Origin: Hyphomicrobium sp.
Lineage (GTDB): Bacteria > Pseudomonadota > Alphaproteobacteria > Rhizobiales > Hyphomicrobiaceae
Assembly: GCA_022841965.1 (NCBI GenBank)
Contig: JALHQM010000014.1
Coordinates: 10,402 to 56,607, forward strand
Reading direction: 5' to 3'
DNA length: 46,206 nucleotides
Shown: positions 1 through 46,206 of the stretch, piece by piece
How the letters are laid out: each line of letters starts with the position of its first letter
How positions within the stretch are numbered: position 1 is the first letter of the stretch
Program-made: the position numbers and the translations under genes
The notes under the pieces: generated by a model
Told to the model about the DNA's origin: nothing
The model's input: only the letters and a program-made list of their open reading frames with translations
The model's database searches: none

Positions 1-92
1 TCTCCATCATACCGGGGAAACGAGGCCTCGCGCCCTGGTGTGCAGACGTCAGCGAGCCGATTTCAGTGCAATAACAAATGAGGAAACGTAAC

Positions 93-392
93 ATGCTGAT
101 CACCGCTAAGTCTGGCTCGGCCATTGCCGCCGCCGCTGCCGCTCTTCTGCTTTCCGGCGCCGTCGCCTCCCCATCGATCGCCGCGTCCGATGCCAAGGGT
201 CACTGCGTTGGTGCCAACAGCTGCAAAGGCACCAGCGCATGCAAGACGGCCAAGAATGAATGTGGTGGCCTCAATGCGTGCAAGGGCCAAGGCTTCCTGC
301 AGTTGACCAAGGCCGAGTGCGATAAAATCGAAGGCGCGAAATTCGAAGAAATGAAGATGGACGACAAGAAGATGGACGATAAGAAGGGCTAA
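93..392 (+). CDS. bufA: BufA-type bufferin precursor (Cys-rich exported metallophore peptide)
   Basis: This is a 99-residue precursor with an Ala-rich signal peptide (about residues 1-31, ending near SIAA) and a small mature region with six Cys. The Cys are spaced 5, 5, 6, 5 and 12 residues apart, within NSCKG/NACKG-type repeats. The tail is highly charged and repeats the element KMDDK. Bufferins are ribosomal peptides whose Cys are modified by an MNIO enzyme and its partner; the exported product binds copper. The next two genes are exactly those partners, which is the strongest support. The repeats look more like the BufA2 type than DUF2282/BufA1, but the subtype is a judgement. I chose ATG 93 because AGGA lies 8 nt upstream; an in-frame ATG at 78 has no clear ribosome site. 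The promoter is probably cut by the window edge. Confidence 0.85.
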   Translation: MLITAKSGSAIAAAAAALLLSGAVASPSIAASDAKGHCVGANSCKGTSACKTAKNECGGLNACKGQGFLQLTKAECDKIEGAKFEEMKMDDKKMDDKKG

Positions 393-497
393 ACCCTGCG
401 AACGGTTCCGGTTGCGCGCTGTGCGGTGCTGGTCTGCCTCTTGCTCCCGCAGTACGGCCGCGCGCATCCGGAACCAACTTTGCGAGAAAAACGACGC

Positions 498-1367
498 ATG
501 ACGACCAAGTCCACCGAGCCGTCCGTTTCGCGTCCGAGGTATCTTGGTTTCGGCCTGGGTCTTCGTCCGCAGCACTATGCCGATATTCTTGACGGCAATC
601 CGGACATAGATTGGTTCGAGGTCATCTCCGAGAACTACATGGTGCCCGGCGGCCAGCCGCTGCGCATGCTGGAACGAATTCGAGCCCGCTATCCCATCGT
701 AATGCACGGCGTTTCGCTATCGATCGCCTCGACATCGCCACTGGATCACGACTATCTCACCGGACTGCGCACGCTCGCCGATCGTTTCGAGCCCGAGTTC
801 GTCTCCGACCATTTGTGTTGGACCGGCGTTCACGGCGTCAACCTTCACGATCTTCTACCTGTCCCCTACACCCGCGAAGCGCTTGATCACGTCTGCGCGC
901 GCGTATCAGCCGTGCAAGACGCCATCGCCCGTCCCCTCGCTCTGGAAAACGTCTCCAGCTATATCGAGTACGCCCACTCGGACATGACCGAATGGGACTT
1001 CCTGGCCGAACTCACGCGCCGCACCGGCTGCTGGCTGGTCCTCGACGTCAACAATGTGTTCGTGTCCGCCTTCAATCATGGTTGGAACGCGCATCGATTT
1101 ATCGACACCATACCGCGCGATCGTGTCGTGCAATTCCACCTCGCCGGCCACGAACATGCGATGACCCACATCATCGATACGCACGATGCGCTCGTGCCGC
1201 CCGAGGTCTGGGATCTTTACGCCTATGCCGTCGACCGCTTCGGCGCCGTCTCGACCATCATCGAGCGCGACGACCACATTCCACCCCTCGCCGATATGGT
1301 GAGCGAACTTTCCATCGCCCGCCGCATCGCAGGTGAACGAATTCCGGCGCTCGCCGAGGTCTCATGA
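498..1367 (+). CDS. bufB: DUF692 / MNIO-family oxidase, bufferin-modifying BufB
   Basis: This 289-residue protein belongs to the DUF692 (MbnB-like) family, multinuclear non-heme iron oxidases with a TIM-barrel fold that modify Cys in ribosomal peptides. Candidate metal ligands lie at the family's usual places: H70 (VMHGVS), D104-H105 (VSDHLCW), E150 (LALENVSSY), D183 (LDVNN), H214/H218 (FHLAGHE), D228-H229 (DTHD) and E256 (IERDDH). The inferred role is oxidation of the Cys of the upstream BufA peptide, probably together with BufC. The reading frame stays open upstream to 426, but family homology begins near GFGLGLRP, so ATG 498 fits better. The stop codon sits immediately before the bufC start, consistent with one operon. 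Confidence 0.9.
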   Translation: MTTKSTEPSVSRPRYLGFGLGLRPQHYADILDGNPDIDWFEVISENYMVPGGQPLRMLERIRARYPIVMHGVSLSIASTSPLDHDYLTGLRTLADRFEPEFVSDHLCWTGVHGVNLHDLLPVPYTREALDHVCARVSAVQDAIARPLALENVSSYIEYAHSDMTEWDFLAELTRRTGCWLVLDVNNVFVSAFNHGWNAHRFIDTIPRDRVVQFHLAGHEHAMTHIIDTHDALVPPEVWDLYAYAVDRFGAVSTIIERDDHIPPLADMVSELSIARRIAGERIPALAEVS

Positions 1368-1368
1368 T

Positions 1369-2208
1369 ATGCGCCGCCGGTCCTCTCCAAGCCTCGCGGC
1401 TCTCCAATCGGATCTGCAAGCCGCAATCCTATCCGGCGATGTAAGATCAGTCGTCCCCCTCGTTCGCGCTGGCGCCCATGCCCCGCGCGACACACTCGTC
1501 GGTGTTTACACCTCAGCCTACGTGCTGCGCCTCATCGGCATCCTGAAAGCCGACTTCCCGCTAACGCACGCCTACATGGGCGACAGCGCCTTTGATCGGG
1601 CAGTTCGATCCTACATCGCAGCCCATCCCTCCCCACACCGCAGCGCCCGCTGGGTCGGCGACCGCTTCGCTCCGCATCTCGCCACCGATCGCGAATTCGC
1701 CGCCGAGCCCCAGTGCGGTGAACTCGCCGCTCTGGAATGGGCGCTGGGCCTCGCCTTCGATGCGCCAGATGCGCCGCACGTGTCGCTCAGCGACATGGCC
1801 GCCGTCCCGCCCGAAGCGTGGGGCGAGATGATCTTTTGCGCGCATCCCTCAGCGGCCATCCATACAGAGGCATGGAACACTTTTCTGATCTGGTCGGCCC
1901 TCAAAGAGAACACCGCGCCGCCGCCCGCCAGCCGTCATGCCGAGCCCGTCTCCTTCCTGATCTGGCGGCGGGACGGCACGCCCACCCTTCGCGGCCTCGC
2001 TCCCGAGGAAGCCATGCTGTGGCAAGAGGCGGCCCGCCCCGTTCCGCTCGCCCGCATGTGTGAATTGGCGGCCAGCTTCGATGATCCCGAAACCGCCGCC
2101 ACCCGCGTCGCCGCCTACGTCCACGGCTGGCTGCATGGGGGCGCGCTCTCCGCTGTATCGCTCCCAAACACCGCGACAGGCTTTTCCCATTCCGCGCCTC
2201 TGCTATAA
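1369..2208 (+). CDS. bufC: DUF2063-type bufferin maturation partner BufC
   Basis: This protein of about 279 residues resembles the DUF2063 family, the usual partner of DUF692 oxidases. The N-terminal half (about residues 5-95) has the family pattern LQSDLQAAIL followed by YTSAYVLRLIGILKADFP. That domain is thought to recognise the precursor peptide and present it to the oxidase. The C-terminal half carries another alpha/beta region ending in an Ala-rich helix. It follows bufB almost directly. ATG 1369 has GAGGT about 8 nt upstream; an in-frame GTG at 1333, inside bufB, is the alternative. The gene ends 20 nt before a tRNA gene with no obvious terminator between. Confidence 0.85.
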   Translation: MRRRSSPSLAALQSDLQAAILSGDVRSVVPLVRAGAHAPRDTLVGVYTSAYVLRLIGILKADFPLTHAYMGDSAFDRAVRSYIAAHPSPHRSARWVGDRFAPHLATDREFAAEPQCGELAALEWALGLAFDAPDAPHVSLSDMAAVPPEAWGEMIFCAHPSAAIHTEAWNTFLIWSALKENTAPPPASRHAEPVSFLIWRRDGTPTLRGLAPEEAMLWQEAARPVPLARMCELAASFDDPETAATRVAAYVHGWLHGGALSAVSLPNTATGFSHSAPLL

Positions 2209-2228
2209 GACGCCTCGACCATGCGTCA

Positions 2229-2305
2229 GGTCCCGTAGCTCAGCCGGATAGAGCGACAGTTTCCTAAACTGTAGGTCGCAGGTTCGAGACCTGCCGGGAT
2301 CGCCA
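2229..2305 (+). tRNA. tRNA-Arg (anticodon CCT)
   Basis: A 77-nt cloverleaf with encoded CCA. The acceptor arms GGTCCCG and CGGGATC pair with one G-T wobble, followed by discriminator G and CCA. The D arm carries GCTC...GAGC. The anticodon stem ACAGT/ACTGT encloses loop TTCCTAA, so the anticodon is CCT and reads AGG. The T arm holds the invariant GGTTCGAGACC. It lies 20 nt after bufC. This is a normal intact gene; no integrase or duplicated 3' end nearby suggests use as an attachment site. Confidence 0.97.
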
Positions 2306-2525
2306 CCGTGCATCGCCACAGGCACCGCCAGCGCCGTGTCCGCGCAGAATGTGCGACCGCCTTCAAATCCCCGTCGTCCAAAAGCAGGTTGGTTAACGGG
2401 GCCCGTCAGTGGGCCGCGCGTGTTAGGCGGGTTTTCAGGCGAGCTGATCAAATCTTGTGCGGCGACCCGTCGCGCCCTTCGGTTGGGCAACCGCCAACCG
2501 TCAGAAAAACCTAATAAATCCTGAC

Positions 2526-2540
2526 TGGCACGTCCCTTGC
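2526..2540 (+). promoter_or_regulatory. Sigma-54 (RpoN) promoter of the ammonium transporter gene
   Basis: TGGCACGTCCCTTGC matches the RpoN -24/-12 consensus TGGCAC-N5-TTGC exactly. It lies 104 nt before the amt start codon. RpoN control through NtrC is the usual arrangement for ammonium transporters, so nitrogen limitation is the inferred signal. No convincing NtrC site was found between the tRNA (2305) and this element. That 220-bp stretch contains no gene I can support and only weak inverted repeats (for example GGCCC...GGGCC near 2400). Confidence 0.85.
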
Positions 2541-2559
2541 CTTAACTGGCACGAGGATT

Positions 2560-2578
2560 ATTTTCCTCTCGGGAAAAT
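2560..2578. promoter_or_regulatory. Dyad ATTTTC-N7-GAAAAT upstream of amt (possible operator, copy 1)
   Basis: A perfect inverted repeat with a 7-bp spacer, including TTTTCCTCTCGGGAAAAT. It starts 20 nt after the sigma-54 -12 element, so it would lie just downstream of the predicted transcription start, in the untranslated leader. The same dyad, with identical spacing and 15 of 18 core bases identical, occurs at 4388-4406 ahead of the APC permease. A shared DNA-binding regulator is inferred; a short RNA hairpin is the alternative reading. Confidence 0.5.
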
Positions 2579-2644
2579 TCTCAGGCCACCTCCCAGCCTT
2601 TCGGGGGGTGACGAGTTGGGGCTTAAACAAGAGAGCGCAGGGAC

Positions 2645-3964
2645 ATGGAGCAACAGATAGCCGACCTAACGGCCAAGCTGGCTGCACTGGAAGCATCGAC
2701 GAAAATGTCGGGGACCATCAACTCCGAAGTCTTCTACTGGTGGTGTATCGCGTTGATGATCGTCATCCACGCCGGATTTCTCGCCTATGAAATGGGCGCA
2801 TCGCGCGCCAAAAACGTGCTCGCCTCGGGCATCAAGAACATCCTCGCCTTCGCCTTCATCGTTCCAACCTTCTTCTTCTTCGGTTGGTGGATCTATCTGG
2901 CATTCCCTGGCGGCATCACAGTCGCCGACGCCGCCGCTGACGGCCTGCCGTGGGCTCAAAAGATGGGCCCCAACCTTGCCGATAACGCCACGGGCATCTT
3001 CTGGGGCGCCTTTGCCCTGTTCGCCGCGACCACCGCGTCGATCATGTCGGGTGCCGTCATCGAGCGCATTCGGATGACGGGTTTCATCATCCTCGCCATC
3101 TTCCTCGGCTCCGTGGTCTGGATCCTCGGCGCGTCGTGGGGCTGGCATCCGTCGGGTTGGCTGACGACCGAATATGGCTTCCATGACGTCGGCGCCGCTG
3201 GTTGCGTGCACTTGATCGCCGGTGCCTTCGCGCTCGGCGTTCTGATCAACCTCGGCCCCCGCATCGGCAAGTTCAATGCGGACGGCACGGCCAACGAAAT
3301 CGGTGGCCACAACATGCCGATGACGGTCATCGGGTTGATGCTGATCATCGTCGGTTTCTTCGGCTTCCTTGGCGGCTGCATCATCTATGTCAACGGCGGC
3401 CAGTGGACGAACATCTACGGTCAGCCCACGACGCTCTCGGCATTCTCCTTCAACACACTGATGGGCTTCTGCGGCGGCCTGATCGGCGCATGGGTCAAGA
3501 CACGTGATCCCTTCTGGATGATGTCGGGTGGCCTCGTCGGCATCATCTCGGCTGCCGCCGGTCTCGACGTCTGGTACCCGCCGCTGGCTTTCGCGATTGG
3601 CTTCTTCGGCGCTTTCATGGCTCCGATCGTTGCCAAGATGGTCGAAAAAGCTGGCATCGACGATGCAGTCGCCGCAGTCGCCGTCCATGGCTGGGGTGGT
3701 CTGTGGGGTGTCATCGCCTGCGGTCTCTTCGCCTCCGGCTATCCCAACATCAACGACATGCCGCCGGTCTCTCTGATGGGTCAGCTCATCGGCGCCAGCG
3801 TGTTCTTGGCACTCGGCTTCGGCTCCGGCTTCTTCCTGTCGCTGGTGCTGAAGATGTTCGGACTTCTCCGCGTGCCGCCGAACTCGGAAATCCTCGGTCT
3901 CGACAAGACCAAGGTTCCGCTCGCGGCATATCCCGAAGGCCTCAGAGCGATGCCTGCTGAGTAA
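2645..3964 (+). CDS. amt: Ammonium transporter (Amt family, divergent)
   Basis: A 439-residue polytopic membrane protein with the Amt/Mep/Rh fold, moving NH4+/NH3 and possibly methylammonium across the inner membrane. The Amt core is recognisable: a Phe-gate region (FWGAFALFAATTASI followed by GAVIERIR), a Trp-containing stretch (ASWGWHPSGW), the Asp and first pore His spaced as in AmtB (D-x7-H in HDVGAAGCVH), and the second pore His (AVAVHGWGG). The usual DFAGG signature is replaced by HDVGAAG, so it is an outlying subfamily. The N-terminus is a short amphipathic coiled-coil-like helix (EQQIADLTAKLAALEA) rather than a cleavable signal. No glnK lies next to it; a 60-residue membrane peptide follows instead. 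The gene has a sigma-54 promoter and leader dyad. Confidence 0.92.
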   Translation: MEQQIADLTAKLAALEASTKMSGTINSEVFYWWCIALMIVIHAGFLAYEMGASRAKNVLASGIKNILAFAFIVPTFFFFGWWIYLAFPGGITVADAAADGLPWAQKMGPNLADNATGIFWGAFALFAATTASIMSGAVIERIRMTGFIILAIFLGSVVWILGASWGWHPSGWLTTEYGFHDVGAAGCVHLIAGAFALGVLINLGPRIGKFNADGTANEIGGHNMPMTVIGLMLIIVGFFGFLGGCIIYVNGGQWTNIYGQPTTLSAFSFNTLMGFCGGLIGAWVKTRDPFWMMSGGLVGIISAAAGLDVWYPPLAFAIGFFGAFMAPIVAKMVEKAGIDDAVAAVAVHGWGGLWGVIACGLFASGYPNINDMPPVSLMGQLIGASVFLALGFGSGFFLSLVLKMFGLLRVPPNSEILGLDKTKVPLAAYPEGLRAMPAE

Positions 3965-4003
3965 TCCCTCAAACTCGGACTCTGATCTGAAAGGTCAAAC
4001 ACC

Positions 4004-4186
4004 ATGAACACATCACCAATCACCAAGTGGGACGGAGCCACCGCCTACTTCACCTACGCTGACAACCCGAACATGATGCTCGCCCTTCTGGCTCTCTCGG
4101 CCGTGATCGTCGTTGGCTCGATCATCTTCGGCGCCTTCCACGAGAAGGAGTGCTACGTGAAGGTCGAAGAGAACGGCAAGCGCTGA
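4004..4186 (+). CDS. Small single-pass membrane protein linked to amt
   Basis: A 60-residue protein with one transmembrane helix (about residues 24-44, MMLALLALSAVIVVGSIIFGAF), an aromatic polar N-terminus and a charged Lys/Glu tail with one Cys. I do not recognise the family. It starts 39 nt after amt with a plausible AAAGG ribosome site, and is closed by a strong hairpin terminator, so it is very probably translated with amt. A small accessory or regulatory subunit of the transporter is a guess based only on position and size. It is unlike GlnK/PII proteins, which are soluble. Confidence 0.75.
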   Translation: MNTSPITKWDGATAYFTYADNPNMMLALLALSAVIVVGSIIFGAFHEKECYVKVEENGKR

Positions 4187-4198
4187 CGCCATCGCGAC

Positions 4199-4241
4199 GG
4201 CGGGCGCTAGGCCGAAACGCTGAGCGCCCGCCTCTCCTTTT
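4199..4241 (+). terminator. Intrinsic terminator after amt and its small partner
   Basis: A perfect 10-bp stem, GGCGGGCGCT pairing with AGCGCCCGCC (4199-4208 with 4223-4232), followed by a pyrimidine run containing TTTT. It begins 12 nt after the 60-residue gene's stop codon. Confidence 0.85.
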
Positions 4242-4313
4242 CAGTGTGGCTCATGCCGCACCGATGTTCCGCACCTGCCGGGGAGAGGCACCCCAGCCGG
4301 CGGGCGCGACAAG

Positions 4314-4353
4314 CGAGGCCTCGGGAGCGGACGCCCGAGGCCTCGACTTTTTT
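4314..4353 (+). terminator. Second strong intrinsic terminator between amt and the permease
   Basis: A perfect 12-bp stem, CGAGGCCTCGGG (4314-4325) pairing with CCCGAGGCCTCG (4334-4345), followed by AC and six T. It lies 73 nt beyond the first terminator. Either it backs up the first one, or it ends a short RNA transcribed from about 4240. The stretch 4242-4313 holds no coding sequence I can support. I tested it by eye against glycine and other riboswitch cores and found no match. Confidence 0.85.
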
Positions 4354-4387
4354 GTGCAGCGCACTGACGGTTGAACTTCCAAAGAAA

Positions 4388-4406
4388 ATTTTCCTCCCAT
4401 GAAAAT
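4388..4406. promoter_or_regulatory. Dyad ATTTTC-N7-GAAAAT upstream of the APC permease (possible operator, copy 2)
   Basis: The same dyad as at 2560-2578, with core TTTTCCTCCCATGAAAAT. It lies 129 nt before the permease start codon. TTGACA follows 4 nt later (4411-4416) and could be a -35 element, although no good -10 is seen 17 nt downstream. No sigma-54 element is visible here, so the dyad rather than the sigma factor is what the two transporter genes share. Confidence 0.5.
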
Positions 4407-4535
4407 ATTTTGACAACGTAGAGTTCCCATGCATCCTTTCGTCGCACGATAGCCGCCCCCGCCATCGGCCGGACGGCTGACGTCACGACAACCAAACAAG
4501 CTCGCGCAACAGCGGGCGGCATGGGGGAAGAGCCA

Positions 4536-6272
4536 ATGACAGCCGTCACAACGGGTGCTCAACCGGGCACCGAGAATACCTTGCTGAGGACCATCGATTG
4601 GCGCGGAGCATTTTGGATCGCCAGCGGTGTTCCCGCCCTTGTCCTGATTTCAATTGGCGGAATGGGCGCCACTGCGGGAAAAGTCGCGTTTCTCGTCTGG
4701 TTCATATCCGTGCTGATGGGTTTTTGTCAGGCATTCAGCTACGCGGAAATTGCGGGCCTGTTTCACAATAAATCGGGCGGGGCTGCAATTTACGGAGCAG
4801 CGGCTTGGTTGCGATACAGCAAATTAATCGCGCCACTTTCAGTATGGTGCAATTGGTTTGCCTGGACACCGGTATTGTCGCTCGGTTGCGCCATTGCAGC
4901 TGGCTATATCCTGAACGCCCTGGCACCCATCCCCACATTCGGTCTCGAATCTGCCGAAGTCCAAGCCTGGCTCAAAGACGCTGCCAACACTGCTGCCATC
5001 GCGGGAAAAACCGCAGAAGAAGCCGCGACCCTGGCGGCCGCCGCTCTCAGCGAAGCAGCAACGCCCTGGATCCGTTCCTTCAAAGTCTTCCAGTTCTCGT
5101 TCCTCGGACTTGCCAACATCGAAGTCGGCGCCACCTTCTTCATCGGCGCCATTCTCATGCTCGTCACTTTTGCCATCCAGCATCGTGGCGTCTTGGGCAC
5201 CGCACGCGTTCAGAAATACATCGGCCTGCTCGTGCTGATCCCCATGACCATCGTGGGCGTGGTGCCGTTCTTCAATGGCGGCGTCAACTACGACAATTTT
5301 TCGCCGATCGTTCCACCGACTGGCGATTGGAGCAACCCCGGCTGGACGTATGTCCTCGGCGCTCTCTTTATCGCTGCTTGGTCGACCTACGCCTTCGAAA
5401 CGGCCGTTTGCTACACGCGGGAATTCAAGAATCCGGCCACCGACACGTTCAAGGCAATCTTCTGGGCGGGCGTAGTCTCGGTCGCCCTCTACACGCTCGT
5501 AGCCGCTTCATTTCAAGGATATCTTGGCATTGAAGGAATGACGGCCCCGTCGATCGTTGACGGCACCGGCGTTGCCACCGCCATGGGCCAGATGGTCGGC
5601 GGCGGCAATGTCTACGTCACGCATCTGCTCGAAATGATGATGATCTTGGCTCTGATGCTTGCCATCATGATGGCCATGGCAGGTTCATCGCGCACGCTCT
5701 ATCAGGGCTCGGTCGATGGCTGGCTTCCCAAGTATCTGAGCCACGTCAACGAACACGGCGCGCCAACCCGCGCCATGTGGACGGATCTGGTCTTCAACCT
5801 TGGTCTTTTGACGTTCGCTGCCTCCGACGCAACCGCCTACTTTTTCATTCTCGCGATCTCCAACGTCGGCTACATCATCTTCATCTTCCTCAATCTGCAG
5901 GCGACCTGGATTCACCGCATCGATAGCCCAAACATTCCCCGTCCCTATCGGGCACCGACACTGCTGATCGGGTTCAACGCGATTCTCGGCTTTGTGAACC
6001 TCGTGTTCATGGGTGCTGGCGCCAAGGTGTGGGGCAATCCGAACGTGCTCTTTTATGGTTTGGGTTTCGCCGCACTGATCATTCCAGTGTTCTTGTTCCG
6101 CCACTACGTCCAAGACAAAGGACAATTCCCGGCTGAAATGCTGACGGAATTGAATCTCAAAGGCCAGGACCTCGGCGAGCGAAAAGCAGGCATGTTGCCG
6201 TACTTGACGCTTGTTCTTGCGGCAATTGTCGTCTTGACCTCGCACTATTACTTCCAGCTTCCGCCCGCGTAG
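4536..6272 (+). CDS. APC-superfamily permease, candidate amine or amino-acid importer
   Basis: A 578-residue, roughly 12-helix inner-membrane permease of the APC superfamily, with the glycine-rich first helix region (ASGVPALVLISIGGMGA) and a conserved middle (FETAVCYTREFKNP). It is longer than typical members because of a periplasmic or cytoplasmic Ala/Glu-rich insertion at about residues 135-175. Substrate cannot be read from sequence. It sits between amt and the trimethylamine/dimethylamine genes, and no TmoXWV-type ABC transporter or BCCT carrier is present, so import of methylated amines is a reasonable inference. ATG 4536 is preferred over 4521 because GGGGGAAGAG lies just upstream of it. 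It is a monocistronic unit closed by its own terminator. Confidence 0.85.
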   Translation: MTAVTTGAQPGTENTLLRTIDWRGAFWIASGVPALVLISIGGMGATAGKVAFLVWFISVLMGFCQAFSYAEIAGLFHNKSGGAAIYGAAAWLRYSKLIAPLSVWCNWFAWTPVLSLGCAIAAGYILNALAPIPTFGLESAEVQAWLKDAANTAAIAGKTAEEAATLAAAALSEAATPWIRSFKVFQFSFLGLANIEVGATFFIGAILMLVTFAIQHRGVLGTARVQKYIGLLVLIPMTIVGVVPFFNGGVNYDNFSPIVPPTGDWSNPGWTYVLGALFIAAWSTYAFETAVCYTREFKNPATDTFKAIFWAGVVSVALYTLVAASFQGYLGIEGMTAPSIVDGTGVATAMGQMVGGGNVYVTHLLEMMMILALMLAIMMAMAGSSRTLYQGSVDGWLPKYLSHVNEHGAPTRAMWTDLVFNLGLLTFAASDATAYFFILAISNVGYIIFIFLNLQATWIHRIDSPNIPRPYRAPTLLIGFNAILGFVNLVFMGAGAKVWGNPNVLFYGLGFAALIIPVFLFRHYVQDKGQFPAEMLTELNLKGQDLGERKAGMLPYLTLVLAAIVVLTSHYYFQLPPA

Positions 6273-6301
6273 AGACAGAGGCGATAAAATCAGACAATCT
6301 A

Positions 6302-6338
6302 AGATGGGCCGTGCAGTGAAATGTGCGGCCCATCTTTT
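6302..6338 (+). terminator. Intrinsic terminator after the APC permease
   Basis: AGATGGGCCG (6302-6311) pairs perfectly with CGGCCCATCT (6326-6335), and the stem runs into TTTT. It separates the permease from the amine-oxidation operon, whose promoter must lie in 6339-6515. I see no confident -35/-10 or sigma-54 match there. Confidence 0.85.
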
Positions 6339-6515
6339 GTTGAGCACCAGCAGAAAAGTGACGTGACGCCGTTGCGTATGAAAATGCCTTTGGTATAGTG
6401 TAGAGAATAAATCTTCACTGGGGAGCAAGAGTGGCGGTGCAACAGGCGGGGGCAATTTTCGGCCACCTGCTAACGTGCATCAAAGTCGAAGTTTGGGACT
6501 AGCTGAGGGAGCTGA

Positions 6516-7121
6516 ATGCTCAGTCCGGGGATCATTAGTCGGCCAGTCTACGAAGGCCTCGAGCCAGATGTCCGCGCCAGACACAACCTCATCATCGCCG
6601 AAGGGGAAGGCGCGTCCGCGATTCTGGACCTCGCAAAGAAAACGCCGCAGGATTTCTTCGCGAAAACAACACTCCTTTACTGTCCCGCCGGCTCCGCCCC
6701 AAAGAACTACGAAAACCAACTCCAAGCGCTGCAGCCCAAGGCGCTTTGGACGTTCCCCACCCCCGCCACCGTCATGTTTCGCCTCAAAGGCGTGCTGCAG
6801 ACAGCGACCATGGGAACCCGTCTCTACGTCACCGGCACCGAACCCTTCATCGGCCTAGCCCTCAAAGAAGCGCTCGAAGCCGGCATCGATCACAAGTCCC
6901 TGATTACGGAACATCGCGGCTCGGCAAAGCGCCGCGTTCAGTGCGTTCACTGCAAGGGGTTCACCGAGGACGTCACAACGAACCCGGCCAAGTGCAGCCA
7001 CTGCGGCCTGACCCTCCTCGTGCGCGACCACTATTCGCGGCGCCTCGCTGCCTTCCAGGGTGTCTGCATCGATGCCGAAGTGCCCGGTGACGCTCCCGCG
7101 CCCGAGGAGATCTTTCCATGA
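6516..7121 (+). CDS. dmmA: Dimethylamine monooxygenase small subunit (DmmA-like)
   Basis: A 201-residue soluble protein whose C-terminal part has a zinc-ribbon pattern: C143-x2-C146 (CVHC) and C160-x2-C163 (CSHC). The N-terminal part has a Rossmann-like region and an MGTRLYVTGTEPFIG stretch. It matches the small subunit encoded with the heme-dependent dimethylamine monooxygenase (oxidative N-demethylase), a four-subunit enzyme releasing formaldehyde from dimethylamine. Naming differs between studies; I use the dmmDABC lettering with moderate confidence. A GAGGGAG ribosome site precedes the ATG. The stop overlaps the next start (ATGA), so it is translationally coupled to dmmB. It is the first gene of the amine operon. 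Confidence 0.8.
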   Translation: MLSPGIISRPVYEGLEPDVRARHNLIIAEGEGASAILDLAKKTPQDFFAKTTLLYCPAGSAPKNYENQLQALQPKALWTFPTPATVMFRLKGVLQTATMGTRLYVTGTEPFIGLALKEALEAGIDHKSLITEHRGSAKRRVQCVHCKGFTEDVTTNPAKCSHCGLTLLVRDHYSRRLAAFQGVCIDAEVPGDAPAPEEIFP

Positions 7122-8086
7122 GCGGTGAAGCCGAATTCCGCGTCCGCGTCGCCGAAACTGAAACCGTCGCCGATGGCATTCGCCGTCTGCGTCTCGTCCC
7201 ACTCGGCCGCAACGCGCTTCCGCTCTTCTCCGGCGGCGCCCACACCGTACTCACAATGCATGATGAGGATCGCGTTCTGCGCAATCCGTATTCGCTCATG
7301 GGTTCGCCTTTCGATCCGTCGAGTTACCAGATCAGCGTCCTGCGCACGCCGAACTCGCGCGGCGGCTCCATCTTCGTCCACGATAAGCTCCGCGAGGGCA
7401 GCGAACTCTCCATCACCGCGCCCGTCAATCTCTTTCCCATCGATCGCCGCGCCCGCCGTCACGTGCTGATCGCCGGCGGCATCGGCATCACGCCATTCAT
7501 GGCCATGATGGAGCAACTCGAGCGCGAGGAACTGCCGTTCGAACTGCACTATGGCATGCGGTCGAAATCCGGCGGCGCGTACTGGAGCGCGCTACGCGAC
7601 ACCTATGGCCGCCGCATCAACACCTACTTCGATGATGCGCAGCAGAAAATTCCCCTGACACGTCTCCTCGAAAATCAGCCGCTCGGCACGCACCTCTACG
7701 TCTGTGGCCCCGCCGCCATGATCGATTGGGTTTTAAGCGAAGCCCGCGACGCCGGCTGGCCGGAGGAAAACGTCCACTTCGAACGTTTCTCCGCGCCGCC
7801 CGCTGGCGCACCGTTCACCATTGAACTCGCCAAAGCCGGCCGCACCATCGAGGTTAAGCCGACCCAAAGCATCCTCGAAGCCATCGAATCCGCGGGCCTC
7901 TCTGTGCCTTATCTCTGCCGCGGCGGCGCGTGCGGTCAATGCGAAAGCCACGTCGTTTCATGTACCGGCGCGATCGAACACAACGACCACTTCCTTACCG
8001 ATGCCGAAAAAGCGTCGGGCGGCAAAATCATGATCTGCGTGTCGCGTCTGAAAAGCGCCGGCAGCCGCATCGTCCTCGACCTCTAG
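7118..8086 (+). CDS. dmmB: Dimethylamine monooxygenase reductase subunit (DmmB)
   Basis: A 322-residue reductase of the phthalate-dioxygenase-reductase type: a flavin-binding beta-barrel, an NAD(P)H domain (GGIGITPFMAM near residue 128), and a C-terminal plant-type 2Fe-2S ferredoxin domain. The cluster ligands are C267, C272 and C275 (CRGGACGQC) and a fourth Cys near residue 307. It would pass electrons from NAD(P)H to the heme subunit encoded next. It overlaps dmmA by 4 nt and ends 18 nt before the heme subunit gene. Alone it could be any Rieske-type reductase, but the neighbours fix its role. Confidence 0.88.
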   Translation: MSGEAEFRVRVAETETVADGIRRLRLVPLGRNALPLFSGGAHTVLTMHDEDRVLRNPYSLMGSPFDPSSYQISVLRTPNSRGGSIFVHDKLREGSELSITAPVNLFPIDRRARRHVLIAGGIGITPFMAMMEQLEREELPFELHYGMRSKSGGAYWSALRDTYGRRINTYFDDAQQKIPLTRLLENQPLGTHLYVCGPAAMIDWVLSEARDAGWPEENVHFERFSAPPAGAPFTIELAKAGRTIEVKPTQSILEAIESAGLSVPYLCRGGACGQCESHVVSCTGAIEHNDHFLTDAEKASGGKIMICVSRLKSAGSRIVLDL

Positions 8087-8104
8087 CAGCGGAGTAGCTT
8101 CGTC

Positions 8105-9145
8105 ATGGGCCTCATCTTCAAGGACGAAACCTTTCGCGACGACTTCACGTTTTCCAACAGTCCGGCGGCGATCAGGCGTTTCCCATTTCCGTTCCATGAA
8201 GACCGCTACATGTACACGGTCAACATCGAGCCCCACATTCCAGGCCCCAAAGGCTCAGCCTTCGAATTCCCTATCGATATCGACGAGCACTATCTCTCAG
8301 ACATGCGCGACCGCGCGATCACACTGGCGCAAGATCCGCTGCGCTGTCAGTCACTGCCGCACATGCTCACCGCCGAATGGGATCTCGTCGAACTTCTCAT
8401 GACGTCGATGTCGGACCACTATCCCGAACACTTCACACTGACGCGGGAGGGAGACGACTGGCACTGGATCAACCGCCCCATGGGCATCGATCAGACGTTT
8501 GTCTTCGGCGATGTCGCAACGCTTCCCTACCGCCCGATGGAATACATCACCCGCCAGTGTCAGGGCGATTTCTGCCTCCTCGATCAGCGCGACGGCGACC
8601 TCTGGATGGATTCTGGGATAGTCACGTCCCAAGCCGATTGGTCACTCGATTTCGATGTCGGAATGAGCTTTAAGGAATGGCACGCCCCCGTGCCCATGGC
8701 ACATGAAGTCGGCGTTTTCGACCGCGCGCTGAAATTCCTGCTCAACATGCAGCAGGGCAAGCCCGTCCGCCGCCTCAACTGGACCATGACCATCAATCCG
8801 CGCCTCGATACAAGCCCGGAGAACTATCACAAATGGGGCACAGATCGCACGACCGTGACGCCCGAAAATGTCGGCGATAAAGTTCACCTGCGCGTCGAAT
8901 TGCAAGGTCTGTGGCGACTGCCTCGGTCCAACGCCATCGTGTTTTCCATTCGCGCCTATCTCATCAAGATGGACGAACTCGTGACCGTGCCGAAGTGGGG
9001 TCGCCGCCTGCATCGCGTCCTGAAGACGTTGCCCGATGTCATCGCTGATTACAAAGGCACAACCCGCTATCGGCAGACCACCATCGACTGGCTCGCCAAA
9101 TTCGACGACGGCGCGCCGACATCCAAGGGATGCTGGCCCGACTGA
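8105..9145 (+). CDS. dmmD: Heme-dependent oxidative N-demethylase, catalytic subunit (DUF3445 type)
   Basis: A 346-residue protein of the DUF3445/PF11927 family, the heme-PAS catalytic subunit (alpha) of dimethylamine monooxygenase. In characterised members this subunit binds heme b and demethylates dimethylamine to methylamine plus formaldehyde. Family-like features are the N-terminal [18 protein letters not shown] region, the [13 protein letters not shown] segment, and the C-terminal IVFSIRAYL and DYKGTTRYR elements. I cannot assign the heme ligand from sequence alone. In the dmmDABC lettering this is DmmD; some papers call it the alpha subunit or DmmA. It lies between dmmB and tmm in the same orientation. 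Confidence 0.87.
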
Positions 9146-9207
9146 CCGGCGTTCATCTCACGACCGTGCATGCGCCTTCCATGTCTAACGAAAAGGACAG
9201 TCGATCC

Positions 9208-10575
9208 ATGACACAGCGTATAGCCATCATTGGAGCAGGCCCCTCCGGCATGGCGGCCCTGCGCGCTTTCGAAAGCGCCAAACAGAAGGGCACCGAAATC
9301 CCAGAACTCGTTTGTTACGAAAAGCAGGACGATTGGGGCGGCATCTGGAACTACACGTGGCGAACCGGCACGGATGAGCACGGCGAACCCGTTCACGGCA
9401 GCATGTACCGCTATCTTTGGTCGAACGGACCCAAGGAGTGCCTCGAATTTGCCGACTACTCTTTTGAAGAGCACTTCGGCCGGCCCATTCCCTCTTATCC
9501 GCCGCGCGCCGTCCTGCACGATTACATCAAAGGTCGCGTCGAAAAGAGCGGCGTGCGCAAGTACATGAAGTTCCGCACACCCGTGCGCAACGTCACCTAC
9601 AATGACAAGACCCAGAAATTCACCGTCACCGTCAAAGATCTCAAGGACGACGCGCTCTCCTCATCAGAGTTCGATTGGGTCATCTGCTCGAGCGGTCACT
9701 TCTCCACGCCCAATGTCCCCGAATTCCCCGGCCTTGCGCAGTTCCCCGGCCGCGTCCTGCACGCCCACGACTTCCGCTCCGCCGATGAATTCGCCGGCAA
9801 GGACGTGCTCTGCATCGGCTCGAGTTATTCATCCGAAGACATTGGCATCCAGTGTCACAAGTATGGCGCCAAGTCCGTCACCTTCTCACACCGCACGCGC
9901 GCCATGGGCTTCAAATGGCCCGATAGTCTCTCCGAAGTGCCCCTCCTCCTGAAACTCGATGGCAAAACCGCCTACTTCAAGGACGGCACGTCAAAGGAAG
10001 TCGACGCCATCGTGCTCTGCACGGGCTACCTCCACCACTACCCCTTCCTCGACGACAGCCTGCGCCTCAAATCGCGCAACCGCCTCTACCCGCCGTCTCT
10101 CTACAAGGGCGTGTTCTGGTGGCCCAACAACAAGTTCATCTATCTCGGCGCGCAGGACCAGTACTACACCTTCAACATGTTCGACGCGCAGGCCTGGTAC
10201 GCCCGCGACGTCATCCTCGGTCGCATTAAGCTCCCTGGCTTCGAGGAGCAGGCCAAGGACATCAACGCCTGGATTCAACGCGAAGAAGCCATCGCCGACG
10301 CTTTCGAAGCAATCGACTTCCAGACCGAGTACGTGCGCGACCTCTTAGGCCCCACAGACTACCCGCGCCTCGACGTTGACATGGTCGCCCGCCTCTTCAA
10401 GGAGTGGGAGCACCACAAGATGGAAGACATCCTCACCTATCGTGACCGCAGTTATCCATCGACCATCACCGGCAACCTAGCGCCCGTCCACCACACGCCG
10501 TGGATGCAAGCCCTTGACGACAGCATGCAGGCCTTCCTGAACCAGCCCGATCTCTCCGCGCCCAAAGTCGCCTGA
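9208..10575 (+). CDS. tmm: Trimethylamine monooxygenase (flavin-containing)
   Basis: A 455-residue class B flavin monooxygenase matching bacterial Tmm, which oxidises trimethylamine to trimethylamine N-oxide with NADPH and O2. The FAD motif GAGPSG is at residues 9-14, the FMO fingerprint [11 protein letters not shown] is near 178-188, and the NADPH motif [10 protein letters not shown] is near 203. Tmm-like stretches include [30 protein letters not shown] and [12 protein letters not shown]. The start is set at ATG 9208, where homology begins ([11 protein letters not shown]) with AAGGA upstream; the open frame extends to 9130, overlapping the previous gene. It is followed directly by tdm, as in Methylocella silvestris. 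Confidence 0.95.
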
Positions 10576-10593
10576 CCCGGGCATGTGATCACC

Positions 10594-12945
10594 ATGGCAC
10601 CGTCAACCGTCATCACGCCGTCGAGCCCGGAAGTGATCTTTCCGGGCAAGCCCGCCCTCGCGCCGGGCGTCGAGCGCTACACCGTGTCCGGCGGCGGCTC
10701 CTCCGTGTTCGCACTGGGATCCGGCGACCGCATCGACCTCGTCGCAATCGAAGGCGGCCAACCGCTCGAACTGCTCGCGTTCGGCAAAGATGGCAAACCA
10801 GACCTCGGCGCGCTCGGCCTCAAAGGAAAAGTCGCGCCGTCTGGCTTACAAGCCATCCTCGCCTCCGATCGCGACGACGCCGCCCGCGTCCGCTTCGGCC
10901 TCTTCCGCCGCGGCATCGACATTGGACGCGCCAAAGCAGCCACGCTCTTCGACACGGCTACCCCGCCCGGCGAAATCGTCTCGCTCACCGCAGAGCGCGC
11001 GGTCGTCGTGATCATCGCCGCCCCCGCCACCCCCGGCACCGTCTGGGATCAGACACCCGCCACCGACACCCTTGCCCTCATCACCCGCGCGACCACCCTC
11101 CCGCCGCAGCTCCGCGAACCGCCCGAGCCCCTGGCCGAACCCCGCCTCGACTTGCGCATCAACATCGCCTCATCAATGGGCTTCGAAGTCTACGCCGGCG
11201 AATACATCCAGATCGTCGACATCGCCGGCCGCCAGTGCTCCGACTTCCTCGCCTTCGAACGCCGCGCCGTCGACGCTGGCCGCCCCTTGCCCCTCGACTC
11301 CACGACCACGCGCACGATGTCCGGCCTCGCCTATCCCAAACCCGGCCTCGCCTCTCGCTTCTACGATCGCGACCGCAACCCGCTCGTCGAAGTCGTGCAA
11401 GACACCGTCGGCCGCCACGACACCTTCGGCCTCGCCTGCACGTCGCGCACCTACGAAGATGCCGGCTATTTCGGCCACGCCAACTGCTCCGACAATCTCA
11501 ACGTCACCATGGCGCCCTATCGCATCGACGGCCGCCGCGGCTGGCCCGCCATCAACTTTTTCTACAACACCAACGTCGACCACCAGAACCAGATCTGGTT
11601 CGACGAACCCTGGTCCCGCCCCGGCGACTACGTGCTGATGCGCGCGCTCTCCGATCTCGTCTGCGCCGCCACGTCATGCCCCGACGACATCGATCCCGCG
11701 AACGGCTGGCAACTCACCGAAATCCAGGTGCGCGTCTATCCAAAGACCGCCACCTTCAAGCGCGCGATGGGATACCGCATGACCGCCGACGCCCCCCTGC
11801 AGATGACCAAAGAAACCGGCTTCCACCCGCGCACGTCCGAACTGACGCACACATTCGGCGAATATCGCGGCTATTGGGTTCCCCACCGCTTCACCAAAGC
11901 CGGCCCCATCGAGGAATACTGGGCCTGCCGCGAGAAGGTCGTCATCATGGACCTCTCGCCGCTGCGCAAACTCGAAATCCTGGGCCCTGACGCTGAGACC
12001 TTCCTTCAGTCCGTCTTCCCGCGCGACATCCGCAAACTCGCAGCCGGCCAAATTTTCTACACCGCACTATGCTACGACCACGGCGGCATGGTCGACGACG
12101 GCACGCTCTTCCGCCTCTCCCAAAACAACTTCCGCTGGATCGGCGGCGACGATGCGAGCCTTGTCTGGCTGCGCGAGCAGGCTCTCAAATCCGGCGCCAA
12201 TGTCCTCTTGAAGTCCGCCACCAACGACATCCACAACGTCGCCGTCCAAGGCCCCAAATCGCGCGACACGCTCCGTCCCATTCTGTGGACACCGGGCGGC
12301 CGCCCGACCCTCGACGAACTCGGTCCCTTCCGCTTCACCATCGGCCGCATCGGCGGCTACGATGGCATTCCCGTCATCGTCTCGCGCACCGGCTACACCG
12401 GCGAACAAGGCTACGAAGTTTTCTGTCACCCTAAGGATGCCCCCGCCGTCTGGGACGCCATTATGCAATCGGGCGAAGAACACGGCATCCGCCCCTTCGG
12501 CTTCGACGCCCTCGATATGGTTCGCATTGAAGCCGGCCTCGCCTTCGGCGGCTTTGAATTCGATAGCACCACCGACCCCTTCGAAGCTGGCATTGGCTTC
12601 ACGGTGCCCACCAAAAAAGAAGAAGACTACATCGGCAAGGCCGCCCTCGAACGCCGCCGCACCACGCCCGCGCGCAAACTTGTCGGCCTCGAAATCGCCG
12701 GCAACGAGCCCGCCAGCCACGGCGACAAGCTCTACGCCGGCCGCGCCGAAATCGGTGTCGTTACCAGCGGCATGCGCTCACCGCTCCTCAAGAAAACCAT
12801 CGCGCTCGCCCGTGTCGATGTCGCCCACGCGGAGCCGGGCACCAAACTCGCCGTCGGTAAACTCGACGGCCACATCAAGCGCCTCGACGCAACCGTCGTC
12901 CGCTTCCCCTTCTACGACCCGGAAAAAACGCGGGTCCGATCCTGA
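10594..12945 (+). CDS. tdm: Trimethylamine N-oxide demethylase (DUF1989-GcvT fusion)
   Basis: A 783-residue two-domain protein. The N-terminal part (about residues 1-370) is a DUF1989 domain, the metal-dependent demethylase module, with conserved Cys in GRQCSDF, ACTSRTYEDAG and GHANCSDN. The C-terminal part (about 400-780) is a GcvT-like tetrahydrofolate-binding domain, with YDHGGMVDDGTLFRL and GYTGEQGYEVF. Known Tdm enzymes split TMAO into dimethylamine and formaldehyde and pass formaldehyde to folate. Length and domain order fit the family. The start is ATG 10594; an in-frame GTG at 10585 is possible. It lies 18 nt after tmm and 34 nt before another GcvT-like gene. Confidence 0.95.
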   Translation: MAPSTVITPSSPEVIFPGKPALAPGVERYTVSGGGSSVFALGSGDRIDLVAIEGGQPLELLAFGKDGKPDLGALGLKGKVAPSGLQAILASDRDDAARVRFGLFRRGIDIGRAKAATLFDTATPPGEIVSLTAERAVVVIIAAPATPGTVWDQTPATDTLALITRATTLPPQLREPPEPLAEPRLDLRINIASSMGFEVYAGEYIQIVDIAGRQCSDFLAFERRAVDAGRPLPLDSTTTRTMSGLAYPKPGLASRFYDRDRNPLVEVVQDTVGRHDTFGLACTSRTYEDAGYFGHANCSDNLNVTMAPYRIDGRRGWPAINFFYNTNVDHQNQIWFDEPWSRPGDYVLMRALSDLVCAATSCPDDIDPANGWQLTEIQVRVYPKTATFKRAMGYRMTADAPLQMTKETGFHPRTSELTHTFGEYRGYWVPHRFTKAGPIEEYWACREKVVIMDLSPLRKLEILGPDAETFLQSVFPRDIRKLAAGQIFYTALCYDHGGMVDDGTLFRLSQNNFRWIGGDDASLVWLREQALKSGANVLLKSATNDIHNVAVQGPKSRDTLRPILWTPGGRPTLDELGPFRFTIGRIGGYDGIPVIVSRTGYTGEQGYEVFCHPKDAPAVWDAIMQSGEEHGIRPFGFDALDMVRIEAGLAFGGFEFDSTTDPFEAGIGFTVPTKKEEDYIGKAALERRRTTPARKLVGLEIAGNEPASHGDKLYAGRAEIGVVTSGMRSPLLKKTIALARVDVAHAEPGTKLAVGKLDGHIKRLDATVVRFPFYDPEKTRVRS

Positions 12946-12979
12946 AACCCTCAAAGTTGAACACAGGGAGTTACAAAAA

Positions 12980-14086
12980 ATGCCGGCCTTTCCGCGTGTC
13001 ACCGCGCTTTACGATCGCCACATTGCCCTCGGCTCCGACATGTCGACCGCATGGAACGACATGGCGATTTCGCAAAACTACGCGACCGACCCCGACATCG
13101 AAACCGCCGTCACCCGCACCAAGGCCGGGCTCATCGAAGTCACAGCCCTTAATCTCGTGCTCGTCAAAGGTCCCGGCGCCACGGATCTCCTGAACTATAT
13201 GCTGACAACGGACATCGCGAAGGCCGCGCCAGGTGATAGCCACATCTCAAACATCGTCAACGAGAACGGCGGCCTCATCGACGACGTGCTCGTCTATGTG
13301 CTCGAACCCAACGTCTATCGCCTCTCCCACGGCAGCGGCACAACGGCAGCGACACTGAAGGCCTTGGCTCCGAAATACGACGTCACCATCGAGCCCGACG
13401 ACACCCACGTCCTCTCCCTGCAAGGCCCGCTTTCTGCAGAAGTTCTCCAGCCGCATACGCCGCTCAACCTCGACACGCTCGGCTACTTCAAGCACGCGCC
13501 GACGACGCTCTTTGGCAAGGCGATCCAAATGGCCCGCGGCGGCTATTCCGGCGAGCGCGGCTATGAAGTCTTCTGCACCCGCGGCGACGCGGTCTTCATC
13601 TGGGATGCCATCCTCGAAGCCGGCAAGCCCCACGGCGTCATGCCCGTCTCCTGGACCTGCCTTGATACCGTCCGCGTCGAAGGCGGCCTCCTCTTCTTCC
13701 CCTTTGACATGCCCCACACCGACACCACCCCCTGGGAGGTCAAGGCGGACTGGACGGTTGATCTCTCCAAGCCTGACTTCATCGGAAAATCAGCTCTCGC
13801 CGCCTCAAAGGGTAAGGAGCGCTCCGTCATCACCGGCCTCGAAGTCTGGCACTCCGCCGCCATCACCCCTGGCGCCAAAGTGAAAATTGGCGGTCGCGAC
13901 GTCGGCGTGGTCACGTCAACCGTCTTCAGCCGGTATCTTATGAAGTCGCTGGCCATGGCGCAGATCGACAAGGCCTACACGGCACTCGGCACTGCGCTCG
14001 AAATCGAAGAAGACGGCAAAACCTATTCCTCAACCGTCGTGCGCATGCCGTTTTACGATCCCATGCGCCTGCGCACGCACGGCTGA
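12980..14086 (+). CDS. dmmC: GcvT-like tetrahydrofolate-binding subunit of dimethylamine monooxygenase
   Basis: A 368-residue aminomethyltransferase-family protein, with IVNENGGLIDDVLVYVL, ARGGYSGERGYEVF and ETLRVE-like CLDTVRVEGG segments typical of GcvT folate-binding proteins. No glycine-cleavage genes are nearby. It ends the amine operon, so it most likely serves as the folate-binding (delta) subunit that captures formaldehyde from dimethylamine. In the lettering used here it is DmmC. The frame remains open upstream into tdm, but the codons there are a shadow; ATG 12980 has GGGAG 9 nt before it. It is a paralogue of the C-terminal half of Tdm. A role as free-standing GcvT is a less likely alternative. 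Confidence 0.85.
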   Translation: MPAFPRVTALYDRHIALGSDMSTAWNDMAISQNYATDPDIETAVTRTKAGLIEVTALNLVLVKGPGATDLLNYMLTTDIAKAAPGDSHISNIVNENGGLIDDVLVYVLEPNVYRLSHGSGTTAATLKALAPKYDVTIEPDDTHVLSLQGPLSAEVLQPHTPLNLDTLGYFKHAPTTLFGKAIQMARGGYSGERGYEVFCTRGDAVFIWDAILEAGKPHGVMPVSWTCLDTVRVEGGLLFFPFDMPHTDTTPWEVKADWTVDLSKPDFIGKSALAASKGKERSVITGLEVWHSAAITPGAKVKIGGRDVGVVTSTVFSRYLMKSLAMAQIDKAYTALGTALEIEEDGKTYSSTVVRMPFYDPMRLRTHG

Positions 14087-14114
14087 TCCGATCACCACGT
14101 CGACCAGAACGCGC

Positions 14115-14152
14115 AAAGGCGCCGCTGCTACGCGGCGCCTTTCTCTATTTTA
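14115..14152 (+). terminator. Intrinsic terminator of the amine-oxidation operon
   Basis: AAAGGCGCCGC pairs perfectly with GCGGCGCCTTT around a 6-nt loop (stem arms 14115-14125 and 14132-14142), followed by CTCTATTTT. It defines 6516-14152 as one transcription unit if no internal terminators act. Confidence 0.88.
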
Positions 14153-14336
14153 GAACATCATCTCTGCGCACATGGATGCGCCATCCTTAAGCCTTCGTTA
14201 AGCTCACCTGATGCCTAAGATAGTGTGGCGAAAAGTTCAATTTCGTAACGCTCCGGCAACCGGAATAGCCGACATTCGAGCTTCTGCCACAGTTGTGTGG
14301 GATCGATCCTCATCGGCTCCATTTGGCCGTCCGCAT

Positions 14337-15380
14337 ATGCATGGTGTCTCTTTGCTGCGTCGCCTCGTCATTTCTGGTCTGCTTCTCGTGCCCGCCTCCG
14401 CTGTGGCCGAGCCGATGAAGCTTGGCGCCAGTGAGATTGTGGACACATTCACAGGCTCCCGCATTGAACTCGACACCCCACTCGGCACCACCATCCCAGT
14501 CCAATTTACCGATGATGGCCTGATGAGCGGCAACGCCGGCAGTCTGGCGTCCGTTCTCGGTGCCGCCAAGGACCGTGGCCGCTGGTGGGTCAAAGACGAC
14601 CGGCTCTGCACCAAGTGGTTCCGGTGGTTTGACGCCGAGGAGCAGTGCCTGACCATTCACATGAAAGACGAGCGCGTGTTCTGGCGCCGCGACGACGGCA
14701 AAAAGGGCACCGCCACGATTGTCGAGCGTCCCGTTGTGGTGGCCGAGGCGCCCAAGACGGCTACGCCTGCCATAAAAGATGCGGTCCGGCGGCCCTTCGC
14801 TGCCGCGACGATTGCCGCCGCGCCAAAGCCACAAGTGAAGCAGCCGGCCTTGAAAGCAGGCCCGCGCTTAGCAACCCGTCCGCAATCCGCCGCCGAACAA
14901 TTGGGCCTGCCCCCGGAAGCACCGGCAGATCGAAGCCTTTTCTTCGTCGGAATGGGATTAGCGCGCGCCTTGCAATCTCAATTCGCAATCGCCTCCGCGG
15001 AAGCTGCCCCCGCATCGAAACCTAAGGCCAAAACCCAACCGGCGAAATCCGCACCGCCAGCAAAAGAAATCGTCACCGCCGCCGTTGCTGCCAAGCCGAG
15101 CGCGACGTCCGCCAAATCCGCTCCCACGAATTCGGACAGCGTCGCCCAACCGGGACGCGGCGCACAGCCAGCCGCGATGTCATTCCGAGTCTACGGCGTT
15201 GCTGACAACGATGTTTTGAACGTCCGCAATGGCCCATCCGAAGAGCACGCTGTCGTCGGTAACATTCCTCCGAGCGCGTCGAGTGTTCGCATGGTTGGAG
15301 GGTGTATTGGGCTCTGGTGCGAAATCCAGTTCCGCTCAACGCGCGGTTGGGTGAACCGCTACTACCTCGCCCAGAACTGA
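14337..15380 (+). CDS. Exported protein with C-terminal bacterial SH3 domain
   Basis: A protein of about 347 residues with a signal peptide (LLRRLVISGLLLVPASAVA, residues 6-24). A compact globular region follows (about 26-125), with the WxxDDRLCTKWFRWFDAEEQCL pattern containing two Cys. Then comes a long Ala/Pro/Lys-rich linker (about 130-275), and finally an SH3b domain (last 65 residues, DVLNVRNGPSEEHAVVG and CIGLWCEIQF). Such proteins usually act in the periplasm on or near peptidoglycan; no catalytic domain is seen. The Cys-containing region resembles small periplasmic domains of unknown function in Hyphomicrobiales. The frame opens at 14211, but the signal peptide only makes sense from ATG 14337. 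Confidence 0.75.
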   Translation: MHGVSLLRRLVISGLLLVPASAVAEPMKLGASEIVDTFTGSRIELDTPLGTTIPVQFTDDGLMSGNAGSLASVLGAAKDRGRWWVKDDRLCTKWFRWFDAEEQCLTIHMKDERVFWRRDDGKKGTATIVERPVVVAEAPKTATPAIKDAVRRPFAAATIAAAPKPQVKQPALKAGPRLATRPQSAAEQLGLPPEAPADRSLFFVGMGLARALQSQFAIASAEAAPASKPKAKTQPAKSAPPAKEIVTAAVAAKPSATSAKSAPTNSDSVAQPGRGAQPAAMSFRVYGVADNDVLNVRNGPSEEHAVVGNIPPSASSVRMVGGCIGLWCEIQFRSTRGWVNRYYLAQN

Positions 15381-15588
15381 TCTGGCCCGCCGCCCTTCAA
15401 TACGGTCCTTGAGAATAGTCCGTTCACGGCAAATGCGCTGAAGCGCTCGCTAGGATCGCCACAAAAACCAAAAATGCGGCAGTGCAAAAAGTGGTAATTC
15501 ACCTCCTGTCAATCACAAAAATAATATTGCTCTTTAGTTAATACGTTAAAGGTGCTAATCTGCCACATTATCGCGTGGTTGAGGTCGC

Positions 15589-16320
15589 GTGATTTATGTG
15601 AGTTGCGTCATGATGGATTTAGCGTCCGCCGAACGTCCGGCCATTGAATTTTCTGAGATTTGCGAACCCTTTGTCGTTCCGCTCGCCCGCAGCTTGCTGC
15701 CGGCAGAGCCCATCGCCGGACCAGAGCGGTTTCTCGATCGCGGCGAATACCTCTACCGCGAAGGCGGCCGCAAGGACGCCCTGTATCGGCTCGACTCCGG
15801 CATTTTGTGCGTCACGTCGCGCCGCGCCGATGGCCCTCCGAACGTTGTCGAAATGATCTTTCCCGGCACAGTGATGGGATTGGGCTTCCTCGAGCGCCAT
15901 ATCGACAGCGCCATGGCCGTCGTTCCCTGCAGCCTCACGGAATTCCCGCTCTCGGCCGCGTCCGCACTGTGCGAAGGCTCGCCCGCATCCCGCGATCGTC
16001 AAGCCCTGCTCACCGAACGGGAATTCGCCGCCCGCCGCCGTGAGCTCGTGCCCGCTCCCGCCGACCCCACTGTGCAACGGGTCGCCGCTTTTCTATCCGC
16101 GATGCATCACATGAATCGTCAAGAAGGCCGGAACCCGGCCGAGATTGCCGAGTTCTTGAAAACGGGCGAAGTCGCCGGCTTCCTGGGTCTCGACGTCGAA
16201 GATCTCGCGGCAGCCCTCGCCGATCTGAAGGAGCGCGGCGTGGTTGATCGCGCCGAGCACGGTGGTCTCATTCTCCTTCAGCTCGACGAACTTGACCGTC
16301 TGTCTGGCCAAAACGAGTAG
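15589..16320 (+). CDS. Crp/Fnr-family transcriptional regulator
   Basis: A 243-residue protein with an N-terminal cyclic-nucleotide-binding-like beta-roll (about 45-130, with the LDRGEYLYREGGRKDALYRL pattern) and a C-terminal winged-helix domain of the Crp type (about 155-235). There the recognition region reads TGEVAGFLGLDVEDLAAALADLKERG. No Cys cluster of the Fnr type is seen at the N-terminus, so oxygen sensing through 4Fe-4S is unlikely. FixK or a nucleotide-responsive Crp-like role is possible. The start is uncertain: GTG 15589 has GAGGT close upstream, while ATG 15610 and 15613 are alternatives. The upstream 208 bp (15381-15588) are AT-rich near 15480-15560 and probably hold the promoter. 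Confidence 0.85.
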   Translation: MIYVSCVMMDLASAERPAIEFSEICEPFVVPLARSLLPAEPIAGPERFLDRGEYLYREGGRKDALYRLDSGILCVTSRRADGPPNVVEMIFPGTVMGLGFLERHIDSAMAVVPCSLTEFPLSAASALCEGSPASRDRQALLTEREFAARRRELVPAPADPTVQRVAAFLSAMHHMNRQEGRNPAEIAEFLKTGEVAGFLGLDVEDLAAALADLKERGVVDRAEHGGLILLQLDELDRLSGQNE

Positions 16321-16377
16321 CCGTAAAAATCGAAACGATGTGCTGCGATTGGCGGGGGGCCGCTGCAGCATGTGCAA

Positions 16378-17223
16378 ATGGAAACCGTCATGCGTATCGA
16401 GCCCCCCACTCTTGCCGCTATGGCCATCGCCGTTGCGATGCCATTCAGTCCTGCCAGCGCCCAATCTCTGAGTGTCTTCGGCGGCTGGGACAATGACAGC
16501 GCGGCAAGCTATGACCGCCCCGCCTATCGCACACCGCAGGCAGCGCCCAACTCCAATCCCTATGGCGGCTCATCCTTCGGGTTCAATTCAGGCTCAGGCC
16601 AACCCTTCCCTGCCATCATGGAAGGTGGCGGGAGACCGGTCATCGCTGGCCGCGCGCCGCCCATCATCCCATTTGCTTCGAATGAAAACCCGGGCACGAT
16701 CCTCATCGACAATGCAAAACGCCGGCTCTATTTCGTCCTGAACAATGACGAAGTTTATGAATATCCGATCTCGGTCGGCCGCGACGGCTTCACCTGGACC
16801 GGCACCGAAACGATCAGCCGCGTTGCCGATTGGCCCGATTGGCATCCGCCCGCCGAAATGCGGCAGCGCGATCCGCGACTGCCCGAGAAAATGTATGGCG
16901 GCATCAAAAATCCGCTCGGCGTAAAAGCCCTGTTCCTTGGCAACACGCTCTATCGCATTCATGGCACCAACGATCCAAAGACCATCGGCTACGCCGCGTC
17001 CTCAGGCTGCTTCCGCATGATGAACGAACACGTCGTGCATCTGGCAGCACTTGTCAGTGAAGGCACGGTGGTCAAGGTCATGAACAGCATCGTCGAGCCG
17101 CAGCAGACCGCAACCGCTCCATCGTGGGAAGCCAAGCCCACTGCGCTCGGCGGTGATACCCGGCGTCCATCCGGCACGCGTGAGTTCTACGACGATCAAG
17201 CTGACATCTGGGTCGCCCGCTGA
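16378..17223 (+). CDS. L,D-transpeptidase (YkuD domain), periplasmic
   Basis: A protein of about 281 residues with an N-terminal export signal (AMAIAVAMPFSPASAQS), a Pro/Gly/Ser-rich linker, and a YkuD catalytic domain. The signature is intact: IHGTNDPKTIG followed by SSGCFRMMNEHV, giving the His and nucleophilic Cys. These enzymes make 3-3 cross-links in peptidoglycan or attach proteins to it in the periplasm. The short non-catalytic tail after the domain is Thr/Ala-rich. The start is uncertain among GTG 16372, ATG 16378 and ATG 16390. It lies 57 nt after the Crp-like gene and could be co-transcribed with it. Confidence 0.9.
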   Translation: METVMRIEPPTLAAMAIAVAMPFSPASAQSLSVFGGWDNDSAASYDRPAYRTPQAAPNSNPYGGSSFGFNSGSGQPFPAIMEGGGRPVIAGRAPPIIPFASNENPGTILIDNAKRRLYFVLNNDEVYEYPISVGRDGFTWTGTETISRVADWPDWHPPAEMRQRDPRLPEKMYGGIKNPLGVKALFLGNTLYRIHGTNDPKTIGYAASSGCFRMMNEHVVHLAALVSEGTVVKVMNSIVEPQQTATAPSWEAKPTALGGDTRRPSGTREFYDDQADIWVAR

Positions 17224-17438
17224 TCCCGCCCCGATAATCCCACACTGAGATCTTCGGCCGGTATCAACCCGTCCCCCGCGAAGGGTGGGGCGCGTTGGGA
17301 GCTGCGTGTGCAGCCCAACTTAAAATTCCATTAACCGCATTTTTACAACTTTAAGTATACATTTCGAACTGTCGGCAATTTCTACGTGAGTCTTCGACAA
17401 GCCGGTATCCCCCCGGCGGTTCCCCAGGAGTTTGTGTT

Positions 17439-19541
17439 TTGCGTATCCTGTCCCTGACGGTCGCCGGTCATCCGGTGACATGGCCTTCCCATGCCCAATC
17501 GCCGGCCCGCCGCTGGCGCAGCGTCCTCATGCTATCCGCCAGTGCGTTGGCCTACGCGGCCGCAGAAGCGGTCAGTCCTTCGCCCGCCGCGGCCCAGTTC
17601 ATTTGCCAACAGTACGGCGGCAGCGCCGGCAACGCCACCGCCGGCTCCTACGCCATCGCCTGCGGCCAAGATGCCGCCGCCTCCGGCCAGGGCGCCACGG
17701 CGTTTGGCGTCCTGACGGAAGCCTCCGGGTCCTATTCAAGCGCCGGCGGATATTTCGCCCGTGCGCTGGGCGACAACTCGCTCGCCGCTGGCTCCTATGC
17801 CCGCGCGGAAGGCGAGAACGCCGTCTCGATCGGCGCGGTCGCCATTGGCGCTGGCAACAACTCTGCCGCCATCGGCAGCGCCGCTGAAGCGAGCGGCAAC
17901 AATTCCACCGCCATCGGCGCGTCCTCCGATGCCCGCTCCATAAACTCGACGGCGGTGGGGTCCAGTGCGCAGGCCACCGGTGTCAATGCCTCGTCCATCG
18001 GCAGTCAATCCGAAGCAGCCGGCGACAATACAACGGCCATCGGCCGCGCCTCCCGCGCCGCTGCTCAAAGCGCAACCAGCGTCGGCGCGGTCTCCCAAGC
18101 CTCCGGCGACTTCTCCACCGCTCTCGGCGTCGACGCCCGGGCCACAACCGCGAACGCCACCGCCACCGGTTCGAGCGCGCGAGCCACAGCAGCCGACACG
18201 TCGGCCTATGGTCAGAACGCATCCGCATCCGGGACAGGAGCGTCCGCCTTTGGACGCGCAGCAACCGCGAGCGGCGCATCCTCCACCGCGCTCGGTCAAG
18301 GGGCAACGGCGAGCCAATCCCGCGCTCTCGCGGTTGGCCAAGGAGCCAGCGCCACATCCGCCGGTGCAGTTGCCATCGGCTCCGGTGCCGTTGCGTCCGG
18401 CTCCACCGCTGTCGGCACCGACGCCCAAGCCACCGGCGCCGATAGCGCCGCCTTCGGCAAAAACGCCGTCGCCAGCGGCGCCAACACCACCGCCATCGGC
18501 GAATTCTCCTCCGCCACCGGCCCAGGCTCCACCGCCTTGGGTCGCGGCGCGAACGCAGCTCATAGCAACAGCACAGCCATCGGCGCGAATATCTCCACGT
18601 CGCGCGACAACCAGATCGCGATCGGTAGCGCCACGAACACCTACACCGCAGCAGGCATCGGCACGGCAGCCAGCCGCGCCACCCAATCCGGCCCACTGCA
18701 GGTCGTCACCACTGACGCAAATGGAAATCTCAGCGGAGACAGCGGCGCGCTACAAAACCAAGTCAACACCAACACGACCGGCATCGGCACGCTGACCACG
18801 CGCGTCGACGGCCATGACACCGCGATCTCGACCCTGCAATCGACCGTCACCGATCATGGTGGCCGCATCTCTTCGCTCGAGGGGTGGCGAACGACGGTCG
18901 AGCCAAGACTGACAAACGTCGAAGGTCAAACAACCACCAACACGACGAACATCACCAATCTCTCAAATCGGACCACCAACGTGGAGAACCGCACGACCGT
19001 CAACGAGACCGACATCACCGCTCTCAAAGGCCGCGCGACGTCGGTCGAAAACCGCGTGACGAACGTCGAAGGCCAGACGACGACGAACACAACGAACATC
19101 ACCAACCTGACCACGCAGACCAACACCAACACGACCAATATTTCCAACCATTCCGTCCGTATCGGCAGCCTCGAAACGCGCACGGTCACGCTTTCTGATC
19201 GCATGACCGGCCTCGAAGGAACGATGGGAGAACTCTCCGACAAGGTCGGCACCTTCGACAGTCGGATCTCCCGCGCCACAGAGCGCGCCGACAAAGCCAT
19301 GGAAGGCGTCGCCGTCGCACTGTCCCTTGCCGATCCGGTACTCGCCACCGGCGAGAGCCTCGGCATCCGCGTGAGTTGGGGCACCTACGGCGGTGAAAAC
19401 GCCATCGGCACGTCGATCATGGGCGTGCTGTCGAACAACACGTTTGGCAATGGCGAAAAGCTCAGCATTGGCGGCGGTGTCGGCGTGGGGTTGGGCGACG
19501 GCAACGTCGGCGGCCGCGTCGGTCTACAGCTCACTTGGTAA
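17439..19541 (+). CDS. Trimeric autotransporter adhesin (YadA-like)
   Basis: A 700-residue adhesin. Residues 1-52 form an extended signal region ending SPAAAQF. Residues about 60-400 are a head of roughly 14-residue repeats of the type ASGxxSTAIGxxA (Hep_Hag/YadA head). Residues about 415-610 are a coiled-coil stalk rich in Thr/Asn with 15-residue periodicity (TNVEGQTTTNTTNIT twice). The last 90 residues are a YadA-type membrane anchor, with VRVSWG-like RVSWGTYGGE and a terminal aromatic residue. Expected role: trimeric surface adhesion or autoagglutination. The start is TTG 17439, with CAGGAG 8 nt upstream; no in-frame ATG or GTG suits the signal. It ends 3 nt from the murI stop on the opposite strand. 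Confidence 0.92.
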   Translation: MRILSLTVAGHPVTWPSHAQSPARRWRSVLMLSASALAYAAAEAVSPSPAAAQFICQQYGGSAGNATAGSYAIACGQDAAASGQGATAFGVLTEASGSYSSAGGYFARALGDNSLAAGSYARAEGENAVSIGAVAIGAGNNSAAIGSAAEASGNNSTAIGASSDARSINSTAVGSSAQATGVNASSIGSQSEAAGDNTTAIGRASRAAAQSATSVGAVSQASGDFSTALGVDARATTANATATGSSARATAADTSAYGQNASASGTGASAFGRAATASGASSTALGQGATASQSRALAVGQGASATSAGAVAIGSGAVASGSTAVGTDAQATGADSAAFGKNAVASGANTTAIGEFSSATGPGSTALGRGANAAHSNSTAIGANISTSRDNQIAIGSATNTYTAAGIGTAASRATQSGPLQVVTTDANGNLSGDSGALQNQVNTNTTGIGTLTTRVDGHDTAISTLQSTVTDHGGRISSLEGWRTTVEPRLTNVEGQTTTNTTNITNLSNRTTNVENRTTVNETDITALKGRATSVENRVTNVEGQTTTNTTNITNLTTQTNTNTTNISNHSVRIGSLETRTVTLSDRMTGLEGTMGELSDKVGTFDSRISRATERADKAMEGVAVALSLADPVLATGESLGIRVSWGTYGGENAIGTSIMGVLSNNTFGNGEKLSIGGGVGVGLGDGNVGGRVGLQLTW

Positions 19542-19544
19542 TAT

Positions 19545-20405
19545 CTACGCGCTCTGGAAAGCCGGCACATCCGGCCAAAACACCCGCGCCCGCTTGCTGA
19601 TGACGGCGGCATCCGCCGCCGTCGTCAGCAACTCCAGCGTTCCAGTATTGCCATCCACATATCGGGGATGCCGGTGCAGATAATCGTCCAGACTGTCCGC
19701 TACGATCTCCGGCTGTGAAAGAATGCGCGTCGCTGAGGGCAGGTGCCGCCGGAAAAGATGTTCCACCAGTGGAAAATGCGTGCAGCCTAGAATCGCGCGA
19801 TGCGGCGGCATCCCGTTGGTCTGCGCCATGACGCCCGCAATACCCTCCGCCACCAACCGGTCGAGGTCGTCCTCGCCCGCCTCGGTCTCAATCGCCCCCG
19901 CCAACTCCGAACAGATCTGCTGCACCACCGTCACCTTCGGCGTCCGCTTACGGATCTCCTCCGGATAAACGCCCGCCATCACCGTCCGCGTGGTCCCGAA
20001 CACGGCAATTGTATCGGTCAGATTCTTCTGCGGATATTGCGGCGTCGTCACCGACCACGGCGTCTGCGTCGCCGCCTCCACAGTTGGCGCAACGATGCCG
20101 ATAACATTGCAGCCCTTCGCCCGCCACGCGGTCCCTGGCAGCCACGTCTGCTGCAGCTGCCGCGCCGCAACCGCAGTTGCCGTATTGCATCCGAGCAGAA
20201 CCAGCCGCGCCCCGCGCTCAAACAGCGCCTCCGTCGCCGCCCGCGTCAAGTCGACGATCTCCGCCGACGAGCGGTTGCCATACGGCACGTTCTTGTGGTC
20301 GCCATAATAGGTGAAGGACGCCGCCGGAAACCGCTCCACGAGCGCCCTCAGCACGGTCAACCCACCAAGCCCGGAATCGAACACCCCAATCATGGGCCGG
20401 ATCAA
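19545..20405 (-). CDS. murI: Glutamate racemase
   Basis: A 286-residue cytosolic enzyme interconverting L- and D-glutamate for peptidoglycan. Motifs are intact: GVFDSGLGGLTV near the N-terminus, YGDHKNVPYG, the first catalytic Cys in LGCNTAT, and the second in LGCTHFPLVEH. It lies downstream of fabI on the same strand with a 51-bp gap and may share its transcript. It converges on the autotransporter gene with only 3 bp between stop codons, and no dedicated terminator fits there. Confidence 0.95.
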   Translation of the reverse strand: MIRPMIGVFDSGLGGLTVLRALVERFPAASFTYYGDHKNVPYGNRSSAEIVDLTRAATEALFERGARLVLLGCNTATAVAARQLQQTWLPGTAWRAKGCNVIGIVAPTVEAATQTPWSVTTPQYPQKNLTDTIAVFGTTRTVMAGVYPEEIRKRTPKVTVVQQICSELAGAIETEAGEDDLDRLVAEGIAGVMAQTNGMPPHRAILGCTHFPLVEHLFRRHLPSATRILSQPEIVADSLDDYLHRHPRYVDGNTGTLELLTTAADAAVISKRARVFWPDVPAFQSA

Positions 20406-20456
20406 TGCGCCGGACCGCGGGCTGCCGTCAAGGCAGCGCCGCCAAATACACTGCGA

Positions 20457-21332
20457 TTACTCCGCCGCTTCCCCGGGCGTGCGGCCCTTGGCGGCAGCCG
20501 AACTCTCTTGCTCCACGGCCTTCAAAATCTCGATCGTCGGCATCGAAACGGTATTGTAACCGCAGTCCACAAAATGCACCTCGCCCGTCACCGCGCCCGA
20601 CATATGCGAGAGCAGATACAGCGCCGACCCGCCAACGTCGTCGAGCGACGGCGTCCGGCGCAGCGGTGAATTCTCTTTCTGGAAATTAAAGATCGCGCGC
20701 GCATCGCCCACTCCAGCGCCCGAAAGCGTGCGCATAGGCCCCGCCGACAGCGCGTTGACACGAATGCCCTGCGGACCGAGGTCGGCCGCCAGATAGCGCA
20801 CGGACGCTTCCAACGCCGCCTTGGCAACACCCATCACATTGTAAGACGGCACCCACCGCGTCGCGCCCCCGTAAGACAGCGTGATCATCGATCCGCCGTT
20901 CGGCATCAGGTCAGCCGCACGCTTGGCGATCTCCGTGAACGAGAAGCACGAGATCACCATCGTGTTGGTGAAGTTTTCCCGTGTCGTATCGGCATAGCGC
21001 CCCGACAACTCGCGCGGATCGGAGAAGGCGAGCGCATGCACGACAAAGTCGAGCCCGCCCCACTCGGTCCGGATGCGGTCGAACACGCGATCAACGCTAT
21101 CCAGTTCGAGCACGTTGCATTCTTCGATGATCTTCGCACCGAGGCTTTCCGCCAGCGGAGCGGCCCGTCGGCCGAACGCGCCACCCTGATAGGTGAATGC
21201 CAATTCGGCACCCTGCCCGGCAAGGATGCGCGCGATGCCCCACGCGATCGAGCGATCGTTGGCAACGCCCATGATCAGGCCGCGCTTTCCGGCCATCAGA
21301 GGCTGCGGCTTGGCAAGGTCGAATTCGGACAT
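20457..21332 (-). CDS. fabI: Enoyl-ACP reductase (NADH), FabI
   Basis: A 291-residue short-chain-dehydrogenase-type enoyl-ACP reductase completing each fatty-acid elongation cycle. Diagnostic features are the nucleotide-binding MGVANDRSIAWGIA near residue 20, the LDFVVHALAFSD region, the FabI Tyr-x6-Lys active site (Y and K in SYNVMGVAKAAL), and NALSAGPMRTLS. I placed the start at 21332, where MSEFDLAKPQPL begins with GAGG 5 nt before it. The open frame extends 25 codons further upstream without homology. It is the last fab gene of the fabA-fabB-fabI set. Confidence 0.95.
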   Translation of the reverse strand: MSEFDLAKPQPLMAGKRGLIMGVANDRSIAWGIARILAGQGAELAFTYQGGAFGRRAAPLAESLGAKIIEECNVLELDSVDRVFDRIRTEWGGLDFVVHALAFSDPRELSGRYADTTRENFTNTMVISCFSFTEIAKRAADLMPNGGSMITLSYGGATRWVPSYNVMGVAKAALEASVRYLAADLGPQGIRVNALSAGPMRTLSGAGVGDARAIFNFQKENSPLRRTPSLDDVGGSALYLLSHMSGAVTGEVHFVDCGYNTVSMPTIEILKAVEQESSAAAKGRTPGEAAE

Positions 21333-21480
21333 CGGAGGCCTCGTTTTAGCGCCAGGCGAACGGCCACGGATCTCGAACCAGCCGGCGCCCTGCTTGTATA
21401 GTTTCATTTTTGACGACCCTGCAGCCGGACCTTGGACGGATAAGCCATCCGGTCCGCTGAGCCGTCAGACGGTCGTGTCA

Positions 21481-22713
21481 TTAACCATCATGCCGGCGGA
21501 ACACGAGAGTTGCATTTGTTCCGCCAAATCCGAAGCTGTTCGACATCACACAGTTAAGCGCAATGTTGTCGATGCGTTTGCGCACAATAGGCACGTCCGC
21601 GAAGGCCGGATCGATCTCATCGATATTGGCGCTTTCGCACACAAATCCGTTGTTCATCATCAGCAATGAAAAGATTGCTTCCTGGACGCCGATCGCACCC
21701 AGCGAGTGGCCCGACAGCGACTTCGTCGCAGAGATGGGCGGGATTTTGGTGCCGAACACCTCGCGGATTGCCGCGATCTCGCGCTCGTCGCCGACCGGCG
21801 TCCCCGTGCCGTGTGGATTGATGTAGTCGATCGCGGGCAACCCCTTGCCATCGAGGCCCTGCATCGCGAGCCTCATACAGCGCGCCGCGCCTTCTCCCGA
21901 AGGCGCCACCATGTCGAACCCATCCGACGTCGCCCCGTACCCGGCGATTTCGCCATAGATCTTAGCCCCGCGCGCCAGCGCGTGCTCGAGTTCTTCCAAA
22001 ACCACGACGCCCGCACCGCCGGCGATAACGAACCCATCGCGATTTTTATCGTAGGCGCGCGATGCCTTTTCCGGCGTGTCGTTAAATCGCGTCGACATCG
22101 CGCCCATGGCATCGAACAGGTTCGATAGCGTCCAGTCGAGTTCCTCGCAACCGCCGGCAAAAATAATGTCCTGCTTGCCCCACTGGATCAGTTCAGCCGC
22201 GTTACCGATGCAGTGCGCGCTCGTCGCGCATGCCGATGAAATTGAATAATTGACGCCTTTGATTTGAAACGACGTCGCCAGCGCCGCAGAAGGACCCGAG
22301 CACATGGCCTTGGGCACCTCGAACGGACCGATTTTCTTCGGCCCGCCCGATTTGAGCGTGGTCTCGGCCGCGTCCACGATGGCGCGCGTCGACGGCCCGC
22401 CCGAGCCTACAATAATGCCCGTCCGTTCGTTGACGACGTCGCCGGCTTCCAGCCCCGCATCGCGGATCGCCTGATCCATCGCGATGTAATTCCAAGCCAC
22501 ACCGGGATTCATGAACCGCTTCGGCTTGCGCGGAACCAAGCCGTCCCACTCCAGCTTGGGCGCGCCATGAACTTGGCACTTAAATCCAAGCTCTGCGTAT
22601 TTTTCCGCCCGCGAGATGCCGGATTTGGCCTCGCGCAGGTTCGCCACGACCTCCTGGGTGTTGTTCCCGATCGAGGAGACGATACCCATCCCTGTGACGA
22701 CCACGCGCCGCAT
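21481..22713 (-). CDS. fabB: 3-oxoacyl-ACP synthase I, FabB
   Basis: A 410-residue condensing enzyme. The active-site Cys lies in [12 protein letters not shown]; the two His lie in [12 protein letters not shown] and LSGHSLGA. The N-terminus [18 protein letters not shown] is typical. Neighbouring fabA identifies it as the FabB type, needed to extend unsaturated chains made by the FabA route. It lies 77 nt after fabA and 148 nt before fabI on the same strand. Confidence 0.95.
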
Positions 22714-22790
22714 GCGCTCTAAGCCCCTGTGTAGTTCACTTGCTAAGTCAGTCTGCGCTTGTGGCGCAGGAAGGTACCGATTGGCAACGG

Positions 22791-23312
22791 CTAGCTTTCG
22801 GTCGATTTCAAAAGAACGCGCAAATCCTTGGCCTGATAGATCACTTCGCCGTCCGCGATCACCTCACCATCGGCTTCCGCCAGCTTGAGTTTGCGCGCGA
22901 TCACCCGTTTCACGGTCACGACGTACTGTACGTGCTTGATTTGCGGCGTGATTTCCTTGGTGAACTTAACATCGCCCACGCCCGCCGCGCGGCCCTGGCC
23001 CGTCAACCCAAGCCAACCCAAATAAAAACCGGTAAGCTGCCATAGAGCATCGAGCCCCAGGCATCCCGGCATCACCGGATCACCCTGGAAGTGGCAGTCA
23101 AAGAACCAATTGAGCCGATCGTTCCCTGCAACTTTGAGTTCAGCCACGATCTGCCCCTTGCCATGGGCGCCGCCCGTTTCGCTGATGTGCGAAATGCTGT
23201 CGAACATGAGCATTGGTGGCAGAGGCAACTGAGCGTTGCCTTCCCCAAAGAGTTCGCCGCGGCCGCAGGCCAGCAAATCGTCAAACGTATAGCTTTGCTG
23301 CCGTTCGGCCAT
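22791..23312 (-). CDS. fabA: Bifunctional 3-hydroxydecanoyl-ACP dehydratase/isomerase, FabA
   Basis: A 173-residue hotdog-fold enzyme that dehydrates 3-hydroxydecanoyl-ACP and isomerises the product, the branch point to unsaturated fatty acids. The active-site pair is visible: His in [16 protein letters not shown] and Asp in [10 protein letters not shown] placed the start at 23312 ([14 protein letters not shown]), matching the family's usual length of about 172; the open frame begins 19 codons earlier. It is divergent from irr, with a 283-bp shared upstream region. Confidence 0.95.
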
Positions 23313-23595
23313 GTCGCCCTTGCCCCCTGGGGAACCCGTTACGAGCGTTGACCGCTCATAGAGGTCCATCTTTTAACTCTTCTCCGCCGTTCAAACGGGA
23401 AAACGCGCGTAAGGTCAAGCGGACAGGGTCTGCCGGACCCGATGCCGCGTCCAGTTGCGAACGTCAGGCGACACCCCTATACTTGTCGGAAAATAGTGGG
23501 TTTGGACGGCGCGCACAGAGTGTGTGCTGCTTCCAGACTTTGGCCACTTTGGCCGTGCACACGATACGATCAATCCAACCCGGTGCAGAAGATCT

Positions 23596-24027
23596 GTGGA
23601 AAACGAAGCCGAATTCACCGCCACGCCGACTGTCGAACGCCTCCGGACCGCCGGTTTGAGGCCAACCCGGCAACGTGTTCTGCTGGCCGAATTGCTGTTC
23701 GGCAAGGGTGACCGTCACGTTTCAGCTGAAATGCTTCACAGCGAAGTGCTTGATGTCGGCGAGCAGGTATCTCTAGCCACTGTCTACAACACGTTGCATC
23801 AGTTCACAGACGCCGGACTGTTGCGCGAACTCGCCATCGACGGGTCGAAGGCCTACTTCGACACCAACGTGTCCAACCACAATCATTTCTTCATCGAAGA
23901 TCGTGGTGAATTGATCGACATCCACGGCGAGAATATTCGCGTCGATGGCCTCCCCCAGCCACCCGATGGCATGCGCATCTCGCACATCGATGTCGTCGTC
24001 CGGCTCGTTCCCGACAAGCGGAAGTAA
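23596..24027 (+). CDS. irr: Fur-family iron response regulator, Irr-like
   Basis: A 143-residue Fur-superfamily repressor. It opens with the winged helix typical of Irr (GLRPTRQRVLLAELLFGKGDRHV and SLATVYNTLHQFTDAGLL). A dimerisation domain with the His-rich FDTNVSNHNHFFIED follows. Irr responds to heme status and controls iron and heme genes in Hyphomicrobiales. The N-terminal Cys-Pro heme motif of the Bradyrhizobium protein is absent, as in most Irr proteins. The start is GTG 23596, giving the family's usual length; the frame is open back to 23524. Its position next to fabA-fabB-fabI is the conserved order in this group. The intergenic 23313-23595 shows no perfect iron-control element to my eye. 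Confidence 0.88.
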   Translation: MENEAEFTATPTVERLRTAGLRPTRQRVLLAELLFGKGDRHVSAEMLHSEVLDVGEQVSLATVYNTLHQFTDAGLLRELAIDGSKAYFDTNVSNHNHFFIEDRGELIDIHGENIRVDGLPQPPDGMRISHIDVVVRLVPDKRK

Positions 24028-24085
24028 GCATCCGCCACCACAATCGCGGCAATGGCGCGCCACGCGTTCTCAAATCCTTTTGGCG

Positions 24086-24664
24086 CTATTTGAGAATCTC
24101 GCTTGGGTAGATTCCCCAGAGTTTGCTCTGCTCGACGTAGCCCTTGTATGTCTCCACCGTAACGAAACACCAGCGGCTGTCGCAGCTTTGCAAATTGGCG
24201 ATGACACCGGCTTCAACCAACGCCGTTGCCGGCGCCCGCTCGCTGTCGTCGGCCTTCAATTCCAGCTTCGGCACGGCCGCGCTCTGCTTGACCTCCCACG
24301 GCAGCACCTGTGCCGTCCGCCGCCCAGAGAGCAGCGCCTGACTGACCCAGCCCGTGACGCCGTCAGCATCGCGCACCTGCCGCCACGTATCGAATTCCTT
24401 GATGACTTCGACCGGCAGCCCGGCCCGCCGGAACACCCATTGCGTCGGATAATCCTTCCCCGGTCCCGTGCGCAAGTTGACCTCATCCGATTTCAGACTG
24501 ACGAACCGGGGGATGGGCAAACCGCTGACCGAGCCTTTTCCCTGTTCCGTCGCGGCGGTCTCCTGTGCCTGAGCCAGTGTGCTCGAAAAGGCAGCGATCG
24601 CCACGACAGCGTATGAGCGAACTAGCCCCCTGCCGATCTTCCGCTGCACGGCCGTTTCCCCCAT
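24086..24664 (-). CDS. Exported SH3-domain protein (DUF1058-like)
   Basis: A 192-residue protein with a signal peptide (about 14-33, VRSYAVVAIAAFSSTLAQAQ) and two SH3-like modules. The first holds VNLRTGPGKDYPTQWVF and DGVTGWVSQALLSGRRT; the second holds CDSRWCFVTVETYKGYV, with two Cys. Proteins of this build are common in Hyphomicrobiales next to a 2-hydroxyacid dehydrogenase, as here, but their exact role is unknown. A periplasmic cell-wall-associated role is inferred. The start is set at 24664 (MGETAVQRKIGRG); longer frames to 24811 give no better signal peptide. It is divergent from the dehydrogenase gene. Confidence 0.8.
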   Translation of the reverse strand: MGETAVQRKIGRGLVRSYAVVAIAAFSSTLAQAQETAATEQGKGSVSGLPIPRFVSLKSDEVNLRTGPGKDYPTQWVFRRAGLPVEVIKEFDTWRQVRDADGVTGWVSQALLSGRRTAQVLPWEVKQSAAVPKLELKADDSERAPATALVEAGVIANLQSCDSRWCFVTVETYKGYVEQSKLWGIYPSEILK

Positions 24665-24852
24665 TTCCACCCTAGCCGCTCTTGACCACACCAGCGTGGC
24701 AGGCACAAGGCGGTCAACGCTTTGTTTTCCTGCCATCCATCTGTTAGACACGGGAAACGATGAGTGACCAGCGCTCTGGATCCGGCCCGAAATGTGGCGC
24801 CGGGTAGCCACGGCGGCGGACCCTCCGACCTGCCCTGACCACGGATCATTTC

Positions 24853-25851
24853 ATGCCCGCAAGCACCAAGAAGCCGATTGTCATCGTCACGCGCAAGCTT
24901 CCCGACATCGTCGAGACCCGCATGCGCGAACTGTTCGACGCGCGCCTGAACGTGGATGACAAGCCGATGTCCCACGCCGATCTGGTCGAAGCCGCTCGAA
25001 TCGCCGACGTCATTGTGCCCACCGTCACGGACCGCATCGATCGCGGCATCATCTCCCAAGCGGGCCCCCAGCTGCGCCTCATCGCCAACTTCGGCACCGG
25101 CGTCGATAACATCGACCTCGACACCGCCCGCAACCGTGCGATCACAGTCACGAACACACCGGGTGTCCTCACCGAAGACACCGCCGACATGACCATGGCG
25201 CTGATCCTCGCCGTGCCGCGCCGCGTCGCCGAAGGCGCCGCCTATCTGAAGGATGCCAAATCAAGCTGGCCCGGCTGGTCGCCCACCTGGATGCTCGGCC
25301 ACCGCATCTACGGCAAGCGCCTCGGCATTATCGGCATGGGCCGCATCGGCACCGCCGTCGCACAGCGCGCTAAAGCTTTCGGCCTTCAGATCCATTATCA
25401 CAATCGCAAGCGCGTCTCCGCCGACCTTGAGCAGGAACTGGAAGCCACCTACTGGGAAAGCCTCGACCAGATGCTGATCCGCATGGATATCGTCTCGGTC
25501 AACTGCCCCCATACCCCGGCGACCTATCACTTGCTCTCCGCTCGCCGCCTGAAGCTGCTGAAGCCCACATCTTACATTGTCAACACGGCCCGCGGCGAGG
25601 TGATCGACGAAAACGAACTGGCCCGAATGATCGAAGCCGGTTCAATCGCCGGTGCCGGTCTCGACGTGTTCGAGCACGAACCGTCGATCAATCCAAAGCT
25701 CTTGGCCTCCGACCGTGTCGTCGCCCTACCGCACATGAGTTCGGCCACCATCGAAGGCCGCATCGAAATGGGCGAAAAGGTCATCATCAACGTCAAAGCC
25801 TTTCTTGACGGCCACGCGCCGCCCGACAAGGTCCACCCGGCAATGTTTTAA
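24853..25851 (+). CDS. D-2-hydroxyacid dehydrogenase, glyoxylate/hydroxypyruvate reductase-like
   Basis: A 332-residue NAD(P)H-dependent dehydrogenase of the GyaR/HprA type. The dinucleotide motif GMGRIGTAVAQRA lies near residue 162. The catalytic triad regions are Arg in NTARGEVIDENEL, Glu in DVFEHEP and His in PHMSSAT. The likely substrate is glyoxylate or hydroxypyruvate, which would suit a serine-cycle methylotroph. Serine-cycle genes are not in the window, and such paralogues often serve other acids. A perfect hairpin terminator follows 9 nt after the stop codon. Confidence 0.88.
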   Translation: MPASTKKPIVIVTRKLPDIVETRMRELFDARLNVDDKPMSHADLVEAARIADVIVPTVTDRIDRGIISQAGPQLRLIANFGTGVDNIDLDTARNRAITVTNTPGVLTEDTADMTMALILAVPRRVAEGAAYLKDAKSSWPGWSPTWMLGHRIYGKRLGIIGMGRIGTAVAQRAKAFGLQIHYHNRKRVSADLEQELEATYWESLDQMLIRMDIVSVNCPHTPATYHLLSARRLKLLKPTSYIVNTARGEVIDENELARMIEAGSIAGAGLDVFEHEPSINPKLLASDRVVALPHMSSATIEGRIEMGEKVIINVKAFLDGHAPPDKVHPAMF

Positions 25852-25860
25852 TAAATCAAA

Positions 25861-25886
25861 AGGCCGGTCGAAAGACCGGCCTCTTT
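25861..25886. terminator. Bidirectional intrinsic terminator
   Basis: AGGCCGGTC-GAAA-GACCGGCCT forms a perfect 9-bp stem with a GNRA tetraloop. It is followed by CTTT on the plus strand and by TTTTGATTT on the minus strand. It sits between the converging dehydrogenase and hemN genes and can serve both. Confidence 0.88.
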
Positions 25887-25912
25887 GCATGCCCCACGGC
25901 CGGCTCCGGCGA

Positions 25913-27250
25913 TCACACGCCAGCCGAAAACGTCGAATGACCCTTGCCAAGATAGGCGTCAAAGCACGACGCGATGGCGCGCACGAACGGCTGCCCTTGT
26001 TCCGTCACGCGGAACCCGTCCGCCGTCCGCTCCACAAGACCTTCCGCGTCCGCCGAGACGAGTTCGTCTGCCGTATCGATCAGGGGTTGAGCCAGCGCGC
26101 CGAAGGTGGACTGCAACGAAGTCTTCGAGAAGTCGAACGCGCACATCAATCGCTCGATCACGCCCGCCCGCATTCGATCGTCATCCGATAGAAGAATGCC
26201 CTTGACCGTCGCCAAACCCGTCTCCGTCACCCGCCGCTCGTAGTCGGCCCGCGCCACTGCGTTCTGATAATACCCCGTCGGCAGCTTCGAAATCGACGAC
26301 GCGCCGACACCGATCAGCACTTCGCCCTGATCTGTCGTATATCCTTGGAAGTTTCGCTTAATCTCGCCCGATGCCAGCGAGTCGCCCGGCTTGGCGAAAT
26401 GATCCAAACCCACCGTCACGTAGCCAGCCTTTGTCAGCAAGATCTCCGCGCGCCGCGACTGCCGGTACCGTGCCATAGTGTCGGGCAGCGTCGTCTCGTC
26501 GATCAACGTCTGGTGCTTGGCCCGCGACGGCAAATGCGCGTAGCCAAACAGCGCGATCCGGTCCGGCGACAGCCGGATAACTTCTTCGATCGTGTTGGCG
26601 ACGCTCTCTTCCGTTTGATGCGGCAAGCCATAGACAAGGTCGATATTGACGCCGCTGACCCCCGCCGCCCGCATGCCTCTCACAGCCCGTTCGGTCGTCT
26701 CCACCGACTGCATGCGATTGATTGCCGATTGCACCTGAGGATTAAAATCCTGCACTCCAACCGATGCACGGTTGACCCCCACCTCCGCAAACGCCGACAT
26801 CTGGTCGTCGTCCAGCCAACGCGGGTCGATCTCGACCGCGAATTCCGTTTCCAGTCCGATCCCGAATGAGGCGTGCAACGTCTCCCCCAAGCGCCGGATT
26901 TGATCGGCGGAAAGACTATTGGGCGATCCCCCACCAAAGTGGATATGGGCCAGCGGCTTATCGCCCGGCACCAGTGATGCCACCATCAGGATCTCGGCCT
27001 GGAGGTGCTGGAAATAGGTTTCGATGGTCTCTCTATTCCGCGTCGCCTTGGTATTACAGCCGCAGTACCAGCACATCTGGGCGCAGAACGGGATATGCAC
27101 ATATAGTGACAGTGCTTGCGACGGCGACAGTCCACGCAAGCCTTTGCGGAACGCCGTCGCACCCACCTGGGTCGAGAAATGCGGCGCGGTCGGATAGCTC
27201 GTGTAGCGGGGAACAGGGGCCGACATCCGGCGGACAAGTTCAGGGGTCAT
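25913..27250 (-). CDS. hemN: Oxygen-independent coproporphyrinogen III oxidase
   Basis: A 445-residue radical-SAM enzyme decarboxylating coproporphyrinogen III for heme synthesis at low oxygen. The 4Fe-4S motif C-x3-C-x2-C is in CAQMCWYCGC near residue 62. Other HemN features are the N-terminal VPRYTSYPTAPHF, the HFGGGSPN glycine motif and the GVQDFNPQVQ region. The presence of the N-terminal VPRYTSYP element and full length distinguish it from HemW-type relatives. It lies 13 nt after the hemerythrin gene on the same strand and is inferred to be induced with it by the FNR-type box at 28015. Heme demand fits the divergent cbb3 genes. Confidence 0.95.
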   Translation of the reverse strand: MTPELVRRMSAPVPRYTSYPTAPHFSTQVGATAFRKGLRGLSPSQALSLYVHIPFCAQMCWYCGCNTKATRNRETIETYFQHLQAEILMVASLVPGDKPLAHIHFGGGSPNSLSADQIRRLGETLHASFGIGLETEFAVEIDPRWLDDDQMSAFAEVGVNRASVGVQDFNPQVQSAINRMQSVETTERAVRGMRAAGVSGVNIDLVYGLPHQTEESVANTIEEVIRLSPDRIALFGYAHLPSRAKHQTLIDETTLPDTMARYRQSRRAEILLTKAGYVTVGLDHFAKPGDSLASGEIKRNFQGYTTDQGEVLIGVGASSISKLPTGYYQNAVARADYERRVTETGLATVKGILLSDDDRMRAGVIERLMCAFDFSKTSLQSTFGALAQPLIDTADELVSADAEGLVERTADGFRVTEQGQPFVRAIASCFDAYLGKGHSTFSAGV

Positions 27251-27263
27251 GCGGAAGGCTCAC

Positions 27264-27935
27264 TCAGAACTTGACGTTGAAGGGCACGATGTTGTCGGCG
27301 GATTTGGCGCTCGGGCAGCGGTCGCAAACCGACCGCTCCGTTCGCGCATTGCGGATTGCGACAACGGAGTGCTGCGAGCAGCGCGGATGATCGCTCGCCA
27401 TGATCCACGCTTGCAGGGAGGTAAGGTCGCCCTGCGTCAGCACCTGTCGGGCGACCGGCAGAACAACCCGGTCCTCCCACGCGATATGCCGGCGTTGACT
27501 GTCGAAGTAGCCACGCAGCATATAGCCCAGCATGTCGGCATTCTGAACAGAGCCTTGCTGCGCTGCCGTCTTCAGCCCATCGGTCAATTCGACCAGCGAA
27601 GCCCCGTCGCGCTCGTGCTCCTCCTCCAAGCATGCCAGTGCCGCATGCAGCGGATCCTCTAAGGCGACTCGGTTGCGCAACACAGGGAACAGCGCCTCCT
27701 CCTCAAGTCGCATATGCCTTGGAACACTGCCCTCTAAAATCGACACGGCGATGACTGCGAGGCCGGTGTCGAAACGGTGCGGTAAACCGTCCGCAATGGC
27801 TTCGAGAAGGTCGCAAAGTTCGCGCTGCAGGGCATGTTCTTCGGCAATAAGCCCGATTGGATCGGGTGTCTGGCACGTCGGACCCGGAAAGTTTCTACGG
27901 TCCACCCGCGGTGTTTGATCGTTTGACAAGGACAT
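27264..27935 (-). CDS. Hemerythrin-like domain protein with Cys-rich tail
   Basis: A 223-residue protein with an alpha-helical hemerythrin/HHE fold. Candidate di-iron ligands are His in the EEHALQRE region, HMRLEEE, the EEEHERD helix and HIAWED. The last 45 residues are unusual, with three Cys (HPRCSQHS and SVCDRC) that could bind metal or a cluster. In alphaproteobacteria such genes beside hemN are often linked to nitric-oxide or low-oxygen responses, so an O2, NO or iron-handling role is inferred. I favour ATG 27935 (MSLSNDQ); 27956 is possible. It is the promoter-proximal gene of the hemerythrin-hemN unit and divergent from ccoN. Confidence 0.8.
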   Translation of the reverse strand: MSLSNDQTPRVDRRNFPGPTCQTPDPIGLIAEEHALQRELCDLLEAIADGLPHRFDTGLAVIAVSILEGSVPRHMRLEEEALFPVLRNRVALEDPLHAALACLEEEHERDGASLVELTDGLKTAAQQGSVQNADMLGYMLRGYFDSQRRHIAWEDRVVLPVARQVLTQGDLTSLQAWIMASDHPRCSQHSVVAIRNARTERSVCDRCPSAKSADNIVPFNVKF

Positions 27936-28014
27936 ATGGACCCCGCGCGGTTGCAACTGGCGTTAACCGGCGATCCCGGTGCGGCGATCTCAACCGGTGT
28001 TTGGCACGGCGTCA

Positions 28015-28028
28015 TTGATCCAAGTCAA
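28015..28028. promoter_or_regulatory. FNR/FixK-type box in the hemerythrin-ccoN divergent region
   Basis: TTGATCCAAGTCAA matches the TTGAT-N4-(A/G)TCAA consensus for FnrL/FixK-type regulators. For ccoN, an AATAAA/TAAACT -10-like sequence lies at 28052-28059, so the box would be centred near -41.5, a class II activator position. It is 80 nt upstream of the hemerythrin start and could serve both directions. Low-oxygen induction is the expected outcome. Confidence 0.8.
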
Positions 28029-28125
28029 CGCTGAAGGAACACAACTGCGAGAATAAACTAAATCTAGCCGTCCGCCCCGAAAGTAAGAGGGCTCGCGCGG
28101 CTTGAGCATCGAAGGAGGGGAACCC

Positions 28126-29778
28126 GTGTCAGCATCAGCGGCCGTTAAGCCGGCTCTCAGTAACGCGCTCGCGATGGGAAGCGCGGCTCTATTCGCAGCA
28201 ATAGGCATCATCCTTGCGGTCTACGGTCTCGACCTCGTGATGAACCTACATGGGGCTCTCCTTGCCGCGGCGAGTGTGGTGGCCCTTATCTACATCTTCA
28301 CGCACCAAAGCGACGACCGCTCCGGCTACCTAGACGGCCCGATTAGGGTAGCCACGCTGGCGGCCGTTTTCTGGGGCGTGATCGGCTTTGCAGCCGGCGA
28401 TTTCATCGCCTGGCAATTGGCCTTCCCGGCTTTGAATTTTGATCTCCCCTGGACCTCTTTCGGACGCCTCCGCCCGTTGCATACCTCGGCGGTCATTTTC
28501 GCGTTCGGCGGAAACGTGCTCCTCGCCACCTCCTTCTATGTCGTCCAGCGCACCTCGCGCGCCCGCATGCCGGGCCGCTGGGCGCCATGGTTCGTGATCT
28601 GGGGCTATCAACTGTTCATCGTTCTGGCTGCCACGGGCTACGTCCTCGGCGCCACACAGGGCAAGGAATACGCCGAGCCCGAATGGCACGTTGACCTCTT
28701 CCTGACGATCGTCTGGGTCACGTACCTGCTCGTCTTCCTCGGCACGCTTTGGAAGCGCGAAGAACCCCACATCTATGTAGCCAACTGGTTCTACCTCGCT
28801 TTCATCGTCACGGTGGCCATGCTCCACCTCATCAACGGCCTGTCCGTGCCCGTCTCCGTCCTCGGCACACACAGCTATCCGGTGATGGCGGGTGTTCAGG
28901 CGGCGATGACGCAATGGTGGTACGGCCACAATGCCGTCGGCTTCTTCCTCACGGCCGGCTTCCTCGGCATCATGTATTACTTCGTGCCCAAACGCGTCGA
29001 ACGGCCGGTCTACTCCTACCGCCTGTCGATTGTGCATTTCTGGTCCCTGATCTTCCTCTACATCTGGGCCGGTCCGCACCATCTGCACTACACAGCGCTG
29101 CCCGATTGGGCGCAGACGCTGGGCATGACCTTCTCCATCATGCTCTGGATGCCGTCGTGGGGCGGCATGATCAACGGCCTGATGACGCTCTCGGGCGCCT
29201 GGGACCGCCTCCGCACCGACCCCGTCGTGCGTCTGCTTGTCGTGTCGATCGCCTTCTACGGCATGTCGACCTTCGAGGGCCCGCTGATGTCCATCAAGGC
29301 CGTCAACTCGCTCTCCCATTACACCGACTGGACCATCGGCCACGTTCATTCCGGCGCGCTGGGCTGGGTTGGCATGGTGTCTTTCGGCGCCATCTACTGC
29401 CTTGTTCCATGGTTGTGGAAGCGTGAAGGTCTCTACTCGATCAAACTCGTGGAGTGGCACTTCTGGCTCTCGACCATCGGCATCGTTCTCTACATCACCT
29501 CGATGTGGGTTGCCGGGATCACCCAGGGCCTCATGTGGCGCGCCTACGACAACCTTGGCTTCCTCAAGTACTCGTTCATCGAGACGGTGGAAGCGCTCCA
29601 CTGGCCCTACATCATTCGTGCCGTCGGCGGCCTCCTGTTCGTCATCGGCGGGTTCGTCATGGCCTACAACGTCTGGCGCACGGTGCGCGGCGATCAACCG
29701 GTCGATCTGAAGGATCAACCGCGCGTCGCAGCCGCTCCCGAGCTTCGCAGCGGCGTCGTCGCAGTGCCAGCCGAGTAA
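28126..29778 (+). CDS. ccoN: cbb3-type cytochrome c oxidase subunit I
   Basis: A 550-residue polytopic catalytic subunit of the high-affinity terminal oxidase. Conserved His are visible: [10 protein letters not shown] (low-spin heme), [11 protein letters not shown] and [13 protein letters not shown] (CuB), and [17 protein letters not shown] (hemes). I chose GTG 28126 because AAGGAGGGG lies 5 nt upstream; an in-frame TTG at 28102 lacks this. It heads a long co-oriented run to ccoS and beyond, behind the FNR/FixK-type box. Confidence 0.97.
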
Positions 29779-29793
29779 GAAGGATATCGATCC

Positions 29794-30531
29794 ATGAACC
29801 ATGGTATTTTCGAAAAAAACTCGCTCATCCTTCTGATCGGCATCCTGATCGTCGTGTCGATCGGCGGCATCGTTCAGATTGCACCCCTCTTCATGCTTTC
29901 CTCCACCATTGAAAAGGTGGAGGGTATGCGGCCCTACTCTCCTCTGGAGCAGGCGGGCCGGGACATCTACGTCCGCGAGGGATGCTACAACTGCCACAGC
30001 CAGATGATCCGCTCGCTCCGCGACGAGGTGGAGCGCTACGGTCACTACTCGCTGGCAGCCGAGAGTATGTACGACCATCCCTTCCAGTGGTCGTCGAAGC
30101 GCACCGGACCGGATCTCGCGCGCATCGGCGGCAAGTACTCGGACGCTTGGCACACCGATCACATGCGTGCGCCCAAGTCGGTGGTTCCGGCCTCGATCAT
30201 GCCAGCCTACTCTTGGCTTGAGACCACACCGCTCGACTACACCAACATCCAGGACAAGCTGAAAACGCTTCAGTTCATCGGCGTCCCCTACACGGATGAG
30301 ATGATCGCCAAGGCAGCCGCCGACATCGAAGCGCAGATCGCGCCCGATACGCCGGCCGCCAAGGAATTGCTCGCCCGCTACCCCAAGGCGCAGGTGCGCA
30401 AGTTCGACGGTCAATCGCCCGGTGAAGGTGTCAAGCCGACCGAACTCGATGCGCTGATCGCCTACCTCCAGATGCTCGGCACGCTGGTCGACTTTACGAA
30501 GTTCGACGCCAGCGGTCCCAACCTGCGCTGA
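29794..30531 (+). CDS. ccoO: cbb3-type oxidase subunit II (monoheme cytochrome c)
   Basis: A 245-residue protein with one N-terminal membrane helix (about residues 9-31) and a periplasmic cytochrome c domain. The heme motif is CYNCH in [13 protein letters not shown] near residue 64. The distal Met is probably in the SIMPAYSWL region. It passes electrons to CcoN. It begins 15 nt after ccoN with AAGGA as ribosome site. Confidence 0.97.
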
Positions 30532-30543
30532 GGAGAAATTGTC

Positions 30544-30711
30544 ATGACCTATCAGGATGCACAGGTCTGGTCGCAGCTCGCCGCGTTGGTGATATTTGTG
30601 AGCCTGATCATCGGAATTGGGTTCTACACCTTCCGGCCCGCGAACAAGGCCAAGTTCGAACGAGCGGCACGTCTGCCGCTCGAATCCGACAACGATAAAG
30701 CGGTGAAATAA
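30544..30711 (+). CDS. ccoQ: cbb3-type oxidase small subunit CcoQ/FixQ
   Basis: A 55-residue protein starting MTYQDAQVWSQ, with one membrane helix (about residues 11-29) and a charged tail after YTFRPANKAKFE, a typical CcoQ build. It stabilises the assembled oxidase in other bacteria. It has a GAGGAG ribosome site and sits 12 nt after ccoO and 2 nt before ccoP. Confidence 0.92.
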   Translation: MTYQDAQVWSQLAALVIFVSLIIGIGFYTFRPANKAKFERAARLPLESDNDKAVK

Positions 30712-30713
30712 TC

Positions 30714-31589
30714 ATGGCTGGGCATAAAAAAATCGACGAAGTCACGGGCGTAGAGACCACCGGACACGTCTGGGATGGCGATCTCTGCGAATTGAACAAG
30801 CCGCTGCCGAAGTGGTGGCTTTACGTCTTTTACGCCTGCTGTGTCTGGGCATTCGGTTACTGGATGGTCTATCCGGCTTGGCCGACCCTTACCGGCTATA
30901 CACAAGGCTACTTTGGCTATAGCCAGCGCGCGGCCGTCACCGCCGAAATCAACGCCGCGAAGGCCGCACAAGACACCTACCGTCAGGCGATTGCCAACAC
31001 GCCGATCACTGAAGTCAAAGGCAAGGAAGACCTCCTCCAATTCGCCCTTGCCGGCGGAGCGGCAGCTTTTGGCGACAACTGCTCCGGCTGTCACGGTCGC
31101 GGTGCTCAAGGCGCCGTCGGCTACCCCAACCTGAACGATGACGATTGGATTTGGGGCGGCACGCTCGAACAGATCGAGGGCACGATCGCTCACGGCATCC
31201 GCAACGGCGCCGATGAGGCCCGCAACTCGGCGATGCCGCGTTTCGGCCTCGACGGCGTCCTGGAACCGGCAGCCATCTCCGATGTCGCCAACTATGTCCG
31301 CTCGATTTCGGGCGCCGAACAGGTCGACACGGTTGCCGCCGAACGTGGCAAAGCGACATACGCGGAACAGTGCGCGGCCTGCCACGGCGAAGATGCCAAG
31401 GGCAACCTAGAGATGGGCGCACCAAATCTCTCGGACGCGATTTGGCTTTATGGCAATTCTCAAGAAGCCGTGACCCAGAGCATTGTGACAGGCCGTGGCG
31501 GTGCCATGCCCGCGTGGGCTCCCCGTCTCGATCCGGTCACGGTGAAAATGCTGGCCGTCTACGTGCATTCCCTGGGCGGCGGCAAATAG
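30714..31589 (+). CDS. ccoP: cbb3-type oxidase subunit III (diheme cytochrome c)
   Basis: A 291-residue protein with an N-terminal cytosolic stretch, a membrane anchor (WWLYVFYACCVWAFGYW, about 28-44) and two periplasmic cytochrome c domains. The heme motifs are CSGCH at residues 123-127 and CAACH at 220-224. The axial Met candidates are in SAMPRFG and GAMPAWA. It receives electrons from the bc1 complex or soluble cytochrome c. Length is normal. Confidence 0.97.
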   Translation: MAGHKKIDEVTGVETTGHVWDGDLCELNKPLPKWWLYVFYACCVWAFGYWMVYPAWPTLTGYTQGYFGYSQRAAVTAEINAAKAAQDTYRQAIANTPITEVKGKEDLLQFALAGGAAAFGDNCSGCHGRGAQGAVGYPNLNDDDWIWGGTLEQIEGTIAHGIRNGADEARNSAMPRFGLDGVLEPAAISDVANYVRSISGAEQVDTVAAERGKATYAEQCAACHGEDAKGNLEMGAPNLSDAIWLYGNSQEAVTQSIVTGRGGAMPAWAPRLDPVTVKMLAVYVHSLGGGK

Positions 31590-31642
31590 CCACGATGGCT
31601 TTGGTAACCTGACGCACTGAAAAGGCGAGGAAGTCTTCGAAT

Positions 31643-33190
31643 ATGACCACCATGGACAAACCTGGTCAGTTTAAACCCGAAGACTTTCTCGTCGAAGCCG
31701 CGCCCGGCGTAGCAAGGCATGATGTCGAGGCCGTTCGCCAGCCGAAGGCCAAGAAGGCGGCCACGTCCCACGACGATGCCACGAAAGGCAGTTGGGCCGC
31801 GCAGCAAAAGATCTACTCAAAGCTTGCGAAGGGCAACTTCCGCAACGCCAAGTGGATCGTGATGCTGGTGTCTCTGGGCATCTACTATCTTTTGCCTTGG
31901 CTCCGCTTCGACCGTGGCGAAGGTCTTCCAAACCAACTCTTCCTAATCGATTTTGCCAATCAACGCCTGCTGTTCGGACCCATCGAAATCTGGGCGCAGG
32001 AATTCTACTACGTCACCGGCCTCCTGATCATTTCCGCGCTGGCTCTCTTCCTCGTCACCTCCATCGCGGGCCGCGTCTGGTGCGGCTACGCCTGTCCGCA
32101 GACCGTCTGGACCGATCTGATGATCGCCGTCGAGCGCTTCTGGCAAGGTGACCGCAACGCCCACATGCGCCTTGACCAGCAACCCTGGAACTTCGAAAAA
32201 ATCTGGAAAAAAACAGCCACACACATCTCCTGGCTGCTCATCGGTCTGTTCACCGGCGGTGCGCTTGTCTTCTATTTCCGCGACGCCCCGACACTCGCCA
32301 TGGAACTGCTCACGGGCGAAGCTTCAACCGTCGCCTACGCCTTCCTCGCCATTTTCACGTTCACGACCTATCTGCTCGGCGGCATCGCCCGCGAGCAGGT
32401 CTGCATCTATATGTGCCCCTGGCCGCGCATCCAGGGCGCCATGCTCGACCACGACAGTCTCTGGATCGCCTACCGTGACGTTCGCGGCGAACCTCGCGCG
32501 CCCCACAAGAAGGGTGACTCGTGGGACGGTCGCGGCGACTGTATCGATTGCAAGGCCTGCGTCGCGGTCTGCCCCATGGGCATCGACATCCGCAACGGTG
32601 CACAGCTCGAATGCATCCAGTGCGCGCTGTGCATCGACGCCTGCAACGACATCATGGACAAAGTCGGCCGTCCCCGCGGCTTGATCGCCTACACGACCGA
32701 ACGCAACGTGGAGAACCGGACGGCAGGGCCTCGCGACGGTCTGCGCATGATCCGCCCGCGAACAGTCCTCTATTCAGTAATCATTGCGATCACGGCCGGT
32801 TTGATGGCCTGGGCGATGCTGAGCCGCTCCGACCTCGACGTCAGCGTATTGCCCGACCGCAACCCACTCTTCGTCAAGCTATCCGACGGCGGCATTCGCA
32901 ACGGCTACACCGTCAAGATCGTCAACAAGAACCAAACGCCGCGCCGTTTCAAAGTCGAACTGACCGGTATCGACGGACTGAAGACGACAATTGTCGGTCA
33001 CGACGACGCCTCAGCACCCATCGACGTGGCTCCATCGAATTTAAAGGCATTGAAGATCTTTGCAGCCCTTCCACGTGACAAGGCAAAAGCACTGCCCTCA
33101 GAATCCACGCCGCTCAACATCACGGTCACCGAGGTCGATGGCGCCGTTTCAGCAACCCGTGATACAAGTTTCCGGAGCCCTGGCCCATGA
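31643..33190 (+). CDS. ccoG: CcoG, ferredoxin-like membrane protein for cbb3 assembly
   Basis: A 515-residue membrane protein with several helices, a CGYACPQTVWTDL element, and two 4Fe-4S motifs of ferredoxin type: CIDCKACVAVCP and CIQCALCIDAC. The C-terminus is a beta-rich domain. CcoG (FixG/RdxA) is implicated in Cu(II) reduction for cbb3 copper-centre assembly. A polar N-terminal extension of about 45 residues precedes the conserved core. Its stop overlaps the ccoH start (ATGA). Confidence 0.95.
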   Translation: MTTMDKPGQFKPEDFLVEAAPGVARHDVEAVRQPKAKKAATSHDDATKGSWAAQQKIYSKLAKGNFRNAKWIVMLVSLGIYYLLPWLRFDRGEGLPNQLFLIDFANQRLLFGPIEIWAQEFYYVTGLLIISALALFLVTSIAGRVWCGYACPQTVWTDLMIAVERFWQGDRNAHMRLDQQPWNFEKIWKKTATHISWLLIGLFTGGALVFYFRDAPTLAMELLTGEASTVAYAFLAIFTFTTYLLGGIAREQVCIYMCPWPRIQGAMLDHDSLWIAYRDVRGEPRAPHKKGDSWDGRGDCIDCKACVAVCPMGIDIRNGAQLECIQCALCIDACNDIMDKVGRPRGLIAYTTERNVENRTAGPRDGLRMIRPRTVLYSVIIAITAGLMAWAMLSRSDLDVSVLPDRNPLFVKLSDGGIRNGYTVKIVNKNQTPRRFKVELTGIDGLKTTIVGHDDASAPIDVAPSNLKALKIFAALPRDKAKALPSESTPLNITVTEVDGAVSATRDTSFRSPGP

Positions 33191-33738
33191 CCTCGAACAT
33201 GACATCAGCCATGACCACCACCAACACAAACGGCAGCCCGAAACCCGCAAAGCGCATGGTCAAGGAAATCACCGGTCGCCACGTACTCTTCCTGATGCTC
33301 GGCTTTTTCGGCGTCATCATCGCGACCGATTCCTACCTCGTTTACAAAGCCGTCTCGACATTTGGCGGCCTGGAAACGCAAAACGCGTACCGCAAGGGGC
33401 TCACCTACAATGAGCGCATCGCCGAAGAGCGCGCCCAGGAAGCTCTCGGTTGGACGAAAGACGCCCGCCTCGACAAGGGCGAGCTGCGCGTCATTATTCG
33501 CGACAGAGATCAAAAGGGTGTCGAAGGTCTTCAGATCTCGGCGCTCTTCGGCCGCCCCGCCACCAACACCGAAGACCGCACACTAACACTCACGCAGACC
33601 GGCTCCGGTGAATACATGGCCACCGTCGGCGATATCGCGCCCGGCAACTGGGTTGCCACGATGGAAGCACGCGAGGCGCTAACCGGCTCCGGCGCGGTGG
33701 TCTATCAGTCCAAGGTGCGGCTATGGAAGGCGCCCTGA
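33187..33738 (+). CDS. ccoH: CcoH/FixH assembly protein
   Basis: A 183-residue protein with one membrane helix (about 35-58, VLFLMLGFFGVIIATDSYLVY), the VSTFGGLETQNAYRKGLTYN motif that marks FixH proteins, and a periplasmic beta domain. It is required for cbb3 stability in related bacteria. It overlaps both neighbours: ccoG by 4 nt at the start and ccoI by 16 nt at the end, showing tight translational coupling. Confidence 0.93.
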   Translation: MTSNMTSAMTTTNTNGSPKPAKRMVKEITGRHVLFLMLGFFGVIIATDSYLVYKAVSTFGGLETQNAYRKGLTYNERIAEERAQEALGWTKDARLDKGELRVIIRDRDQKGVEGLQISALFGRPATNTEDRTLTLTQTGSGEYMATVGDIAPGNWVATMEAREALTGSGAVVYQSKVRLWKAP

Positions 33739-35960
33739 AGCCGGACGCCATTCCCACACCGGCCGTAGACCTCACGGCCCCCGAACCCGTGCGCGAGACG
33801 CAAGTCTTCACCGCGCCCGAGATCATGTGCGGGGGCTGCCTGCGCACCATCGAGGCCGCGCTCGCCGATACGCCAGGCATCTTCAATGCCCGCGCCAACT
33901 TGAGCGCCCGCCGCGTGACTGTCACCTTCGATCCCGAAGTCACGTCCCCCGAACTCGTCATTGCCGCCATAAAAAACGCCGGCTTCTCCGCCGCCCCGCT
34001 CATTGAAGGCCGCGACGAAGTCCACGCCGCGCGCGTCAGCGAACTCATGCCCCGCGTCGGCGTCGCAGGCTTCGCCGCCGCCAACATCATGTTGCTCTCC
34101 GTCTCCGTCTGGTCGGGCCACGCCTCCGACATGGATGAGCACATGAAAGCGCTCTTCCATTGGATCTCAGCCCTCATCGCGCTTCCCGCCATCGCTTATT
34201 CCGGCCAACCCTTCTTCAAGTCGGCCTACGCAGCCTTGAGCGCCCGCCGCCTCAACATGGACGTGCCGATCTCGCTCGGCATCACGCTCGCCACCGCCAT
34301 GAGCTTCGTGCAAACCATGCGCGGCACCGACCACGTCTACTTCGACGCCGCGACAATGCTCGTCTTCTTTCTTCTCATCGGCCGCTTGCTCGACGAACAA
34401 ATGCGCGCCCGCACCCGCAGCGCGGCTGAAAACCTCATGAGCCTGAAGGCACTCACCGCCACCATCCTCGATCCCGACGGCACCGTCCGCCAGATCCCCT
34501 CGCTCAACCTCCAGCCCGGCATGACGATGATCGTCGCCACCGGCGAACGCATCGCCGCCGATGGCATCGTCAGCGACGGCCTGAGTGAAATCGACGAAAG
34601 TCTGATCAGCGGCGAAACCCTGCCCAAGCCGGTCTCCCGCGGTGACCGCGTCCACGCTGGCACCTTGAACACCGCCGCCCCACTGCGCGTCGCGACAACG
34701 GCCACCGAAGACAACACACTCCTCGCCGAGCTTTCCCGCCTCATGCTGGCCGGCGAGCAAACGCGCGGCCGTTACGTCCGCCTCGCTGACCGCGCTGCCC
34801 GCCTTTACGCCCCCGCCGTCCATTTGCTCGGACTTGGCACGCTGATCGGCTGGCTGGTCGCTGGCCACGGCTGGGAAATCGCGCTCACCAATGCCATCGC
34901 CGTCCTCATCATTACCTGCCCATGCGCGCTGGCACTCGCCGTTCCAGCCGTCCAGGTCGCAGCCATCAGCCGCCTCTTCGGCCAAGGCGTCCTCGTCAAA
35001 GCCGCCGACGGCCTGGAGCGCCTTTCCGAAGTCGACACCATCGTTTTCGACAAGACCGGAACACTGAGCCTCGGCGAACCCTCTCTCGCTCTCGACCAGC
35101 CAATCGACGCCGACGTTCTCGCCCGCGCCGCCGGCCTTGCCATCATGAGCCGCCACCCCTACGCGCAAGCCATGGTCCGTGCCGCCCGCGCTCGCGGCAT
35201 CGACTTTGAACCGCAATTGGGTGTGACGGAAATCCCTGGCTCCGGCCTCTCCAGCATGACGCCTGAAGGCGAGGAGCGCCTCGGCTCAGCCCTCTTCACC
35301 GGCGTCACAGTCATCGATCCGCGCCAGGCCGCGTCCCTCTGGTATGCCCGCCCCGGCCGCGCGCCCGTCGGCTTCCGCTTCGAAGACCGCCTGCGCTCCG
35401 ACGCCCCCGCCACCATCGCGGCGCTCCAGGCCGCAGGCTATCAGCTCGAAATCCTGTCCGGTGATCGCCCCGACGCCGTCGCCGACGCCGCCCTCGCGCT
35501 CGGCGTATCGGCCTACAAAGGCGGCGTCCGTCCCGACGAAAAACTGGCCCGCCTGACGGCGCTCAAAAACGAAGGCCGCGTGGCGCTGATGGTCGGCGAC
35601 GGTCTCAATGATGCGCCCGCTTTGGCCGCCGGCCACGCCTCCATGTCGCCCTCCGCCGCCGCCGACATTGCTCAGAACGCGGCCGATGCCGTCTTCCAAG
35701 GCGAAAAACTCGGCCCCGTGGTCGAAGCCCTTAAAGTGGCCCGCCGCGCCCACCGTATGGCGCTGGAAAACTTCGCCATTGCCATGCTCTACAACATCGC
35801 CTTCGTGCCCATGGCCGTCATGGGCTATGTTACCCCCTTGCTGGCCGCGATCGCGATGTCCACGTCGTCGATCCTGGTCACCGGCAATGCGCTCCGTCTG
35901 CGCTCGATGAAATTGAAGCTCGCTCCTGTCGCGGCGAGCACGGATGAGGATCGACCATGA
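33723..35960 (+). CDS. ccoI: CcoI/FixI copper-transporting P1B-type ATPase
   Basis: A 745-residue P-type ATPase. In order: an N-terminal metal-binding domain with MCGGC (C-x2-C), the actuator motif SGETLP, the transmembrane metal site CPCALALAVP, the phosphorylated Asp in DKTGTL, the HP locus (SRHPYAQAM) and the hinge GDGLNDAPALAAG. This is the CopA2/FixI type, which exports copper slowly to the periplasmic side for insertion into cbb3. It overlaps ccoH by 16 nt and ccoS by 4 nt. Confidence 0.96.
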   Translation: MEGALKPDAIPTPAVDLTAPEPVRETQVFTAPEIMCGGCLRTIEAALADTPGIFNARANLSARRVTVTFDPEVTSPELVIAAIKNAGFSAAPLIEGRDEVHAARVSELMPRVGVAGFAAANIMLLSVSVWSGHASDMDEHMKALFHWISALIALPAIAYSGQPFFKSAYAALSARRLNMDVPISLGITLATAMSFVQTMRGTDHVYFDAATMLVFFLLIGRLLDEQMRARTRSAAENLMSLKALTATILDPDGTVRQIPSLNLQPGMTMIVATGERIAADGIVSDGLSEIDESLISGETLPKPVSRGDRVHAGTLNTAAPLRVATTATEDNTLLAELSRLMLAGEQTRGRYVRLADRAARLYAPAVHLLGLGTLIGWLVAGHGWEIALTNAIAVLIITCPCALALAVPAVQVAAISRLFGQGVLVKAADGLERLSEVDTIVFDKTGTLSLGEPSLALDQPIDADVLARAAGLAIMSRHPYAQAMVRAARARGIDFEPQLGVTEIPGSGLSSMTPEGEERLGSALFTGVTVIDPRQAASLWYARPGRAPVGFRFEDRLRSDAPATIAALQAAGYQLEILSGDRPDAVADAALALGVSAYKGGVRPDEKLARLTALKNEGRVALMVGDGLNDAPALAAGHASMSPSAAADIAQNAADAVFQGEKLGPVVEALKVARRAHRMALENFAIAMLYNIAFVPMAVMGYVTPLLAAIAMSTSSILVTGNALRLRSMKLKLAPVAASTDEDRP

Positions 35961-36130
35961 CATCGCTCGCCTGGCTCATTCCCGCCGCTCTGTTCCTCGG
36001 CCTTCTCGGTCTCGCCGCCTTCCTGTGGGCGCTGAAGAACGGTCAATTCGAAGACCTTGAAGGCGCCGGTTGGCGTGCCATCGATGATCAGCCTCCCGGC
36101 CCCCAAGGCGGCAACAAGAAACCCGAATAG
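35957..36130 (+). CDS. ccoS: CcoS/FixS small assembly protein
   Basis: A 57-residue protein with one N-terminal membrane helix (MTSLAWLIPAALFLGLLG) followed by the family motif FLWALKNGQFEDLEG and a Gly/Pro-rich polar tail. CcoS is needed for cofactor insertion into cbb3 in other bacteria. It starts inside the ccoI stop codon (ATGA). Confidence 0.92.
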   Translation: MTSLAWLIPAALFLGLLGLAAFLWALKNGQFEDLEGAGWRAIDDQPPGPQGGNKKPE

Positions 36131-36138
36131 AACGGCGT

Positions 36139-36831
36139 ATGGACGGCACCGAAATCACATTTCTGGGCGGCTTGGTGTTGGGCTTGGCAAGCACCCTTCA
36201 TTGCAGCGCCATGTGCGGCGCGATCTCGTGCAGTGCGCTGCTCTCGCTCGGACCGGCGACCGGATGGGGCCGCGCCGGCCACGCCATCCTCCTGAACCTG
36301 GGCCGCATCGCGGTCTATGCCGCTCTCGGCGTCGCGGCATCCCTCATCGGCTCGGCCATCATCAAGCCCGAGACGACCATGAATTATCAGGTGCTGCAAT
36401 ATATCGGCGCCTCTGTCCTCATGTGGACCGGTCTGTCCATGGCCGGCATGATGCCCCGCTTCGCGTTTCTCGATAGCGCAATGACCCGCCTGTCCAACAC
36501 TGTCGCGACCGCGACGCGCCCACTTCAGGGCACCGCCGCAGCGCCTCTCGGCCTGGGTGTCATCTGGGGCCTCAATCCCTGCCCTATGGTTTATGCGGCC
36601 CTCTTCACCGCAACCCTCACGGCCTCGCCCTGGGGCGGCCTCTCGGTCATGGCCGGCTTTGGCCTTGGCACACTTCCGGGCGTTCTTGTTGCCGGTCTCG
36701 GCCTTGCTTCGCTGCGTGGCATCGAAGCCAGTCGCGCCATCCAAATCGCCGCCGGCCTGATCATCGCCGTGCTGGGCTTCGCCTCGCTCTACATCCCCGC
36801 CGCCCACATCGCTGCGTGGTGCTTGAACTGA
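36139..36831 (+). CDS. TauE/DsbD-like membrane protein (UreH domain), probable copper role in cbb3 assembly
   Basis: A 230-residue protein with about six membrane helices of the UreH/DsbD_2-type domain. The first helix region carries the motif HCSAMCG (in LGLASTLHCSAMCGAI), and a GLNPCPMVYAAL element lies mid-protein; both have Cys placed to bind metal or exchange thiols. It begins 8 nt after ccoS, so it is almost certainly part of the oxidase operon. A role in copper or thiol delivery to cbb3 is inferred from this position and from related proteins found with ccoS; it is probably not a sulfite exporter. Confidence 0.82.
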   Translation: MDGTEITFLGGLVLGLASTLHCSAMCGAISCSALLSLGPATGWGRAGHAILLNLGRIAVYAALGVAASLIGSAIIKPETTMNYQVLQYIGASVLMWTGLSMAGMMPRFAFLDSAMTRLSNTVATATRPLQGTAAAPLGLGVIWGLNPCPMVYAALFTATLTASPWGGLSVMAGFGLGTLPGVLVAGLGLASLRGIEASRAIQIAAGLIIAVLGFASLYIPAAHIAAWCLN

Positions 36832-36863
36832 TCGGGCTGGAAGTTTTGCCTCCCCCCGTCCAT

Positions 36864-38363
36864 ATGAACACGATGGACGCAAATCTCGCCCCGCCGATCC
36901 CGTTCGACAACTCCTACGCCCGCCTGCCGGAGCGCTTTTTCGCCCGCGTGCAGCCCACAGCCGTGGCCGCACCCAAACTCATCCGCATCAACGAACCCCT
37001 CGCCCGCGAACTCGGCATTGATCCGCAAGCGCTTGCCACCCCCGAAGGCGTCGCCATCCTCGCCGGCAACCGCATTGCAGAAGGCAGCGATCCCATCGCC
37101 ATGGCCTACGCTGGTCACCAGTTCGGCAACTTCGTCCCCCAGTTGGGCGACGGCCGCGCCATTCTCATCGGCGAGGTCGTCGATACCAAAGGCATCCGCC
37201 GCGACATTCACCTGAAAGGCGCCGGCCGTACACCCTATTCCCGCATGGGCGATGGCCGCGCCGCGTTGGGCCCTGTGCTGCGCGAATACATCGTCAGCGA
37301 AGCCATGGCCGCCCTCGGCATTCCCACCACCCGCGCGCTCGCCGCCGTCACGACGGGCGGTTGGGTCCTCCGAGAGGAACCGCTCCCCGGCGCTATTCTG
37401 GCCCGCGTCGCGTCAAGCCACATCCGTGTCGGCACGTTCCAGTTTTTCGCCGCCCGCAAAGACACCGACGCAATTCGCACGCTGGCCGACTACACCATCG
37501 CCCGCCACTATCCCCACCTCAACGACCGGCCGGACAAATATCGCGAACTGCTCTCCGCCGTCATCGCGCGCCAGGGCGAACTGATCGCAAAGTGGATGCA
37601 CGTCGGCTTCATTCATGGCGTCATGAATACCGACAACTGCTCTATCGCCGGTGAGACCATTGACTTCGGCCCCTGCGCCTTCATGGACACCTACCACCCA
37701 TCAACGGTGTTCTCGTCCATCGATCGGGGAGGCCGTTATGCTTTCGCCAGCCAGCCCGTGATCGCCAATTGGAATATGGTCCGTTTCGCCGAAACGTTGT
37801 TACCGATCCTCGGCGACACGCAGGAAGAGGCCATCGCCACGGCACAAGAGCGCATCGACGCCTACCCACCCCAGTTCCAGGCCGCAATCACTGCGGGCTA
37901 CGCCGCCAAAATTGGCATCGCACGCCAAGCAGCCGACGATACGGCACTCATCCAGGATTTTCTGACGGTGATGGCCAATGGTGCTGCTGACTACACGCTT
38001 ACATTCCGCGCACTGTCCGATACTGCCGAGGATCCAGCCCACGATGCCAAGCTCCGCGCCCTCTTCACCGGCAGCGACGCGCTCGACGCCTGGCTCCAAC
38101 GGTGGCGAGATCGCCGTGCAAGCGACCCGCGTACACCGCGCGACATCGCGACCGCCATGCGCGCTGTGAACCCCGTCATCATTCCGCGCAACCATCAAAT
38201 AGAAGCCGTCATCAAAGCTGCCGTTTCAGGCGGCGACTTTGCCCCCTTCCACCGCCTCGTCGATGAACTGTCGAAGCCCTTTGATGATCGCCCCGGCATT
38301 GACGATCTGAAACAACCGCCCAAACCCGAAGAGGTCGTCCACGCCACGTTTTGTGGAACCTGA
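36864..38363 (+). CDS. selO: SelO/YdiU-type protein adenylyltransferase
   Basis: A 499-residue pseudokinase-fold enzyme of the SelO family, which transfers AMP to Ser, Thr or Tyr of proteins, with links to redox stress. Family signatures are intact: YAGHQFGNFVPQLGDGRA, LKGAGRTPYSRMGDGRAALG, the VMNTDNCSIAGETIDFGPC metal/ATP region, and the SIDRGGRYAF element. The start at ATG 36864 is chosen by homology; an in-frame GTG at 36816 would overlap the previous gene. No C-terminal selenocysteine codon is apparent; the protein ends THFCGT-like (HATFCGT) with an ordinary Cys. It converges on the next gene with 4 bp between stops. Confidence 0.93.
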   Translation: MNTMDANLAPPIPFDNSYARLPERFFARVQPTAVAAPKLIRINEPLARELGIDPQALATPEGVAILAGNRIAEGSDPIAMAYAGHQFGNFVPQLGDGRAILIGEVVDTKGIRRDIHLKGAGRTPYSRMGDGRAALGPVLREYIVSEAMAALGIPTTRALAAVTTGGWVLREEPLPGAILARVASSHIRVGTFQFFAARKDTDAIRTLADYTIARHYPHLNDRPDKYRELLSAVIARQGELIAKWMHVGFIHGVMNTDNCSIAGETIDFGPCAFMDTYHPSTVFSSIDRGGRYAFASQPVIANWNMVRFAETLLPILGDTQEEAIATAQERIDAYPPQFQAAITAGYAAKIGIARQAADDTALIQDFLTVMANGAADYTLTFRALSDTAEDPAHDAKLRALFTGSDALDAWLQRWRDRRASDPRTPRDIATAMRAVNPVIIPRNHQIEAVIKAAVSGGDFAPFHRLVDELSKPFDDRPGIDDLKQPPKPEEVVHATFCGT

Positions 38364-38367
38364 TAGC

Positions 38368-39777
38368 TTAGCCGCTTTTGGCCACCGCACGCCGCCATTT
38401 CCGCGGCGCCATGAGATAGCCGACCTGCCCGCGCCCTTTGCGGCGCACCTCTTCCAGATAGTCGAGCACCTCGCGCGGATGCAGCGGACGGCCCTCCGTC
38501 GCCACCCGGACGCGCTCCAGATGCTGGATCTCTTCCAAGAGCGGCTGCGCCGTCTTTTGCAGCATCACGATCGTTGCAATCGTCCGCTTCGGCATATGAG
38601 GCGGAATGCGTGCAAACAGGTTTGCCACCAGATCCTGCACCCGCCGCGACAACTTCGTCGAGAACCGCCCGAGCCATGCGATCAGCCGGATGCTCCAGTC
38701 CTCGCGAAAGCGGTATCCGTGCACCTCCATCCACTCGAACAGCTTGGACATGATCATGTCCTGATGCCGGACCTGCGCCGTATTGCGATAGTCCTGCCAT
38801 TCAGCGACCAGATCGAAAGCTGGCTCGATTTCCAGATCGCCGGGCGCGAATGATTCCGCCGCCGTCACGCCGATGCGCTTGTAAAACGCCACATTCGAAG
38901 CATGAAACCGGGTCGGGAAAGCCGGCAGCCGCAGCTTGCCCTCGCTCGCATCCTCATACGCGATCCGCACGAGCTTCGAGCAAAACAGCCTATTTGAAGG
39001 CCCCAACTCCATCGAAAAGTCGTAGAGGATCGGCTTGCCCGCATCCTGCGCCCGCTTCACAAAATCATAGATCAACTGCGCCGCCCGCGCCGCCAACGCC
39101 TCGTCCCGATGCCGGAACAACATCGCCCGCGCGAGCCCGTGATCGAGAACCGCCTTCAACGGCTTGATCACCGCGCCCTCTTCGATCAGCGCTTCCACCA
39201 CCCAGCCTCGACCATGAGCATCGATATAAACGATCGCCGTATGGCTGAACTGGCTGTCCACGTCGCCAATCCGCGCAATCGCCGCACTGTTGTGTTTCGT
39301 GCCCCGTACCAGAAGCACATCACCCGACCGGAACGCGAACGGCTGCCCAGTATCGAACGCCGGATGCGCAAAGCTGTTGAAGGATCTTTCGCTGAAAGCG
39401 CGCAGTCCCGGATCGTCGTCGGCGGCCACGGCGTAATCCCAGTGGACTTCCCCCGCCATGTCGGAAGCATACCTGAGAACACGCAACACATCGCGCACTC
39501 CATGCTGCGCGTCGCGCGTCATGAGGCCCTGCGCATGCCAGTCGCCAATTCGGTTGCGGATGGCGCTGCGCACGAGGAACAACTCGCTCATCGCGAGCGG
39601 CGCCAGCGCCTTCAAGTCTGCCCGCGAAAACCGGCTTAGATCGCGCTCATGCACATCATGATAGATCCGCGACACGATTCGCACGATATCGTCGCTGCTG
39701 GCAACCGGAGCATTGGCAAGCGCTCGCATGGCTCGCAGATCACGCCCGATCTCATCCTCGAGTGAAAGACGCGGCAC
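38368..39777 (-). CDS. YiiX/YebB-like permuted papain-fold cysteine hydrolase
   Basis: A 469-residue protein without a signal peptide. The central region (about 145-310) has the permuted NlpC/P60 (YiiX, family C92) arrangement in which His precedes Cys. GDVLLVRGTKHNSAAIARIG and QFSHTAIVYID supply the His; NRLFCSKLVRIAYED supplies the nucleophilic Cys. The flanking parts (N-terminal about 140 residues, C-terminal about 150, Arg-rich) are helical and unassigned. Members are proposed amidases on peptidoglycan or lipid-linked substrates; the substrate here is unknown. The start is GTG 39777, with GGGGGG a few bases upstream. Confidence 0.75.
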   Translation of the reverse strand: MPRLSLEDEIGRDLRAMRALANAPVASSDDIVRIVSRIYHDVHERDLSRFSRADLKALAPLAMSELFLVRSAIRNRIGDWHAQGLMTRDAQHGVRDVLRVLRYASDMAGEVHWDYAVAADDDPGLRAFSERSFNSFAHPAFDTGQPFAFRSGDVLLVRGTKHNSAAIARIGDVDSQFSHTAIVYIDAHGRGWVVEALIEEGAVIKPLKAVLDHGLARAMLFRHRDEALAARAAQLIYDFVKRAQDAGKPILYDFSMELGPSNRLFCSKLVRIAYEDASEGKLRLPAFPTRFHASNVAFYKRIGVTAAESFAPGDLEIEPAFDLVAEWQDYRNTAQVRHQDMIMSKLFEWMEVHGYRFREDWSIRLIAWLGRFSTKLSRRVQDLVANLFARIPPHMPKRTIATIVMLQKTAQPLLEEIQHLERVRVATEGRPLHPREVLDYLEEVRRKGRGQVGYLMAPRKWRRAVAKSG

Positions 39778-39845
39778 GAGTTCCCCCCAACCTGACGCAC
39801 ACCGGCTCTAAGTGCCCGCGTGCGCCTGCAAAGGCAAGCTGTGCG

Positions 39846-41006
39846 TCACGCGGCGCACCAGTCAGCCAGCTTGTCTATGAATTGTGAGCATTTTTCGAGT
39901 TCGGACACGGCAATCCACTCATTCGCCGTGTGCGCCTGCGCAATGTTGCCCGGCCCGCACACCACAGACGGCGCCCCTGCATCCTGAAACAACCCAGCCT
40001 CCGTCGCGTAGGACACCGCAAACGTCTCGTTCTGCCCCGCCAACGCCAGGGCGAGCGCCACGGCCTCAGAGCCTGCCGGCGTCCCGAACGGCGGCACAGA
40101 GTTGGTGCGCGTCAGCGTGATCCCGGCCTCCGGCGCCAGCGCCTGCATCCCCGGCAGACAGGCCGTTGCGATAAAGGTATGCAAGCGGTCTTCGATGGCC
40201 CCGATATCGAGCCCCGGCATTGACCGGATCTCAAACCCGAACCGGCACGAAACCGGCACGATGTTCGACGCCGTCCCGCCCTCAATGGTTGTCACCTGCA
40301 ACGTCGGATACGGCGGTTCGAAGCGGCGATCAGGTGTCCGCGCCGCAAGCTCCGCCTCGATGAGCGCGAGTTCGCTGATAATTTGCCCCGCCGCCGTGAT
40401 CGCATTGACGCCCAGATGCGCCATGCTCGAATGCGCCGCACGGCCTGCAATGTCGACCTGCCACCGTACCGGGCCCTTGTGCGCATCAACAACGCGCATG
40501 TCCGTCGGCTCGCCCACAATGACGACTCGCGGCAGTGGCAGCGTCGTCCCCATCGCCGCAATCATCGGACGCACGCCCGTGCAGCCCACCTCCTCATCAT
40601 ACGAGAATGCAATATGGACCGGCATTTTCAACTTCGCCGCTTTGAAACGCGGCACGGCAGCCAGCACGCACGCCAGAAATCCCTTCATATCGGCGGTGCC
40701 GCGCCCGTAGTAACGCCCATCGCGCAATGTCAAAGCAAACGGATCGCTGTCCCATGCTTGTCCATCGACCGGCACCACATCCGTATGCCCCGACAGCGCG
40801 ACGCCGGGTACATCCTCCGGCCCGATGGTCGCAAACAGAGATGCCTTCTGCCCGTCTTCCGTTGGCACCAGATACGCCGCCACGCCGTGCCCGCGCAAAA
40901 AATCCTCCACGTAGAGGATCAGCGGAATGTTCGTCTTGTGGCTCGTGGTGTCAAACCCCACGAGGCGTTCGAGAATGTCGGCAACTAAGGCGCCGGAGCG
41001 CTGCAT
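39846..41006 (-). CDS. argE: Acetylornithine deacetylase
   Basis: A 386-residue M20-family metallopeptidase releasing ornithine from N-acetylornithine in arginine synthesis. Metal-site motifs are LSGHTDVVPVDG (His and Asp), YGRGTADMKGF, and AFSYDEEVGCTGV with the catalytic Glu pair. IVGEPTDM supports ArgE over DapE. It starts 1 nt after apaG ends, so the two are coupled. An argJ-type recycling enzyme elsewhere could make it non-essential; nothing here speaks to that. Confidence 0.9.
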   Translation of the reverse strand: MQRSGALVADILERLVGFDTTSHKTNIPLILYVEDFLRGHGVAAYLVPTEDGQKASLFATIGPEDVPGVALSGHTDVVPVDGQAWDSDPFALTLRDGRYYGRGTADMKGFLACVLAAVPRFKAAKLKMPVHIAFSYDEEVGCTGVRPMIAAMGTTLPLPRVVIVGEPTDMRVVDAHKGPVRWQVDIAGRAAHSSMAHLGVNAITAAGQIISELALIEAELAARTPDRRFEPPYPTLQVTTIEGGTASNIVPVSCRFGFEIRSMPGLDIGAIEDRLHTFIATACLPGMQALAPEAGITLTRTNSVPPFGTPAGSEAVALALALAGQNETFAVSYATEAGLFQDAGAPSVVCGPGNIAQAHTANEWIAVSELEKCSQFIDKLADWCAA

Positions 41007-41007
41007 G

Positions 41008-41415
41008 TCAGTTCACACTTTTGACGGTAAACGGGCTGTCGAGCGAAAACGCTGGAACGGCCACATCAAACAGCACGCCGCCGTCACCCGCCATCTGATA
41101 GCTGCCAACCATGATGCCCGAAGGCGTCGGCAGGGGACACCCGGAGCTATACGTGAACGACTGCCCCGGTTCGATCAATGGCGTCTGACCCACAACGCCC
41201 GGTCCACGCACCTCTTCCGTCCGGCCCGTGCCGTCGGTAATCCGCCAGAATCGCGTCTTTAGCTGCACGGGCACTGTGCCATCGTTCTGGATATCGATCG
41301 TGTAGCTCCAGAAGTAGTAACCCTCGTCCGGCGATGATTGGTCGGACTGATACTCCGGCCGAACGCGCACTCGGACACCGTGGGTTATCGCTTCGTAAAG
41401 AAAATCGCGGCTCAC
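41008..41415 (-). CDS. apaG: ApaG-domain protein
   Basis: A 135-residue FN3-like beta-sandwich of the ApaG family. Conserved blocks are YEAITHGVRVRVRPEYQ, DQSSPDEGYYFWSYTIDIQNDG, RFWRITDGTGR and the glycine-rich GVVGQTPLIEPGQSFTY. ApaG has been linked to cobalt/magnesium homeostasis, but its biochemical activity is unsettled. The frame is open upstream to 41526, overlapping metZ, but homology starts at GTG 41415, which gives normal length. It lies between metZ and argE in one orientation. Confidence 0.9.
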   Translation of the reverse strand: MSRDFLYEAITHGVRVRVRPEYQSDQSSPDEGYYFWSYTIDIQNDGTVPVQLKTRFWRITDGTGRTEEVRGPGVVGQTPLIEPGQSFTYSSGCPLPTPSGIMVGSYQMAGDGGVLFDVAVPAFSLDSPFTVKSVN

Positions 41416-41482
41416 GGTTTCGTCGTCCTCTATCCTGGCGCAGCAGAGTTTATGCCGTGTTCTTGGTGGGTCAACAGGTGCC

Positions 41483-42697
41483 TCAGGCCATCCGCGCCGC
41501 CGCCAGCCCCCGCTCCACGTCGGCAATCAGATCGTTGGCATGTTCCAGTCCAACCGACAACCGGAGCATCCCGTCACCGATGCCGAGCTCCGCCCGCGCT
41601 GCCGGCCCAATACGATAATGCGTCGTCGTCGGCGGATGCGTGATGAGGCTCTTGGCGTCGCCCAGATTATTGGAAATCTTGATCAACCGCAGCGCATTTT
41701 GGAACCGGAACGCCGCGTCTTTCCCGCCCGCCACTTCGAGCGCGATCATCTGCCCGCCACCCGTCATCTGCTTGGCCACGATATCCGCCTGCGGGTGATC
41801 CTTGCGACCGCAGTAAATGACGCGATCTACCCCCGGCTGCGCCGCCAAATAATCGGCCACCTTCGCCGCGTTCGCACACTGCGCCGCGATGCGCAGGGGC
41901 ATCGTTTCCAGGCTCTTCAGCATCACCCAAGCATTGAACGGGGATAGAGACGGCCCCGTCTGCCGGAAGTAATCCTGCAGATGATCAGTCAGAAACTTCT
42001 CCGAACACAACACCGCCCCGCCCAGGCACCGCCCTTGCCCGTCGATGTGCTTCGTCGCCGAATAAATCACAACGTCGGCACCGTGATGCAAAGGCCTTTG
42101 TAACATCGGCGTCGCAAAGACGTTATCGACCATCACCAGCGCGCCAATCTCCTTGGCAAGCTTCGACACCGCGGCAATGTCGACGAGATCCAGCGTCGGG
42201 TTGGCCGGGGTCTCGAAAAAGAAGGCCTTCGTGTTCGGCCGCACGGCCTTGCGCCATTCATTGATGTCGCGCCCATCGATCAGCGTCGGCGTGATGCCAA
42301 AGCGCGGACACAGCGTTTCAACAATGTACCGGCACGACCCGAACATCGCCCGCGCCGCGACCACATGATCGCCTGTCTTGAGATACGACATCAGCGCGGC
42401 ATTCACCGCTGCCATGCCGGTCGCCATCACACGGCAGACCTCCGCACCTTCCAGAAGCCGCAACCGCTCTTCCAGCATCGACACGGTCGGATTCGCAAAC
42501 CGCGAATACTGGTAGCCCGGATCCTCGTTCTTGAACCGCGCCTCTGCCTGTTCCGCGCAGGTATAGACGAACCCCTGCGTCAGGAAGATCGCCTCCGACG
42601 TTTCCCCGAACTGAGACCGGAGCGTCCCCCCATGGACGAGCTGCGTCTCCGTTGCCCACTCCGCGGCAATCTCAGCATCTGTCTTGGCTGCGGTCAT
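41483..42697 (-). CDS. metZ: O-succinylhomoserine sulfhydrylase
   Basis: A 404-residue PLP enzyme of the Cys/Met-metabolism family making homocysteine from O-succinylhomoserine and sulfide. PLP features are the YQYSRFANPTVSMLE substrate-binding stretch, MATGMAAVNAAL, the VDNVFATPMLQRP Asp region, and the Schiff-base Lys in YSATKHIDGQGRCLGG. MetZ rather than cystathionine synthase or MetY is favoured by this pattern and by the SAM-II leader. The start is at 42697 (MTAAKTDAEIA); the 24 codons before it overlap the leader hairpin and are not coding. Confidence 0.93.
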   Translation of the reverse strand: MTAAKTDAEIAAEWATETQLVHGGTLRSQFGETSEAIFLTQGFVYTCAEQAEARFKNEDPGYQYSRFANPTVSMLEERLRLLEGAEVCRVMATGMAAVNAALMSYLKTGDHVVAARAMFGSCRYIVETLCPRFGITPTLIDGRDINEWRKAVRPNTKAFFFETPANPTLDLVDIAAVSKLAKEIGALVMVDNVFATPMLQRPLHHGADVVIYSATKHIDGQGRCLGGAVLCSEKFLTDHLQDYFRQTGPSLSPFNAWVMLKSLETMPLRIAAQCANAAKVADYLAAQPGVDRVIYCGRKDHPQADIVAKQMTGGGQMIALEVAGGKDAAFRFQNALRLIKISNNLGDAKSLITHPPTTTHYRIGPAARAELGIGDGMLRLSVGLEHANDLIADVERGLAAARMA

Positions 42698-42724
42698 GTT
42701 CGTCGGCTCCAAGTGTTGACACGT

Positions 42725-42767
42725 ACGCTGCACAACAAAAAACCCGTGCAGCGTCGCCACGCTGCAC
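42725..42767 (-). promoter_or_regulatory. metZ leader: alternative hairpins with a terminator
   Basis: Read on the minus strand, GTGCAGCGT (42767-42759) can pair with ACGCTGCAC (42754-42746) across a 4-nt loop, and is followed by GGG and six T: an intrinsic terminator. A second GTGCAGCGT (42733-42725) can pair with the same middle arm across a 12-nt loop that contains the T run. The two hairpins exclude each other. They lie between the SAM-II aptamer and the metZ start, so they are candidates for its expression platform; the link to the aptamer is inferred. Confidence 0.7.
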
Positions 42768-42840
42768 AAAGAAAAACCCGGTCCCCTGCGGCACGCACCT
42801 TATTGCTAAGGAGCCGTGCGCCGGGAAATCCGGGTGCGCG

Positions 42841-42896
42841 CGGCCATTTAGCGAGTTGTTTTACGTGGCTGCAAGCCGGCCGGCCAAATCACCACG
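42841..42896 (-). ncRNA. SAM-II riboswitch of metZ
   Basis: On the minus strand the sequence has the SAM-II (SAM_alpha) pseudoknot layout. Stem P1 is CGTGG (42896-42892) with CCACG (42868-42864). The loop begins TGATTTGGCC and ends CTTGCAG, the invariant UUGCAG-type core. TAAAACAA follows, then GCTAAATGGCC at 42852-42842, whose GGCC can pair back with the GGCC of the first loop. SAM binding is expected to lower metZ expression. The 3' end of the aptamer lies about 145 nt before the start codon. Confidence 0.9.
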
Positions 42897-42908
42897 ACGA
42901 TCGGGGCG

Positions 42909-42937
42909 GGAATACCGCCCCCTCCCCTTGGCGTCAA
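42909..42937 (-). promoter_or_regulatory. Sigma-70-type promoter of metZ
   Basis: On the minus strand TTGACG (42937-42932) is followed by a 17-bp spacer and TATTCC (42914-42909). A start near 42902 would place the SAM-II stem at the very 5' end of the transcript, which is the usual geometry. The sequence overlaps the 5' region of the divergent dcd gene. Confidence 0.65.
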
Positions 42938-42981
42938 GCAAACCATGCTTTAGAGCCCTCCAAGAGAGAGGTTGAAGGTCC

Positions 42982-44121
42982 ATGGCTAAGAAGACGGCCC
43001 CAAAGGCAAAACCAGCGCGGTCACGACCCTTGGGGATCGCGGTCACCGACGGCATCCTGCCGGCCCAAGCGATCCGCGCGTTGATCTCCGGCGGCGCATT
43101 GAAGCTGGCCGAACCGTTGGCGAGCGGCCAGCTCCAGCCCGCCAGCGTCGACCTCCGCCTCGGTCGCGAGGCCTATCGCGTGCGCGCCAGCTTCCTGCCC
43201 GGTCCGGGTTCAAAGGTCACCGACAAGCTCGCGGACATCAAGCTGCACACCATCGATCTCACCAAAGGCGCCGTGCTCGAGACCGGCTGCGTCTACATCG
43301 TCCCCCTTCTCGAAAGCCTCGGGCTCCCCGACACCATCTCCGCCTCCGCCAACCCGAAAAGTTCCACCGGCCGCCTCGACGTCTTCACTCGCGTCATTGC
43401 CGACGGCGTCACTGCCTTTGACCAGATCCCCTCCGGCTACAAGGGGCCGCTTTACGCCGAAATTTGCCCGCAGACGTTTCCCATCCTCGCCCGGACGGGG
43501 TCCAAGCTGAGCCAGCTCCGCTTCCGCGTTGGCAATCCCCGCGAAGACGACAAAGCCTTAGCCCGCCTGCACAAGGAACACATGCTGGTTTCCGGCGGCA
43601 CCTCTGATATCGCCGACGGAATCGCGCTCTCCGTCGATCTCGTCGGCGGCTTGTCTGGCCTCGTTGGGTATCGCGCCAAACGCCACACCGGCGTCGTCGA
43701 TGTCGATGCGCCCAAATCCTGCGCCATCGCCGACTATTGGGAAGAAATCGATTCGCGCGGCTCCCGCCGCCTCATCCTCGATCCCGATCAGTTCTACATC
43801 CTGGCCTCCAAGGAAGCTGTCCACATCCCACCGACTCATGCCGCCGAGATGATGCCCTTCAACCCGCTCGTCGGCGAATTCCGCGTGCATTATGCGGGTT
43901 TCATGGACCCCGGCTTCGGCCATGCCCCCGCCGGGGGCCATGGGTCTCGCGTGGTGCTGGAAGTCCGCTCTCACAAAGTTCCCTTCATCTTGGAAGACGG
44001 CCAGATCATCGGCCGCCTCGTCTACGAGCGCATGGTCGAGGTACCCGAAATGCTCTACGGCCGCGACTTGGGTTCCAACTACCAAGCTCAGGGCCTGAAG
44101 CTCTCCAAGCATTTCCGCTGA
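42982..44121 (+). CDS. dcd: 2'-Deoxycytidine 5'-triphosphate deaminase (double-length)
   Basis: A 379-residue protein, about twice the length of E. coli Dcd, of the type found in alphaproteobacteria. The N-terminal half has the active-site motif NPKSSTGRLDVFTRVIADG and the Glu region GPLYAEICPQTF. The C-terminal half repeats the dUTPase-like fold, with FMDPGFG, GSRVVLEVRSHKVPF and EDGQIIGRLVYERM. The reaction turns dCTP into dUTP for dTMP synthesis. The basic N-terminal extension (Lys/Ala/Pro-rich, about 20 residues) is probably disordered. It is divergent from metZ; the 80 bp before it are the shared promoter region. Confidence 0.9.
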   Translation: MAKKTAPKAKPARSRPLGIAVTDGILPAQAIRALISGGALKLAEPLASGQLQPASVDLRLGREAYRVRASFLPGPGSKVTDKLADIKLHTIDLTKGAVLETGCVYIVPLLESLGLPDTISASANPKSSTGRLDVFTRVIADGVTAFDQIPSGYKGPLYAEICPQTFPILARTGSKLSQLRFRVGNPREDDKALARLHKEHMLVSGGTSDIADGIALSVDLVGGLSGLVGYRAKRHTGVVDVDAPKSCAIADYWEEIDSRGSRRLILDPDQFYILASKEAVHIPPTHAAEMMPFNPLVGEFRVHYAGFMDPGFGHAPAGGHGSRVVLEVRSHKVPFILEDGQIIGRLVYERMVEVPEMLYGRDLGSNYQAQGLKLSKHFR

Positions 44122-44215
44122 CCAAAAGCGCCGCGATCCCGTTCGTCGTTTACGCCCCATTAACCTAAATCAGGCACCTTCGACCCCGTCGCGTTGTGTG
44201 CGAGTGGAGAGTTGC

Positions 44216-44716
44216 GTGCTCGATTACCCCCTTCTGCTGCTATTTCCGGCAGCGATGCTTTACGCTGCGGTCTCGGACATCTTCACGATGACGATTCCGA
44301 ACCGCATCTCCGTTGCGTTGATCGCGACATTCCCCCTTGCGGCCTTCCTGGCTGGCCTCCCGATGGCCACCGCTCTCATGCATATGGCAGGCTTCGCCAT
44401 CGTGCTCGCGCTGTGCTTTGCCCTGTTCTCATTCAATCTACTCGGCGGCGGCGATGCCAAGTTGCTGGCATCAACAACGCTGTGGATCGGCATGGGCCAA
44501 CTTGTACCGTTTCTCGGACTGGTGGCGATCTGCGGTGGCTTTCTGGCGATCGTCATCCTGGCCTTCCGGAGTTTTCCTGTCGCCGCTCTGCCCGTCCCTG
44601 AATGGGCACTTCGCCTGCACAAGTCCGGCGGCGGCATCCCTTACGGCTTGGCGATTTGCGCCGGCGGCTTGATCATCTTCCCCAAAACTGAAATCTTCCG
44701 GGCATTGATCGTCTGA
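44216..44716 (+). CDS. cpaA: Prepilin peptidase CpaA/TadV (A24 aspartic protease)
   Basis: A 166-residue polytopic inner-membrane protease that processes Flp-type pilins. The two catalytic Asp are visible: D in AVSDIFTMTIPNRIS near residue 22, and D in the GGGDAKLL motif. It lacks the N-methylase domain, as expected for the short CpaA form. GTG 44216 is preferred since GGAGAG lies 5 nt upstream; an in-frame GTG at 44198 would add six residues. No pilin gene lies between dcd and cpaA. Confidence 0.92.
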   Translation: MLDYPLLLLFPAAMLYAAVSDIFTMTIPNRISVALIATFPLAAFLAGLPMATALMHMAGFAIVLALCFALFSFNLLGGGDAKLLASTTLWIGMGQLVPFLGLVAICGGFLAIVILAFRSFPVAALPVPEWALRLHKSGGGIPYGLAICAGGLIIFPKTEIFRALIV

Positions 44717-44888
44717 CCGTTTGAAGACGGATAAAAAATAATTAATATTATCAATATGTTGCAACGACGGCTTGGGCATTCGCGCCGATTTACGACGCTG
44801 ATTAACCTCGCATTGACGAATGTCACGCAAAACTAGGTCCGACGTCGGGAAGAGGGGTCTTTCCGGCGCATAGGGACCCAGTTGCACT

Positions 44889-45692
44889 ATGAAACGAGCA
44901 CAGTTGATCGGCATCTCCATTGCAGGCGTTTCGGCGCTGGTTGCCTTCGTGATGGTCAAGGGGGTGCTCAAACAGCCGAACGAGGAAAAGCGGGTCGAGG
45001 TCAAGATAAACTCGGTCCAGGTGCTCGTGGCGGGCGCCGATATCGGTCTTGGCCAAGTCACCAACGAAGGCAGCTTCCGTTGGCAGGAATGGCCAGCCGA
45101 TGCATCGAAGGGCTTCATCACCGATAAGTCGAATAGAGAAGCGATGCGGCAGCTCTCCGGGGCAATCGCCCGCGCACCGATCATGGCCGGCGAACCCATT
45201 ACGCCGAACAAGCTGGTGAAAGCCGGACAAGGCGGCGTGCTTGCCGCCATCCTTCCCGCCGGGATGCGCGCCGTTTCGACAAAGATCAAGGAAGAGACGG
45301 CGGTTGGCCGCCTCATCCTTCCCAATGACCATGTCGACGTCATCTTGATCCGCCGTATGCGCGGCAAATCGAATAACGACGAGTTCGTCAGCGACACGCT
45401 CTTTACCAACGTGCGCGTGCTCGCCCTTGGGCAACAGATCGAGACCAAGGAAGGCAAGAAAGCAGCCGAAGGCGCGGCCAACACCGCCACCCTCGAGCTC
45501 ATTCCGCGCCAAGCCGAGATGCTCATGCTCGCCACCTCAATGGGCGAAATCAGCCTTTCTCTGCGATCAATCGCTGATCTCGATGCGTCGGGCAAACCCG
45601 GTGAAGGGAATGGTCTCAACAAACCGAAAGACGGAAATTCCGTTCAAATGCTGCGTTACGGCGTCAGATCGCGCGCCATGGGCGTGAACTGA
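44889..45692 (+). CDS. cpaB: Tad pilus assembly protein CpaB/RcpC
   Basis: A 267-residue protein with an N-terminal membrane helix (about 6-24), then a periplasmic SAF domain (VLVAGADIGLGQVTNEGSFRW and LPAGMRAVSTKI) of CpaB. It helps form the outer part of the Tad secretion channel with the CpaC secretin. The 172 bp between cpaA and cpaB are AT-rich around 44735-44760 and may hold a separate promoter; I see no small pilin frame in them. Confidence 0.92.
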   Translation: MKRAQLIGISIAGVSALVAFVMVKGVLKQPNEEKRVEVKINSVQVLVAGADIGLGQVTNEGSFRWQEWPADASKGFITDKSNREAMRQLSGAIARAPIMAGEPITPNKLVKAGQGGVLAAILPAGMRAVSTKIKEETAVGRLILPNDHVDVILIRRMRGKSNNDEFVSDTLFTNVRVLALGQQIETKEGKKAAEGAANTATLELIPRQAEMLMLATSMGEISLSLRSIADLDASGKPGEGNGLNKPKDGNSVQMLRYGVRSRAMGVN

Positions 45693-45731
45693 TCAACTTG
45701 AATTTGCAGATCGTCGGAAGGCAAAAATAAA

Positions 45732-46206
45732 ATGTCTAATCAAGTGATCAGTCGCCTCGCATTGGCCCTTGCGATGGTCCTCGCCGTAGCGGCTCCAAGC
45801 CAGACGTTCGCCGGCCCCGATGCCCGCAATGGCGCGGCACAGGCACAATCCAGCAACGGTCCCGACGGCCGGCACCAGTCAGTCATTAAGTTGACCGAGG
45901 CCGATGCCGGAAAGCGCCGCTTGGTCAATCTCGGCATCGGCAAATCGGTCATGGTCGAACTGCCGCGCCCAGCCCGCGACGTGATGGTGTCGAACCCACA
46001 GGTTGTTGACGCTGTGGTGCAAAGCTCCAACCGTATTTTCCTTATCTCGCGTCGCATCGGCGAATCGAACGCCTTCATCTTTGATGAAAACGGCGACCAG
46101 TTCGCGACCTTGGAAGTCTTCGTCGAGCGTGAAACCGCCGGCATGGAAGATCTGCTGCGCCGCTTGATCCCCGGCTCCACCATCAAAGTAGAAATGCTGA
46201 ACGGCA
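45732..46206 (+). CDS. cpaC: Tad pilus secretin CpaC/RcpA, N-terminal part (cut by window end)
   Basis: The reading frame runs open from ATG 45732 through the last base, giving 158 residues of an unfinished protein. A signal peptide (about 1-27, LALALAMVLAVAAPSQTFA) is followed by the N-terminal domain of pilus secretins: LGIGKSVMVELPRPARDVMVSNPQVVDAVV and the ETAGMEDLLRRLIPGS start of the next domain. CpaC forms the outer-membrane ring. It begins 39 nt after cpaB. The secretin core itself lies beyond the window. Confidence 0.92.
   Translation, partial: MSNQVISRLALALAMVLAVAAPSQTFAGPDARNGAAQAQSSNGPDGRHQSVIKLTEADAGKRRLVNLGIGKSVMVELPRPARDVMVSNPQVVDAVVQSSNRIFLISRRIGESNAFIFDENGDQFATLEVFVERETAGMEDLLRRLIPGSTIKVEMLNG

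Follow-up and report, generated by a model that had tools for sequence, protein, structure and literature searches.

A shared inverted repeat ahead of an ammonium transporter gene and a TMAO permease gene in Hyphomicrobium as candidate operator of an XRE-cupin regulator of methylated-amine use

Two near-identical inverted repeats of the form ATTTTC-N7-GAAAAT precede an ammonium transporter gene (amt) and a TMAO permease gene in a 46,206-nt stretch of the genome of a Hyphomicrobium sp. (hereafter the window; contig JALHQM010000014.1). Judging from comparative sequence evidence, we regard it as fairly likely that an XRE-cupin transcription factor dedicated to methylated-amine use has both dyads as its operators, and the protein acting at them is probably a repressor.

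Two dyads in the window and their conservation within the genus

The preliminary description of this DNA had placed one 19-bp copy in the amt leader and another upstream of an APC permease gene, and had seen no third. Both copies were located exactly as described (Table 1) and agree at 16 of 19 bases, and an exact-match scan of the window returned these two only (shuffle mean 0.01; at least two sites in 0 of 100 shuffles). With two mismatches allowed, a third window site appeared within an L,D-transpeptidase frame (16671-16689), at chance level (8 of 100 shuffles with at least three sites). The assembled genome of the window (G000; 3,054,165 bases or 3.05 Mb, 88.8% complete) contains the exact dyad at these two sites only, 1.8 kb apart, and its reversed control pattern nowhere; the genome-wide count, proposed beforehand as a check, thus lies above chance.

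Table 1 Features of the window that bear on the two dyads
Feature	Position	Strand	Sequence or match	Remarks
Sigma-54-type promoter of amt	2526..2540	+	TGGCACG-N4-TTGC	Start at ~2552 inferred; conserved in G001-G003; consensus scan
Dyad 1	2560..2578	+	ATTTTCCTCTCGGGAAAAT	Proposed operator; centre at ~+18 from the inferred amt start; top matrix score in the window
amt, ammonium transporter	2645..3964	+	Pfam PF00909	Subfamily often in methylamine gene clusters
Dyad 2	4388..4406	+	ATTTTCCTCCCATGAAAAT	Proposed operator; ends 3 bases short of the permease -35 box; second matrix score
Sigma-70-like promoter of the permease gene	4410..4437	+	TTGACA (4410-4415), 16-bp spacer, CATCCT (4432-4437)	Alignment, conserved in 4 genomes; -10 inferred
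APC-family TMAO permease gene	4521..6272	+	NCBIfam NF053774, 807.7 bits (cut-off 690)	
Downstream genes	6516..14086	+	DmmA-like, reductase, HODM-like, trimethylamine monooxygenase, TMAO demethylase, GcvT-like	

Among the 59 other genomes searched, 14 contain the exact dyad: in three it is the amt copy of the same genus, and the remaining 11 lie outside the genus, counted whatever the setting of the copy. Looser versions were also counted. Neither TTTTCCTNNNNNGAAAA with one mismatch (5+3 copies in G000 versus 1+3 for the reversed control) nor TTTCCTNNNNNGAAA (6 versus 2) stood clearly above control in G000, and TTKCCTNNNRGGMAA totalled 27 versus 17 across six genus genomes, with 1 versus 7 in G000 alone. 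The four TTTCCT-N5-GAAA copies of G000 beyond the two dyads lie inside or at the edge of open frames and have no target assigned.

Conservation in orthologous upstream regions had been set beforehand as a refutation test, and the dyad is present ahead of both amt and the permease gene. All four genus genomes with a close amt (G000-G003) retain it; in the G001 leader, flanks and centre have changed, with ATTTTCC...GGAAAAT unchanged. The permease copy is likewise kept in all four genomes with a close permease (G000, G001, G002, G004), each time with TTTCCT-N5-GAAA close to TTGACA, and is weakened to CTTTCCTGAGAAGAAAA in G001 and G004, where a C stands ahead of TTTCC. Among the genus genomes searched, no close amt was found in G004 and G005, and no permease match in G003 and G005. 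The nearest named relative among the matches listed is a Hyphomicrobium MAG (contig NCCZ01000004.1) whose amt is 98% identical. The amt upstream region of this MAG gives the same reading as that of G002.

The permease itself, previously taken for an amine transporter, is better described as a TMAO permease, since it matched the curated model above its cut-off. As had been proposed, the amt dyad lies downstream of the predicted transcription start, a position suited to repression. Sigma-54 promoters were recognised ahead of amt in 29 of the 82 cases scanned; ten amt dyads accompanied by such a promoter, including the window copy and two genus copies, are centred between -57 and +21 of the inferred starts. 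Within bases 1-14500, a tRNA at 2229-2302 is the sole Rfam match above gathering score. A weak match in genome G026 to a conserved element at 4264-4349 was discarded because it reads as coding sequence.

The core motif in other genera and in methylamine loci

To follow the motif beyond the genus, we scanned GTDB genomes for this amt and used the best 80 of 530 confirmed stretches, of which 79 had at least 200 bp of upstream sequence and 74 remained after removal of near-duplicates. In a census that took every possible four-base inverted repeat (256) at each of 10 spacings (2,560 patterns), TTTC-N7-GAAA ranked first in the 74 dereplicated upstreams (14; shuffle mean 0.82, maximum 5), followed by TTCC-N5-GGAA (9), itself a portion of this motif. 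The genera concerned include Methyloceanibacter, Methylobrevis, Methylopila, Rhizobium and Mesorhizobium, as well as Neptunomonas, Marinomonas, Amphritea, Methylophaga and Neptuniibacter. The strict dyad is present in 15 of the 79 upstreams and absent from 64; ahead of amt genes of other subfamilies it was found once in 21 upstreams (25 control loci, 21 of them long enough). Dyads of these loci also stand ahead of other genes: gmaS in L170, where the dyad sits between it and a divergent HTH_3 + Cupin_2 gene; a dmm-group GcvT-like gene in L163 and L174; an mgsA-like gene in L128; and, in L176, an XRE-cupin gene.

A profile of XRE-cupin proteins (HTH_3 + Cupin_2), built from six such sequences, found a match in 44 of the 48 genomes carrying this amt subfamily. 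Fifty of these genes, from the 44 genomes, were inspected with up to 19.5 kb of surrounding sequence, 49 of them having a usable upstream region. Most have mgs, gmaS, mgd, dmm, tmm or tdm genes as neighbours; three of these names (mgs, mgd, gmaS) were assigned by family match and gene order. Within the 49 loci, amt upstreams excluded, TTTC-N7-GAAA was again first of the 2,560 patterns (20; random mean 1.11, maximum 4) and kept this rank when patterns were ordered by excess over chance (18.8), with GAAA-N5-TTTC next (15.7). The latter (17; random mean 1.2) consists of the same half-sites turned outward; another runner-up, GCCG-N5-CGGC (18 loci; random mean 5.0), indicates that GC-rich repeats exceed chance too. 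One of the 20 dyad loci (L358) has its region in common with a divergent amt promoter.

Noncoding DNA ahead of XRE, mgs, gmaS, mgd and dmm genes contained 22 sites, spread over 18 of 50 loci, against 0.8 predicted from the rate in the rest of these loci, a comparison inflated by the higher A+T content of upstream DNA relative to coding DNA. Anagrams of the half-site reached 1-5 of 50 loci, TTTC 19 of 50. With a matrix derived from 23 non-amt sites, 26 of the 74 amt upstreams exceeded the 99% null threshold, where 0.74 would be expected; training and test sets had genomes in common and sites separate. The window sites scored 22.9 and 24.1 with this matrix (99.9% threshold, 17.1). With 37 sites from outside the genus as the training set, dyad 1 scored 24.5 bits and dyad 2 22.7, the next-best position in the window reaching 10.4.

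The preliminary description had suggested that one regulator might bind both sites. Given that the dyad occurs in orthologous upstreams, lies above chance and has a core enriched in other genera, the data support one type of regulator for amt and the permease gene; a single protein may serve both sites, probably by repression.

Candidate regulator and rival readings of the dyads

With respect to the regulator's identity, the preliminary description needs amending: it is likely of the XRE-cupin type and encoded outside the window. In G000, the candidate gene lies on another contig than amt and the permease gene (C100, 4964-5779), behind sarcosine-oxidase-type genes that we read as mgdA-mgdB-mgdC-mgdD-like, and is the one strong XRE-cupin match among the matches listed for this genome, where a second match was counted. 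Its product combines an HTH domain (PF01381, residues 89-141) with a cupin domain (PF07883, residues 199-262), both above cut-off, and has the helix core SLGMLSKIENG. No strict dyad was found at this locus, where the sequence ahead of mgdA is cut by the contig end; upstream of mgdA in G001-G004 lies a perfect palindrome, TTGCCTGWCAGGCAA, with TTGC half-sites.

This core is where the case for the G000 protein is weakest. Inspecting 25 proteins with the SLGMLSKIENG core revealed a TTTC dyad within 1.5 kb in four, a TTGC dyad in three and neither in 18, six of these 18 belonging to the window's genus. The TTTC dyads adjoin the XRE-cupin gene in L324, L265 and L266; L335 has the protein near an amt dyad. 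Outside the window genome's family, TTTC-N7-GAAA is present in the upstream region of one of 14 loci of this helix class, versus 19 of 35 loci with other helices. GAAA-N5-TTTC, in turn, occurs in five of those 14 loci (random mean 0.32, maximum 3), three of the five being Jiella and hence related, and the half-site would therefore be the same for the G000 helix class. In addition, genome G018 (L266) combines TTGCCTGTCAGGCAA upstream of mgdA with TTTCCTGAAATGAAA next to the gene of an XRE-cupin protein that shares this helix core. Because loci of the G000 class hold the same half-site and G018 has both forms, a single XRE-cupin protein reading TTTC and TTGC forms alike is plausible, and the G000 protein would, on this proposal, read the two sites of the window.

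At seven of the 35 loci with other helices, three half-sites follow one another at spacings of 7 and 5, as in TTTC-N7-GAAA-N5-TTTC (random mean 0.01), so that the operator there may repeat in tandem every 20 bases. By reading, both window sites lack a third TTTC or GAAA half-site at array spacing. TMAO permeases of 74-80% identity (16 in other genera and one second copy in G002) are adjoined by a divergent XRE-cupin gene in 17 of 17 cases, and ten of 15 such loci examined contain another dyad, a strict TTGC-N7-GCAA; the helix of the neighbouring protein, SSAMLSR in the two alignments examined, differs from that of the G000 protein. At gmaS-like loci of the window genome's family, the dyad was found anywhere in four of 30, and gmaS was dropped as a clear target in that family.

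We consider it rather unlikely that the dyads serve a different regulator (LysR-type, GntR/TmoR-like, AraC/TmaR-like or a second XRE-cupin protein), with the C100 protein reading the mgd palindrome only. The TTGC half-sites of that palindrome in the genus would fit such a division of labour, as would the rare pairing of the G000 helix class with TTTC-N7-GAAA. Counted by genome, amt dyads and cluster dyads show no significant association (22, 10 / 5, 7; Fisher p = 0.16), L147 has a GntR-FCD gene close to amt, and the incompleteness of G000 points the same way. LysR-type regulators recognise a T-N11-A box, which is contained in the TTC-N7-GAA of the dyad arms; among the subset of proteins scanned, no LysR protein was found. 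In Ruegeria pomeroyi, trimethylamine genes are reported to be governed by TmaR and TmoR (PMC13390433). Against a different regulator, dyads in the 18 of 50 loci described above immediately precede an XRE-cupin gene or the mgs or gmaS gene beside it, and G018 combines the TTGC palindrome with a TTTC dyad beside a gene for a protein of the same helix core. Moreover, six neighbouring frames tested in G003 yielded four family matches, none of them a regulator, and two frames without a match.

Very improbable, in our estimate, is that the amt copy forms a leader RNA hairpin (stem AUUUUCC/GGAAAAU) and that the permease copy is a coincidence. The stem is indeed kept in G001 despite its changed flanks and loop, and a local 51-nt stretch folds better than shuffles (z -3.07). 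Yet whole leaders (z -0.88, -0.64 and -0.10) and the permease stretch (z -0.87) fold no better than shuffles, the amt leader returned no Rfam match at E values up to 1, and inner complementarity is missing, by reading, at many sites. As a general explanation the hairpin is disfavoured by the several copies upstream of promoters: the permease copy precedes its inferred promoter, as do the gmaS copy in L170 and an amt copy in L134. Mere chance likeness between two AT-rich promoter stretches, with which the exact copies in 11 of 59 genomes outside the genus and the near-control levels of looser patterns would agree, is scarcely credible against the uniqueness of the dyad in G000, its conservation in the genus, the first rank of its core in both censuses, and the excess of matrix hits and of upstream sites over expectation.

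Proposed mechanism, wider regulon and relation to known systems

The 4-7-4 geometry of the dyad resembles that of classic Cro/C1 operators. For the XRE-cupin protein we infer binding, repression and a ligand: a dimer would bind the TTTC and GAAA half-sites, blocking the permease promoter beside its -35 box and the amt sigma-54 promoter just past its start, and a methylated-amine catabolite in the cupin domain would cause release. The operator would thus be layered on a sigma-54 promoter at amt and on a sigma-70-like promoter at the permease gene, and amt would then need the nitrogen-limitation input through sigma-54 and the amine signal together. In Pseudomonas aeruginosa, XRE-cupin proteins are reported to inhibit neighbouring metabolic genes, to act at palindromic sites and to be released upon sensing a pathway precursor (PMC7901475). 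Together with the positions of the dyads relative to sigma-54 starts and the -35 box, this precedent favours repression relieved by an amine catabolite.

More tentatively, and at somewhat less than even confidence, we propose a methylated-amine regulon, new to description and common to Alpha- and Gammaproteobacteria, in which an XRE-cupin repressor with TTTC(C/T)T half-sites (7 apart inward, 5 outward, or in arrays; with paralogue variants TTGCCT-N3-AGGCAA and TTGC-N7-GCAA) would gate sigma-54 promoters; nitrogen shortage and a methylamine catabolite would then have to coincide before ammonium transport, TMAO uptake and the N-methylglutamate pathway could open.

In the open-licence PMC literature, as far as its text was available, related mentions come down to an XRE gene co-occurring in such clusters, according to a figure legend (PMC7574528), and a co-clustered putative regulator of Methyloversatilis, its family not given, that is induced on methylamine (PMC5023235). 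The accessible portions of three further papers (PMC12565409, PMC5520151, PMC8292978) added nothing on this dyad. The best-described control of methylated-amine use found in that literature concerns one Roseobacter (PMC13390433), in whose main text the terms motif, palindrom, binding site, XRE and cupin are absent. Methylated amines are a common source of nitrogen and carbon, and the regulator considered here is an unstudied one that appears, on the evidence of genome comparison, to control their use in many bacteria. A sequence-defined candidate operator paired with a candidate protein type makes the regulon testable in many genera; if true, it would explain the presence of this amt subfamily in amine clusters, and it suggests a link between nitrogen status, via sigma-54, and substrate.

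PuuR of Escherichia coli regulates a glutamine-synthetase-like enzyme and an APC permease, targets that parallel GmaS and the TMAO permease here. It is also the best NCBIfam match of the G000 candidate (NF007408), a weak one that, at 47.8 bits, falls far under the PuuR cut-off of 211 bits, and its substrate is another.

A pathway of this kind is controlled in Ruegeria pomeroyi by TmaR (AraC) and TmoR (GntR), and tmaR has mgd as a neighbour, an arrangement also seen here for XRE-cupin genes (PMC13390433). These regulators are of other protein families: the candidate carries HTH_3 and Cupin_2 and no AraC-type HTH.

PauR, PsdR and ErfA of Pseudomonas likewise join an HTH to a cupin domain. They are reported to recognise palindromic sites and to be encoded beside the metabolic genes they control, traits that the XRE-cupin proteins considered here may share, and PauR acts on a gamma-glutamylation pathway (PMC7901475). 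Unlike theirs, the candidate regulator gene of the window genome is not adjacent to the window's amt and permease genes, the candidate operator, known here from sequence alone, is TTTC-N7-GAAA and in several instances lies on a sigma-54 promoter, and the presumed regulon comprises the N-methylglutamate pathway, dmm, amt and the TMAO permease.

A conserved noncoding element in the amt-permease interval

Inspecting the interval between amt and the gene for the trimethylamine N-oxide (TMAO) permease revealed a noncoding stretch kept at 96-100% identity in five of the six genus genomes, the window's own genome (G000) included, as a single copy per genome. It folds better than its shuffles (z -3.77), and at its end are a GC stem and a T-run. 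The element is also kept in two genomes with other surroundings, G004, with a different amt, and G003, without the permease. An Rfam search of window bases 1-14500, with E up to 1, returned no match for it. We regard the element as a candidate for either a small RNA or an unusually conserved terminator.

The amt gene has further features on either side. Its leader holds a second hairpin (2586-2611; arms CACCTCCC...GGGGGGTG), kept in G002 and G003 via a G-U pair and differing in G001. Immediately 3' of amt lies a small open frame of 60 residues (4004-4186), and a similar small frame follows amt in G003.

Features and their positions
Feature	Position	Context
86-base noncoding stretch	window 4264-4349	between amt and TMAO permease gene
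Palindrome TTGCCTGWCAGGCAA	L249 11232, L250 8292, L251 10636, L252 8213	5' of mgdA, genus genomes
Palindrome TTGCCTGWCAGGCAA	L266 598	G018
TTTC/GAAA half-site arrays	loci L320, L323, L329, L347, L348, L355, L356	5' of amine genes

Repeats at amine and permease genes

Upstream of mgdA (named by family match and gene order), four genus genomes carry the same perfect palindrome, identical in G018; its counterpart in G112, G114 and G110 is TTGCCTCACAGGCAA or TTGCCTGTGAGGCAA. Arrays of at least three TTTC/GAAA half-sites have spacers alternating between 7 and 5 bases. At several loci among L226-L242, and at L261, the TMAO permease gene is divergent from a gene for an XRE-cupin protein, the regulator type proposed to read TTTC-N7-GAAA dyads, with TTGC-N7-GCAA repeats; six of the loci examined have two intergenic copies, starting 37-45 bp apart.

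Other genes of the window and its genome

Elsewhere in G000, a partial second gmaS-like gene (L255, contig C56, 8456-10992) adjoins a permease paralogue of 48% identity. The protein encoded at window 17439-19541 carries eight stretches of YadA head repeats and also a region resembling a coiled coil. At 78-2208, a small Cys-containing frame is followed by MbnB/TglH/ChrH-type and DUF2063 proteins, a gene order that we take to resemble that of bufferin operons.
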